DNA from: Ganoderma boninense
Taxonomy: Eukaryota > Basidiomycota > Agaricomycetes > Polyporales > Polyporaceae
Direction: 5' to 3'
DNA length: 64,000 nucleotides
Assembly (NCBI GenBank): GCA_002900995.3
Contig: CM035310.1
Location: 3,744,096-3,808,095, forward strand
A program made the position numbers and the translations under genes. The notes under the pieces are model-generated. The model was not told the DNA's origin and made no database searches. It was given only the letters and a program-made list of their open reading frames with translations. The first letter of the stretch is position 1, and each line of letters begins with the position of its first letter. Of the stretch, positions 1 to 64,000 are shown one piece after another.

Positions 1-107
1 AAGATCCGGCGGATCGACCGGCCTGTGATCCGTGACATGCCGGATTGAGTGATTTACTACAGTATATGTGAATAGATTATAAGAGAGTACATGTTGTGTT
101 GAGTCGT

Positions 108-1703
108 CTACACAGCAGGAGGAGGAGAGGTTTGGTGGGCGCCGGCCGGAGAGCACCCCTTATAATACAGGACATACCGGCCGGGACCGGGCCCCTGGCC
201 TACCCACTGATATTGCACGGCCGGGTAACTGACAAGTCCTATATACAATGATGTAATCATGTGGATCGCCCCGCTCCGGTGGAGCACCTCGGCGAGAGCA
301 GCGTGGACGCGGAGGAGCGTGCGGTCGGGGAGGTCGACGCCCGACGCTGATGCGCCGGCCCGGGCACGCAAGCTGTGGTCGGCGAAGGTGACGTGGCTGG
401 GGGGCGGCTGACCTTGGCCGATGTCGAAGACTGGGTCGGGGTTCTTGATCTCGTAGCGGTCGGGGGTCTGGATGTGGACAAGTGCGGGTGCGGCGGGTCA
501 GATATGGGCGTGCGGGAAGGGATGGAGACTGCGCCGCCAGAGACACAAGCAGAACAAAACTAGAACTAGGACTAGGACTAGAACTAGACACAGGAACGAC
601 TAGGAGGCAGATGGACGGAGAGGGGAGAGGGATGGCACTAACCTCGGTGGGGAGCAACCACCACAAGAACTGATGGAACGCCTGTCCGGCCCATCTATTC
701 ACCAGGAGCGTGTTTGCAGGTCCTTGCGCCACATGCTGGGCGAGCGCTGCGGGGTCTTGAATGCCGCAAAAGCGCCGCAAAATCCCCCACATGAGGTCCT
801 GGTACGCAGTGAGCACATGCCGAGTGCATGTAAATGTGAGGGAAGACCTGGAGCTCAGGCGACGCACCTGATTTGGCTCGGACTCGGACGGGAGCAATTC
901 CGCAGGAATGATCGGCACGGTGGTACAGTATACGACTCGCGCCACACCAGGCATCCCCTCGTAGTACGCGCTGCGATCGAGACCACCAGATACGAAGCAG
1001 CGTTGATTATCCCGGGCCATGACCTGGGAGTTCTGTTAACGGCCGGCTACAGGTGAAGGACGGGGGGAGAAGAATAGGCAGAGGCTCACTCACCAGCTTT
1101 CTGATATGACGCCGTTGGGATCTCGCTATGCTTGCGGCAGTCGGGGTCTCATCGCCTGCCGCGGGCGCTGGCCAACGATTATCATCATCTCCATTGAAGC
1201 GGTCATCATTCCCGTAAGCATGGACTGGGGCAGTTGTCAATACATGCAACTCACAGGATCATGATATGCTGAAACCTTACATGGCCAAAGCAGGAACGCC
1301 GCCCAAGTCGACGAGAGCTCATGGAGTGCTCGGACCAAGGCTCCGTGATGCATCTCCGCGCCTGGGGCGGCTGCATGAGCTCGCACGGCGTGCTCGCCAC
1401 ATACGCAGATAGCGGCAGAGACGTACCGCTTTCCTGCGACAAATCCTAGCTCATCGGCCACCTTGGACATGGCGTTGAAGAGGCTGGCGTTGTGAACGGA
1501 TGGCCAAGGGGAGACTCGGACGGGATGCGGATGCGTTCTGACCATGCGGGCTGGACGCTCGCGTGGCCTGCGGTGGTATCGTCGAAAACGTCGAGGTACT
1601 GTATAGAGCGAGCATGGAGAGCGGTGTCAGGGATTTCAGCATCCTGCATGAGGTTGTCGATGGCTTGAGTGAAGCCCGGAGTCAAGATGAATGGGAGAAC
1701 CAT
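108..1703 (-). pseudogene. Degenerate HNH_2-like gene, copy A (frameshifted, 3' truncated)
   Basis: Five-exon paralogue of copies B (4543-6190) and D (9436-11075). Exon 1 starts at 1703 (MVLPFILTPGF) and encodes the conserved segment ADELGFVAGKRYVSAAICV. Relative to B and D one base is missing near 1484-1486, between PFTTP and LFNAM, so exon 1 changes frame. The nuclease-like exons follow: RDNQRCFVSGG, then PIIPAELL, WGILRRFCGI, NTLLV and QFLWWLLPTE. Homology to D stops at about 266, just after LHRSGA, and the reading frame runs on through unrelated sequence to a stop at 108; the family's C-terminal block (FWRSVVEYEGPE) is missing. The order C-x-S-G, IIP, N-LL, F-WLLPTE matches the fungal HNH_2 (PF13391) layout, but the usual catalytic histidine before IIP is a proline. 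Lies on the left arm of the first palindrome, downstream of an F-box gene on the same strand. Probably a pseudogene unless the missing base is an assembly error. Confidence 0.68.
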
Positions 1704-4310
1704 CTGATTCCCTGAATGCCAGTGACAGATGGTGACGGTTGACTCAGACGGAAGGCGTAGTTGCTTCGAAGGAAAGCGAGCAAGGGCGGGAGACGGGGGA
1801 AGAGGAGAAGCACTGCAGTGTGAATCCAGTGCTCCTTCTGAATGACAGAAGATTCAAACTCGTGATCGTACGTGGTCAGAGCGCACAGTTTGGGCAGACT
1901 TATGTAAGAATACTGAACACCACGTCGTTCTCACGGCGCGCGGTGCCGAAGTTGAATTTCTCATCCTTCTCCCCACACGCCAATAAAACACGTAAGGACG
2001 AGAGAACAGTTTCTGCGAGTAAACAACATGCATGACATGCGAAGGTGACTCGCGAGCCCGTCAAAAGGCCTGCTAACAGTATGTGACACCATTCCTCAAC
2101 TTCCCTTGATCGATTGCATCCCAGTCATCCGACTCATACTCCACGCCGCACGCGGACAGTCCGTCTTGACCAGGAATACTTTGAGGACGAAACCCTTCAA
2201 CCTAAGTCCGACATCCTGGCACAACTTCCACCCCCAGCTTTCGACCGACTCCGCGTCGCGCCCTGGTCCTGCGCCGTCGCCACCTTCCTCATCCAATGAC
2301 GGCTGGGAGGTAGAGTCGGCGCCTGCGCCTGAGTCCGAGCCCAAGTCCGAGTCCAACTTGGAGTCGTCCGCGCCAGGATCCGACTCGGACTCCTTGGGTA
2401 CCTTGACGGTCAACGATCGCAATGGCGGAGTCCGCGCACGGACCCAAGTGCCCAACGCTCGCAAGACGGCATTCGCCAGTGCCCCATCCCGCGCCATGCC
2501 AACACAAAGCTCGAGGTCCTCGAGCCCCGGGCACAGCCTTCCTCCCTTCCCCTCACCCGCGTCCTCGAAATCCTCGAACGCCGCGAGCACGCGCCGGATG
2601 AGCGCCCCACCCCCGACGGCGAGCGCCCCCAAACCCGTCATGCCTGCGAAGAACCGCACCCAGTCGCGCGCGACGGGCAGCCCGTCCGCGACGTGGAGCT
2701 CGAGGCGGACGAGGTTGGCAGGGACGACGAGCTGCGGGATGCGGGCGAGGAAGAGCCCGCAGTACTCCTGGACGGAGCACAGGTACTGGTGCTCCTCGTC
2801 CTCGGCCACCCGGTCGACCAGCCCGAACACGGTGATGGACCACTCGTCGCCGTCGCCGTTGCTGTCGCCGCTACCACCTGTCTCGCCGGGGCCGCAACTG
2901 CCTCGCAAGCACACCTCCGAGTCCGCGACGAGCGCGAGGGAGCGCGAGCGGCGGATCGGGGGGAGGGCCTCGGTGATGTTCTGGGGCACGATGGGGAACG
3001 TGGCGCTGGTGTATCCGTTGCTGCAGTCGGCGTCGACGTGGAACGAGGAGAGGGCGGGGAGGCGGAGCGTGCCGAGCGCCGTCGCTATGTCACACGCGAC
3101 CTGGTCGAGCGTCAGCGAGCGGAGCCTCGGGAGCGTGACGACGGGGAGAACGTTCCGGGGGCGACAGGCGTGCTCCTCGATCATGTCCTTGGTGTCGTAC
3201 ATGAAGCAATTCTCCATGTTCAGTTCCTCGAGGTTCGGGCACGCCGCGAGGAAGCGGTGCACGGCGAGCCCAGGGGGCACGGCGTCCTCGTCGTAGGCGT
3301 GCGCGAGGTCGAGGCGTGTGAGACTGAGCAGCGGCGCCCCAGCCGTGGCGGTGGGTGTGATTCTGGACAAGGATAGGCGAAGGAGACGACGAGAACGCGT
3401 CCGGGGTGAATAGCCAGCTCTCCCTGCCGTCCCTCCACGCGTGCATGCTGTCTATCGACAGAAACACGACGCTCGCAGCCACGGCCATGACGAATTCTGC
3501 GACGGCTGGCAGGCGAACGTGGCTGTGGACCTTCAGGTTCTTGACGGGCGGCCTCGGGCTCCTGGCCAGGACGAGCCTCAGCGCGTCTTCCACCTCTTCG
3601 CCGCACTCCTGGGGGTCGCAAACGGAGATATCTAGCGGTGCACCCCGTGCGCGATCCAGTTGTGTCTCCAGAGCCTGGTCGTCCGCGGGGTCTGCCAAAG
3701 GCGAGATGAGGATAGAAGACCATAGTGAGGGCGTCTGCAGTGCAACTTCGCGCCACCTCTTGCAGATCCAGGTGGCGCGCACCCAATCTGCACCGATCCC
3801 ACGTTCGTTTGGGTAACAGGAATCCTTCAGGTGGTGGAAAATCATGGTGAGGATCTCGACGGGTAGTCGCTGGGTGAGATCCCGTGGCCGCACTCGGCCT
3901 GAAAGATGGCATGAGCATTGCTGGGCGGGTAGAAAGGCGCGTACATACCTCGCTGCATGGTGTTTTCGAAACGGTGCAGAGAAACGGATTCGACAGACTG
4001 GAAGTTATACAGTTTCCGATCAGGACAACGGCCCTTGAGAAATCAAAACGACGCCACTGGCGCGAGGCTCGTCGTATGAGGCCGAAGGAGAGCCTAAAGT
4101 GTGTGAGCCAACGGTCCGTTGATAAAGAATGTCGGAAATTGGAATAAACGTGCTTTGTGACGCATAAGTCGAATAGAACAAGCGGTGACTACTCCTTTGT
4201 GTGTGTCGCCGTTGTAAAATAGCCATTGCTATGTCCTTTGGCTTGTCCCGAACGAAGGAAAGAACCGCACAAAGGAGGGGAATCCTCGTAACATATTCCT
4301 AGACAGCGGT
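266..4310 (-). repeat. Inverted repeat 1, left arm (F-box + HNH-like cassette)
   Basis: The reverse complement of this stretch aligns with 6862-10829, including intergenic sequence. Examples are the stretch after the F-box stop (2041-2075 against 9031-9065) and the 5' flank with the shared GTCCCGAAC block (4240-4260 against 6899-6915). Each arm holds an F-box gene followed by an HNH-like gene. The arms differ by many substitutions and small indels, including different frameshifts in each F-box copy, so they are diverged paralogues and not a recent assembly duplication. Edges were judged by eye from where the alignment stops. Confidence 0.8.
2073..3958 (-). pseudogene. F-box protein gene H1 (two apparent frameshifts)
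   Basis: A tiny first exon (ATG at 3958, 10 bases, donor at 3948) splices to 3898 and reads into the F-box TQRLPVEILTMIFHHLKDSC, followed by WICKRWREVALQTPSLW. F-box domains bind Skp1 and bring substrates to SCF ubiquitin ligases. The rest is leucine-rich strand/helix sequence (LTRLDLAHAYDED, LRSLTLDQVACDI, LVRLELHVADG), typical of fungal F-box/LRR-like proteins, then an acidic Ser/Asp low-complexity stretch. Against paralogue H2 (7195-9037) there is one extra base near 3380-3394 and one missing near 2147-2158; the second loses the C-terminal CPACGVEYEPDDW motif. The homologous stop would be at 2073-2075; the shifted frame stops at 2096. F-box identity is strong; functional status is doubtful. 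Confidence 0.75.
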
Positions 4311-4385
4311 GCTCCTCGTCCTCGGCCACCCGGTCGACCAGCCCGAACACTGTGACGGACCCCTCGTCACCATTGCTGTCAGCGC
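4309..4385 (-). pseudogene. Short fragment of the H-type F-box gene
   Basis: About 75 bases nearly identical to an internal part of F-box gene H1 (2790-2865, encoding the DEWS-TVFGLVDRVAEDEE region). It directly abuts the inner edge of inverted repeat 1, so it is a detached exon piece left at the rearrangement junction. Confidence 0.7.
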
Positions 4386-4542
4386 TCCGAGACCCTCCAT
4401 ACTCGGAGGTTGGGTCTTCTATCTACATCGCGGGGACCGGCGGGATGCCTTATAGATCTTACGGTGCCGGTGAATCCCAGTGCCACCTAGAACTATACAC
4501 TGGGAACCGCCCAGTTCATCGGGGTGTTTGCTTACGGTTCAT

Positions 4543-6190
4543 CTACTGGACTGCATGGGATACTGCACCAGCCGAATTCCCTAGTGCCATTGCCCAGACG
4601 GCCTCCCTTAGCTCGACCTCCGCACACGTCTCCGGCCCTTCATACTCGACGACCGACCTCCAGAACGCACCGCCCGTCGACGCCGAGTACGAGTACGAAG
4701 ACTCAGAGCCTGACCACGCCGTCACGGTTCCGCAGCGACTCCGAGGAGTCGGACGCGAAGGAAAGTCCTGCTGCAGGAACCAGAAGGTGTTGATCGCCCC
4801 GCTCCGGTGGAGCACCTCGGCGAGCGCAGCATGGACGCGGAGGAGCGTGCGGTCGGGGAGGTCGATGCCCGCAGACGCGCTGCGAGGGGCCCGGGCCCGG
4901 GCACTCAGGCTGTGGTCGGCAAAGGTGACGTGGCTGGGGAGCGGCTGGCCTTGGCCGATGTTGAAGACCGGGTTGGGGTTCTTGATCTCGTAGCGGTCTG
5001 GAGTCTGGGTGTAGACCGTAGAGATGAGAGATGGCCACACGCAAGGATACGGAGACTGCCCGTCAGCGCGCCGTCGGAAACACAAGCAGAACTGGACACG
5101 GAAACGACGCAGATGAACGGAGAGGGACGGCACCTACCTCGGTCGGGAGCAGCCACCACAAGAACTGGTGGAATGCCTTCGCGGCCCGTCCGTGCACCAG
5201 GAGCGTGTTGGCGGGTCCGTGCACTACCTGCTGGGCGAGCGATGCGGGGTCTTGAATGCCGCAAAAACGCCGCAGAATGCCCCACATGACGTCCTGGTCC
5301 GCAGAGAGCAAATGTTGAGTGCGTGTCGTCAATGTGAGGGAAGACCTGGAGCAGCGGCGCACCTGGTTTGGCTCGGACTCAGACGGGAGCAGTTGCGTTG
5401 GAATGATCGGCGCGGTGGTACAGTACGCGATTCGCGTCTCATCAGGCATCCCCTCGTGGTACGCGCTGCTATCGACACCGCCAGATACGAAACAGCGTTG
5501 ATTGTCCCGGGCCATGACCTGGGAGTTGTGTAAACAGTCGGCTAGAGGTGAAGGACGGGGGAAAAAGGATAGGCAGAGGCTCGCTCACCAGCTTTCTCAA
5601 ATGACGGCGTTGGGCTCTCGCTATGCTTGCGGCAGTGGGGGTCTCGTCGCCTGCGGGTGCTGGCCAACGATCATCATCATTTGCATCGAAACGGTCATCA
5701 TTCCCGTAAGCATGGACTGGTGCAGATGTCAATGCATGCAACTCACAGGAATATAATATGCTGAAACCTTACATGGCCAAAGGAGGAACGCCGCCCAAGT
5801 TGACGAGAGCTCATGAAATGCTCGTACCAAGACCCCACGCATCTCCGCGCCTGCGACTGCATGAGCTCGCGCGGCATGCTCGCCACACACGCAGATAGCG
5901 GCAGAGACGTACCGCTTTCCTGCGACCAGTCCTAGCTCATCGGCCACCTGGGACATGGCGTTGAAGAGGCCCGGCGTTGTGAATGGATGACGAAGGGGAG
6001 ACCCTGAGGAAGTGCGGATGCGTTCTGACCATGCTGGCTGGACGCTTACTTGGCCCGCAGTGGTATCATCGAAAACCTTGAGGTACCGTTTGGAGCGAGC
6101 GTGGAGAGTGCTGTCAGGGACTGTTGGATCCTGCATGAGGCTGTCGACAGCTCGAGTGAAAGCCGGGGTCAAGGTGTATGGGAGATCCAT
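4543..6190 (-). CDS. HNH_2-like protein with substituted catalytic histidines, copy B (intact)
   Basis: Intact five-exon member, about 439 residues. Exons 6190-5773 and 5716-5589, then the RDNQRC exon (about 5520-5370), the WGILRRFC exon, and 5004-4543. The start at 6190 (MDLPYTLTP) is chosen because the other copies align there; an in-frame ATG at 6319 lies upstream. The N-terminal ~140 residues (FT-AV--L, HARSKRYLKVFDD, ADELGLVAGKRY, STWAAFLLWP) form a family-specific domain. Residues ~183-290 carry the HNH_2-like core: CFVSGG, APIIPTQLL, WGILRRFCGI, NTLLV, FHQFLWWLLPTE. Catalytic HNH_2 proteins have His before I-[IL]-P and His four residues before F-x-x-F; here these are Pro and Ala, so nuclease activity is unlikely (inference). 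The C-terminus has LPDRTLLRVHAALAEVLHRSG and FWRSVVEYEGPE. It sits in the spacer of inverted repeat 1, same strand as copy A. Confidence 0.72.
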
Positions 6191-6542
6191 CAGAATGACA
6201 GATGCCCTGAGTGATGACGGTTGATGAAGGCGTAGTTGCTGGGAAGAAAGCAAGCAAGGGCGGGAGACGGGGGAAGGCAGTGAGGATATAATGGTCGTCC
6301 TGAATGACAGTAGATTCAACCTCGAGTTGTAGTACGTTGTCGCTGTACAACTTGAGAATTGAATGTACAGCAGGTCTCAACTTGGTAGATCGTGACCGTG
6401 GGAGTATGACAAATGCGGCAACTCTTCATCCTGAATCTGATTCATGACGACCGTTCTATTGACCACCTCATAACGCACGCTATTTCTCCTTGTGAAATAC
6501 GCCCTAACATCGATTTATGTAAACGTTGCAGTGTTCCTAATA

Positions 6543-6860
6543 TGGTTCTCGTACACACCCTAACCGTAGACTCGGATTTCACTCGGGCTGTCGGAGACCT
6601 GCCCTTGCGGGATCCCATTGTCATACAGACTCCCTGGAGGCTCCAACCAGCTCCTTGCAAACACTGCCACGTACGCATCGCGCCTGCTCAGGCAGCACAC
6701 ATCCACCAAGACCTCTTCGCGGCGCGCTCGAATCTCCCGTTCACGACTTCAAGTTCAACACCATGTACAAGGTTGCGGACGAGCTAGAAATAGTCGCCGG
6801 AAGGCGGCATCCCTGCATTGAGCATGTGAGTCTTGTGATACTAGTGCGTGGTTTCCGTGT
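6543..6860 (+). pseudogene. N-terminal relic of the HNH-like family, copy C
   Basis: From the ATG at 6543 the translation resembles the start of the HNH-like genes (TLT-x-DFTRAVGDL-RDP), runs through poorly matching sequence to LPFTT, then changes frame to continue as NTMYKVADELEIVAGRR, the equivalent of LFNAMSQVADELGLVAGKR in copy B. Homology ends near 6860 at the inner edge of the right palindrome arm. No nuclease-like exons follow. An exon 1 remnant with at least one frame break. Confidence 0.6.
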
Positions 6861-6861
6861 C

Positions 6862-9800
6862 CACTGTCTAGAAGTTTGCTACAAGGATTCCTTTCCTTTG
6901 TTCGGGACAAGCCAAAATACATAGCAACGACTATATTACAACGGCGACACACACAAAGGAGTAGTCACCGCACTTATGCGTCACAAAGCACGTTTATTCT
7001 AATTTCCAACCTTCGTTACCTTTATCAACAGTCGGTTGGCTCACACACCTTAGGCTCTCGTTCGGCCTCATACGACGAGCCTCGCACCAGTGGCGTCGTT
7101 TTGATTTCTCAAGGGTCGAAACGCGTTGTCCTGATCGGAAACGTATAACTTCCAGTCCGTCGAATCCGTTTATCTGCACCCTTTCGAAAACACCATGCAG
7201 CGAGGTATGTACGCGCTATTCTACCCGCCCAGCCAAGCTCATCCCATCTTTCAGGCCGAGTCCGGTCACACCGGGAACTCACCCAGCGACTACCCGTCGA
7301 GATCCTCGCCATCATCTTCCACCACCTGAAGGATTCCTGTTACCCAAACGAGCGTGGGATCGGTGCAGATTGGGTGCGCATCTCTTGGATTTGCAGGAGG
7401 TGGCGCGAAGTTGCGCTGCACACGCCCTCACTATGGTCTTCTATCCTCATCTCGCCAGACCCCGCGGACGACAAGGCTCTAGAGACGCAACTGGATCGCG
7501 CACGGGGTGCACCACTTGATATCTCCGTTTGCGACCCCCAGGAGTGCAGCGAAGAGGTGGAAGAGGCGCTGAGGCTCGTCCTGGCCAGGAGCCCGAGGCC
7601 GCCCGTGAAGAACCTGAAGGTCCACAGCCACGTTCGCCTGCCAGCCGTCGCAGAATTCGTCATGGCCGTGGCTGCGACGGTCGTGTTTCTGTCGATAGAC
7701 AGCATGCACGGGTGCAGGGACGGCAGGGAAAGCTGGCTATTCACCCCGGACGCGTTCCCTCGTCTCGCTCGCCTATCCTTGTCCAGAATCATACCCACAG
7801 CGGCGGCCGGAGCGCCACTGCTCAGTCTCACGCGCCTCGACCTCGCGCACGCATATGACGAGTACACCGTGCCCCCCGGCCTCGCCGTGCACCGCTTCCT
7901 CGCGGCGTGCCCGAACCTCGAGAAACTGAACATGGGCAACTGCTTCATGTACGACCCCAAGGACATGATCGAAGAGCACGGTCCCAACGTCCTCCCCATC
8001 GTCACCCTCCCGAAGCTCCGCTCGCTGTGGCTCGACCAGGTCGCGTGCGACATAGCGACGGCGCTCGGGACGCTCCGCCTCCCCGCCCTCTCTTCGTTCC
8101 ACGTCGACGCCGACTGCAGCAACGGATACACCGGCGCCACGTTCCCCGTCGTGCCCCAGAACATCACCGAGGCCCTCCCCCCGATCCGCCGCTCGCACTC
8201 CCTCGCGCTCGTCGCGGACGGGGAGGTGCGCTTGCGAGGCAGTTCCGGCCCCGGCGAGACAGGTGGTAGCGGCGACGAGTGGTCGGTGACGGTGTTCGGG
8301 CTGATCGACAAAGTGGCCGAGGAAGAGGAATACGAGTACCAATGCTCCGTCCAGGAGTTCAGCGGGCTCTTCCTCGCCCGCATCCCGCAGCTCGTCGTCC
8401 CGGCCGCGCTCGTCCGTCTCGAGCTCCACGTCGCGGACGGGCTGCCCGTCGCGCGCGACTGGGCGCGGTTCTTCGCGGGCATGCCGCGTCTGAAGGCACT
8501 CGCGGTCGGGAGTGGGGCGCTCGTACGGCTCGTGCTCGCGGCGTTTGCTAGTGAGGACTTCGAGGACGAGGGGAAGGGGGTAGGCTGTGCCCGGGGCTCG
8601 AGGACCTGGAGCTTTGCGTCGGCAGGGCGCGGGATGGGGACCTGGCGAATGTCATCTTGCGGGCGTTGGGCACTTGGGTTCGTGCGCGCACAACGCCGTT
8701 GCAATCGTTGACCGTCAAGGTGGTGCCCAAGGATTCGGATCCTGGCGCGGCGGATGACTCTAAGTCGGACTCGGGCTCGGGCTCGGACTCAGACGCAGGC
8801 GCGGACTCTGCTTTCCAGCCGTCATCGGATGAGGAAGGTAGCGACGGGAACGACACTGAGTCGGTTGAAAGCTGGGCGCGGAAGCTGTGCCAGGACGTTG
8901 GACTCACGCTGAAGGCTTTCGTCCTCAAAGGCTTCCTAGAGAGGACGGACTGTCCTGCGTGCGGCGTGGAGTACGAGCCGGATGACTGGGATGCAATTGA
9001 TCAAGGGCAGTTGAGCAATGGTGTCACATACTGTTAGCGGGCCTTTTGACGGGCTCGCGAGTCACCTTCGAAGGTGATGCATGTTGTTTACCCGCAGAAA
9101 CCGTTGTCTTATACGTATTTTATTGGCCTGCGCTTGTCTGCGGGAGGAGGAATGAGAATTTCAACTTCGATCGCGGCACCGCGCGCCGTGAGAAAGCAAA
9201 GGTTTGGCCAGCTCCGACGGGTCTGCGGTCTACCCAAGGTCAACCGCACTGTGCGCTCTGACCACGTACGATCACGAGGTTGAATCTTCTGTCGTTCAGA
9301 AGGAGCATTGTATCCACATTGCAGTGCTTCTCCTCTTCCCCCATCTCCCGCCCTTACTTGCTTTCCTTCCCAGCAACTACGCCTTCCGTCTGAGTCAACC
9401 GTCACCATCTGTCACTGTCATTCAGGAACTTCCAGATGGCTCTCCCTTTCACCTTGACCCCAGGCTTCACTGAAGCTGTCGACAATCTCATTCAGGATGT
9501 CACAGTTCCCGACAGCACTCTCCATGCTCGCTCCAAACAGTACATCGACGTTTTCGACGATACCGCCGCGGGCCAGATGAGCGTCCGGCCAGCATGGTCA
9601 GAACGCATTCACATCTCCTCTGGGTCTCCCCTCCGTCAGCCCTTCACAACGCCGGGCCTCTTCAAAGCCATGTTCGAGGTCGCAGACGAGCTAGGATTTG
9701 TCGCGGGAAAGCGATACGTCTCTGCCGCTGTCTGCGTGTGTGGCGAGCACGCCGCGCGAGCTCATGCAGCCGCCTCAGGCGCGGAGATGCGTGGGGCCTT

Positions 9801-10829
9801 GGTACGAGCACTTCATGAGCTCGCGTCGACTTGGGCGGCGTTCCTCCTTTGGCCATGTGAGTTTTTAGCACACTCGTCTTCTGTGATGCACGCACTGGCT
9901 GATACCTGCCACCCTCCCAGTCCACGCGTACGGGTACGACGACCGTCTCCACGAAAACGAAAACGACGATGATCGTGGGCCAGAACCCGCCGGCGACGAG
10001 ACCCCGACTGCCGAAAGCACAACAAGCTTCCAACGCCGCGGGCATTTGAAAGAACTGGTGAGCGAGCCTCAGGCCCTGTCGGTCTTTTTGTCCCCTTCTT
10101 CAGCTGTTCCAACCCAGGTAATGGCCCGGGACAATCAACGCTGTTTCCTATCTGGCGGTCTCGATGACAGCGTGTACTACGAGGGGATGCCTGGTGTGAC
10201 GCGAGTCGTGTATTGTACCACCATGTCGATCATTCCTGCGGAATTGCTCCCGTCCCAGTCCGAGCCAAACCAGGTGCGTCACAGCTCCTGGTCTTCCCTC
10301 ACATTCACGGCGACATGCACTCAGCATTTGCTCACTGCCGAGCAGGACGCCATGTGGGGCATTCTGCAGCGCTTTTGTGGTATTCAAGACGCCGCAGCGC
10401 TCGCCCAGCAGGCGCAAGGAGCTTCAAACACGCTCCTGGTGCACCAATGGGCCGCAAGGGCGTTCAGCATGTTCCTGTGGTGGTTACTCCCCACCGAGGT
10501 CGGTGTCGTCCCTCTCGATCCATCTGCCTCCTTTCCGTGTCCAGTTCTGTTTTTGTTTCTGGCACGCTGACGGTGACGGGCTGTCTCCATGCCCCTTAAC
10601 TTACGTGCGACGACCATCTCTGACTCGCCGTTCCTGCACTCTCCACGCCCAGACCCTAGACCGCTACGAGATCAAGAACCCGGACCCAGTCTACAACATC
10701 GGCCACGGCCTCCCCCTCCCCAGCCACGTCACGTTCGCCGACCACAGCGAGTCGGGCGTAGACCTCCCCGACCGCACGCTGCTCCGCATCCACGCTGCGC
10801 TCGCCGAAGTGCTCTACCGGAGCGGGGCG
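6862..10829 (+). repeat. Inverted repeat 1, right arm (F-box + HNH-like cassette)
   Basis: Partner of 266-4310 in opposite orientation; carries F-box gene H2 and HNH-like copy D. The outer edge is within the last exon of the HNH-like genes, where copy A loses homology (about 10829, after LYRSGA), so copy D keeps its full C-terminus and copy A does not. This places the outer breakpoint inside a gene. Confidence 0.8.
7195..9037 (+). pseudogene. F-box protein gene H2 (one apparent frameshift)
   Basis: Exon 1 is ATG CAG CGA G (7195-7204), intron to 7254, then a long exon reading TQRLPVEILAIIFHHLKD, the F-box, followed by WICRRWREVALHTPSLW. Leucine-rich segments (LTRLDLAHAYDEY, LRSLWLDQVACDI, LVRLELHVADGLPVARDW) make up the middle. 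Near 8575-8583 one base is missing relative to H1, so the main frame runs off to 8711, while the family sequence (LCPGLEDLELCVG, RALGTWVRART) continues in another frame to a stop at 9035-9037 with the tail CPACGVEYEPDDWDA. Probable role is an SCF substrate adaptor. A TATA-like CGTATAAC lies about 50 bp upstream (7140-7148). H1 and H2 carry different lesions, so the common ancestor was intact. Confidence 0.75.
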
Positions 10830-11075
10830 CGCAACACCTTCATGAGGCTGCGAAGACTTAAACTTGAAGACTTTTCTCGGAGTCGCCACGGGACCGTGCC
10901 AGCGGCGTGGGCGGACGCAGAGGAGTCTTCGTACTCGTATTCGGGGTCTGCGGGCGATGCGTTCTGGAGGTCGGTCGTCGAGTATGAAGGGCCGGAGATG
11001 TGCGCGGAGGTCGAGTTGAGGGAGGCCGTCCGGGCGCTGGCACTGGGGAATTTGGCTGCGCGGCATCCCGTGTAG
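9436..11075 (+). CDS. HNH_2-like protein with substituted catalytic histidines, copy D (intact)
   Basis: Five exons: 9436-9856, 9921-10057, 10118-10273, 10343-10498, 10653-11075, all with GT-AG borders and consistent phase, giving about 430 residues. N-terminal domain: MALPFTLTPGFTEAVDN, LHARSKQYIDVFDD, ADELGFVAGKRYVSAAVCV, LASTWAAFLLWP. The second exon is a hydrophilic linker. Exons 3-4 hold the HNH_2-like core: ARDNQRCFLSGG, SIIPAELLPS, MWGILQRFCGI, NTLLV, FSMFLWWLLPTE. As in copy B, the histidines expected in an active HNH_2 motif are absent. Exon 5 carries RYEIKNPDPVYNIG, LPDRTLLRIHAALAEVLYRSG and FWRSVVEYEGPEMCAEVELRE. It follows F-box gene H2 on the same strand with about 400 bp between, mirroring H1/copy A. 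No signal peptide or membrane segment seen. Confidence 0.75.
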
Positions 11076-12041
11076 GCCAGTGAATTGGCTATGGAGACTC
11101 GGGCAACGTTTGAAATAGTCGCTACAGAGAGTAGTAGTGCAGAGTCATTGCTATCCCATCGGCTCGGGATACCAATGAACGTTGCGCCTAAACATGCCGC
11201 TGTCACTATACATACAAGGTCATCAGAGTCAACGCCCCTCGAGCTCGTCGCCCAATGCAAGCAGGTATTGGTATTCTGACTGTCACATCTGACTCTGATG
11301 GCGGTCCTACCTCGGGCCTGCACGCCGACAGCGTGCTCGACCTGTTCCTCTCGCAAGCTCAGCTCGTCGCGACACTTCATTATGACTGCTGTACCTTCGG
11401 GATCCTGAACGGCAGTGCCTCCCACAGAATAATGGTGTCGCGTTCAAGTTGGTTCTTCCGCCGGCTGCCGTCACGGTGGTGCGCGACTCGGAGTCACAAT
11501 GACTGACATACGGCATGCACTCCCGCCCAACGCGCAGCTATGCAACTGCCGTGCGGAACCCCAGTCTTGCGCTGCACCACGTGTGTAAGTTATTTGGTGT
11601 CGAGCCTCGCGCGTGAGGGTCTTCTCAGAGCTCCTCAGAGTCGCTTCATGACTCGGCGCTGTCAGTGAGACCGGCCGGCAGGTCAGCATGCAGCGCGCGA
11701 TCCGGGCGTGTCTAAGGATAGCGAAGGTAGTTGCTATGAGGATGATGGAGGTGGCGAGAACCGAGGATGGCGGTAGCGATGAGGACAATCCATACTTTCA
11801 CTAGACATCTTGAACAGTGAAAGTCGCTGCGTATCGCACTTCAGTAGGACCACGCCGATCTCGTGGAATAACGGATATGGGGACGCTGCCCCCGACCCGC
11901 TTATATGTGTTACAGGAAGCGTATCGATTCCATAACGATAACGCAGGCGATCGCAGGCAGCCCAAGCACTGGATGGTTATGCACTCACCGGAGTCCGATG
12001 TTACTCGGCCTCTTACTCACGAACTCCACAGGCTCCCATCA
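11076..12041. other. Intergenic, no gene recognised
   Basis: Lies between the convergent HNH-like copy D and F-box gene J1. Only short, poorly coding frames occur on both strands. I see no repeat or RNA gene. Confidence 0.5.
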
Positions 12042-13821
12042 TCACAGAATCCTCAAGTCCACCTGTCTCATCAGCCACTCCCACTCCTCGCACCCGAAGT
12101 CTTCCGCAGTCCGGTTGTACACCCTCGAGAGCGGCCAGCTCTCGCTGTACCCGACCTGCTCTCCCGTTTGCGGGTCGCGCTCGACCCAGCGCAGGTCTTC
12201 GTGGACGCCCACGAGCTCCGCGCGCGGCGGGGGGTGGTCGAAGAGCGCGCGCCGCAGCTCGTCGCGCTCAGAGTAGAACGTGTTGATCGAGACGTGCACA
12301 AACCGGCACTCGCGCAGCCCGCGGAACTGTGTGCACCAATGTCAATCAGCTTCAAATGGAGGCACATCCACTGGCAGAAGCAAGCCGGAGTGGACTCGGG
12401 ATGAACATCGACGCACAAAGTGGACCCACGCGTCCTCCACGTCCTCCGCCATCGCCATCTCCGGCGTCTGAAACTGCGCAGTGACCCAGAGCGAGAGCGC
12501 GGTGAGCCCAGGGGGCACGCACTTGCCCAGGCGCAGGAGGACGTCAGGCATGCGCGCGCCCTCCGCGAGACCGAGTTCGCTGATCGCGCTGTCGCTCAGC
12601 TCGAGGCCGAGCACGCGGAGGCGCGGCAGCATGGGCAGGACCCGCAGGATGGGCTCGATGTTGCCGTAGCGGCTCTCGTCCCAGTGGTAGCCCAGGTCGA
12701 GCCGCTCGAGCTGCAGTTTGGGGCGCAGGAACGCAGCGACGGCGGACACCACGGCCGAGGACACAGGCTGGTAGAACAGCTGCAACGAGGTGAGGCGCGG
12801 GAGCGCAGAGGCGTGCGCGTGCAGGGCCGCGGTGAGCGAGTCTTGGTGGCGAGTCCCGCGAGGAGGGTGAGCGACTGGAGCTGGGGGCAGTGGATGAAGA
12901 CTATTTCGAGGGGGCCTACGCCGCCGGTCAGGCTGAGCGTGAGGTCGACGAGGGTGGTGAGATGCTGCACAGTGAGCTTCTTGAGCACCTTGTCGAATAT
13001 GCCGAGTGAGCGCAGTGATGACGATGAAGCGGCTGCGCCTGTGATCGTTTGCGCCATGCGAGCGATGCGAGCATCCTTCTTGTCAAGAGGTTGGTAGCGA
13101 TCGCCATATCGGTTGAGGAACGAGAGGGATTTTAGGCGTCCGAACGCGAGCACTGGGGTGTAATCCATGGGCTCTGCGCTACAGCGGATCGATTCGGAAT
13201 GATAGGGGCCAATGCAGTGAGTGAGTATTGCAGAAGCTAACATACTGATGGTGGACTTACGGAAGCAGCAAGACCTCCAGAGTCTCGCGCGAGGTGGTGG
13301 AGAGCACCTGAAGCACATGCGGTCGGGGCATGGGATGACAACCATACCATGCAAATGCACGGAGGCGAAGTACTGACAGAGCCTCTTCTAATGCGCCTGC
13401 AAATTGTAATTGAGCCACGTTCCAACCTCACAAGTCATAGTGTTGAAATACCCAAGAGTTCCACTGGAGGGTCATGGCCGGGAAACGCATATGCCCGCAC
13501 AGAGACTTGCTTGACGACGGGTGCGAAGCCGCTCGGCGAACGCGCGATGTGCTGCAGGAGCTCGTAGCTGCGAGCGACGGCGGCGTCTGCGTCCGCCTTT
13601 TCGAGGTTGTTCCAGTCGCACCATCGGTCCTCGTCGGCGAGGTAGAAGTCTCGAACGTTACCCAACCTGACGGTGACGCTGGCGAAGACGAACTGCAGGG
13701 CGATGTCGTGGAAGAGTTTGGAGACGGATAAACAGGATCGCTGGTAGTGAGCAGGGAGGCACTGAATGATCTGCGTCCAGATTTCCGTAGGCAAAGACGG
13801 ACTTGCTATCTCGGGCTGCAT
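12042..13821 (-). pseudogene. F-box/LRR protein gene J1 (one apparent frameshift)
   Basis: First of three tandem minus-strand copies; aligns exon by exon with the intact J2 (14175-15986). Starts at 13821 (MQPEIASPSLPTEIWTQII) with an F-box-like segment, then CLSVSKLFHDIALQFVFASV. Later exons carry RLRAFAWYGCHPMPRP, LSFLNRYGDRYQPL and leucine-rich segments such as LERLDLGYHWDESRYGNIEP and LPRLRVLGLELSD. One base appears missing near 12841-12848, between LTLLAGLATK and SLTAALHAHAS, which shifts frame inside exon 3. The final exon (about 12330-12042) encodes FRGLRECRFVHVS, LFDHPPPRAELVGVHEDLRW and WEWLMRQVDLRIL. An SCF adaptor role is inferred from the family. Likely a pseudogene unless the missing base is an assembly error. 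Confidence 0.68.
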
Positions 13822-14174
13822 TGTACTTGGTGGTGGATGCGGAGGAGGATGTCGCATCGATGGTGTGGATCAGACGCCGCTCAGATCTGTCGGGTGGCTA
13901 CGGTACACGGAGTCCGGGTCCCTCCGAATCTGCTCGAGACTGGGTCGAGTCGACCAGACCCAAGTATTCTGTTGTTCTTCCGACTCTAGCAAAGCAATAT
14001 GTCAGACCATGTGTTTCCCTCTGATTCTCTTCCAGCTCCCAGAGCTATTTTATACATACGGGAGAGGTGTAGGTATGCTGCTTGGAACTTGAGGAAACAG
14101 CAGGCACCCGGGGGTCGTCGATCGTCGATATCCAGCATCCAGCAACACGACCACCAAGCACCGCACCCCGACTA

Positions 14175-15986
14175 CTACGAGCGAAACTGACAGGGCGCCG
14201 GACGCCGCCCCAGGAGCCGCAAATCGACCTGTCGCAGCAGCCATTCCCACTCCTCGCAACCGAGGTCCTCCGCTGTCCGGTTATACACCCTAGAGAGAGG
14301 CCAGCTGCCGCTGTATCCCGCCCGCTCTCCTGTCCCTTGGTCGCGTTCCACCCAACGCAGGTCCTCGTGGAAGCCGACGAGCTCCGCGGACGGCGGGGGA
14401 TGGTCGAAGAGCGCGCATCGAAGCCTGTCAACGCCAGGATAGTGCGGAGACGTCGAGACGTGTATGAAGCGGCAGGAGCGCAGCCCGCGGAACTGGGTAG
14501 TAGGCAGGGCAAGCAAACAAAACAGAAAACCAGCAACGACGGTCAGCGTTGACGCATGCTCAGAACACAAGCAGAGTGGAACATCGCCTGCGTACGAACT
14601 GCACCCACGCCCCTTCCGTCACGGTGTTGGTCGACGTCAACGGGGTGGTTACCCACAGCGACAGCGCGGTCAGTCGCTCCGGCACCCGTTGACTCAGCTG
14701 GAGGAGGTCCGGTCCCGGCGCAGGGCCGCTCCGTCTTCTATCGCTGAACTCCACGCCGAGGACGCGGAGGCGCGGCAGTGAAGAGACGACCCGCAGCAGG
14801 GGCTCTGTGTTTTCGAAGCGGCTTGCGTCCCAGTGGTGGCCCAGGTCGAGCCGCTCCAGCAGGGCCTTCACGTGTAGGAACGCCGCAAGTGCGTCTGTCA
14901 TGCCCTGCCCCAGTGGCTGGCAGGACAGCTGGAAGGCGGTGAGGCGCGGGACCGCGGATGCGTGCTCGCGCAGGATGGCGGCGAGATCACCGTCGTGATC
15001 TGGGCCCACGAGGACGGTGAGCGACTTGAGCGACGAGCAGTTGGTGAGAACTGTGGCGAGAGGGCTGACGTCCGTGAGAAGGGCGAGGGTGAGCTCGACG
15101 AGCGGGGTCAGTCGCTGAACGCTGCACTTCCCGAGTACCTCGCTGAATATGCCAATGGAGCTGAGCGATGATGGAGCGGCTGCGATCATCTGTCCCATGT
15201 GCGCGATGCAAACGTCGTCTTCGTTGTCGTTGTCGTCAAGGAGCGGTTGATAGCGATCGCCGTATCGGTTCAACAATGAAAGGGATGTTAGGTGTCCAAA
15301 TGGAAAGACTGATGGATTATCCATAAACTCTGCGCTGCAACGGATCGATGAGCGGAAAAATAGTCACGCGGCAGGTCAATCAAGCCCATAGATAGACTTA
15401 CGGGAGTACGATGTCCTCCATAGTCTCGCGCGAGGCGGCGGATAGCACCTGAAGCACTTGAGGTCGGGGCATCGGATGACATCCATACCATGCGAATCTG
15501 CGGAGACGAAGGATAGACAGCGCCTCTTCCAAGAGATCTGAAATAAAAACCATTGAGCGAGGTTCGACGGCATAAGTGCAGATACTAGAGTATACCCAAG
15601 AGTTTCGCTGGAGGATTGTTCCCGTAAAACGCGTATGCACGGACAGAGACGTTCTTCACGGCTGATGCAAGGCCGCTTAACGAACGCGCGATATGCTTCA
15701 GTAGCTCGCAGCTACGAGCGACTGCGACGTCTGCATCCGCCTGCTCGAGATCGTCCCAGTTGTACCACCTATCCTCGTCGGCGAGGTACAAGTCTCGTAT
15801 GCAGCCTAATCTGATGTTGATGCTGGCGAAGACAAACTGCAGGGAGATGTCGTGGAAGAGTTTGGAGACGGACAAGCAGGATCGCTGGTAGTGAGCAGGG
15901 AGCGCCCGAATGATTTGTGTCCACAGTTCCGTGTACATGTGCAAAGATGGACGTGCGATCTCAGAGTCCTGAGGCTCGGCCTGCAT
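14175..15986 (-). CDS. F-box/LRR protein J2 (intact)
   Basis: Four exons (15986-15596, 15537-15402, 15334-14596, 14492-14175) in consistent phase encode about 527 residues. The N-terminus HMYTELWTQIIRALPAHYQRSC is a divergent F-box, the Skp1-binding module of SCF ubiquitin ligases. It is followed by LSVSKLFHDISLQFVFASI and an Asp/Trp-rich segment. The middle exon (LRRFAWYGCHPMPRPQVLQV) and the long third exon hold irregular leucine-rich repeats (LTSLSLLNRYGDRYQPL, LVELTLALLTDV, LERLDLGHHWDASRF, LPRLRVLGVEFSD). The last exon has a distinctive family tail: LFDHPPPSAELVGFHEDLRW, SWPLSRVYNRTAEDLGCEEW. It is a different F-box family from H1/H2. Middle copy of a head-to-tail array and the only unbroken one. 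Confidence 0.75.
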
Positions 15987-16479
15987 GAGCGGTGAATGCA
16001 GTCGCGTAGATGGTAGGATGGTGTATCATGCATTCATGCCGCGGCACGATCTGAGAGGCGCCTCTTCTGAGATCTATCGCGCGGCTACGGCGCGGGAGCC
16101 CGAGTCCCTCCGACCGTTCAAGTGAACGACTGAGCACTGTCGTTCTTCGGACTCGACTCTAGACACGATAAAGTGGAATATCAATCATACTCCAGTTTGG
16201 AACCTGACTGCCTTCTGTCTTCATCATTTTATTTTCATAAACAGCGAAATATTGTTCTCAGCCTCCAAGGGTATCCGAGTCGGCAATGCTGGCCGGTAAA
16301 GCAGCCGGGTTTCCTCAAGAGTCGACGGGAACAGTCGAGGAAGGTGACTTATGCACGTTGTCAACTGAGAAGAGAGCGGGCAGGGTAACATCGATTTCCG
16401 ACTAACTAGAATTCTACATCGCGAGGGCAAAGCCTCCACTGCGACTCGGACTCGGACTCGAAGCGAAACTCACACGGCG

Positions 16480-16720
16480 GCGGTCGCCGCCACAGGAGCC
16501 TCATATCGACCTGCCGCAGCAGCCACTCCCACTCCTCGCAACCCGAAGTCCTCCACTACTCGGTTATACACCCTGGAGAGAGGCCAGCTCCGACTGTATC
16601 GTATTCGCTCTCCGGTCTCCGTATCACGCTCCACCCAACGGAGATCTTCATGGAAGTCGACGAGCTCTGCGGATGGTGGAGGGTGGTCGAAGAGCGTGCG
16701 ACGTCGGCGCTGGCGTCGAG
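16480..16720 (-). pseudogene. Terminal-exon remnant of the J-type F-box gene (J3)
   Basis: Only the last exon is recognisable: RTLFDHPPPSAELVDFHEDL followed by RWVERDTETGERIRYSRSWP and LSRVYNRVVEDFG. After that, one extra C near 16540 shifts the frame away from the EEWEW-LRQVDLRLL tail seen in J1 and J2. No upstream exons are present. The decayed end member of the tandem array. Confidence 0.7.
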
Positions 16721-16759
16721 ATCCAATCCGAGGTGGCAGTGTAATCAAGCGCTTATCTT

Positions 16760-17220
16760 CCCCGATACAGAACGCTCATTCCGTTTTTCTCTTGCCTTGT
16801 AACCACCAGCCGCAACAACCGTATATCCCCTCGCTCTTTGTACCTCCAGTCCTCGCCAATACTCCAGCATGCTCATTGATACATAAATGCTGTGAGAAAA
16901 ACATAGCGGGCATGTGCCGACACCGGGAATCAGTGGCAAACTTGAAAGATCACAGCCCCAGTCAGTGATTGGAGTCGTCAGTCACTGCTCCTCTTCCGAG
17001 TGCTCACGGTTCACAAAGCTGGTATGTACCTCACACATCCGTACATGCAATCGAGTAGAAATCCGCATACGATCTCTTCTTTATCGTAGGCGGGACCGCT
17101 AACGACTCGCCTCCCCTCCGCTATGGGTCAGACCGCTCAACGTCCTCATTCAAGTTCTCGGAATGGAATCATGAAAACTACTAGTGGTTGATCACCTTCC
17201 CTAACTCCAACTCGGGCCTC
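16760..17220. other. Intergenic, nothing recognised
   Basis: No frame longer than about 90 codons and none resembling a neighbouring family. No structured RNA or repeat found by eye. Confidence 0.45.
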
Positions 17221-17229
17221 GCGGACATG

Positions 17230-17860
17230 CACACCGCATAGGACTTCCTAGGCGCGTCCCGTCGTATCCGTATCCCGGGCCGGCACAACTGACTCCGCTT
17301 CCTCGCCCGGCTCCCACATCTCCCTCATGTCGTCACGGCGTCGTCGAATCTCGTGTACTTCCGCCTCTATGTCGCGAACGGCCTCGCAGCGGTGAGCGGC
17401 TGTGCCCTATTGTTGTTATTAAAAGAGAGGGCGAGCTCTTGCAGGCGTTCGCGATCGGGGGTGACAAGCTGAGGTGCGCGTGCTCGACGCGGTTCCGAGG
17501 GTTTGCCCCCTGCTCGAGCCTCGGCCCTCAAGGACCTGCAGCTGTGCCTCCACGAGGAGCCGACTCATAATCGAAATTACTCGGCGCACGCTTGGGGCGC
17601 GGGTGCGCGATGGCTGTGGCTACGCTGGAGCAACTGGGTGCGAATGGGCTCTGACGCGGACAACTCCGAGCCAGTGTCTGACGTGGCTCGCAACAGGAAC
17701 GATGACCATGCGGAGTGGGCTTGCATGACTAGGAGGCTCGTCGTCCCCGTTGCTGTGGTCGAAGCTCCGAGGAGGGACTTGGAATCGGCTAAACGCGAAT
17801 ATACTATGCAGTGTGTGAATGTTAAGAATCTGCCGGCCACAACCGACCCCTCAAGGCCTC
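17230..17860 (+). pseudogene. Decayed relic of the H-type F-box family
   Basis: Plus-strand translation gives FLARLPHLPHVV, NLVYFRLYVANGLAAV, then after frame changes LQAFAIGGDKL and LKDLQLCLHEEP. These match in order H1/H2 segments FLARIPQLVVP, LVRLELHVADGLPVA, LGALAVGGGAL and LEDLELCVG. Stops and frame changes occur throughout and no F-box is left. Identification rests on ordered similarity across several short blocks. Confidence 0.55.
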
Positions 17861-18552
17861 ATGAATCAAACCTTGATTGCTCTCGTTATGCGGAGGTCCA
17901 CGCATGAGACCGGAAGGGCGTATGCCACTGAGGCAGTTGTCCTCGCAAGCAGTCTCTCCTTCTCCATGGCTTCGTTACGTGCACCTCTGTGCTATCCGGT
18001 CCGGAGATTGAAGGAAGTATACAATGTTCTGTTCACATTCTCAGTGTCTGTACTAATGCATCGTTTTGCAACGCGGAGCTACGGAAGCCCCTGTGATCAT
18101 TTACCGAAGAGCCCGACTTCTGGAGTCTTCTCACTCAGCCGCCCCTCCGCTCTCGATTTCCAATTCTGCGGTCGTTTTGGGCTTCGCTCAATGACTGGCA
18201 GTTGTTTCCGCGCGCCGGTTGTCGATTGTCACCGTGTCGTGCCTGTCTCTGGGAACTTGACCCACAGGGAGGTCCTTCGTAGGCGTGCGTGCTGTTGCGC
18301 CGCGAGCGACCCCACATGCTGCTCCGAGAGCGTTTGCCGCCTTTGGCGCACATTCCATTCCGACAACGTTAGTGAATTCCGGGCACCCAAGCCAGGCCAT
18401 GGTTTCGAACCAGCACGCGCTGACGACCTTGGGTGAGTGCCACTGGCCCACTCCAAACTCCGGAATAGCCTCCGGTGGAAACCAACATGGTGCGTACGCA
18501 ACTCGCAGCGTCAAGAGTTCACCCAGGTAAAGCACACGTCGTCCCAGACCCA

Positions 18553-18559
18553 TATAAAG
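18553..18559 (+). promoter_or_regulatory. TATA box of MDR gene K1
   Basis: TATAAAG about 70 bp upstream of the K1 start codon (18630). The same element and its surroundings are conserved upstream of the duplicated copy K2 (46746-46752). Confidence 0.6.
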
Positions 18560-18629
18560 GCCCTCAAAAGTGACATGTAGTTCCAGCACTCACATCAACT
18601 TCGATTACTACAGCACACTCACCGTGGCA

Positions 18630-19996
18630 ATGGCTCCGATGACCCAGAAAGCACTCGTCGTTCCCGCCGAGAAGGAACCCTTCAAGCTCGTCGCCGACTG
18701 GCCTGTCCCCCAGCCCGGTCCGACGGACGTCCTTGTCAAGCTCGTCTCCGTCGCTCTCAACCCCGTCGACGCGTTCGTCCAGGCGGTCGGCATTCCTGGG
18801 CTCGTTCCTGGATACCCGTGTGTCCTGGGAATCGATGGCGCAGGCACCGTCGAGGAGGTCGGCGCCGAGGTCACGAACATCGCGAAGGGCGACAAAGTGT
18901 ACGTACCGGAAAACTCTTCGCCCTCTGTGTTCATGTATTGACGCCCGCTACTGTTTGGACAGCCTCGTTCACGGCAACCTCGACTTGGAAAATCGCTACA
19001 CGACATTCCAGGAGTACACCATCCAGCCGGCCAAGTTTGTCGCAAAGGTATGTTCCTGCAGCTTATGCTTCAAGTTGTGTCTCCCGTTCAGGTACTCAAC
19101 ACATCGACGCCGCCCATGCAGATCCCAGCCAACTTGTCCTTCGACCAAGCGGCAACGATCTCCCTCTGTCTCGCCACGGTCGTGAATGGCATCTGGGGCC
19201 ACGAGGAGAACTCCACCTCGGCCCGCTTCACCCCTCCCTGGAAGGAGGGCGGCACGACCGAGTACGCCGGCCAGGCAGCGCTCATCCTCGGCGGTGGGAC
19301 CAACGTCGGTCAGTTCGGTACGTTGTTGTCGCTCTGAAGTTCTCTCCCCGGACTCCCCTCCATATTCACACTCTGAATCCCACCACGCATATAGCCATCC
19401 AGTGCGCGCGCATGCAAGGCTTCTCCCCGATCATCACCACCGCCTCCCCGAAGAACTCGACGCTCCTCGCGTCCCTCGGCGCGACGCACGTCCTCGACCG
19501 CGCGCTCGCCCCCGACGCGCTCCGCGCGGCCCTCGCCGCCGCAACCACCACCCCCATCACGTACGTCTACGACGCGTTCGGGCGCGCGCGCGACGCGCAC
19601 CGGCTCGGGTACAGCGTGCTCGCGCCCGGGGGCGCGTTCGTCACTGTGATGCCGTTCGACGACGGGACGCTCGCGGACCTCGTCGAGGAGAGCGCGCGCA
19701 AGGGCGAGGGGAAGCGCGTCGTGCGCACCCGCGCGAGCTACAGGGTCCCTGGCAACCAGGCGCTCGGAGGGGAGATCTTCAAGCGGCTCACGGGGTGGCT
19801 CGAGTCTGGGGCGATTGTGGTGCGTATGAGTTTAAATCGCGTCGTGGTATGGTGCGGAGCTGATTGCGCTGCTTTGTAGCCGAGCAGGGTGGAGGTGGTC
19901 CCGGGCGGGCTTGCGGGGATCGAGGCGGGGTGCAAGAGGATGATGACGTGGGACGTCGGGGCGAAGCTTGTCGTGCGCGTTGATGAGACTCCGTGA
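18630..19996 (+). CDS. Zinc-independent MDR oxidoreductase (quinone reductase / enoyl reductase-like), K1
   Basis: Five exons (18630-18898, 18963-19047, 19122-19317, 19395-19819, 19880-19996) give about 363 residues in full phase. The N-terminal GroES-like fold shows VPQPGPTDVLVKLVSVALNP, PCVLGIDGAGTVEEVG and GDKV; the Rossmann part has LILGGGTNVGQF, then AIQCARMQGF; the end reads MTWDVGAKLVVRVDETP. This is the medium-chain dehydrogenase/reductase superfamily, in the fungal quinone-oxidoreductase or trans-enoyl-reductase (ToxD/CipB-like) group, which uses NADPH and lacks the catalytic and structural zinc cysteines; none are seen here. The third-exon acceptor (CAG at 19119-19121) is supported by copy K2. 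No polyketide synthase or other cluster gene is nearby, so a specialised-metabolism role is not supported. Substrate unknown. Confidence 0.85.
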
Positions 19997-20164
19997 AGGG
20001 GCTCAATTGGCTTATTTGTGCACGTATGTGTTGTGTTTCGGGCTACCATCCGGTAGTATGTCCGTCGTGAATTCAACTCTTGAATGTCCGATTGGCCATC
20101 GAATGGAGGGCATCGTATGCTCCGTCGTCCGTTTAGCGATGCAGGGGTAAGTAGTAGCTTTTAA

Positions 20165-20395
20165 TCCGCGATTTTAAACACGGTTCTATTGCGATAAAGG
20201 GTGGATTTATAGTTACGCTCTCGGTTAGCTGATCGACAAATGGCAGAGGAAGGAGTTGCTATGCCGAGCGCGACTCGGATAAGGCTGGAGTCTTATGTGG
20301 CTGAGCTGTTTGCTCATGTTAGGATCCAAAGCCGTCGCCTTCCTTTTTGAGAACCTCCGTCTGGTTCGATTCCAAATGAGTTACAAGCGACGATC
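20165..20395 (+). repeat. Dispersed non-coding repeat, copy 1
   Basis: About 230 bp strongly similar to 28290-28505. Shared blocks include GCAGAGGAAGGAGTTGCT, GTGGCTGAGCTGTTTG and GTCGCCTTCCTTTTTGAGA. It lies just upstream of HNH-like copy E. It contains TGGCTGAGCTG and GGTTCGATTCC, which resemble Pol III A and B boxes, but no tRNA cloverleaf was recognised. A short interspersed element or a duplicated promoter are both possible. Confidence 0.6.
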
Positions 20396-20567
20396 AACAT
20401 TAACATTGAGTACTTTACTTCTCGCCCTACTTACAGCCTCGACGGACTGCCCACGAGTTCCTCTCGATCTCACTTGTTCTTCCCTCTACGGCTTGCTACT
20501 CACCCTGTCTCCAGCAGTGTTATCCTCGTCAGCCACCAGTCAGGCTGCAAGCACTCAGGCTAGCACA

Positions 20568-22191
20568 ATGGCCCCATACACGCTCACTCCCGAGTTCACA
20601 CAAGCGGTCGACAACCTCATCCGCGACACCGCCGTCCTCGACGACAGCCTCCACTCTCGTGCCCAACAGTACCTCCGAGTCTTCAACGAATCCAACGTTC
20701 CCCGCGGCCCCGCATGGGCAGAACGCATCCATGACGCGCCACCACACTACCCTTTGTTCACCTCCCTCGGCCTCTTCAACGCCATGTATCAGATTGCGGA
20801 CGTGTTGAGCCTGGTGGCGGGCAAACGGTACGTCTCTGCCGCCATCTGTGTATCTGCCGAACACGCCATGCATCGTGCCCACGAACCGCAAGCGGCCGCG
20901 GAGCAAGCAACGAGTGTAGCCCAGGCCCTCCACCAGCTCTCGTCGACGTGGGTCGCCTTCGTCCTGTGGCCGTGTGAGTCTTCAGTGCCGTTAAAGCGTG
21001 CACCGAAGTCTGGCTTATCTCCATCTATGCATGCCTAGTCTACGCCCTCGCAAACAAAGACGAAGATGCTGATGCTGATGACGATGGGGACGACGATGAC
21101 AACCCGCCAAATTCGCAAACGAAGAAGGACCTGCGCCTCCGTTGCGAAGAGCAGGTGAGCTCAGTACCATTCGCACCTCCGTTCTTGGCCCAGCTGCGCG
21201 ATCATATGATGCTGATGGCGCACACACACTATACACGATATACAGGTGAGGGAGCGCGATGACTTTTCGATGCTTCATGACCGGCATGTACGACAGCAGG
21301 TGGTATCGCCGTCGCGCCTTCCCGCCCGACGCCCGCTTCTTGTGCTGTCGCACAGCGCCGATCATTCCGTCCGAGGCATGGGCGCGCGAGGTATGTATTA
21401 TACTGTGCGCAACTCCTTCCTTGGGACCCTACCCAGAGTCATAATCGTACCGTTTCTATAGGACCCACGCTCGCAGGACGCGCTCCTCGGAACGCTCGCG
21501 CACTTCTGTGGGGTAGGCCGCGCCGCGCTCGTCGAGAAGGCTCGAGGGCCCCGGCCGCGGAACACCCTGTTCTTGTACGTCTCTGTTGCTAGCGGGTTCA
21601 GGGAGCTGCTGTGGAGCTTGCATCCTACCGAGGTCTGTCGCGCCCTTCCCTATCTATCTAAACGTCCGGGTCTCCGTAGCACAGTTCAGGCTAGCTCACA
21701 CACAAACGTACGCCCCTGGTTGCTCGCAGATGCCAAATCGCTACGAGATCAAGACTTACGCGCCGCCCGAAGACCAAGGCTGCTGGCATACGACGAGCCA
21801 CGTCACTTTCGTCGACCACAGCACTGGCACCAGCACCACCACAAGTATCAGCACAAGCACTAGCACCAGTACCAACGCATCCGGCGTAGGGCCCGAGTCG
21901 GAGGCGGTAGAAGGAGTGGACCTGCCCGACCGCGAGCTGCTCAGGGTCCACGCGGCGCTCGCGGGCATCCTCCATCGCAGCGGCGCAGGCGACGCGTTCA
22001 TGCTGCTCCGGCACCGCTGGATCTTCGTGCCCGGGGTCGTGTCCTGGGCGTACCCTGCGCCGAGCGGCAGCGCGTTCTGGAGATCGGTCGTGGAGTACGA
22101 GGGCCCCGAGGTCTGTTTGGAGCTGGGCGGGTCCGGGTCCGGGTCCGGGTCCGGGTCCGGGTCCGACGATGAGGGGTACTCGGAGTCGTGA
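20568..22191 (+). pseudogene. HNH_2-like gene copy E (one-base insertion in the core exon)
   Basis: Exons 20568-20973, 21039-21154, 21246-21390, 21462-21632, 21730-22191 match copies B and D in order. The N-terminal domain has MAPYTLTPEFTQAVDNLI, HSRAQQYLRVFNE, ADVLSLVAGKRYVSAAICV and STWVAFVLWP. Exon 3 is 145 bases, one more than the multiple of three needed: TTTT at 21261-21264 in place of TTT separates VRERDD from RCFMTGMYD. Without that base the gene would read about 432 residues. Core motifs: CFMTGMYD, APIIPSEAW, NTLFL, LLWSLHPTE; again no histidine before IIP. The last exon has a Thr/Ser-rich insert (21825-21880), LPDRELLRVHAALAGILHRSG, FWRSVVEYEGPE and a (Gly-Ser) tract from GGGTCC repeats (22128-22164). 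A T-run length error in the assembly is a real alternative. Confidence 0.68.
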
Positions 22192-22325
22192 CACTGACGC
22201 GTGAGCTGCGGTTGCTTGCGATTGCTAGTTGTCCCGCACACACTTAAACTCGATGAATTTCAAGTCGTGTGCGACCTGCGGTACACTCGGCTCCGATCCC
22301 CAGAATGTGAGAGCGCCCACTCACG

Positions 22326-24240
22326 CTAAATCCCGGATTGCTTTATGCCTCTCGGCGGGCGAGCCAGCGCCACCCCAAGCACCCGCGCCAGCTCGTCCAA
22401 GTCCGAATCCCGCCACGCACCTGTCCGGGGGTGGGGGTGTCCTTCATCGACATTCCCGAGCGCCAGCACCACGTCTCGCCAGAACGACGCCCCATCCGGA
22501 TCGCGCACGGGGAGCTAGCGCGCCAGGGGCTCCTCGATCAGCTCGAAGATGCCTGCGAGCGCCGCGCCGTTCGCGTAGAGCACGCTGCCCAGTGCGGCGT
22601 GTGCTCGCAGGAACGAGCGGCTGGGGAGAGCGGCGCGCGCCGCGGAGGAACTTGAGGCGCTGCTGGGGGCGCGGTCCAGGTCCTGGAAGGTCACGGTGCG
22701 CGGCGGGAGCAAAGTCGGGGATGTGGACGCGTGGAAGGCGAGTGGGAGAGTGGGAGAGCGCGGGTCGTGGTCCACGAGTTCGTAGGTGTGTGCGCACTGA
22801 TGAGAGACGGAGTGGTCGTGGTGACCGTGTGTGATGGGACGAGACGCGGCTGAGGGGAGTCAGGGAGGCAGAAGCGGAGGGAGGGAGACAACGCGTGGGG
22901 ACGAAGCAGAGGCCGAACGCGTCGAGCTTGGTGTGCGCGGTGCAGCAGAGCGAGAGCATGTTCGCCGGGTCGTCCATCACGCCAGCGCTGCCCGCGTCGA
23001 CATCGACGTAGCTGCTGTCGAGCTCGCAGAACCGCCGGAGCACCTCCAGGCTGAGCAGCACGGACTCGCGCCTCTTCTACGTTTGCAGCCCCCGGGGGTC
23101 AATATACCTGAGCTCCCTTCCAAGTCGCACATAGCTTCAAGACGCGCACCTTGTCGTGGTCGTAGACGTCCCTGTACACCACGAGGGGGTGCTTGAATAT
23201 CCTGACGGCGTCTACGTGGCCCCAGCTCGTTGCAGGGGGTGTCCGCACGCGGGACCGTATGTCCACGGCGCCGCTCGCGACGCAACGCTGTCCATCCCGT
23301 GCAAGGACCTGTGTGCCGGCGCAAGCGTGGAAAAAAGTAAGCAGATCAGTCACCGGGACTCCGGACATTGACAAAATGCACCCTGGTCACGCAGGGGGTA
23401 CGAAGACAGAAGGATGCACTCGTCGGGGTCGAACGCGCCGAACACCATCGCCTGAGTGCGAGAGGCCCGTGCACGGAGAGGCGTGGCCCCGCGCGAAGCA
23501 CTCCGGGTCCCTCACTCGCGCGTAGACTGGGTGTGGACAGTTGCCAGAGGGACAGGGGCACGCCCGATGTCGATTGCGGTCAGTCCGAGTCCGACGAACA
23601 TGAAGGTCGGGGGCACAAGACGCGTTGAAGGACAGAGGGGGGAGAACGACGTACATGGCCAGAAGAGGAACGCGACCCATGCGGACGCGAGGTGCTGCAG
23701 ACGCTGCGCGAGTGCCTCACCCGTCGCCTCTGCCTCTGCTGCTTCAAGTTCCCTTGTCTCCGATTCCATTGGTGGCTTGACTGTAGACGGGACATCAATG
23801 CTTTCCAGACCGCTGGCAGCGCAGGCACAGACTGTCTCCAGGACGTACCGTTCGCCTTCCACGAGACCCAGCTCGGCCGCGGCGTCGCACACGGCGTTAA
23901 TAAGACCACGAATGGTGGGACGTGCATGATGCGCCAGGTGTGCGGCTCGGGGCACCCAGTCTGGGACGTCCAGGTGGGCATATGGTGGGTCGTCGAAGAC
24001 TGCTAGGATGTGGGCCACCCGCATACGCAAAGTCGCTAGAGAGGGGAGGTCTTTTTCTCGAGCGATAGCAGTCGCGAGAGTCGTCGCGTCCGCAGGTCCT
24101 GGACCGGGACTAGACTGGTCGGCAGGAGGAGGCTCGCTGAGGAGGTCGAGGGAGGTGAAGAGGGTTAGGATATGCTGGAGACGTCGGACATGACGCTGGT
24201 GTGGTCGAGGGAATAGAGGGTTAGGGGAAGCTCGATACAT
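22326..24240 (-). pseudogene. HNH_2-like gene copy F (divergent; premature stop)
   Basis: Divergent member, start at 24240 (MYRASPNPLFPRPH). Exon 1 (24240-23655) ends at the family's conserved WP-donor (AFLFWPC) after HILAVFDDPPYAHLDVPDW, AAELGLVEGERYVLETVC and LASAWVAFLFWP. The core exon near 23303 reads VLARDGQRCVASGAVD. A following exon (about 23060-22905) has VLRRFCELD, DDPANMLSLCCTAHTKLDAF and LCFVPT: here the Asn and the His of the second half of an HNH_2 motif are both present, unlike A-E. The final exon has LPSRSFLRAHAALGSVLYANG, then an in-frame TAG (22515-22517), after which family homology resumes (GASFWRDVVLALG) to a stop at 22326. Exon borders between 23600 and 23340 are uncertain. 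Copies E and F are convergent. Confidence 0.62.
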
Positions 24241-25370
24241 GCTGTCAGTGGCATGTATGCGCGATGAACAGTCAGAAAAGACTAGCGTATGGGTCAAGAA
24301 GCGACAAAACGCACCATGTGCACCAGACAGAAGACTGGCTGAACGAATGAAGCACTTGCAGCCAGCTGACCTAAGCCACCGCGGACGAGGACGACGGTCA
24401 AAAGGCAAGTCCCCGCAGACACACTGGGCGCCAGTGGGTGCCCAAGGCCTGAAGCGCCTATGACGTTCCGGGGTCGGGCCGCTCAGGCGCTAAACAGGAC
24501 CGGCGCCTCAGGCGGCCGGTCGAATACTCTCTCTCTCTCTCTCTCTCACTATGATAGAACCCGACACTCCTCTGTCACGACTCTTCGGTCTACGTTTATG
24601 TCAGATGGAAAATGTACCTTCAAAGTCAGGTGGCAAATTCCCCCAGGGACGACAGCCTGAGCAAGTGGTCACTCATACCGGCATCTTCAGACTTTCAAAG
24701 TTTGAGCTCAACTTTCAATTGCATACACCTTATGCTCTGTGGCTACTCCACTACTGACCCATTCAAGTTGATTAAAATACACAGCATGTACTCGAGAAAA
24801 GTTGAAGGATATCTGACGGACGCCGGCGTCAGCAGCCCGGTGGAATTCGATCCTCGTGACACCGAAACGGATCCCCTGTCGCCACAATGCGTCTCCGTCC
24901 TGCCTCAATCGGGCCTCACAGGAAACATGCTCTCTTCGGTACGTCAATATAGAAAGCGCGACGACCGTGCTCGAGTAGATAAGTACTTGCTGACTCCGAG
25001 CCTAATTGGCGAGGTGATTAGAAGACATGGTGTAGATTGTTCGTCCTAACTCCGCCCTCCACTCACGAATACGCGTATCATTCTGGTCTGTCCGTCCTTG
25101 CGACATCAAGACTGACTCGAACCCAGCACGCTTTTCGAATTCGGTCCTGCCCCGTTTCCGGCCATTCAGTACGGTCAGTCGCCATTTCTATCAGCGACGT
25201 GAGCTTGCTCTCAGCCTTCCCTCCCATCGTCTTAAAGTCTTACTACTCAGCGCTCAGACTCTCAACACGGTCTCACGATCATTCGGTCGGGCTCGAGCCC
25301 ACCCATAAGTCTGTTGGGGAAGTCGGCTTCCCATTCCCCTTCTTACTCGCACGTACTCTCTGTGATAGAG
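24241..25370. other. Intergenic, no gene recognised
   Basis: Upstream of HNH-like copy F and of relic G. It holds the CT microsatellite and short frames without recognisable domains. Confidence 0.45.
24527..24547 (+). repeat. CT dinucleotide microsatellite
   Basis: About ten uninterrupted CT units in a region without recognised genes. Confidence 0.9.
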
Positions 25371-25479
25371 TCACCAGCTCTATGAACTCTCCGAAAACTA
25401 GATACCCCTTCCAGTGGACACAATCCCAGTCAGGCCCACCGTGTGAGCAATCCTCGCCAGCCCGTCTAAACATGGCATA

Positions 25480-26330
25480 TTCAACAGCCTATACCGTCGC
25501 ACGCACAAGCACCTCAATGTCTTCAAAGACCCATGCTACACCCACCTGGACACCCCGACATGGGTTACGCGTGTATGGCCAGAGGAATTCGAACTTATAT
25601 GAGGTGGATACGGATTTTTAGCGTACGCGACGTCGTCAAGTAGTTGTAGACCGCCGAGGATCTCGGGCTCGACCGGCTCGAAACAGGGCCCTGTTTGGCG
25701 GCAGGCGATCCGTTGCAGCTGCCGTATGCGCTTGCGTTGTCGATGTCGACGCCGAGTTCGCTAGTTCCAATGCTGAGGCCTGCGCTTGCAAGTTGCGAGG
25801 ACTTCGCAGCGCCTCGCGTCGACGGTGGCTGCGTTCTTGTTCTTGATATGGCCATGTACGTTTTGTTTGCCGTCGTCGTTTTTGTTTTCATCCAAGCTGA
25901 ATGCCAGTTCGCATCGTACGTCCATAGTTTATGCGCACGGATAGCAGAAGAAACGCACGATATACCGTGATGCCTGTTCCTCCGGGTAGTACGCTACTAC
26001 ACCTGCGCTTCCAGACGACTCGGAGAACGCGCAGAATGGCCCACGGCAAAATGCAGCTTCTTTGGAGGACTCCGACTCCGAGTCTTATCTTCTCCCCGAC
26101 CCGGAGCTGACTCGTATCCACGCCGCGCTGGCGGGCACGCTCCGCCTGAGCGGGGCGTACAAGACTTTTCACAGGATCTTCAACTTTCTACCACTGACGC
26201 ACGACGGGCACTCGGCATACCCGGCCCCCAGCGGGAGTGCGTTCTGCCCCTCTGAGTTTCGTCGAGTACGAGGTCGTGCTTCGCGAGAGGTGTGCGGTTG
26301 AGGCGCGCCATGATGCGGGAGGGGGGAGCA
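25480..26330 (+). pseudogene. HNH_2-like relic, copy G
   Basis: Broken copy closest to F. At 25480-25600 the translation THKHLNVFKDPCYTHLDTPT matches the THILAVFDDPPYAHLDVPDW region of F. At 25810-25860 LASTVAAFLFLIWP matches LASAWVAFLFWP. At 26062-26250 the C-terminal block appears: LPDPELTRIHAALAGTLRLS, then GHSAYPAPSGSAF, as in copy E. The nuclease-like core is unrecognisable and stops occur throughout. Confidence 0.62.
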
Positions 26331-26679
26331 GATGGACATTGGGCGCGACGGGCGCGCGGAGCGTTGCGTAGTTAGGCAAAGAGGGGGCTGAGATCGGGCC
26401 CGGAGAGGGGTCGTTGACGACGGTGTTCCCCGCTGTGCCTTGTCGTCTAGGTTTTGGTGCGTTATGATCTTGTCCTGACCATCCGATGGTACTTCGTAAC
26501 AGGCACAACGCCGCGAGTCTTGACAACTTTTGATTGTTACACCCTTTCTGCTGCGGACTCGAGGCACGAGTTGGAAGCCAGCTGAGGGAATACATATTCG
26601 CTCCAGCCTGCGGGATGCAAATAATCTATAAGCGCTATCGTGTTACGACTCGGAGGACAATTATGCAATGTGTCTAGGG

Positions 26680-28090
26680 CTATACTACAAATCCGTGTTC
26701 AAAATGCGATGGAGGAATATATCAATGGTGGGATGCAGGATGCGAGTGCGATGCCGGGATGAGGGAGATAATGCAGGGAATAATATACATGCGCGAAATA
26801 AAAATAATGTGAGATGCGTTCTTGGAGGTCGTATCATGGACGTGAAATCATTCATATGAGTCGGTAGTTTTTGCGTCTCCGATGCAAGGAGGTGTCGACC
26901 CGCGAGGCGGCCCTCGCGTACGTGGTTGAGCGCGGAACTAGCCCGCGAGCTGCACCTCAGCCTGGAGGATGTTCCCGGAAAATGTGACGATTCCGGTGAG
27001 CGTTAGGTCTTGCAGCTTGAACTGAGTTGGGCGCAGGTTCGCCGCCGGGGGCTGTCCGGGGAATCTCGCCGCCTCCTGCAAGACCATGGGATGTCAGAAT
27101 TGTGGTGAGTAGTTCCCAAGGGAACAAAAAAAGACCTACTTTGAGAAATCTGTCAAACGCGAACGCAATGCCCTTGACCAGGGCTGCGCCTTGTAGCTCT
27201 TGGTGAAAGTTCAAGCCCTTCGTACCCGGCCCACTGCAAAACAGACGCTCTCCGTCAGCGCTCGACATAGCAGCAACGACGGAAGAGCACTCACCGTGAT
27301 TTTGAGCCAGAATTTGGCACCACAGGCCTTCGAGAAGTAGTCGAGGGCTTGCGCGAGGGAGGGGAACTTGGCGCGAAGAAGATGATCTGGGGTACCGGCA
27401 AGCAAGGCCAGGGAGACTCCGCGTCCGCTGTGGTCCACAGTCAGGATGCGGGCGGAGGGGGAGCAACCGACGGGGCGCGATTGGGGGATACCAACATTAT
27501 GCAGAAAGCGAGAGCACAGACGTAGAAAATGGAGGGGGTCTAGAGATGCAGCGGGATACGAGCTCGAGCAGAAACGGCGGTGAGGATGACCATGGCGAGC
27601 TCGCGCGAGCATAAATACGGACGCGTACGAGTAGACCAAAGCTGTATGGAGTGCAAAAGGGTACAACGTAGCAAAGCGCGGTCTCAAGCTGGAGAACGGA
27701 TATTGGTGGCAAAGCGGTGGGCACTCGATGCGGTTAGAAAATGCGCAATGACTGGCCACGCACATGTTGTAGATGAACGCGCACGACACTTGGAGAATGC
27801 ATAATCCTAGTGAATTCATGTGCGACGTATATGTAGTCATTCAGAGTGGGTTGAGCAGCGCGCGAAGATGTTGCCACTGAGTTGCCGCAAGCCCCAAACG
27901 GATGAAGCGCGCGCTAGATGTGTGGCCAAAGCGCGATGCGTCACCGAGCATTACATGTCAAAAGAAAAGGAGACGCGATTACGATTATGTTGGCCGAAAG
28001 GCCACATGAAGCTTCGACACTTTGGAATATCGGCCAAAGGCAACCGTCGTTAAGGGGATCACCCGGAGCAAAGCCTCAGCCCTGGCAGCT
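26680..28090 (-). repeat. Duplicated block, L1 copy
   Basis: The L1 gene plus its flanks is a direct duplicate of about 30330-31800. Shared 3'-flank text includes GATGCGAGTG and ACATGCG. The shared 5' flank includes TTGCCACTGAGTTGCCGCAAG, found at 27870 and at 31594. So a unit of about 1.4 kb, not just the coding part, was copied. Confidence 0.65.
26938..27497 (-). pseudogene. Small protein of unknown family, L1 (start disrupted)
   Basis: Three exons parallel the intact paralogue L2. Exon 1: ILTVDHSGRGVSLALLAGTP, FPSLAQALDYFSKACGAKFW, then LKIT. Exon 2: WAGYEGLNFHQELQGAALVK, then GIAFAFDRFLK. Exon 3: ARFPGQPPAANLRPTQFKLQ, ending ILQAEVQLAG. Compared with L2 one base is missing just after the aligned ATG at 27497, so that ATG reads out of frame; translation would need an upstream start (an in-frame open stretch extends to 27840). 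I do not recognise the family. No signal peptide, membrane segment or catalytic motif was identified. Same strand as L2. Confidence 0.55.
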
Positions 28091-28289
28091 TGAGGTAACG
28101 GCAGGTTGCCACTCGCCCCAGTTTGTCTGCCAAACCCATTGAATAAAGTTATCGTTAGTGACAATAACGCAGATATCGCTAGATCAGTCGTAAGAAACTT
28201 AGCATTCATAACGATCCCTTCAACGGGGCTCGTACACGGGCGGCGAGAGGCGAGGGCTAGCCTGGCATAATAGTTATTAATTAGTGGTT

Positions 28290-28505
28290 TAAACGCGTTT
28301 TATTGCAAGAAGAGGTAGAGTATTAGTTATGATCCCCGGTTATCTGATCGACAAATCGCAGAGGAAGGAGTTGCTGTGTTGAATGAGACTCGGATGAGGC
28401 CGGAGCTGGCCTGGAGTCTAATATGTGGCTGAGCTGTTTGGTCATGTTAGGATCTAAAGGCGTCGCCTTCCTTTTTGAGAGACCTCCGTCTGGTTTGATT
28501 CCAAA
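28290..28505 (+). repeat. Dispersed non-coding repeat, copy 2
   Basis: Second copy of the 20165-20395 element, same orientation, with small indels. A weaker third trace containing GTTAGGATCCCAAGCCTCAG is at about 32325-32355. The B-box-like stretch here is GGTTTGATTCC. Confidence 0.6.
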
Positions 28506-28765
28506 TTCAAGCGTCGGCACTCAATACTTAACCTCTGCCATGAATTCCTCACCTGCTCCATTTAATGTCGCATGCAATCCGTACTCCGCATATCCGATGT
28601 TTGCGGACCGATGCTTGTTGTCCGCCCTCACTCCGAGGAACCATCACGCTCCACCGTCGTGAACCGCGGCCCTTACCCATACAGGCTTTGCTAGTGTCGC
28701 ATCCGCCCATCTTCGTTCCTTGCGACATCTCCAGCACTATAGTGGGGCTTCGCATCGCGCAGTAG

Positions 28766-28773
28766 TATAAAAA
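28766..28773 (+). promoter_or_regulatory. TATA box upstream of the 28.8 kb F-box-like gene
   Basis: TATAAAAA lies 58 bp before the ATG at 28832, at normal spacing for a fungal core promoter. The promoter therefore looks intact although the reading frame downstream is broken. Confidence 0.5.
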
Positions 28774-28831
28774 GCCGACGGTAAGTTCGTCGTTCCTCTC
28801 ACCCGTATCCACCAACCTCTGCAGAACCTCC

Positions 28832-30044
28832 ATGAACCGCGCCATGTCTCTGTCTACACAACTCGCTGCTTCTCCCGTCGACTCGTGCAGCCCATGGATC
28901 CCTCCTGAACTCGTCCATCTTATACTTGTCTACCTTTGGGAAGGAGAACCCGCCGAGTCACAGAGCAGAGCCGCTTTGCTGAAGACCATCGTCCTCGTCA
29001 ACCGCACCTGGCTCACCCTCGCCGCTCACATTGTCGCTCGCGACCCCCACCCTTGCTGCTATCGCAACTCAAAAGACTTCATCCGACTCATCGCCCAACC
29101 CCCCTCACGCAAAAGACCCCAGAGACCTTTTCTCCACTGAGATCAACCGCGTCGCGAACGATACCTGCCGCTCCCTCACCATGCACGCCGACGGCCGTCC
29201 CCAGCGGCCCCATTTCAACGACGACGGGCCCGTCGGCGTCGGGCTCGCCTTCGAGCTCGCCTCCGTCCCCCACCGTCTCCCCAACCTCCGCCACATCTCC
29301 ATCACGCACACCGACTGGGCCCACGTCCACATCTTCCAGCACTGCGCTTATCGGGCTTCCCCCCGCAGGCGACGCACCTGTCGCTCACCTACGCCTTCAC
29401 CGACGCCTCGCGCGGCCACATTCGCCCCTCAGCGTCGACAACGCCCTCGCGTGGACCTACCGGCCCATCTTCGGGCGCACCAAGCCCGCGTCCGCCCCGG
29501 GGCTCCGCCACCTCGCCCTGTCGGGCGTCCCGACCCCGATGCCAGCGCTCCTCCTCCGCCACGTCTGCCCGAACGTCGAGACCCTCGAGCTCACGCGCCC
29601 CCTCCCCGGCCAGCTGCCCGCCCTCGTGCCGCGCCCCCCTCCGTGCGCACCCTGGTACTGCGCTACCCGGGCACGGCGCCGTCAAAGAGGGAGATGGCAG
29701 CATGGCTGCTGCCCGTGGTGCTCAAGAGGGAGATCTTCCCGCCACTGGCCATCGCACGTTCCGGTTCCGGGGGGGCGCGAGAGCTAGACGTGCCACCGGC
29801 AGTACGGCCGAGGATCGTCGTAAGGTCGGGCACGCCGGACCCTGTGTTGTTCATCGAGCTGTGGCGCGAGTGCAGGCGGTGCGACGTCGAGCTCGTGTAT
29901 GAGCGCGACGACTCGCGCGGCCCCGTCGTGCCCCCCGGGGCCTGTCGTGAGGCTCTGGGCGCGTACACGGACGGGCCGTCGCCTCTTGTCGTGAAGGCGC
30001 TCCCGTACTGGAAGGAAGGGCGCCCCCTCCCCGGGTATTATTAG
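28832..30044 (+). pseudogene. F-box-like gene with several frame changes
   Basis: The N-terminus WIPPELVHLILVYLWEGEP, then LKTIVLVNRTWLTLAAHIVA, is an F-box-like opening. Coding sequence then moves between frames: TEINRVANDTCRSLTMHADG and LPNLRHISITHTDWAHVHIF in one, LSLTYAFTDASR in a second, TYRPIFGRTKPASAPGLRHL and HVCPNVETLELTRPLPGQLP in a third, then back to SVRTLVLRYPGTAPSKREMA through VVKALPYWKEGRPLPGYY and a stop at 30042-30044. Changes fall near 29105, 29345, 29430 and 29640 with no obvious introns. Family: Agaricomycete F-box-like proteins with a leucine-rich middle. Either a young pseudogene with an intact promoter or a region with several indel errors. Confidence 0.58.
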
Positions 30045-30647
30045 GAGTTTGCCGTAGCCGTCGGTGTACTGCTGTGAGCATTTAGGCATCAGGATCATCG
30101 GCATCTTTGTGTCGGAACTTTTTTTTGTCTATATGGACCGCTTCACCGTGATTTTGCCTGTGTCTGTCGCAACCTAGTTCTTATTTTCACTTTGGGAGAG
30201 CTGGCGAATAATACGAGCTGTCGGCAATCAGAAGGTGGGGGACAGAGACGAGGGCGGTTTGGTGTGTTATTGAGGCTTCTGGGGGTGACTAAAGTATACG
30301 TACATGCGAAATTAGATCTATGCTATAATAAATAAGTATGCGCTGTGTGGAATGCAATGAGAGAGATGAGGATAGATTTGGATGATGGGGGATGCGAGTG
30401 TGAGATACGATGTGAGGATGAGTACTAGGGGACGGGGCAAGGTGTAAAGTACAGAATATAATATGGACATGCGAAATATACGAAGTAATGTAAGGTTCGT
30501 GCGTGCAGGGCGTGTGAGGGTCGTGTAATCATCCATTTGAGGTGTCGTCTCTGAGTGTTCAGTGGATCAGAATGGTGAGGGCGCCGGAGGTGGCGGGGCG
30601 GCGTCAGCTAGCCTCGAGGCCTCGTTCGCGTACGAGCGCGCTGCTGC

Positions 30648-31226
30648 TCAAGCGCGCGGCTGCCCGGCGAGCTGCACCTCCGCCTGGAAGATGTTCCCTG
30701 TGAATGTGACGATCGCGATGAGGACGAGGTCGTGAAGCGCGTACTGAGCCGGGCGCAGGTTCGCCGACGGTGGGTGCCCAGCGAACGAGGGAGCCTCCTA
30801 TGCGAAGGCCGACGTTGGGTCAGCGGAAGGAGTCGACGAGGGGAAATGAAGAAAACGGAACGTACGCGGAGGAAGCGGTCGAACGCGAGCGCGACGCCCT
30901 TGACGAGGCCCACGCTTGATAGCTCTTGGCTGAAGTTCATACCCTCGTACCCAGCCCACTGTAATTGAGCGTGATGGGCTCGATCAGCCGTAGGTACAGC
31001 AGGGATATACAGGAGTACTCACAGTAATCTTTAACGAGAACTTGGAGCCGCGATAATTCGAGAAATGGTCCAGAGCTTGCGCGAGGGACGGGAACTTGGT
31101 GCGGAGGGCATTCTCCGGGGTACCCGCGAGCGCGGTCATGGGGACGCCGCGTCCGCTGTTGTCCACAGTCGGGATGCGGCGGAAGGGGGAAGCACCAGTA
31201 GGATGCGATTGCGGGACGACCAACAT
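30648..31226 (-). CDS. Small protein of unknown family, L2 (intact)
   Basis: Three exons (31226-31023, 30958-30866, 30797-30648) with GT-AG borders and phase 0 throughout encode 148 residues. Recognisable family pattern shared with L1: TVDNSGRGVPM, then LAGTPENALRTKFPSLAQAL, SKFSLKIT, WAGYEGMNFSQEL, LVKGVALAFDRFLR, and AGHPPSANLRPAQYALHDL, ending IFQAEVQLAGQ. Between copies the differences are mostly conservative while phase and exon borders are kept, which argues for a real protein. I cannot assign a function; no signal peptide or transmembrane helix in the chosen start. The start codon was picked because L1 aligns from there. Confidence 0.6.
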
Positions 31227-31799
31227 TGCTCAGCGAGATGCTACAAACGTAGAGAAACGGAGTCCGGGGAGGCGCGAGCTCGAGCAGAGAACGACAGTGT
31301 CCATAGCGGAGAGCGAGCGAGGTCATAAATACCAACACATACGAGTACACCAAAGCTATAGAACGCGCAAGGACACACATCATAACAAAGCGCAGTCTCA
31401 AAAGCTGGAGAGCAAATGCAGGTGGCAAAGCGGGAGGACTCGAGGCGGACAGAGCAGGGCGAGGACGGGGCTTGCGCGCGCCGCACATCAGCGCGCACGA
31501 CTCGACGTCGATAGCATCCTAGGAGAGTATACACAGAGAGAAGCGAAGAGCCATCGAGCAGAGACTATTCGTAGCCGGGAGCATCGCGCGATGGAGTTGC
31601 CACTGAGTTGCCGCAAGGTGCAAGAATGAAGCGCGCGTGTGCGCGTGTGTGCCGAAAACGCGACAGGCCATTCTGCAGTATCGACAGAAAGAGAAAGCTG
31701 TGAGATCGTCAAAATACCGGAGGAAGTCTCCAGGACTTTGAGACACCGGCCAAAGGACGTCGCAAGCAAAACGTTGCCAGCCCAGGGGAGAGATAAAGC

Positions 31800-32472
31800 A
31801 AGCTTGAGGCCGCCACGCATTGTCTGTTTCTGTTGTTAGAAGTCACCGTCAGATTTCAAAGCAGATAAACAGAAATACTTAAGATGATGCATGAATACTC
31901 ATCAAGAGTAGCAGGCGATTTGTTGTTTCCTTGCAGGAACACTACGAATTTTGCCCGGGAGGTCACTGCCGGAAGACCATCAGATTTGCGCCACGATTGT
32001 CACGTATGTTATAACGAGAGAGATAATCATCAAATCTTCACGAAAGCGATACATGGTTCCAGTAAGAAAGCGACTGGCGGCCACGGCGTCGTTCGATCTT
32101 GCCCGGTACCCGTGAGAGCGTAGTAAGAGTCCTCCGAGAGTCTCAGCCTAGAGCAAGAAAGCAGTGAGTGTGAATCCGGTGGTCCAAGTTCCGTTGTGTG
32201 TATGTGAGATAATAATAAAAACAGAGCCCAGAGCTGTGAGTGAAGCGAGTCGCCGCACGGAAAGATGGTGCCTCGAGGCGAGAGTTGGGACGTCGGGCGT
32301 TGGCGGAGACCACTCTTGTTTGGCGTGTTAGGATCCCAAGCCTCAGCCTTCCCGATTTGTCAGTGAGAGCGCCGGAACAGGCTTATGTAACCATTCTGAT
32401 TGTGAGGGGCCGGAAACCCTCGTCCCCGTCGTCCTCTTCCTCCTCGACCTCGCTGGCTCCTTTTTCCCCGCC
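31800..32472. other. Intergenic; 5' region of the 32.5 kb gene
   Basis: No coding frame recognised. It carries a partial trace of the dispersed repeat (about 32325-32355) and a pyrimidine-rich leader (32415-32470) directly before the next start codon, typical for fungal 5' UTRs. Confidence 0.5.
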
Positions 32473-33611
32473 ATGGAATCCCTCAACCTCAACAACCTCG
32501 CAAAGTCTCTCCCTTCCTCCAGCTACGCAAATGCTGAGAAAGAGCTCACCAACAACTTCAGAGGTTCGTCTCCTCGTCGCCATATCTCTCCCTCATCCAT
32601 GTAGCCATCTCCACTCGACCGTCCTAACCACTCAATCCACCACCCCGTTCAACCCGTAGCTGCTGCTCTCAGCCTTACCACACTGTTCCGCTCATCCAAG
32701 ACCGCCTCCAAACGCGCGTACAATGCTGGTTACTCCGCAGCTTGCCACGACCTCCTCAACATGATTCAGCAAGGCGTCTCCACCGAAGCAGACCCCTCCC
32801 GCGAGGTCACCATCGGCCGTATCATGGACTACATAGAGGCTCGCCTCGAGGCAATTAGGGCTCGTGAGGAAGAAGAAGATGAGGAAGAGGAGAAAGAACG
32901 CGCCGCCAAAGGTGGCCCGCCCTCTACCGCAGGCCCCAGCGTCGTCGTCAAACCCGCCGCTAAGCCATCCAGCCCGACGCTCCCCCAGCTCCCACACGAC
33001 GAGATCAGGTACGTGCTCCCTATCCTGTGCTCCTTGTGTACGCCTGTCGTCAACAGTCGTTCCGTCTTGATCAGCCCATCGCGCCTCCGACGCCGTACAC
33101 CCCATCGAACATGGAAGCCTCTCGCGCCTATGCCCCACCCTCCCTTTCGTCGCCCACCCCTTCCGTCCTCCCGCTCCGACCCCTCCCCGCACAATCGACG
33201 ATGCAGCCCTTCGCCCGCACATCCCTCAAGTCCCGGCTCTCCGTGAACCCGAAAGAGCTCCCGCCCGCACCCATGTCCTTTACGTACGAACCGCCCGCGA
33301 TCGCCGACGTCTCCGTCTCCACGCTCGCCTCGGACCCCCACCAGGAACACGAACACCCACATCTGTTCTCGTTTCCCCCCGTGGCGGCGAGCACACCGCT
33401 CAAGCGGAGACGAGAGGCCATGAGTACCAGTGCCGACGGACCCCCGACCTCCGATGGTGCTGCCGCGAGCGGCGCCGTGGGCACGAGCAGACGACGCACG
33501 CGCAGCTGGCGCGGGGACCAGGCCAAGCAGCAGCAACAACACAACACCAGCGTGTGGATGCCGCGGAGGCGATGGACGTCGAGGAGGAAGGGCCGCAGCG
33601 GAAGCGTGTCG
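32473..33611 (+). CDS. C16orf72/HAPSTR1 (DUF4588)-like protein
   Basis: Exon 1 (32473-32563) MESLNLNNLAKSLPSSSYAN, intron, exon 2 (32660-33008) with AAALSLTTLFRSSKTASKRA, then YNAGYSAACHDLLNMI, and IGRIMDYIEARLEAIRARE followed by an acidic run. The order A-A-x-S-x-T-x-L-F/Y, S/Y-x-x-G-Y, D-L-L-x-x-I and a basic/aromatic helix resembles the animal HAPSTR1 (C16orf72) stress-response regulator of the HUWE1 ubiquitin ligase and its fungal DUF4588 relatives. Exon 3 is proline-rich and disordered with a basic PLKRRRE. The likely end AEAMDVEEEGPQRKRVARR (stop at 33609-33611) is in a different frame from the exon 3 body, and exon 2 to 3 phase also does not close with the visible GT-AG sites, so one or two indels or a missed splice must be assumed. 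Nuclear location inferred from basic clusters. Confidence 0.48.
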
Positions 33612-33689
33612 CGCGCCGATAAGGGTCGTACATGCTTCCCGTCGCATCTGCATCCGGTCTGTCGAACTGTTGTCCTGCTGTAGGAGAAG

Positions 33690-34400
33690 GATCTCGGTTT
33701 GACAGGACGATGCAGATGCACGCCCATGCCACTCGTATATGGTACACAACATAGTATGCCCCCATTCGTTTTCGCGCCCGCCGCCTTCATCTTCGTCTTC
33801 GTCTTCGCCTTCGCTTTCCCAGCGGTCTGCAGACCGGCTGGGACCGTTTTCCGCCGCATGGTACACCCATCCACATGTCCCGAGCACGCACGCCTTCCCC
33901 ATCCGCGCAATCCTTACGAACTCCGACCGTCCACGTCCACCGTTTAGTACTAGCACACATTTTTGCATTGCATCGCACGGGCAACATGATTGTATCGTAT
34001 AGCCGTATGTTTTTGCGTACAACGTTATGCCGCCTGTCGCGGGTTGGCCGCGGCGGGCATTGTATCACAAGTCTCGTTATTGCAACGACCGAGCGCGGAC
34101 TAGGACGGATATTTGCGCATGAGGTATCCCAAGCAGTCGAGGCAAGTAGTCCAAGCTTGCTTCCGTGTACGCTGACAAATTCTTGCAGACCAGACACGAC
34201 CAGACATCGCTGGTCAATGCGCTCTCATCCGGAAGGGCTCGGTCAAGCGCCCTAATCGCACCGTAGGTATACAACACGATCTCGGGTGCGGTATGCGTTC
34301 ACAATTTCTCGCTCTTGGTTGAGAAACTGGCCGGTGGCGGGAGTTACCCTTGTCATTGAAGGCCCCGGTCCTCAGGCTGTTGACCCACTTCCAGTGGTAG
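33690..34400. other. Intergenic, no gene recognised
   Basis: 3' flank of the 32.5 kb gene, then short frames of low coding quality on both strands. Confidence 0.4.
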
Positions 34401-34406
34401 GCCGAC

Positions 34407-34684
34407 TGCTCGACGGGAGTCGAAAGTCTGTCCGGAACGAGGGTTGGAGAAGAAGCTCGGAGGCATCAGCAAGTTCGCCAAAACGTGGCAATGGAGTGGC
34501 AATGGTTTGCCACGTGAATTTGAGGTTTGCAATGCATCAGAAAGTTTGCAATGCATCAAAATCCATTGCCATACATCAAATTCCCACTGGAATTCATCGC
34601 CACTCCAATGCAACGGTTTGGTCAAATGGCTGATGGGTGAGCATTAGAACAGTCGATTGTCGAGATGGAGCGAAAGTTGGTCGG
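34407..34684. repeat. Imperfect hairpin (inverted repeat) flanked by short direct repeats
   Basis: Left arm about 34458-34535 and right arm about 34562-34640 are imperfect reverse complements (for example GGCAATGGAGTGGCAATGG against the complement of CATCGCCACTCCAATGC). The loop contains a tandem repeat, TTTGCAATGCATCA twice (34524 and 34544). About 28-base direct repeats, CGACGGGAGTCGAAAGTC-type, lie outside at 34410-34438 and 34656-34684. No coding capacity. It resembles a small terminal-inverted-repeat (MITE-like) element or a transcribed hairpin. Confidence 0.55.
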
Positions 34685-34689
34685 ACCCG

Positions 34690-36900
34690 GCCGTACATGA
34701 ATCCCATTGCAACTCGTTGAACGGGTGCCTCTCGCGGACACGAGTCCATGGTAGATGCTGATGCTGACGCACAGTCCCGACATTCGTTCGCCTTGACTGT
34801 GAGTGAGCCGCCCTTGGCGGACCGCAGCTTGCGCCCGGACCGTGAGGAGCGCGCTGGCAAGGCGGGAGTTCTCAGCGTCCGACGCGCTGGTAGTTAGTCG
34901 ACCACCAGTCCAAGCGTTCTTCCTCCTCTCACTTCTTGCTGTGCACAGTTCTCAACGCTCATCATCGCCATGCAATATTCTCCATCTCCACTGCATAGCT
35001 TGTATCATTTTTCGACAAGTCCATTTTCCCTTCCTGAACCGCTCAGGGACAGATGAGAGGTTATTGAGAAGGTGAGCTTTGCATCCCCTTTAACACGGCT
35101 CGACACGATGTTCTCTATCTCTTCCCTTGCCTCTCTCTCGCCAAGCTAGCAGTTGGCATTCCGGTCATGCTGAAACTGAAGGCCAGGCATGAACCCGTCC
35201 AGAACTACCGCACTACGCAGAGGTACGGCAATAACGTCTCCCTGTTCTGCCCCCGTCATGATGCTGAGCGATTCTCTCCCAGCAGTAATCCGCAGCGCTG
35301 ACCGAGCCTCTGCTACCGCGCTTGGCGTCCCGTCCTCAAATCCTGAACCTACTTTTCCGAACTTTAACTCACCTGCTTTTCTCCCACGAGAACGTCGAGA
35401 TACGCTGGGCAGGGGAGTGCAGGGCCGAGAACTATCCGGGTACGTCATGCTCGACCCCGACGTGAGAAGTTATATTGTAGGTGCGCGGCGAGCGGTCGCC
35501 AAGGTCGTGGAGGGGGGACGAGCAGCGGACCGAGGGAATCTCGTCTCGATTTCGGAGAGGTTAACTTGTGAGCTTGTGGTGCTGAGCTTATCCTGCGTTG
35601 CGCGACTGTGCAGGCTAGCACATCTATCGTTTGTTCTAGCACGCAGAGAGCAGACGGATTGGACGGAAGGGCCAGACATATTTAAAGGAGACGAAGCCTA
35701 GGGTCATGGACATGGATATGGTACCCAGCGAACGAATAGGTCACCGAAGAATAGCAAGTGGACAAGTCACAGGAAGGGTACGCGAATGCTTGCTCTATTG
35801 ACGACGAAAGACGAATGTATTGCTCCGTGGGTGGTTTGGGACTAGTACCTGGGTCATTTCACGAGTCGTCGAGCCACGAAGGCACATATCCACGCCCGCA
35901 ACCTTGCGATCATATTCCGCAAACGCGTTTAGATACGCAGGTGCGTCGTGCCATTCGTCAGTTTCCTCGAGCTTGCATGGGTATGACTATTATTTTGCAG
36001 TGCACAGCCCCGCTGATCGTCGTCGGCGACCTCGGGAACATCAATGCTCCCTCCCGGAGCTGGTACGCACTCGACGCAAGAGAGATCAGCGCGTGGGATG
36101 ATGACACGTGCGACCTACAGCGGACCCTGTGCGTGAGGGCACGATGCAGACAGCGCGAAAAGGTGACTGCTTTGACATAATTCATGCCTTCTCCTCGCCG
36201 TTCCTCACCCCAAGCCTTCGCAGCGTCCTTCTCCCTGTGCCTGCTCGGCAACTCTGCTACCAATGATCGTGCGCAGATCGTACCAGAGCTCAAGGATCGC
36301 CCCCATGGGGCACGCCATACGAGCGACACGTGCATCCGAGTGGGGCACTGCGATAGACTCCGCGCGGCCAGATTAGTCCCGCGAGTGACGTCCATCCCTT
36401 CTGTGCATTACAGATCTTGCACTTGTCTTCGCACACGACCGAATAGGTCGCGCGAAACCCGGTTGCGCTCAGGTTTGTCCTCTCTCGCGCGGCCCTTGCG
36501 TTCTGTGTTCTGTCGCGCGTAGATCATGCATTGAGTAGGAGGCAATAGAACATCTGCCGACTATTTGACCCACGGGGGCGTCGCGATTCGAGTTCTCGGG
36601 TATCACCGTGAGGCTTGCTCTCCCAGACGTTGCAGTCCATATCCTAGGCTGTGGATGGGCCCTGGCAAGAGCTTCGCGGCAGGCATCCAAGTCCGTCTCA
36701 CCATTATAAGTACATGCCAGCATTAGTCATCGCGGGCGTTGTGCGAACCAACCAAATTCGAACGTGGAGGACTCCCTGAGCTTCATACTTACGGTTGGTG
36801 GGGTTCGCGCTGATGGATAGACAGATCGTATGGGGTCAGAAACGTTTGGGGACGGGCGGACCTCGATTGGTTCTTTTGGGTCGCGCATACTATATCTCTA
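34690..36900. other. Gene-poor region
   Basis: The longest frames (for example 35189-35701 plus, 35958-36395 minus) overlap on opposite strands, show no recognisable domain and no family repeats. I cannot support a gene here. Confidence 0.4.
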
Positions 36901-36959
36901 TCTGAATTGTGCTATCTTCGTCCACCTGCATGCCTACGCCTTACGATATTTCGCCGACA

Positions 36960-37790
36960 TCAACGCTCGATGAGAGGAATAATCTCCCGCGGCTTGTGCG
37001 CACACAGCTTCCGGGACATCGCAGACGGGCAGGTGTCATTGCTACCTGCGCAGAAGGCTGCGATTGTTCCATAAGCACACCTGACGGCGAGCGGGATCTC
37101 CGGATCCGAGTGGAGACGTGTGTACAGCGCGAGAGACTGGTAATAGAGCGAAGTACCTCGTATCATGTACGCATGCGCCTGAATGGGATCGAGAAAGGGA
37201 ACACAAAGAACGGTCTCGGAAATTGACAATTGTCCGCCGTTATCCATTAACAGGCAAGTCCTTCCAGAGATCCAAGAGATTGATTCAATTACAACCAACC
37301 TTCGTAGGTAGAAGGACGCACTACGCCTCTAAAGGTAAGATAGAAACTCGAAGAGGAAACTAGTCTACGTACCTCCTCGCTACGAATACAGAGTCGATCT
37401 GGCTCGAAGGCAGCTGCTATGCATTGTACGTCGTATTGGCGGGGTTCAATCCGAGTTCACGAAGATGACGAGGGGAGAAGGTCTTGAACGCCGGCCCTGT
37501 TTGGGATATCTGAGCAATCGCGCCCAAGCATGCCAAGAGAAGGGTCTCTGGGTGCCTGCGCTCAGAATCGTCTGCTGAACTTAGAAGGCCAACATGATGT
37601 GATGATGATCGCACCTGAAACTCTATCATGGCTATTGTTGTCATTGCAGTTCTCCGATAGCGCGTTCAGAATTTTCAGCCATGAGCACGTAAGTTTCGAA
37701 GGAAAGACAGTTTGCAAAAGACCGTCGCCTTCGGCGATGTCTAGATCATTTAGAGCGGTTATTAGAATATTAATGAGCATGTGCCCCAAC
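36960..37790 (-). other. Possible minus-strand coding segments of unknown family
   Basis: Three consecutive minus-strand blocks look protein-like: MLINILITALNDLDIAEGDG (37790-37640), HPETLLLACLGAIAQISQTG followed by TFSPRHLRELGLNPANT (37560-37420), and SETVLCVPFLDPIQAHAYMI through DPEIPLAVRCAYGTIAAFCA and HKPREIIPLIER (37230-36963). Short intron-like gaps could join the last two, but I could not build one continuous frame. The product is not recognised; it could be a decayed gene or an old insertion. Confidence 0.3.
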
Positions 37791-37799
37791 GTACTAGAG

Positions 37800-39200
37800 G
37801 AAACATTGAGACTGGGGTCAGGTTATCACCTCCCGAAAGACATTAAATCATATCTCAAAGCCTGAGTTAGCGAACCCTGCTGCTTGAAATGTGATCGGGA
37901 AGAATTCTTACCGATGAAGATTTTGAGAACAGCAGACCGCTCCCGACTTACCCTGCGGTATACTTATGGCACAGTGCGGCTGTGTTGAAAGAAATTGCCC
38001 TAAACCTGGGGTCAGTGGCGCCGTCAATAAGTTCAGGGAATAGGTTATGCATGAATTGTATCTATCAGGACGCCGCTCATGTCTGCTGCTGTGGCAGAGG
38101 GAAGGGGGAATTGAACACGGACCATGAGTACTCGGCGACATGCTAGTGACACGAGCGCAGGTCATCGCAGATCACTGCACCATGGGACTGAGGACGGCAG
38201 TTGAGCCAACTTCCGGCAAGGTATACCTCCGAGAACGCCAACGAGTCGGAGGCCCGGAGCAGTCGGTCCCAAATGCGCAGCAATACTAGGAAGAAGGATG
38301 TCTGTTCCCAGTAGAGTGGAAGATGGACGGCGTCGCTCTAGAGCTAGAGGGATATCTTGCTCCGTCATGGACTTATCCTCTCACGCTAGCCTGGCCGTGG
38401 GCATCTCAGGAGGAATGACGGGGCTTTTACCGTCTCGTAAGGAGAAGACGAAAGACGTATCTTTTGGGGAAGCGAGAGTCCAGTCATCACCACCGCACTG
38501 AATCCGATGACCACAGCCAATGGCGAGTCCGTATGGAAAGGTGTCCTTGTGCTCTCGGACACTGCTTTTCCGGTGCATTCTAGAGCGGTGATTGCTGGCG
38601 TCCTAGATGTCCTCGAATGAGCGACCATATTCAAAGCAGAAAGACGGAGAAAGACACAGGCAGTGTGCAGAAAGAGACAGCTGTTACATACCACGGTGGA
38701 ATTGATAACGGCAGACATTGCGTGACTGGTGGGCAGGAATCGTGGTCTCCCGTCAAAGTTCGAGCGACGTGCACGAAGTTGCAAAACCTACACTCGATCC
38801 GTCGTGTCTGGAATCTGGATTCCGTCGGCGGGGACTGGTTTGAAGGAGCGGTTTTCAATACATGCTTCAGTCGATAACGTACACTTGACGCACCTGTAGG
38901 AGAATATTGCTGTTCGGGACCTACAAACTTGAACCTGCAATTGGAGGGTCACGAGTTACTCACAGCCGGGTAAGGAAGACCTCCGCTGTCGGTGTTCTCA
39001 GGTCGTACGACACCGATTTTAGGAAACAAAGAGCTTATATACATCGTCATTTAACGAGCCGCCGTACTCGATGGGGTCGACGACTACGATAACTTGAAAT
39101 GAACGAGATGAGGGAACGCTTCGAGCCGCCACTGAGCGCTACCACCAGAAAGGAGTGTCGCTCACACTGGTGTAGATTGCATAAACGACGCCGCTCACAG
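37800..39200. other. Gene-poor region
   Basis: Short frames only, no family similarity to other parts of the window. Some minus-strand stretches near 38170-38570 have reasonable composition but no recognisable motif. Confidence 0.35.
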
Positions 39201-39208
39201 GCAAGCTC

Positions 39209-39721
39209 ATGTGCGCACAGATGCAGATGGTGGAAGATGAGCAGTGGCCCGGGCGGGAGTCGGACAGTGAGAGGGAGGTCACCGGGACAGGTGGATGTCA
39301 CGTGGTGCTCCCCGTCGCGTGGGATTCGAGGCCTCGAGCTCAAGAACTTGTCTTCCACGAGCATCCGCAACAGTGTGGGCAATTCTCCGAACCCAGGTGA
39401 GCTTCTTGACTTCTGAGAGTCCCCGTCCGAGGAGATGTTTAAGGCTACCCTTGGCTAGGCACCAATGCACTCGTGTTCTCCACTCAAGGAACTCTGAGCG
39501 TTTGGCACCTAGCAGACGTCGGACCTTGGGTCGAATCAAACTCGCTGAACAGCGAGTCCCTGCTCGGATCTTTTCGCTTTCATACACCGTCTTTGCAGTC
39601 AGGAACCCCTTACGCCGGAGGATCGTCGGAACGGAACACCGGTCCTTCAGGAATGGGGGGCAAAGACGAAACCTCCGACTCGCCAGACCCCGTTCCCTCT
39701 ACCCCGCACGTCGACAACTAG
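39209..39721 (+). other. Possible 3' exons of an unidentified gene
   Basis: An open segment ending PQQCGQFSEP at 39400 meets a good donor (CCAG|GTGAGC). After a 60-base gap ending TTGGCTAG (39457), a frame reads TNALVFSTQGTLSVWHLADV through PSTPHVDN to a stop at 39719-39721. The tail is Ser/Pro/Thr-rich, typical of fungal protein C-termini. No upstream exons could be linked and no domain is recognised. Confidence 0.35.
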
Positions 39722-40225
39722 ATCGACATTGTGACGAAGGGATGCATGAAGCTCTAAAGCCCCGAAAAACGTACGAGAGACTAAAAGTCAGTAAACGCCG
39801 ATCTACCGCATAGCCCCATGGCGGTTCACCTTAACCTCACCTCCATTCGATCGCACACTGCGAAGGTTGAATATTTTCTCTGTTCATCCCCTCGTCGAGT
39901 GGGAAGGCAGGAAGGTGCTCCGAGGAGCGAGCGACGTCGCTCCGTTCGTGTGGGTTGAACCTGGGCGTCGGCGAGGGATTTGGAAAGGGTTACATGTTCC
40001 AACGTCTACAGTACCGGCTATGTGGGCGGTCAACGCAACTGACCGAAGCAAAAATAACGTCGCCGTCACGGCACCTGTACGTGGAATCAAAATACTAGGA
40101 ATTAGCAGACCCGTCTGCTATTTGAACGACTTTTGTAGCAGAGCCCAATTAACGCCTATCGTACACGATTTCATACCTGAAGCCAATAAACAGCGCATTA
40201 TATATCGGAGATGTGTCGTAGTGCC

Positions 40226-41507
40226 CTAGAGCCCCAGACGGAAGCTGTTAAGTGCGCGTCGATCCTCGGCAGTAAGGGGTTGGTAGCTGCTCGGTACGCC
40301 GCTCGTATTCGTGGGATACATCGGAGAAGAAGGAGGGGTGAGGAGTCCGACTGGTACCACGGTCGACAGTCGAGGCAGTGCTCCCGACGAGCTACCTGGT
40401 CGGTGCTGGCCTACCGAATAATGGCTCGGGCTGCGCTGTACTCCCGAAGACGACGAGGAAGACGACGAGGACATGGGTCTATCTGCGGTAGTGGCGCCAC
40501 GACTGACAGGGGACCAGGGAGATGGAGGCCAATCCGGATAGTCCCTGCCCGCATGGGAGGACTCGTGGCCGTCTGCATCTTCGAGTACGCGGCCAAATCG
40601 AGCGATGTTGCCCTTTGCAGATGTGAAGATCCCCTCTGGGACTCTAATGTTGCGGAGGTATTCGTAGTTCTCGACGACGGGAAGGCGGGTGTAGTCGTCA
40701 CCCTTTAGGACGTCACAAACGTCAGCGCAGGGCGGGGGAAATATTGATGCGATGACCGCACCGAGAAGTAGGCAACAATGTGCCACTTCCGAGGAGATTC
40801 ACCCCGGTGTGTGTGGACGTGTGTGGAGTACGTCTGTTTCGTAAGGCCGTCAGGCTTTGATGGCCTGTCCTGCCTTCGAATGGGCGCGGGAGGGGCTGCG
40901 AAAGGATCCAGCGTTCGACGAGCCCTGCAAGTAGTGCGCTTGTCAGTCGTGAGAATAAAATGTGACGCCGCGGTGGACCACCTACCGACGCGCCGCTTTT
41001 GCTTCCTTCTCCTCCGGCGTTGTCTCTATCTTCTCCTCGTAAAACAGGTAGTCACCCCGCATGCGACTCTGTGACCTGGCGTAGCGGCACGATTGAGCGG
41101 TGATGATGCGGGTGAAACAAGTCCATGTCACTCACCAACGTCTGCCGTCCGTCCACCTCTCCAGCCCGCCTACTCAATGACACGCACATCGAAGCGTGGG
41201 TGAATGAGGCTAATACGTGCCCGAAAGGTGTTCCCTTACCTTGCTTGTGCTCAGCTTCTTCCCACACGAAAACATTTCCAGACACGAGTTGCTCACGCTC
41301 GTTGGCGGTGAGACGACGAGTGATTAAGGGAAGCACGCCCAGTCGAACGGCTTCAAAGACGACGTGGGCGTCCCTAGCATCGCGAAGGTCTAGGCCAATA
41401 AGGATGGAGAATGAGCGGCTTTGAGAGAAAAAAAGGACAGCGTTGAACATACGGAGGGCTGGGTGTGTAGCATAGCTAGCGGCGTCGACAGAGCAAGGGG
41501 AAGACAT
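40226..41507 (-). CDS. WOPR-domain (Gti1/Pac2 family) transcription factor
   Basis: Six exons (41507-41453, 41389-41240, 41169-41136, 41075-40986, 40924-40762, 40702-40226) join in phase to about 322 residues. The first WOPR half reads THPALHLRDARDAHVVFEAV and LGVLPLITRRL, then GNVFVWEEAEHKQ; across introns it continues GGLERWTDGRRWSQSRMRGD and YLFYEEKIE. The second half has LTKQTYSTHV and RKWHIVAYFS, then DDYTRLPVVENYEYLRNIRV and PEGIFTSAK. WOPR proteins (Wor1, Ryp1, Sge1, Gti1, Pac2) are sequence-specific DNA-binding regulators of morphology, dimorphism and mating. The Ser-rich C-terminus ends with SFRLGL. The start at 41507 is preferred over an in-frame ATG at 41570 because a TATATA element (41559-41564) lies 52 bp upstream of 41507. 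It stands alone in a gene-poor stretch. Confidence 0.88.
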
Positions 41508-41558
41508 GGCGCAGACAGAGAGAGGCGGTTGGTACTCAAACTTCACCACCGTCGAGAC

Positions 41559-41564
41559 TATATA
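41559..41564 (-). promoter_or_regulatory. TATA box of the WOPR gene
   Basis: TATATA on the minus strand 52 bp before the chosen start codon. It rules against the upstream in-frame ATG as the main start. Confidence 0.5.
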
Positions 41565-41599
41565 GGCCACGGGGAATCCGAAGTTGCTCAGTCCACAGG

Positions 41600-44095
41600 C
41601 ACCGAAACGGGAAGGTCACTCGAAACGGAGAAGCCCGGGTTCTCGGAATCGAGGGAGCTCGATATGGCTAAGAGACAGACAAGATGAGAAGGGGATCGGA
41701 ATGAATTGATAGGTAGGGTTTGACGCACGAAAGGTGGAACAACTCGTCCCTTGAGCCTAAGTGTCGCGTCTCCGTCCCCGCACCAGCGTTTATATACCGG
41801 TGTGAGCGCAATGACGTTCAGCACGCGTCTGTCGGGCTTATACATATTTCGCGGCTGCCGTCCGTCCTCGGGCGATCAGATTGGCTATCACCCATACAGA
41901 GAGGATTCGCGAGGACGTACCGTCTTGGAATGCTAGATTTGAATTGGTGGCCGTAACCTTAAATCCAAGGCTTCCCGCTTTTCCATGGCCTAGGGCCTAT
42001 CAGATTTCGCATGGCGTGTATGTCAACGTAACACCGTCATTACGTCCTGCCACAGTGGGGCATCTTCGGGGATCCGGTATTTCTCCAGAGGAGCATTCGA
42101 GCGGGGGAAAATAGTGTTAGATATGGGTGCAGCTAGTGAGATTCATCGCCCTTTCAGCGCATCGCGGGCATAGATCGAAGTAAAGACCCACGAGGTAGAT
42201 TAGACCTGGGGGTTCCATCGATCCTATGGCACCGCCGACTTGGAGTGTCCGCGCCGCGTGCGCCGTGCCACAGCCATCCACAACCGGGCCGCGGCGCAGG
42301 TTTCTGCCCGAATGAATGTCGTATTCAAAGAAGCGCCACATCGTCCTGGTGTTTCCGTGCGCTGTGCCTGGCCGTGTGTGTCCCAGTGTAACCGTGGTTG
42401 TGTCGCGGATCGTTCACGTCTATCGTACGAGGGACAGAGAATTTTTGAGATACTCAGTTCGCGACGCGCGGAGAAGACGTGATACGTCGAGGAAAGGACG
42501 TCGTGCTATGACAGTCGCGGGTACGCGGCGCAAGGCCCATCGTTGACTATGACAGGTGGCGAGGTTTTGCCGCAGGAAGCACCTAAGATAGATGGGCGTG
42601 AGTGAGAGCATGCGACGATCCAGCCATGACTCACCACAACTTGATGCGAAGAGTGGATTGGCTCGGGGCATCGCGTGTAGAGCGAGCGAATGTCCAGGAT
42701 ACGGGCGAAATATGACGGCATACTGCGCGTAGATATCACAGATTTTTAGTTCATTCCCTTTAGGCGCAATTCAATGCGAGCTTACTTCTGAGTGACGTCT
42801 AGGAGGGATTGATGGTCGAAAGAAGGTTGACGCTGGATATCGCTCCACAGCACCATCCTAGCAAGTAGTCTCATGAGAATACAAGGATCGAGAAGCCGAT
42901 GAAACAGGTCAGTCTATTCCGTCTCATCAACAAATGCGCCTTCTAACGCGAAGTCAGTCTCAACAGTATCGTAGAGGGTATTTGGCGCGTTGGCAACGAG
43001 AGTCGTGTGATATCGACCAAAGCGGATGGACATGCCGGGCGGTTGCAGCCTACGTTGCATGCGTGTAATGTTGGAATTGTGAAGAATCAAGGACGAGGAA
43101 AGAGACGTGCTTATCTGGACATGGCGGCATGACGCGTTCCCGCGCCAGGCTGCCCGAAGGCGGGGTAGCATGACGCTTTGAACTCTGCGCACCTAGACGT
43201 TGTCGTCATGAGCGCAGAAAGGCACGAGATCCTGCTCATATCCGCCTTTGAAAATCCCGGCGCCGACAGTGGATCGGTCACATCGTCACGGTGCCGCACC
43301 CCGGTAGTATGCATGGAAATGTCGCTCAAGGGCCTAGCCGACGGCAGAGAGAACCAGGGCACCTTGCGCATACGGCTAAGGTTGTCGCCTTAGAACAGAA
43401 GAAAGGGCGCCCCTGGATGGAGAGCGGCAGATATGGAGCGGCCGCTTCCGAGGGCTATGGGTGGGTCGCAATGGGCGTATGGAAGAGGGGGCGACGAAGG
43501 GAGACCGGAGCAGCACGGCTGACAGAACGGTCAGCGCGAGCCGGGAGCAGAATGCCCCTGAGAAGAGCTCGGGAAGAACAGTCACCTGCACATTTAGGTT
43601 GAATCTCAGGCGCTCACGAGCGAGTACTGCTGGGCGTGGGGTTATACAGAACAAGGCCTCGATGGACGAGGAGGAGACTTTGCCGTGGTTGTCCGCTGAA
43701 AACCAAGAATAACTCGACGGTGCTGAATAGGGCGGAAACACGGCGTGGTCTGGGCAGCGCGTCATAAGATGAGGGTGAGGGATGGCGGGGAAGTCCACTG
43801 ACCTCGTGGATATCTCAGAGGTGGTCGCTGGGGACACGCGACCAACGCAAGTCTATCAAACGTCCAGCGGGTGCTTGCGCCTTCTCACGAAGGAAAGACA
43901 GTGAGAACCATCGCTTTACACCTACGGTATCACAGCAAAGCTTACGAACCAGAGAGACATGTTGAGAGGTAGAAAGACCAACGGAGAAGGATCGGGCGCG
44001 TAATCATACCATAACAAGTCGCATGCGGCCCTGCAAGGGATAGGAATATATGACGGAAATTGTAAGATGGCCAGGGAGCCAATGGCGTCGCGGCG
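41600..44095. other. Gene-poor region up to scaffold gap 1
   Basis: Weak minus-strand candidates only: 42914-43080, ending APNTLYDTVETDFALEGAFV; 43600-43837, containing IPHPHLMTRCPDHAVFPPYS; and 43922-44090, containing PCRAACDLLWYDYAPDPSPL, which runs into the N gap. None has a recognised domain, and a gene spanning the gap cannot be excluded. Confidence 0.35.
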
Positions 44096-44195
44096 NNNNN
44101 NNNNNNNNNNNNNNNNNNNNNNNNNNNNNNNNNNNNNNNNNNNNNNNNNNNNNNNNNNNNNNNNNNNNNNNNNNNNNNNNNNNNNNNNNNNNNNN
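44096..44195. other. Scaffold gap of exactly 100 N
   Basis: 100 ambiguous bases, the usual placeholder for a join of unknown length. Order and orientation across it are not guaranteed. Confidence 0.98.
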
Positions 44196-45640
44196 TCAAG
44201 CAGGTGCAGGACAGCTTGACAACACATGGGCTCAGGTCCCAAAGGTGGCGCAGATACTGGCAACTGGTGGTTAGCACGATACGAGTCTACCCTATCGAGG
44301 GCACTGCCATCTTTGACGGAAACTGGGAGAAACTGATTTGGAGGGAGCTCCACTGTACCTGGAATATGCCGGGTCAGTTATAATTCCACGGGGTTCGAAC
44401 GTGCGGCCACAGGCAATCGCCCCTCACCCACACTCCGCTCCCTCGTTCTCCCTTTATGGCGCCTGGGAATCCCAACGCCTACCACCACGGACGACACCGC
44501 CGCTGGACAGTATGCACGCTCGCCTCATGGCCTACTTCCTCAACCAGTGGCCCACACCGGTGAAACTCCGGAAGGCTACCGCGAGGTGTACATAGGCGCA
44601 GCACCGTACGCTCCCCTTCCGAACACCGTCCCCTCGCCGCCGCACACCCCGCCAACGCCAACCCGCGTTCCCGGGATGCGCGGTGTGCGATGTCTGAGGA
44701 CGCCTTCAATGCACTCCTCAGCGCAGGGCAACCTTGGGCGGACAAGTTCTCACCCCCGCTTCGCCGAATCCCTGAGGCCTGCTTTTGGCACGCGCACCCG
44801 GTGCCGCAGCCGTCGCAGCCCCAGCACCAACGTGCACACTTCCGCTTGGTCGCTGACCCGCCCTACGCTCACCGTGGTGCCAACCCATGGCCGAGCGCTT
44901 CAATCGGCGGACGCGCACCGTGGCCCGATCCCTCCTGCTCACCCTCGAGGAGGCGGCAGCCTCACTCGCACGCATGGATCGTCAAGGCCAGCAGAAATGG
45001 TCAGCGTGGAGGCCGTAGCGGAGGGACTCACTCTCGAGGATGCGTGGAGGCCAGGACCGTCATGACCGCGAGGGAGGCTCCAATGCCGACAACGCTGAGG
45101 CAGCGCTTGAAGCCAGGCCCATGACGGGCCGACGACGCGATGAATGTCGACATGTCGCAGTCGAACCCGGGCAACGAGGACATCGCCGATGAAGATCGCC
45201 GCAGCCAGCGGTCAGTTTCCCCATGCGTCTCGGGCATTGGTGACCCCGAGAACCGTAGAATGAGCGACGACGAGAGCATGTAGAGGTCGGAGGCCTGGCG
45301 GTAGTAGGACTTCTCTTGCAGAAAGCCCTGGAGGGCGACTGTCAAGGGGGCCAGCGCTTCTCCTCCTCCTCCCCTTCCTTTCCCTGTAGTCGGACCTGGC
45401 CGCGCCGACTTCCATTCTAGTATCGTTGCGGACGCCCGTCCGCTTCCTGTCTTTCCCTTGTGTTCCTCTTCCCCCTTCCACACCCGTACCATTCCGATCC
45501 CTATCTGCTTACATATCTAGTCTATCTCTGGCTTACAGTTGACACCGGTGTTCCGTCTCCCGTGTATATACCTCTGTACCTCTGGGCCCGGACGCCCCAG
45601 CATCCGAGATATCGAGACCACTCCTACTCATCTCGCGTCT
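44196..45640. other. No gene recognised
   Basis: GC-rich with long overlapping frames on both strands (for example 44690-45124 plus, 45028-45492 minus) that look like composition artefacts: arginine/proline/serine-rich and without motifs. Confidence 0.4.
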
Positions 45641-45669
45641 CGACGCTCTTCCCGTGTGCACTCCCCCAG

Positions 45670-45808
45670 CTCTCCTCGACTGCTCATCGACCTCTCGACT
45701 TACGCGACCGAGCACGAGCGCCGAGTGCCTCACATGGAAGGGCAGGTCCCGGATGATTTGAGTCCAGATTTCCACGGGTAGAGGTATGTCTGCGGACCCT
45801 TCCGGCAT
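45670..45808 (-). pseudogene. F-box N-terminal fragment
   Basis: From the ATG at 45808: MPEGSADIPLPVEIWTQIIR then DLPFHVRHSALVLGRVSRE, a clear F-box start resembling J1/J2 (PTEIWTQII--LPAHYQRSCLSVSKLF). After about 45 residues the similarity ends in basic low-complexity sequence and a stop, so only the first module remains. Confidence 0.55.
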
Positions 45809-46812
45809 TGAGGAATGTGAGGTCAAACTAGAAAATAAGAGTGCGATGGTGGGAGTGTGTTGGCTGTCGATTCTCGACGTTGGCGTTGAGAGTCGCACTC
45901 GAGCTCGAGGCCTGCAGCGGCTATTCGCCCCAATATGGATGGAGGCTGTGCTTCAGTGTTTTTCTGACGCCGTCTCCCTCTGCTGGAAACCACCATCGGC
46001 CACAGCGCACTAACCCCTTCTCTGTCTTGTCAGTTCTTGTTACCATGTCATTAGTTCTCTTTGCCGTTTTATTCTCGTGCGCTGCAGGTATGAGGTCACC
46101 GCTGAGAGCGGACACAGGAACGTGCCACACTTCATTCACATTGAAGATCATCCCAGTAGTCGATCGCCACTCGCTCAGCCGAGTCCCTTCACGTAACCCT
46201 ATACCGTCGCGCTTACGACCGCAATGGTGTCTGGGCCACTGTTTCGTGTGCGCTGCAGAGCCCTAGAAGGCGCTGTCATCATTCACGGGTAGGAGCCTGA
46301 CCTTTGGAAATCTCCCTCTCAGCAGCCTGAGCCTTCGATCTCTATTTTCCAATTCTCCTGTCAGTGGGCTTCGCTCAGTCCCTGGCTTGCGCGGGATTAT
46401 CACCCCGTCCTGCGTGTCTCTGGGAACTGGACCCACGGGGAGGTCCTTCGCAGTTCGGAGGCGTGCGTGGGGTTGCGTCACGAGCAACCCCACATGGAGC
46501 TCCGAGAGAGTTGGTCGCCTTTAGCGCACATTCAATTCCGACAGTCAATTCCGAGCAGTTGAGCTACTTCATAGTTTCCACCGATGACCTTAGGTAAGAG
46601 CCACAGATGAGAGCCACTCCCAGCTCCGCACTCATTGTATCCGGTACGAACTAACATGGCGCGTACGCAGCTCGCAGCTTCGAGAGGTCCCTCTGGTTGT
46701 CCGTAAACGACCTAACGGTCTCAAGCGGAGGCCATCGGAGGCGCATATAAAGACCCTCAAAGGTGGAATCTAGCTTCCACACCACTGACTCTCGAACACG
46801 CTCACCGTGACA

Positions 46813-48172
46813 ATGGCTCCAACGACCCAGAAAGCACTCATCGTTCCCGCCTAGAAGGAGCCCTTCGAGCTTGTCACCCACTGGCCCGTCCCCCAGCCCT
46901 GTCCGACGGACGTCCTTGTCAAACTCGTCTCCGTCGCCCTCAACCCCGTCGACGCGTTCATCCAGGCGGTCGGCATTCCTGGGCTCGTTCCTGGATACCC
47001 GTGTGTCCTCGGAATTGACGCCGCGGGCACCATCGAGGAGGTCGGCGCCGAGGTCACGAACGTCGCGAAGGGCGACAAAGTGTACGTACCAGAAAACTAT
47101 CCGCCCCGTATTCATTATTGACGCAGCCGCTACCGTTTGGACAGCCTCGTTCATGGTAACCTCGACTTGGAAAACCGCTACACGACGTTCCAGGAGTACA
47201 CAACCCAGCCGGCCAAGTTTGTCGCGAAGGTATGTTCCTTCAGCTTCTAGGCTCGTGTCTCCCATTCAGGTACTCAACACATCGACGCCGCCCATTTAGA
47301 TCCCAGTCGACATGACCTTCGACCAAGCGGCAACGATCTCCCTCTGTCTCGCCACGGTCGTGAATGGCATCTGGGGCCACGAGGAGAACTCCACCTCGGC
47401 CCGCTTCACCCCTCCCTGGGAAGAGGGCGGTACCACTCAGTACGCCGGCCAGGCGGCGCTCATCCTCGGCGGCGGGACCAACGTCGGGCAGTTCGGTACG
47501 CTGTCGCTCACGCTCTTATCCGACTCCCCTCCATTCTCACCTTGATCTCACCACGCATACAGCCATCCAGTGCGCGCGCATGCAAGGCTTCTCCCCGATC
47601 ATCACCACCGCCTCCCTGAAGAACACGACGCACCTCGCGTCCCTCGGCGCGACGCACGTCCTCGACCGCGCGCTCGGCCCCGACGCGCTCCGCGCGGCCC
47701 TCGCCGCCGCGACCACCACGCCCATCACGTACGTCTACGAGGCGTTCGGGCGCGCGCGCGACGCGCAGCGGCTCGGGTACAGCGTGCTCGCGCCCGGGGG
47801 CGCGTTCGTCACTGTGATGCCGTTCGACGACGGGACGCTTGCGGACCTGGTCGAGGAGAGCGAGCGCAAGAGGGAGGGGAAGCGCGTCGTGCGCACCCGC
47901 GCGAGCTACAGGGTCCCTGGCAACGAGGCGCTCGGAGGGGAGATCTTCAAGCGGCTCACGGGGTGGCTCGAGTCTGGGGCGATTGTGGTGCGTATGAGTT
48001 TAAATCGCGTCGTGGTGTGGTGCGGAGTGTGTGTGCTGATTGCGCTGCTGTGTAGCCGAGCAGGGTGGAGGTGGTCCCGGGCGGGCTTGCGGGGATCGAG
48101 GCGGGATGCAAGAGGATGATGACGTGGGACGTCGGGGCGAAGCTTGTCGTGCGCGTTGATGAGACTCCGTGA
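46813..48172 (+). pseudogene. MDR oxidoreductase pseudogene K2 (nonsense codon 14)
   Basis: A duplicate of K1 (18630-19996) with the same five-exon layout, but codon 14 is TAG (46852-46854) where K1 has GAG, in KALIVPA-stop-KEPFELV. The downstream sequence is otherwise well kept: VSVALNPVDAFIQAVGIPG, GIDAAGTIEEVG, LILGGGTNVGQF, GFSPIITTAS, and a terminal stop at 48170-48172. About 450 bp of 5' flank with the TATAAAG box (46746-46752) and about 120 bp of 3' flank are duplicated too. Initiation at a downstream ATG would remove the start of the GroES-like domain. Conservation after the stop implies the mutation is recent or is a base error. Confidence 0.8.
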
Positions 48173-48344
48173 GGGGGTCGAGTGGATTATCTGTACGCGT
48201 ATGTGACATGTGTTGTGCGTGATGGTTGTACCGGAATGCCTGCTTCATGCAGCCATCCAGTATGTCCGTCGTGAATTATCTTTACCATCTTGAATCCGCC
48301 AGGGCTTGAGCGTGACCGCGAGGCCCTGCCCCAACATCGACATA

Positions 48345-48860
48345 TCTAGCTTTCTGGGCACCACCGCGCAAGGCCCTTCATCTGAGATAAGCACGTCCTG
48401 GTCCCCCGCCCGAGTCCGAGTCCAAGTCGGCCGCACCCCGAGACGTGCCCGCTCGTGTTAGGACCTTCACCTTCTTCAACGACCTCGCGGGCCCACAGAC
48501 GGGTGGTCCAATCGTGTGCGAGAGGAAACCGGAGAACGTCGCTCCACCGACGTCGACACTGTCGAGGTTGAGTCGTCGGAGCCCCGAAACAGAGCGCCAC
48601 GCCCCCCATCTCCGCGCGCAACTGTAGTCCAGTCAGAGTTACTGTGTGCGCCACCAGCTCGAATGCCTTGAGAGAATTCCGGATGAGCGTCGAGCCCTCG
48701 ATCTCGGGCTTCCACAACGGTGCTATCCCTGCGAAGAACCGACCCAAGTCGCACTGCTCGACGAGCACCCTGTTCGCGATGTGGAGCCTCCCCAGGCCGA
48801 CCAGGATATACCCCGTGAAGTAGCACCGTATGGCACGGACCAGGGCTGTAGCCAACAACG
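48345..48860 (-). pseudogene. Relic of the H-type F-box family
   Basis: Minus-strand LVGLGRLHIANRVLVEQCDL then GRFFAGIAPLW and STLIRNSLKAFE aligns in order with H1 segments LVRLELHVADG, WVRFFAGMTGL and GALIRRVLAAFE. There is no F-box and the flanks are unrelated. It lies next to K2, as the 17.2 kb relic lies upstream of K1, so relic and MDR gene may have been copied together. Confidence 0.5.
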
Positions 48861-49224
48861 TTGAGGTCGACGTGTTCCTGCATCGCCAATGGCCCGGCCA
48901 CGGGCCTAATAATGCTACAATGAAGTTATGATTCGCGCTCCACCTAAGAATTGGCCCGAGCGTTGCTGCGGTAGTACTTATACAGTTGTTTAAGTAACAG
49001 GTAACTTCGCGGCGAATATATAAGTGCAGCGCCGCAAAATGCTATGTGATGCGTCCGACGAGATGGTAATGTGGGGTATGTTGTCCGTATGCGTATGCAA
49101 AACATGTAGTCCAAACCAAATACCGCCATCGTAATCGTAAGTGCGATCGAAGGGGACGCCACAGGTTACGCGAGACCAGCGCGCAATACAAAGGGCCCCT
49201 TGCCGCGTCCCAAGCGGCCAGGGC

Positions 49225-52200
49225 CTACAGCGACGTCGGTTCGACCGAGTCCGGCTTGAATCGCAATCGCGCGAGCAGGACACTGTCCCACATGTTGCCA
49301 GGGTTCCCGGACAGGGAGACCTTGCGCGCGTATTGCGGGTTTCCGGCCGGCACCTCCTCGTACTTCGGACCGCCGAGGAACGAGGTCGAGAGGTCGAAGG
49401 AGAAGCTGAACTCGCCCCAGATGTGGCCTGTGCGTGCCGCCGAGAAGACGTTGAAGTCGACTTGGCCGTCAGGGTGCTCGTGGCTCACGAAGAGCGCGTA
49501 GTCCTGGGCCTCGAGCGTCCCGATAACTGCAAGCATCACAGGATCAGCGGCAGAGTTGGGGGATGGAGACGGATTAAGAGGACCTACCGAGATACAGCTC
49601 CTCCTTCGAGATGCGGTGCTCTGCCCCGTAGATATCAAGGATATGGTCGACGTTGGCCTTGAACCACTTCTTTGGCGTCGAAAGATCCTCCAGGTATCGA
49701 TAGTTCGTCGATTCCGTGAACAGATGAGCAGTCTTGTGCCCGCACCGCAACGGAGAGGAGTAGCGACGTCTACAAAAGACTCGTGAGCATCTCGCGCAAA
49801 CACCTCTCCTGATATACATACGAATACTTTGCTTCTCCGCCAGCACGGTTCCGAGAGCTCAACCACGACTGGATGATGTCCATGCTACGCTGCGCCACGT
49901 TGCGTTTGTCCTGTCGCTGGTTGCTTTGACTGATCCTGCCATAGCCGTATATGGACGGCATGCCCACCGTCCGACCGCTCGACGTCTTCTGCGGATCGAA
50001 ACAGTTGAACAGCGTCACGAACTCGCCGTAGTTCGCCTTGCTATGGTACCCGACAGCTCCGATGGCGACCGGCGTCGGCGTCCACAAGGGAAGCGTCACT
50101 GGAAGCGTGTTAGCCACTTGCCTTCAGCGTATGAAACAGAGGAGGAAAAAGCGTACAAGATGGGTGGAACTCGTGCTGCAACAGCATCCGGTACCGACGT
50201 TCGTCGCGTACGTTCTGGGCGTGTTCATCGGGAGGGACAGGCGAGAAGTGTCGCGGGTACTCGACCTCGACTTGCTCGTGTTCGGACTGGCTGTCTAGCA
50301 CGGACGAGGATGCACGGCTGCTGGCCCGGCTCATGACCTCGTGGTGGCCGTAGTAATCACCATGATAGTCCTCCGAATGACTTTGGTCAGAATCGGGCTC
50401 TGCAGCGGTCGTAAATGAGACCTCGGTCGACGGCGCCGAGCCAACCTCTACGACTGAAGCAGTCATGTCGGCTGGAAACGACGCAGCAAGTAAGGACTAC
50501 GGACAACGACCGAGGCGCTCAGGACGAACTCACCTGGAAGCAGAGGCAGCGGGATCGGGTGCATGTCGGGGGACTTGCGCGTCTTGACATGCTGAATCTC
50601 TGAGACGCGCGGCGCGGGCGACTCCTTCAGGTCTGCCCCGTAATGAGCCCGAAGCTTTTGGACCTCCTGATCGACCTTCGCGAACGGCGGCCGAACGGCA
50701 GGATTGCGGTCCCAGCATTGGCGGAGGATCTCGGTAAGCTGCTGAGACCAGACCCGCTGGAGAGGGGGTTCTGGGCGCATGTTTTCCCCTAACGTCGTCC
50801 GGGTCAGAACATGGATGGAGGATATACAAAGCCGTGACTTACGTAGGACGAAGTGCCGCACAGCGTCGTCGTCCGCCAAAGGCCATGGCAGCGCGCCCTT
50901 GGTGAGTAGCTCAACGACGGTGATCGCAAACGCGTACACATCGATCTCCTGCGTCAAGTTGCTCTGGCCAGACATAAGCTCAGGGGCTTGCCACCTCAGG
51001 GTGCCGTCTGTCCGAGATGAGATCAGGTTGTCTCCTCAGTTCGCGGGTAGGGAGGCGCTTACGGGGAAGGGGCAGCCCGCTGACACGGTACGCCTCCGAC
51101 TTCATCTCGCTCTGGCCAAAGTCGCAGATGACGCAGTGGTGCTTGTCGTTCACCAGCACGTTCGCTGCCTAGAATGAAGGAAATCTCAAACATAAGCTCT
51201 GAGTTTTTACCAGCAATGACCCGGATGCGCGCGGGCACGCGGGCTCACGTACCTTGAGATCCCCATGCAGCACATCCTTGCTGTGCAGGTACGCCATGCC
51301 CTTGGCGATCTCGTGGATCATCTTGAGCAGATCGACGGAATCGAGCGAAGGCAGGCCCTTGAGGTACGTCACGAGGCTGCCACACTTGTAGTACGGGCTA
51401 ACGAAGAACCACGGCGGGTCGCTGGATGCCGACGACGCGCCCAGAAGCTCGCACACGTTGGGGTGCTGCAGCGTCTTCCAGATCGACACCTGCGCAAACG
51501 GAATCGGCGATGCGATTCATCGGGGGAAGCCAAGGGTCAGCACACAGTACATATTGGTACACAAGCGTGGACGAAGATATCGCCCGGAGGGCTCGCGGCA
51601 GATTGAATGCGGAAGGCGCGAGGAAGATAGACTGCCCAGATAAACAATATCGGCAGCATTCAACGACGCGCGTCGCTAGACTCATCGGGGCATGGTGATC
51701 GCCCAGACCAGGCCAAGGCCCGACACACCGAACTCAATCTCGACACCGAACTGCAGGGCGTGGCGTCCGAGCGTCGGCCCAGCTCATGCGGATAGCGAAA
51801 TGTGCCCGAAGCTCAGCCTCGCGGATCGTTGAATGCCAGATTTACGTCCACCGCATGTGCCGAACGGCTCGATCGGGCCCGGGCCCATGGCGCGCACGGC
51901 CTCGGGCCCGCTACACTCAGACAGAAGAAGACGGGACAGGAGGGGATGGAATAAGCTGCCGCTGCTCACCTCATGCACGAATAGCTTTCGCGGGGTCGTC
52001 GGCGCGAGGACCTTGATGGCAACGACGTGGTTCCTCCACGTGCCCTTGAACACGTCCGAGAAGAAGCCCATGCCGATCTTCTCGTCGCGCTCTACCTCGT
52101 ACCGCGTAATCGTCCAGCTCGGGAGCGTCACCTCCGCGCCGCTCAGCCGCCGGAGCGCGTCGATCCCCGTCTCGATGAACTCGCGGTCGAGCGTGTCGCG

Positions 52201-54047
52201 CGGCGCGCGCGAGCGGCCCGTCCCCGACGAGCTCGCGACCGAGCTGCTCGTATGGCTCCCCGTGCTGTGCACCGTCGAGGACCGCTTGAGGCCCTCGGGG
52301 TCAGATTGCACGATCTGCGGCACGTCGACGATGGGGACGTTCGCTGGGACGAGGACAGCCTCCTCCTCCTGGAGTTCACGATCAACCTCCTTCTCAAGCG
52401 CACGCTGCAGTGTCTTGATCGCCTCGGGCATCTCGTCGCGGCCGACCTGGAGGATGCGGATCATCTCGACGTCGCTGTTTGTCTGGAGCGCGGTGCGCAT
52501 GAGCTGGCGCAGGTCGACGGCGTCGTACACTGCGTCGCGGTCGTTCTGGCGCGCGGTGAGCGTCTGCAGCTGCGCGAGGACCTGCTGCGGGTTGCCATCG
52601 ACGTGGATGTCGGGGGACTCGGACCCAAGCAGAAGACCACCTGCGGGGGCGGCGTCGGTCTCTCGCGGTGGCGAAGCAGGCTCGATCGGGAGCGGCGCTG
52701 AACCCTGGGGGCTGCGGTTGATCGAGTCTAGGAGCGCGGCAGTATCGACCTGACGCTGACGCTCAGCGGCAAGGACTTGCTTCAGAATACGGATCTGGAT
52801 CGAAGTCTGAAACCTAAATGTGAGCAATGATACGTTCCCATTAAGAGCGGATTGGGCGCACGCACGTTGAACATGCCGAGCGCGTCTGTAAGACTGCTAT
52901 GACAGAGCCCGAGCGCTCGCTGAATCTCATCGCGCTGGAGGTACCGCTTGATGAACGGACGGTGCGACTGCTTCACAAGAAAGCGGTGAACTTCGCGGAA
53001 AGAGCTAGGACGAAGCGTTTCAGTTAGATCAAACGGGGTACACGTGGAAGAGGCAACTTACTCCACGAGACGCTTCAGTGGGGGTCGGAGCTCAGCACTG
53101 ACTTCGTCTCCTGCACCGGCAATCTCTTCACGAATAGACATGAGGACTGTCGCGCATCGCTCTGTAAGACGGAGACATGCCAGCCGATTGATCTAGAGAA
53201 TGGAAGGAGTTTAGGGATGGGTTGGGTTGAAGGACGGAGAGACCTACGTCGACCAATTGGAGAGACTCCCATATGTAAAGAAGCGTGCGGGCGGCTTCTT
53301 CTAGACCCACAATAGGCGCGAAGCGTAGGACGTCCACGCTGGCCTCTAAGAGCTCGTGGGCAATGTCCGCAGCAGTGCCAAGGATGTTGACAGCAGCCTC
53401 AGCGACGCGCTAAAGGGTGATGAGGACTGAAGGGCTCGGAGGGAAGTAAGGCGGCTAGTACTCACGTCTCTGGTGCGGATATAGCCCTCGGACTGCTCTA
53501 CAGGGATGTTCTTTTCCTTCTTCTGAGACCAGGGCCTGGGGGTGACTTCCCTGGACGTCCACCAGTTGGCCGAGTCGTCATGGTTATCGGGATGAGAGTC
53601 GTGACTGGAAGTGCGCCAGATGAAGGAAAGATCAGGAAGAGGGCTAACGGAGCGTTCGCGATGTTGAACGGAAGAGGTGCGACTTCTAGAGCGGAAGTCT
53701 GAGCTGAGGGGGAGAGGAACAAGAGTTGTGGTGGAAGAGGAGGTCGAGGTGGGAACGGGACTAGAAACGATGCGGTTGAGAGGGAACGACGGCGGTCGGA
53801 TGGTGGAGACGGAGGCGCCGCGAGAGCGGAGGGACTGAGAGGAGTCAGAGGTAGGAGGAGCAGACTTGGTAGATGCAGGAGATGCGGTATCGGAAGGAGA
53901 TAGCTTGGGGGACTTTGGGTGGGTAGGGTTGAGAGGTGACAAGGCCTTGACGGTAGATGCGGCGGATTCGGAAGATGAGCTGGAAGTGAGGGGAGACGGT
54001 AGAGCGGATGTCTTGGAGAGCGGGCTTGCCTTTGCGCGAGAAGGCAT
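49225..54047 (-). CDS. TKL-type protein kinase with MLKL-like N-terminal helical bundle
   Basis: Thirteen exons close in phase to 1,229 residues. Exon ends include 54047, 50471-50157, 50098-49822, 49769-49588 and 49526-49225; the stop is at 49225. Residues 1-194 are Ser/Pro-rich and disordered. Residues ~195-345 form a helical region with FAPIVGLEEAARTLLYIWES, NRLACLRLTERCATVLMSI, FIKRYLQRDEIQRAL and SIQIRILKQV, the pattern of the MLKL-type N-terminal four-helix bundle found in many basidiomycete proteins. The kinase domain (~575-870) has IGMGFFSDVFKG, VAIKVL (ATP-binding Lys), HGDLKAANVLV, CDFGQ and WQAPELM; HRD is HGD but the catalytic Asp is kept, so activity is plausible. An acidic linker follows, then a ~250-residue C-terminal region (MPSIYGYGRISQSNQRQDKR, YALFVSHEHPDGQ) I cannot name. 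An intron of ~476 bp (51494-51969) is unusually long. A second copy is at 60297-64000. Confidence 0.82.
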
Positions 54048-54206
54048 CGTGGCGGGAGTTGCAAACCGGGCTTAGAGTGGGGGCAAGCGAGAGCTTTGAA
54101 CGTGCGGGGGACACGGCGCACAGCGGATGTGGAACAAGCGCAGGGTCTCTCGACGGATATTCAACAAGAGACCGGAGAGGGGCTGCGGCTGGGGGCAGTG
54201 GGAGGG

Positions 54207-54214
54207 TTATATAG
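54207..54214 (-). promoter_or_regulatory. TATA box of the kinase gene, left copy
   Basis: CTATATAA about 160 bp before the kinase start codon; identical in the other arm (60130-60137). The intervening leader is pyrimidine-rich. Confidence 0.5.
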
Positions 54215-55037
54215 CTCGAGAGGACGATGCGGACCCCAGGCGGGCACCGAGCGAGAACGGAGGAGGAGGAGAGGAGGAAACAGCCTTCCCCGACGAAGCG
54301 CTGGGCCCCGATCTGCAGAAGCCGAGGGCCGAACGCGGCAGAGATCGCTGTTCGCCTTGATCCAGAATGCCTAACACGACGAGCTCAAAGCCGGCGGGAC
54401 GCAGAGAGTAGAGAACAAGCCCAGCGCAGCCAGCACGAGGCCATCCGCCGTCGCTTTCTCCGCCCAAGTTGTGCCGCAAGCGTCCCAGCCGAGTCTCCGT
54501 TCGTCCCACGCCACCATCCCATCGACCCCGCCATCGTCCGCTTATAGTAAACTCCTCTTCTCTTTCGCGCCTCAGCAAAAGCTGTGCCCCGCCGACATCA
54601 TCCCGACGAGCCTCATAAGTCCTCCTCAACATTCAAAATCATCCACTATATCTTACTTACTACAAGTCCCTGAAAATTCCATCAAATCAACCTTTCTTTA
54701 CCATCTGCACTCGCCCCGTCGACGGTGACCACCGCTGACCTACTTCCGGCATAAGCATCCCCGGATACTGAGTATCACAGACTCCACTCCGGGCAAGATG
54801 AGCTTGCCAGCGTCACTAGCTCCGTACTGACCCATCGTCCCGTCTTCCTGTGGACCACGAGGTCATAGATTCGTCGGCCCGGAAGTCCTATTGAGACTGC
54901 CTCTTGAACTTTTGACATCGACATCTTACCCCACATTCCGCATTTGAAGCATTTCGTACGAATGCCTCACTCGTTCATATGGCGCTTCGCTTGGCAATTA
55001 TGTCTCCTTGTGATTCTCACAAGGTGATATCTTCCCC

Positions 55038-55376
55038 ATGGACTTCAACAGGCCTCCATTGCTTCGCATAGCCCAGCGTCAGAAGTATCGCCGAACGCTG
55101 GCAATCCACCTCTCCAACGTTCTCATTCTCCGAGGCCTTCGTCTCGGACGGCTCTTATCCAGCACAATCGCCGAGGAGTACATGGACAAACAACCATTAT
55201 TCCACTTCACTGCACAGCTCATGTTCAATTCTATCGCCCACTGCCACTACCCCGCGCCGTCCAATCCCCTCCCGCCTCACCCCATCCAATCACGACGACG
55301 CCCGGACAGTGCATGCGGCAGTACTCACAGCGAGGACTATGATTCGCTCACGGACTTGCAGCCTATCGCATCTTGA
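55038..55376 (+). CDS. Short hypothetical protein, divergent to the kinase
   Basis: 112 codons starting MDFNRPPLLRIAQRQKYRRT with LAIHLSNVLILRGLRLGRLL. The mirrored copy (59305-58883, minus) keeps the same N-terminus, but a small indel after IAEEY throws it into another frame, and a stop difference moves the C-terminus. Non-conserved C-termini between two otherwise near-identical arms argue against strong constraint. No domain recognised. Confidence 0.3.
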   Translation: MDFNRPPLLRIAQRQKYRRTLAIHLSNVLILRGLRLGRLLSSTIAEEYMDKQPLFHFTAQLMFNSIAHCHYPAPSNPLPPHPIQSRRRPDSACGSTHSEDYDSLTDLQPIAS

Positions 55377-55379
55377 TCG

Positions 55380-56954
55380 GCAAAACGATCGGGCCCAGCC
55401 AACCTGCAGCCTCATTCACTTACTCTACACCCGCGGCCGTCATGTTGTCGGAGGCAAACCTGATCGAGACCGCCTCCTCCTGTCTGCGCGGCTCGACCCT
55501 TGAACACCGACGTCCTAGGTTGCCGGTTAGAACGCCGACGACTCTAGCCTAGAGCATGACGACGGGCCTCCAAGGCCAGCCAAGGCCCCAGACCAGAGGA
55601 CGTTTCGTCCGATCCCAGATCAACCCGACGCATGCGCGGGAGGGCCAAGCAAGCCGGGGTGTGTGACAATGCCACGAGGCCCTGCCCCGCCCGAAGCCGG
55701 AGACCGTGACGCGTGGTCCGCCTCCGCCCCGTCTTCGCCTTCGTCTTCCCCCCTCGGGGGTCGAGCGTGGGTGCCATGAACAGTACATGACTGAAGTGTG
55801 CGTGCACAGTCCGTACGAGCGCGCCAGCTGAGGCGCCGCTGCGAGCCTGTCAAACAAGCGTGGCTTCTGCGCCTTGCCGAGGTCGCGACCGCCGTCGGGT
55901 CTCCCGCAGACAAGCTTCAGGCTCGGAGCTCCCTCTGAATCTCGCCGCGGGCTCGTGTTGGTGCTGGTGTGGTCGCGGGAGTGCAGAAGTGATGGCGCGC
56001 CTCCGTCTCCCACTCGCACCTTCCTGGAACCGGCGGACGCCGCCGAGCGAGCTCTCCGCGGCCTGTGCGCACTGTGCACGGGTCCATTAGCTGCAGTGGC
56101 AATGGAATACAGTAGCGCGTGAATAAGACGGAATGAAAGAAGCCGGTGGGCTGTACCTATCACCCGTGTCTCCCCACGTCGGCATGCCGAGCATCTTACG
56201 CGCAGCGTCATAGACTCCTAGGAGGCGAAAAGGAAGAAGTGATGCGCACTGGTCATCGGGCGCGCCGCCCCCTCGCCGGACGTCCCAGAAAAGGTTGTAA
56301 GGGCGCACCGAAACACCCTTCGGGCACGTCGGCGCCCCCATTGCGCCTACATACTTAATACACGCCGTCACGGGCGCCGCACAGGACGCTGTCATCGACA
56401 GCATTGCCCCTCCAGATCCCTCCCCGCTCGACCAATCTCATGCTGGGGAACTTGAAAGCTGACGGTGGCGGCGGACATGATCGACAGCCCGCCGTTGGGG
56501 GACAGGGGGTACCTCGTGCCGACGACGTGCACGGCGTAGGCTTAATTGCCGACGCGCACCGCTGGCGCCTGGAAAGTCGTTGGAGGGAGGTCAAGGTCAA
56601 CTGTGCGTCTTCGAGAGAGACTCAAGGGTACCATCGAAAACGTACCCTGGATTCGGGACCTGAGAGTTGAGATACTCGCGTAAGTAGCGTTCGCGAGCTT
56701 GAAGCTTAGTAGCCCTCGACGAGCCAATCCGAGTCCGTTATCGTTGTAGGCTCTTGAGCGCTCCGAAGAGGGCAAAGAAGGCATCGAGTTGGCTTCCGCG
56801 GAGGAGGCGCGGGACTGCGAAACATACGCTGCCCGGTGCGGCCGACGTACGGAGGTCGAGAGGGACGCCGGACAAACTCGCGAGCGAAGGGATGCAGAAA
56901 TTAGACTAGCGGGGATGATGTGATCGATACACACCAGGAGATCTCTTCGCAACA
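55380..56954. other. Unassigned sequence between the hypothetical ORF and gap 2
   Basis: Holds a 220-codon minus frame (55549-56211), basic and glycine-rich with no recognised domain. Toward the gap there is a broken minus-strand series: CIDHIIPASLI, LLSFKLANATYASIST, PPTTFQAPAVRVGN, then a stop, then AYAVHVVGTRYPLSPNGGLS. The second set may be a decayed gene; the mirrored region 57396-58260 has the same blocks with more substitutions than the rest of the arm. Confidence 0.35.
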
Positions 56955-57054
56955 NNNNNNNNNNNNNNNNNNNNNNNNNNNNNNNNNNNNNNNNNNNNNN
57001 NNNNNNNNNNNNNNNNNNNNNNNNNNNNNNNNNNNNNNNNNNNNNNNNNNNNNN
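56955..57054. other. Scaffold gap of exactly 100 N at the centre of inverted repeat 2
   Basis: 100 ambiguous bases. The left arm ends at the base before the gap; the right arm resumes at 57396, so 57055-57395 has no visible partner on the left. Confidence 0.98.
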
Positions 57055-58882
57055 CGCGCCCCCCAGCCTTTGCTTGGCCTTGTTTGCCATCCCGAAGACG
57101 CCCTCGGCGCTTCTCGTCCTCTCCTGCTCTACTGGACCACATCTTCTGCACGTACCAAAACCACAATGTCGATGCCCGGCGCACCCTCCAGGCTACTGGA
57201 ATATGGTTGACGTGGAATGGTGCTCTCCTGGAACTTTCACATATACCGCATGCGCCGTCGGATCTCCTCTCGACCCCCGTCCAGCCTTCAGAAACGCCAC
57301 CGTCTTCGATCCCTATCCACTCAATTCTCTACAGCCATCCATTCTACCCTGTGCTTATCTGCCCTTCCTGTGCCGCCTTCGAAACCCTCTGAGTCTGTTG
57401 CGAAGAGATCTCCTGGTGTGTATCGATCACATCATCCCCGCTAGTCTAATTTCTGCATCCCTCGCTACGCGAGTATTGTCCGGCCGTCCTTCTCGACTCT
57501 CGTACGTAGCCGCACCGGCAGCGTAGTTTCGCAGGTCCCGCGCCTACCTCCGGCGGAAGCCAACTCGATGCTTCTTTGCCCTCTTCGGAGCGGCTTCAAG
57601 AGCTTACAACGGATTAACGGACTCGGGATTGGCTCGTCGAGGGTACTAAGCTTCAAGCTCGCGAACGCTACTTACGCGAGTATCTCAACTCCTCAGGTCC
57701 GATCAGGGTACGTTTTCGAGGTACCCTTTGGTCTCTCTCGAAGACGCACAGTTGACCTGACCTCCCTCCAAACGACTTTCCAGGCGCCGCGGTTGCGCGC
57801 GCAATTAAGCCTAGCCGTGCACGTCGTCGGCACAGGGTACCCTGTCGCCAACGGCGGGCTGTCGGTCATGTCCGGCCGCCACCGTCAGTTTTCAGTTCCC
57901 CAGCTGAGATTGTTCGAGCGGAGGGATCTGGTCAGGGGCAATGCTTCGATGACAGCGATCTGTGCGGCGCCGTTGACGGCGTGTATTAAGTATGTCGGCG
58001 CGCAATGGGGGGCCGCCGCGTGCCCGAAGGGGTTTCGGTTGCGCCCTACAACCTTTTCTGAGTCCGGCGACGGGGCGGCCGCACGCCCAATGACCAGTGC
58101 GCATCACTTCTTCCTTTTCGCCTCCTAGGAGTCTATGACGCTGCGCGTAAGATGCTCGGCATGCCGACGTGGGGAGACACGGGTGATAGGTACAGCCCAC
58201 CGGCTTCTTTCATTCCGTCTTATTCACGCGCTACTGTATTCCATTGCCACTGCAGCTAATGTACCTGTGCACAGTGCGCACAGGCCGCGGAGAGCTCGCC
58301 CGGCGGCGTCCGCCGGTTCCAGGAAGGTGCGAGTGGGAGACGGAGGCGCGCCATCACTTCTGCACTCCCGCGACCACACCAACACCAACACGAGCCCGCG
58401 GCGAGATTCAGAGGGAGCTCCGAGCCTGAAGCTTGTCTGCGGGAGACCCGACGGCGGTCGCGACCTCGGCAAGGCGCAGAAGCCACGCTTGTTTGACAGG
58501 CTCGCAGCGGCGCCTCAGCTGGCGCGCTCGTACGGACTGTGCACGCACACTTCAGTCATGTACTGTTCATGGCACCCACGCTCGACCCCCGAGGGGGGAA
58601 GACGAAGGCGAAGACGGGGCGGAGGCGGACCACGCGTCACGGTCTCCGGCTTCGGGCGGGGCAGGGCCTCGTGGCATTGTCACACACCCCGGCTTGCTTG
58701 GCCCTCCCGCGCATGCGTCGGGTTGATCTGGGATCGGACGAAACATCCTCTGGTCTGGGGCCTTGGCTGGCCTTGGAGGCCCGTCGTCATGCTCTAGGCT
58801 AGAGTCGTCGGCGTTCTAACCGGCAACCTAGGACGTCGGTGTTCAAGGGTCGAGCCGCGCAGACAGGAGGAGGGGGTCTCGA

Positions 58883-59305
58883 TCAGGTTTGCCTCCGACG
58901 ACATGATGGCCGCGGGTGTAGAGTACCGTGAATGAGGCTGCAGGTTGGCTGGGCCCGATCGTTTTGCCGATCGGGATGCGATAGGCTGCAGGTCCGTGAG
59001 CGAATCGTAGTCGTCGCTGTGAGTACTGCCGCATGCACTGTCCGGGCGGCGTCGTGATTGGATGGGGTGAGGCGAGAGGGGATTGGACGGCGCGGGGTAG
59101 TGGCAGTGGGCGATAGAATTGAACATGAGCGGTGCAGTGAAATGGAACAATGGTTGTTGATGTACTCCTCGGCGATTGTGCTGGATAAGAGCCGTCCGAG
59201 ACGAAGGCCTCGGAGAATGAGAACGTTGGAAAGGTGGATTGCCAGCGTTCGGTGATACTTCTGACGCTGGGTTATGCGAAGCAATGGAGGCCTGTTGAAG
59301 TCCAT
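58883..59305 (-). CDS. Short hypothetical protein, right-arm copy
   Basis: Starts MDFNRPPLLRITQRQKYHRT like the left copy but becomes frame-shifted after SSTIAEEY and ends 140 codons later in a different sequence. Reported for completeness; coding status doubtful. Confidence 0.25.
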   Translation of the reverse strand: MDFNRPPLLRITQRQKYHRTLAIHLSNVLILRGLRLGRLLSSTIAEEYINNHCSISLHRSCSILSPTATTPRRPIPSRLTPSNHDAARTVHAAVLTATTTIRSRTCSLSHPDRQNDRAQPTCSLIHGTLHPRPSCRRRQT

Positions 59306-60130
59306 GGGGAAGATATCACCTTGTGGGAATCAGAAGGAGACATAATTGCCAAGCGAAGCTCCATATGAACGAGTGAGGCATTCGTACGAAATGCTTCAAA
59401 TGCGGAATGTGGGGTAAGATGTCGATGTCAAAAGTTCAAGAGGCAGTCTCAATAGGACTTCCAAGCTGACGAATCTATGACCTCGTGGTCCACACGAAGA
59501 CGGGACGATGGCTCGGTACGGAGCTAGTGACGCTGGCAAGCTCGTCTTGCCCGGAGTGGAGTCTGTGATACTCAGTCTCCCGGGATGCCTAGGCCGGAAG
59601 TATGTCAGTGGTGGTCACCGTCGATGGGACGAGTGCAGGGGACATTGAAGAAAGGTTGGTTTGATTTAATTTGTAGGGGATTGTAGTAAGATCAGTGGAT
59701 GATTTTGAATGTTGAGGAGGACTCATGACGCTTGTCGGGATGATGTCGGCGGGGCACAGCTTTTGTTGAGGCGCGAGAGAGAAGAGGAGTTTACCATAAG
59801 CGGACGATGGCGGGGTCGATGGGACGGTGGCGTGGGACGAACGGAGACTCGGCTGGGACGCTTGCGGCACAACTTGGGCGGAGAAAGCGATGGCGGATGG
59901 GCTCGTGCTGCCTGCGCTGGGCTTGTTCTCTACTCTCTGCGTCCCGCCGGCTTTGAACTCGTCGTGTTAGGCATTCTGGATCAAGGCGAACAGCGATCTC
60001 TGCCGCGTTCGGCCCCCGGCTTCTGCAGATCGGGGCCCAGCGCTTCGTCCGGGAAGGCTGTTTCCTCCTCTCCTCCTTCTCCTCCGTTCTCGCTCGGTGC
60101 CCGCCTGGGGTCCGCATCGTCCTCTCGAGC

Positions 60131-60137
60131 TATATAA
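60131..60137 (+). promoter_or_regulatory. TATA box of the kinase gene, right copy
   Basis: TATATAA about 160 bp upstream of the start codon at 60297, same position as in the left arm. Confidence 0.5.
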
Positions 60138-60296
60138 CCCTCCCACTGCCCCCAGCCGCAGCCCCTCTCCGGTCTCTTGTTGAATATCCGTCGAGAGACC
60201 CTGCGCTTGTTCCACATCCGCTGTGCGCCGTGTCCCCCGCACGTTCAAAGCTCTCGCTTGCCCCCACTCTAATCCCGGTTTGCAACTCCCGCCACG

Positions 60297-63200
60297 ATGC
60301 CTTCTCGCGCAAAGGCAAGCCCGCTCTCCAAGACATCCGCTCTACCCTCTCCCCTCACTTCCAGCTCATCTTCCGAATCCGCCGCATCTACCGTCAAGGC
60401 CTTGTCGCCTCTCAACCCTACCCACCCAAAGTCCCCCAAGCTATCTCCTTCCGATACCGCATCTCCTGCATCTACCAAGTCTGCTCCTCCTACCTCTGAC
60501 TCCTCTCAGTCCCTCCGCTCTCGCGGCGCCTCCGTCTCCACCATCCGACCGCCCTCGTTCCCTCTCAACCGCATCGTTTCTAGTCCCGTTCCCACCTCGA
60601 CCTCCTCTTCTACCACAACTCTTGTTCCTCTCCCCCTCGGCTCAGACTTCCGCTCTAGAAGTCGCACATCTTCCGTTCAACATCGCGAACGCTCCGTTAG
60701 CCCTCTTCCCGATTTTTCCTTCATCTGGCGCACTTCAAGTCACGACCCTCATCCCGATAACCATGACGACTCGGCCAACTGGTGGACGTCCAGGGAAGTC
60801 ACCCCCAGGCCCTGGTCTCAGAAGAAGGAAAAGAACATCCCAGTAGAGCAGTCCGAGGGCTATATCCGCACCAGAGACGTGAGTACTAGCCGCCTTACTT
60901 CCCTCCGAGCCCTGCAGTCCTCATCACCCTTTAGCGCGTCGCTGAGGCTGCTGTCAACATCCTTGGCACTGCTGCGGACATTGCCCACGAGCTCTTGGAG
61001 GCCAGCGTGGACGTCCTACGCTTCGCGCCTATTGTGGGTCTAGAAGAAGCCGCCCGCACGCTTCTTTACATATGGGAGTCTCTCCAATTGGTCGACGTAG
61101 GTCCTCTCCGTCCTTCACCCCAACCCATCCCTAAACCTCCTTCCATTCTCTAGATCAATCGGCTGGCATGTCTTCGTCTTACAGAGCGATGCGCGACAGT
61201 TCTCATGTCTATTCGTGAAGAAATTGCCGGTGCAGGAGACGAAGTCAGTGCTGAGCTCCGACCCCCACTGAAGCGTCTCGTGGAGTAAGTTGCTTCTTCC
61301 ATATGTACCCCGTTTGATCTAACTGAAGCGCTTCGTCCTAGCTCTTTCCGCGAAGTTCACCGCTTTCTTGTGAAGCAGTCGCACCGTCCGTTCATCAAGC
61401 GGTACCTCCAGCGCGATGAGATTCAGCGAGCGCTCGGGCTCTGTCATAGCAGTCTTACAGACGCGCTCGGCATGTTCAACGTGCGTGCGCCCAATCCGCT
61501 CTTAATGGGAACGTATCATTGCTCACATTTAGGTTTCAGACTTCGATCCAGATCCGTATTCTGAAGCAAGTCCTCGCCGCTGAGCGTCAGCGTCAGGTCG
61601 ATACTGCCGCGCTCCTTGACTCGATCAACCGCAGCCCCCAGGGCTCAGCGCCGCTCCCGATCGAGCCTGCTTCGCCACCGCGAGAGACCGACGCCGCCCC
61701 CGCAGGTGGTCTTCTGCTTGGGTCCGAGTCCCCCGACATCCACGTCGATGGCAACCCGCAGCAGGTCCTCGCGCAGCTGCAGACGCTCACCGCGCGCCAG
61801 AACGACCGCGACGCAGTGTACGACGCCGTCGACCTGCGCCAGCTCATGCGCACCGCGCTCCAGACAAACAGCGACGTCGAGATGATCCGCATCCTCCAGG
61901 TCGGCCGCGACGAGATGCCCGAGGCGATCAAGACACTGCAGCGTGCGCTTGAGAAGGAGGTTGATCGTGAGCTCCAGGAGGAGGAGGCTGTCCTCGTCCC
62001 AGCGAACGTCCCCATCGTCGACGTGCCGCAGATCGTGCAGTCTGACCCCGAGGGCCTCAAGCGGTCCTCGACGGTGCACAGCACGGGGAGCCAGACGAGC
62101 AGCTCGGTCGCGAGCTCGTCGGGGACGGGCCGCTCTCGCGCGCCGCGCGACACGCTCGACCGCGAGTTCATCGAGACGGGGATCGACGCGCTCAGGCGGC
62201 TGAGCGGCGCGGAGGTGACGCTCCCGAGCTGGACGATTACGCGGTACGAGGTCGAGCGCGACGAGAAGATCGGCATGGGCTTCTTCTCGGACGTGTTCAA
62301 GGGCACGTGGAGGAACCACGTCGTCGCCATCAAGGTCCTCGCGCCGACGACCCCGCGACAGCTATTCGTGCATGAGGTGAGCAGCGGCAGCTTATTCCAT
62401 CCCGTCCTGTCCCGTCTTCTTCTGTCTGAGTGTAGCGGGCCCGAGGCCGTGCGCGCCATGGGCCCGGGCCCGATCGAGCCGTTCGGCACATGCGGTGGAC
62501 GTAAATCTGGCATTCAACGATCCGCGAGGCTGAGCTTCGGGCACATTTCGCTATCCGCATGAGCTGGGCCGACGCTCGGACGCCACGCCTGCAGTTTAGT
62601 GTCGAGATTGAGTTCGGTGTGTTGGGCCTTGGCCTGGTCTGGGCGATCACCGTGCCCCGATGAGTTTGGCGGCGCGCGTCGTTGAATGCTGCCGATGTTT
62701 ATCTGGGCAGTCTATCTTCCTCGCACCTTCCGTATTCAATTTGCCACGAGCCCTCCGAGCGGTATCTTCGTCCACGCTTGTGGACCAATATGTACTGTGT
62801 GCTGACCCTTCGCTTCCCCCGATGAATCGCATCGACGATTCCGTTTGCGCAGGTGTCGATCTGGAAGACGCTGCAGCACCCCAACGTGTGCGAGCTTCTG
62901 GGCGCGTCGTCGGCATCCAGCGACCCGCCGTGGTTCTTCGTTAGCCCATACTACAAGTGTGGCAGCCTCGTGACGTACCTCAAGGGCCTGCCTTCGCTCG
63001 ATTCCGTCGATCTGCTCAAGATGATCCACGAGATCGCCAAGGGCATGGCGTACCTGCACAGCAAGGATGTGCTGCATGGGGATCTCAAGGTACGTGAGCC
63101 CGCGTGCCCGTGTGCATCCGGGTCATTGCTGGTAAAAACCCAGAGCTTAAGTTTGAGATTTCCTTCATTCTAGGCAGCGAACGTGCTGGTGAACGACAAG

Positions 63201-64000
63201 CACCACTGTGTCATCTGCGACTTTGGCCAGAGCGAGATGAAGTCGGAGGCGTACCGTGTCAGCGGGCTGCCCCTTCCCCGTAAGCGCCTCCCCGCCCGCG
63301 AACTGAGGAAACAACCTGATCACATCTCGGACAGACGGCACCCTGAGGTGGCAAGCCCCTGAGATTATGTCCGGCCAGAGCAACTTGACGCAGGAAATCG
63401 ACGTGTACGCGTTCGCGATCACCGTCGTTGAGCTACTCACTAAGGGCGCGCTGCCTTGGCCTTTGGCGGACGACGACGCTGTGCGGCACTTCGTTCTACG
63501 TAAGTTACGGCTTCGTATATTCTCCATCCATGTTCTGACCGGACGACGTTAGGGGAAAACATGCGCCCAGAACCCCCTCTCCAGCGGGTCTGGTCTCAGC
63601 AGCTTACCGAGATCCTCCGCCAATGCTGGGACCGCAATCCTGCCGTTCGGCCGCCGTTCGCGAAGGTCGATCAGGAGGTCCAAAAGCTTCGGGCTCATTA
63701 CGGGGCAGACCTGAAGGAGTCGCCCGCGCCGCGCGTTGCGGAGATTCAGCATGTCAAGACGCGCAAGTCCCCCGACATGCATCCAATCCCGCTGCCTCTG
63801 CTTCCTGGTGAGTTCGTCCTGAGCGCCTCGGTCGTTGTCTGTAGTACTTATTTTTATGTCGTTTCCAGCGGACATGACAGCTTCAGTCGTGGAGGTTGGC
63901 TCGGCACCATCGACCGAGGTCTCATTTACGACTGCCGCAGAGCCCGACTCTGACCACAGTCATTCGGAAGACTATCACGGTGATTACTACGGCCCCTACG
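60297..64000 (+). CDS. TKL-type protein kinase with MLKL-like N-terminus, right copy (cut by window end)
   Basis: Exons 60297-60878, 60935-61096, 61154-61284, 61342-61480, 61540-62376, 62853-63089, 63174-63279, 63335-63499, 63553-63807 and 63869 onward, all in phase, with the same splice sites as the left copy. The protein is nearly identical (differences such as PRKLF/PRQLF, APELM/APEIM). It shows the complete helical bundle and kinase domain; the C-terminal ~300 residues lie beyond the window. Residues ~195-345 are the MLKL-like bundle, Lys ~602 is the ATP-binding lysine, HGDLK ~692-696, DFG ~712-714. If the inverted repeat is a haplotype misjoin, this is the other allele of the same gene and not a second locus. 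Confidence 0.8.

What the first reader, a model, noticed from the sequence alone, without database searches (positions are those of the whole stretch)
49225..54047. Fungal kinase with the domain order of the necroptosis effector MLKL
The protein joins an MLKL-type N-terminal helical bundle (blocks such as LRLTERCATVLMSI and KRYLQRDEIQRAL) to a TKL-type kinase domain, the order seen in animal MLKL. Unlike the MLKL pseudokinase it keeps Lys, catalytic Asp (as HGD) and DFG, so it may be active. It also has a long acidic linker and a ~250-residue C-terminal region I do not recognise. A role in regulated cell death or heterokaryon incompatibility is inference.
Basis: partly seen in the sequence, partly recalled or inferred. 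Interest (0 to 1): 0.8.

Follow-up and report, generated by a model that had tools for sequence, protein, structure and literature searches.

The report
Mushroom kinase flanked by death-effector-like folds
A bracket-fungus gene encodes an apparently active protein kinase that has an MLKL-like (necroptosis-type) helical bundle in front and, by structure prediction only, a gasdermin-like (pyroptosis-type) domain behind; the arrangement recurs in many mushroom-forming fungi, and its function is untested.

The parts
49225..54047 (-). whole gene, 13 exons: 54047-53466, 53409-53248, 53192-53062, 53004-52866, 52806-51970, 51489-51253, 51168-51063, 51007-50843, 50788-50534, 50471-50157, 50098-49822, 49769-49588, 49526-49225
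   Evidence: hand-built splice model, agrees exon by exon with P0001 and P0002
53517..54047 (-). residues 1-177, Ser/Pro-rich tail, poorly conserved, probably disordered
   Evidence: mean pairwise identity 0.38 with many gaps; disorder is inferred from composition
53314..53516 (-). residues 178-226, conserved N-terminal extension of the bundle (intron 1 inside)
   Evidence: conserved; helix 6-27 and a low-confidence stretch 31-47 in the model
52783..53313 (-). residues 227-346, MLKL-type four-helix bundle (introns 2-4 inside)
   Evidence: Pfam MLKL_N; model matches MLKL residues 1-121
52390..52569 (-). residues 418-477, conserved, helical-looking pair between bundle and kinase; position resembles the MLKL brace
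   Evidence: mean pairwise identity 0.60 against about 0.3 on either side; structure not predicted
50667..52092 (-). residues 577-827, protein kinase domain with intact Lys603, HGD 692-694, DFG 712-714
   Evidence: PF07714 3.3e-53; conservation
49225..50214 (-). residues 958-1229, C-terminal domain with predicted gasdermin-like fold
   Evidence: AlphaFold2 model pLDDT 66.4; Foldseek and VIA-align matches to gasdermins
60297..64000 (+). second copy of the gene in inverted orientation; continues beyond the window end to about 65117
   Evidence: ungapped inverted pieces 96-99% identical, splice junctions kept; lies on a contig bounded by 100-N gaps

Best explanation
The gene encodes a kinase-controlled membrane effector of Agaricomycetes. 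A catalytically competent kinase sits between two folds that in other proteins attack membranes: an MLKL/HeLo-type four-helix bundle in front and a gasdermin-like domain at the C-terminal end. Proposed working: at rest the two modules are held inactive by the kinase and the long acidic Ser/Thr-rich linkers; a signal clusters or activates the kinase; phosphorylation of the linkers or of the modules releases one or both, which bind, oligomerise in and permeabilise or remodel a membrane. Shown by sequence: the gene, the bundle family, the intact kinase, the recurrent order. Shown only on a moderate-confidence model: the gasdermin-like fold (I give it about 0.65). Inferred: autoinhibition, phospho-release, membrane action. 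Because the protein is conserved and the two copies differ mostly by silent changes, I expect a constant physiological role (cell death in development or stress, or damage response) rather than an allorecognition polymorphism.
Confidence: 0.48

Rival explanations
1. Non-lytic signalling kinase: the bundle and the C-domain are membrane-docking and oligomerisation modules that do not kill, and the kinase phosphorylates substrates at a membrane during hyphal growth or fruiting.
For: Intact kinase in ungapped rows; bundle, kinase and C-domain about equally conserved, 0.61 / 0.66 / 0.60; dN/dS about 0.05 between the two copies; the bundle is internal behind a long tail. Fungal gasdermin genes in contrast are said to show birth-and-death evolution (PMC10197012, passage).
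Against: It gives no reason for joining two folds whose known members permeabilise membranes; no data on localisation.
Confidence: 0.33
2. Bundle and kinase are as described, but the C-terminal domain is an unrelated fold and the gasdermin match comes from an imperfect model.
Against: The list is uniform (first 14 Foldseek rows, first 20 VIA rows), spans the whole domain and is followed by CDC/MACPF proteins, which are recalled as structurally related; viral control empty.
Confidence: 0.33
3. Polymorphic heterokaryon-incompatibility (het) gene.
For: HeLo and gasdermin proteins serve as het genes in Ascomycota (PMC12881547, sections 18 and 20 read).
Against: Close relatives in many genera; dN 0.0041 against dS 0.0755 between the two copies and no replacement in residues 181-360. 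Only two copies were compared.
Confidence: 0.06

Closest known systems
MLKL (animal and plant), executioner 4HB plus pseudokinase
   Same: Order bundle then kinase fold; MLKL_N profile match; predicted bundle superposes on MLKL residues 1-121
   Different: Kinase is catalytically intact and scores best with ABL/SRC among solved chains; bundle is internal, with an N-terminal extension; extra C-terminal domain
[quoted passage not shown]
   Same: Same superfamily; [quoted passage not shown]
   Different: There attached to NLRs; here attached to a kinase, with no NOD module found by Pfam
Fungal HELL-kinase/pseudokinase proteins mentioned in PMC12881547 (figure legend in section 20)
   Same: Bundle fused to a kinase fold; possibly the same family
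   Different: The text seen names no proteins and no C-terminal gasdermin-like domain
Gasdermin pore-forming domains (bacterial 7n52, 9a84; fungal RCD-1 8jyy, 8jyz; GSDME 9h5m)
   Same: Predicted fold of the C-domain
   Different: No sequence match; placed behind a kinase at the end of the chain; activation by a protease not examined (no dedicated search for a protease gene was made)
Fungal TKL-ccin / FslK kinases (PMC3937382, parts 1-2 of 3 read)
   Same: Agaricomycete kinases near tyrosine kinases with complete catalytic sets; some sources name relatives TKL-ccin or abelson kinase
   Different: That paper reports additional domains in only 16 of 241 members and the parts read do not say which; no kinase tree was built here

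Membership tests
MLKL family | N-terminal four-helix executioner bundle | tested here: met
MLKL family | catalytically dead pseudokinase | tested here: not met
   Lys, catalytic Asp and DFG kept in all ungapped rows of 121
MLKL family | two-helix brace between bundle and kinase fold | not tested
   conserved segment 418-477 at that position, structure not predicted
MLKL family | kinase fold closest to MLKL/RIPK | tested here: not met
   the 60 best of 1745 solved sequences are EGFR-labelled 9p9u, a SRC/ABL ancestor, ABL, SRC, FES and one unnamed tyrosine kinase; score ranking only, no tree
MLKL/HeLo/HELL bundle superfamily | profile and fold similarity to the 4HB core | tested here: met
MLKL/HeLo/HELL bundle superfamily | membrane targeting and cell killing | not testable with these tools
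   needs an experiment
Gasdermin family | pore-forming domain fold | tested here: inconclusive
Gasdermin family | sequence profile match | tested here: not met
   no gasdermin model or chain in Pfam, PADLOC, NCBIfam or PDB sequence searches; no positive control with a known fungal gasdermin was run
Gasdermin family | membrane pore formation, proteolytic or partner activation | not testable with these tools
   needs an experiment
Active protein kinase | Gly loop, Lys, alphaC Glu, catalytic Asp, DFG | tested here: met
   ungapped rows of 121: Gly583 118/118, Lys603 116/116, Glu617 117/118, Asp694 120/120, Asp712 117/117
FslK / TKL kinases | clade membership on a kinase tree | not tested
   no tree was built
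het (incompatibility) genes | high allelic diversity or diversifying selection | tested here: inconclusive
   dN/dS about 0.05, but only two copies compared, which may be alleles

The most novel reading that the evidence does not exclude
One polypeptide, recurrent in Agaricomycetes, joins a necroptosis-type executioner bundle and a pyroptosis-type pore-forming domain to an active kinase that gates both: a single-chain, phosphorylation-triggered double executioner that needs neither an upstream RIPK3 nor a caspase.
Probability: 0.22. Interest if true: 0.92.

Novelty: new variant of a known kind. Interest (0 to 1): 0.7.

Why it matters
Bundle-plus-kinase proteins in fungi have been mentioned in print (PMC12881547). 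In the five paper searches here that had gasdermin among their terms (listings of 15 of 176, 15 of 19, 10 of 51, 2 of 2 and 10 of 61 papers seen, open-licence PMC only) I saw no title or abstract start reporting a chain that also ends in a gasdermin-like domain. If the fold holds, the executioner folds known from necroptosis and pyroptosis occur in one kinase-controlled protein of mushroom-forming fungi. That would put regulated membrane rupture under direct kinase control in a group whose cell-death machinery is little studied, and it gives a testable protein. In the 120 rows only 18 carry an MLKL_N annotation and none a domain name for the C-terminal end.

Tried and rejected
HMMER searches of the bundle against PDB sequences found nothing useful (single sequence: 0 hits; profile: one unrelated hit at E 2.1), so the MLKL link rests on Pfam and on the fold. 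MLKL_N run over the whole own genome without regard to introns did not return this gene, whose bundle is split over four exons (2 weak hits elsewhere). The C-domain was searched in Pfam, PADLOC, NCBIfam and PDB sequences: only scattered weak hits, each in a single member or chain family (such as RadC/JAB at E 0.055-0.27; one member's zinc cluster, outside the C-domain, was the only strong one), taken as chance. A coupling analysis of the C-domain (mean-field DCA, 189 rows kept of 305 hits, effective number 105) gave mostly noise and is not used. A real inverted gene duplication was considered and set aside: the second copy lies between 100-N gaps. The reading as a true MLKL orthologue was rejected (intact kinase, best scores with ABL/SRC). 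The search for classical gasdermin genes in the own genome (PF04598) did not complete.

Full report
THE GENE. The minus strand from 54047 to 49225 holds one gene of 13 exons. I chose the splice sites from the reading frames, assembled the protein and read the last exon to its stop: 12 introns, all GT-AG, 52-84 bp except intron 5 (480 bp), 1229 residues. The model agrees exon by exon with predicted proteins of Dichomitus squalens (P0002) and Lentinus tigrinus (P0001). The database proteins of Ganoderma sinense (P0121) and G. adspersum (P0122) agree well except in exons 2 and 3, where few residues match and they appear to be mis-spliced. The C-domain is 96% and 94% identical to these two, so the host is probably a Ganoderma or a near relative; this is inference.

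THE KINASE. PF07714 covers 577-827 at 3.3e-53. In the alignment of the query and 120 relatives the glycine loop, Lys603, alphaC Glu617, HGD 692-694 and DFG 712-714 are kept in all or all but one or two ungapped rows (the glycine-loop statement refers to Gly583 and Gly585), and most of the activation segment is nearly invariant. The best 60 of 1745 matching solved sequences are one EGFR-labelled chain, a reconstructed SRC/ABL ancestor, ABL, SRC, FES and one unnamed tyrosine kinase. Sources name some relatives TKL-ccin or abelson kinase. The paper on the fungal FslK lineage (PMC3937382; parts 1 and 2 of 3 read) describes Agaricomycete kinases near tyrosine kinases with complete catalytic sets. 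I built no kinase tree, so placement in FslK or TKL is open.

FAMILY AND DISTRIBUTION. Searching with residues 190-360 found 153 proteins at E up to 1e-3, and with 958-1229 found 284 at E up to 0.01; the best 120 of each were listed, 155 different proteins in all. With profiles of the three domains, built partly from these same proteins, 151 of the 155 have bundle, kinase and C-domain in that order and 4 lack the C-domain (P0025, P0030, P0041, P0092, of which P0041 is named partial). The rows were selected by similarity to bundle or C-domain, so these counts do not say how often the kinase occurs otherwise. The named organisms in these rows are Agaricomycetes by recall; I did not look them up. 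Many species appear once, but others two or three times (for example many Mycena, Lentinus tigrinus, Epithele typhae). Among 120 listed proteins (131 found with the C-domain profile; the tool admits 0.55-1.75 times the query length), 111 have only the C-domain, 8 kinase and C-domain, 1 bundle and C-domain. Many are from short contigs and may be fragments, but some look like separate genes, for example Laccaria bicolor P0198, Mycena vulgaris P0222, Hebeloma P0225, Phlebopus P0234. Mean pairwise identity is 0.61 (bundle), 0.66 (kinase), 0.60 (C-domain), 0.60 (segment 418-477), 0.73 (pre-kinase segment) and 0.30-0.38 in the linkers and the tail (1500 random pairs, fewer where gaps prevail). In the own genome the C-domain search returned only this gene and its second copy.

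THE SECOND COPY. Positions 57396 onward, up to 66812 in window coordinates, repeat 56954 down to 47462 in inverted orientation at 96.4% and 93.1% identity. The copy keeps GT donors and AG acceptors at all 12 introns. Over the first 1180 codons dS is 0.0755 and dN 0.0041, with no replacement in residues 181-360; dS is uneven, 0.04-0.08 in most segments but 0.26 in residues 831-955, which also have 4 of the 11 replacements. Two one-base differences (64998, 65007) change its last 40 or so residues. The assembly has 100-N gaps at 44096-44195, 56955-57054 and 67090-67189, so the copy lies on a separate 10-kb contig placed between two gaps, and the first arm ends at a gap. The simplest reading is the other haplotype of a dikaryon scaffolded in reverse. 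The divergence then is allelic and mostly silent, the opposite of what a polymorphic incompatibility gene would show; this rests on two copies.

WHAT IT PROBABLY DOES. Known members of both flanking folds act on membranes: MLKL and HET-S bundles, and gasdermins in animals, fungi and bacteria (PMC12881547 sections 18 and 20, PMC10197012 passages). An active kinase between them, with acidic, variable linkers, suggests gating by phosphorylation. Against simple killing: the bundle is internal, the family is conserved, and fungal gasdermin genes are said to follow a birth-and-death regime and to sit beside protease genes in about 80% of cases (PMC10197012, passage). I therefore give 0.48 to a kinase-gated membrane effector, 0.22 to a true double executioner, 0.33 to a non-lytic membrane signalling kinase; these readings overlap in part.

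RELATION TO WHAT IS PRINTED. [quoted passage not shown] PMC9815663 (passages) describes basidiomycete MLKL-like domains in NLRs. Ten searches of the open-licence library were made; five had gasdermin among the terms, and in four of these five only the top of the list was seen. I saw no report of the gasdermin-like domain. Two key papers on fungal gasdermins are not held, so a prior mention cannot be excluded.

Noticed in passing
window 44096-44195, 56955-57054; 67090-67189 beyond the window end: 100-N scaffold gaps; the contig between the last two holds the inverted second copy of the gene, most likely an alternative haplotype placed in reverse.
   Followed up: partly
64998 and 65007 in window coordinates (second copy, beyond the window end): Two one-base differences change the last 40 or so residues of the second copy; sequencing error, or a damaged allele. 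Described only.
   Followed up: no
second copy against first, residues 831-955: Synonymous divergence is 0.26 in this linker against 0.04-0.08 elsewhere; cause unknown.
   Followed up: no
window 18551-20030 and 46744-48205, + strand: A zinc-type alcohol dehydrogenase-like gene or fragment occurs twice in direct orientation at 91% identity (the name is my reading of the frames, not a library hit).
   Followed up: no
window 267-4262 and 6891-10829: Inverted repeat at 84% identity carrying leucine-rich, F-box-looking frames (the family name is by eye).
   Followed up: no
P0121 Ganoderma sinense, P0122 Ganoderma adspersum: Database proteins of this gene appear mis-spliced in exons 2 and 3, so part of the MLKL-type bundle is lost in them; P0121 is named 'transporter'.
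   Followed up: yes
P0191 and P0195, Panaeolus papilionaceus: Separate proteins with the C-domain; P0191 carries a Zn2Cys6 cluster domain in front (precomputed; one member at 1.4e-7).
   Followed up: no
P0123 and P0167, Steccherinum ochraceum: A C-domain-only protein (EIP91_006836) and the full kinase (EIP91_006834) bear nearly consecutive locus numbers on contigs of the same length, so a neighbouring partial copy is likely.
   Followed up: no
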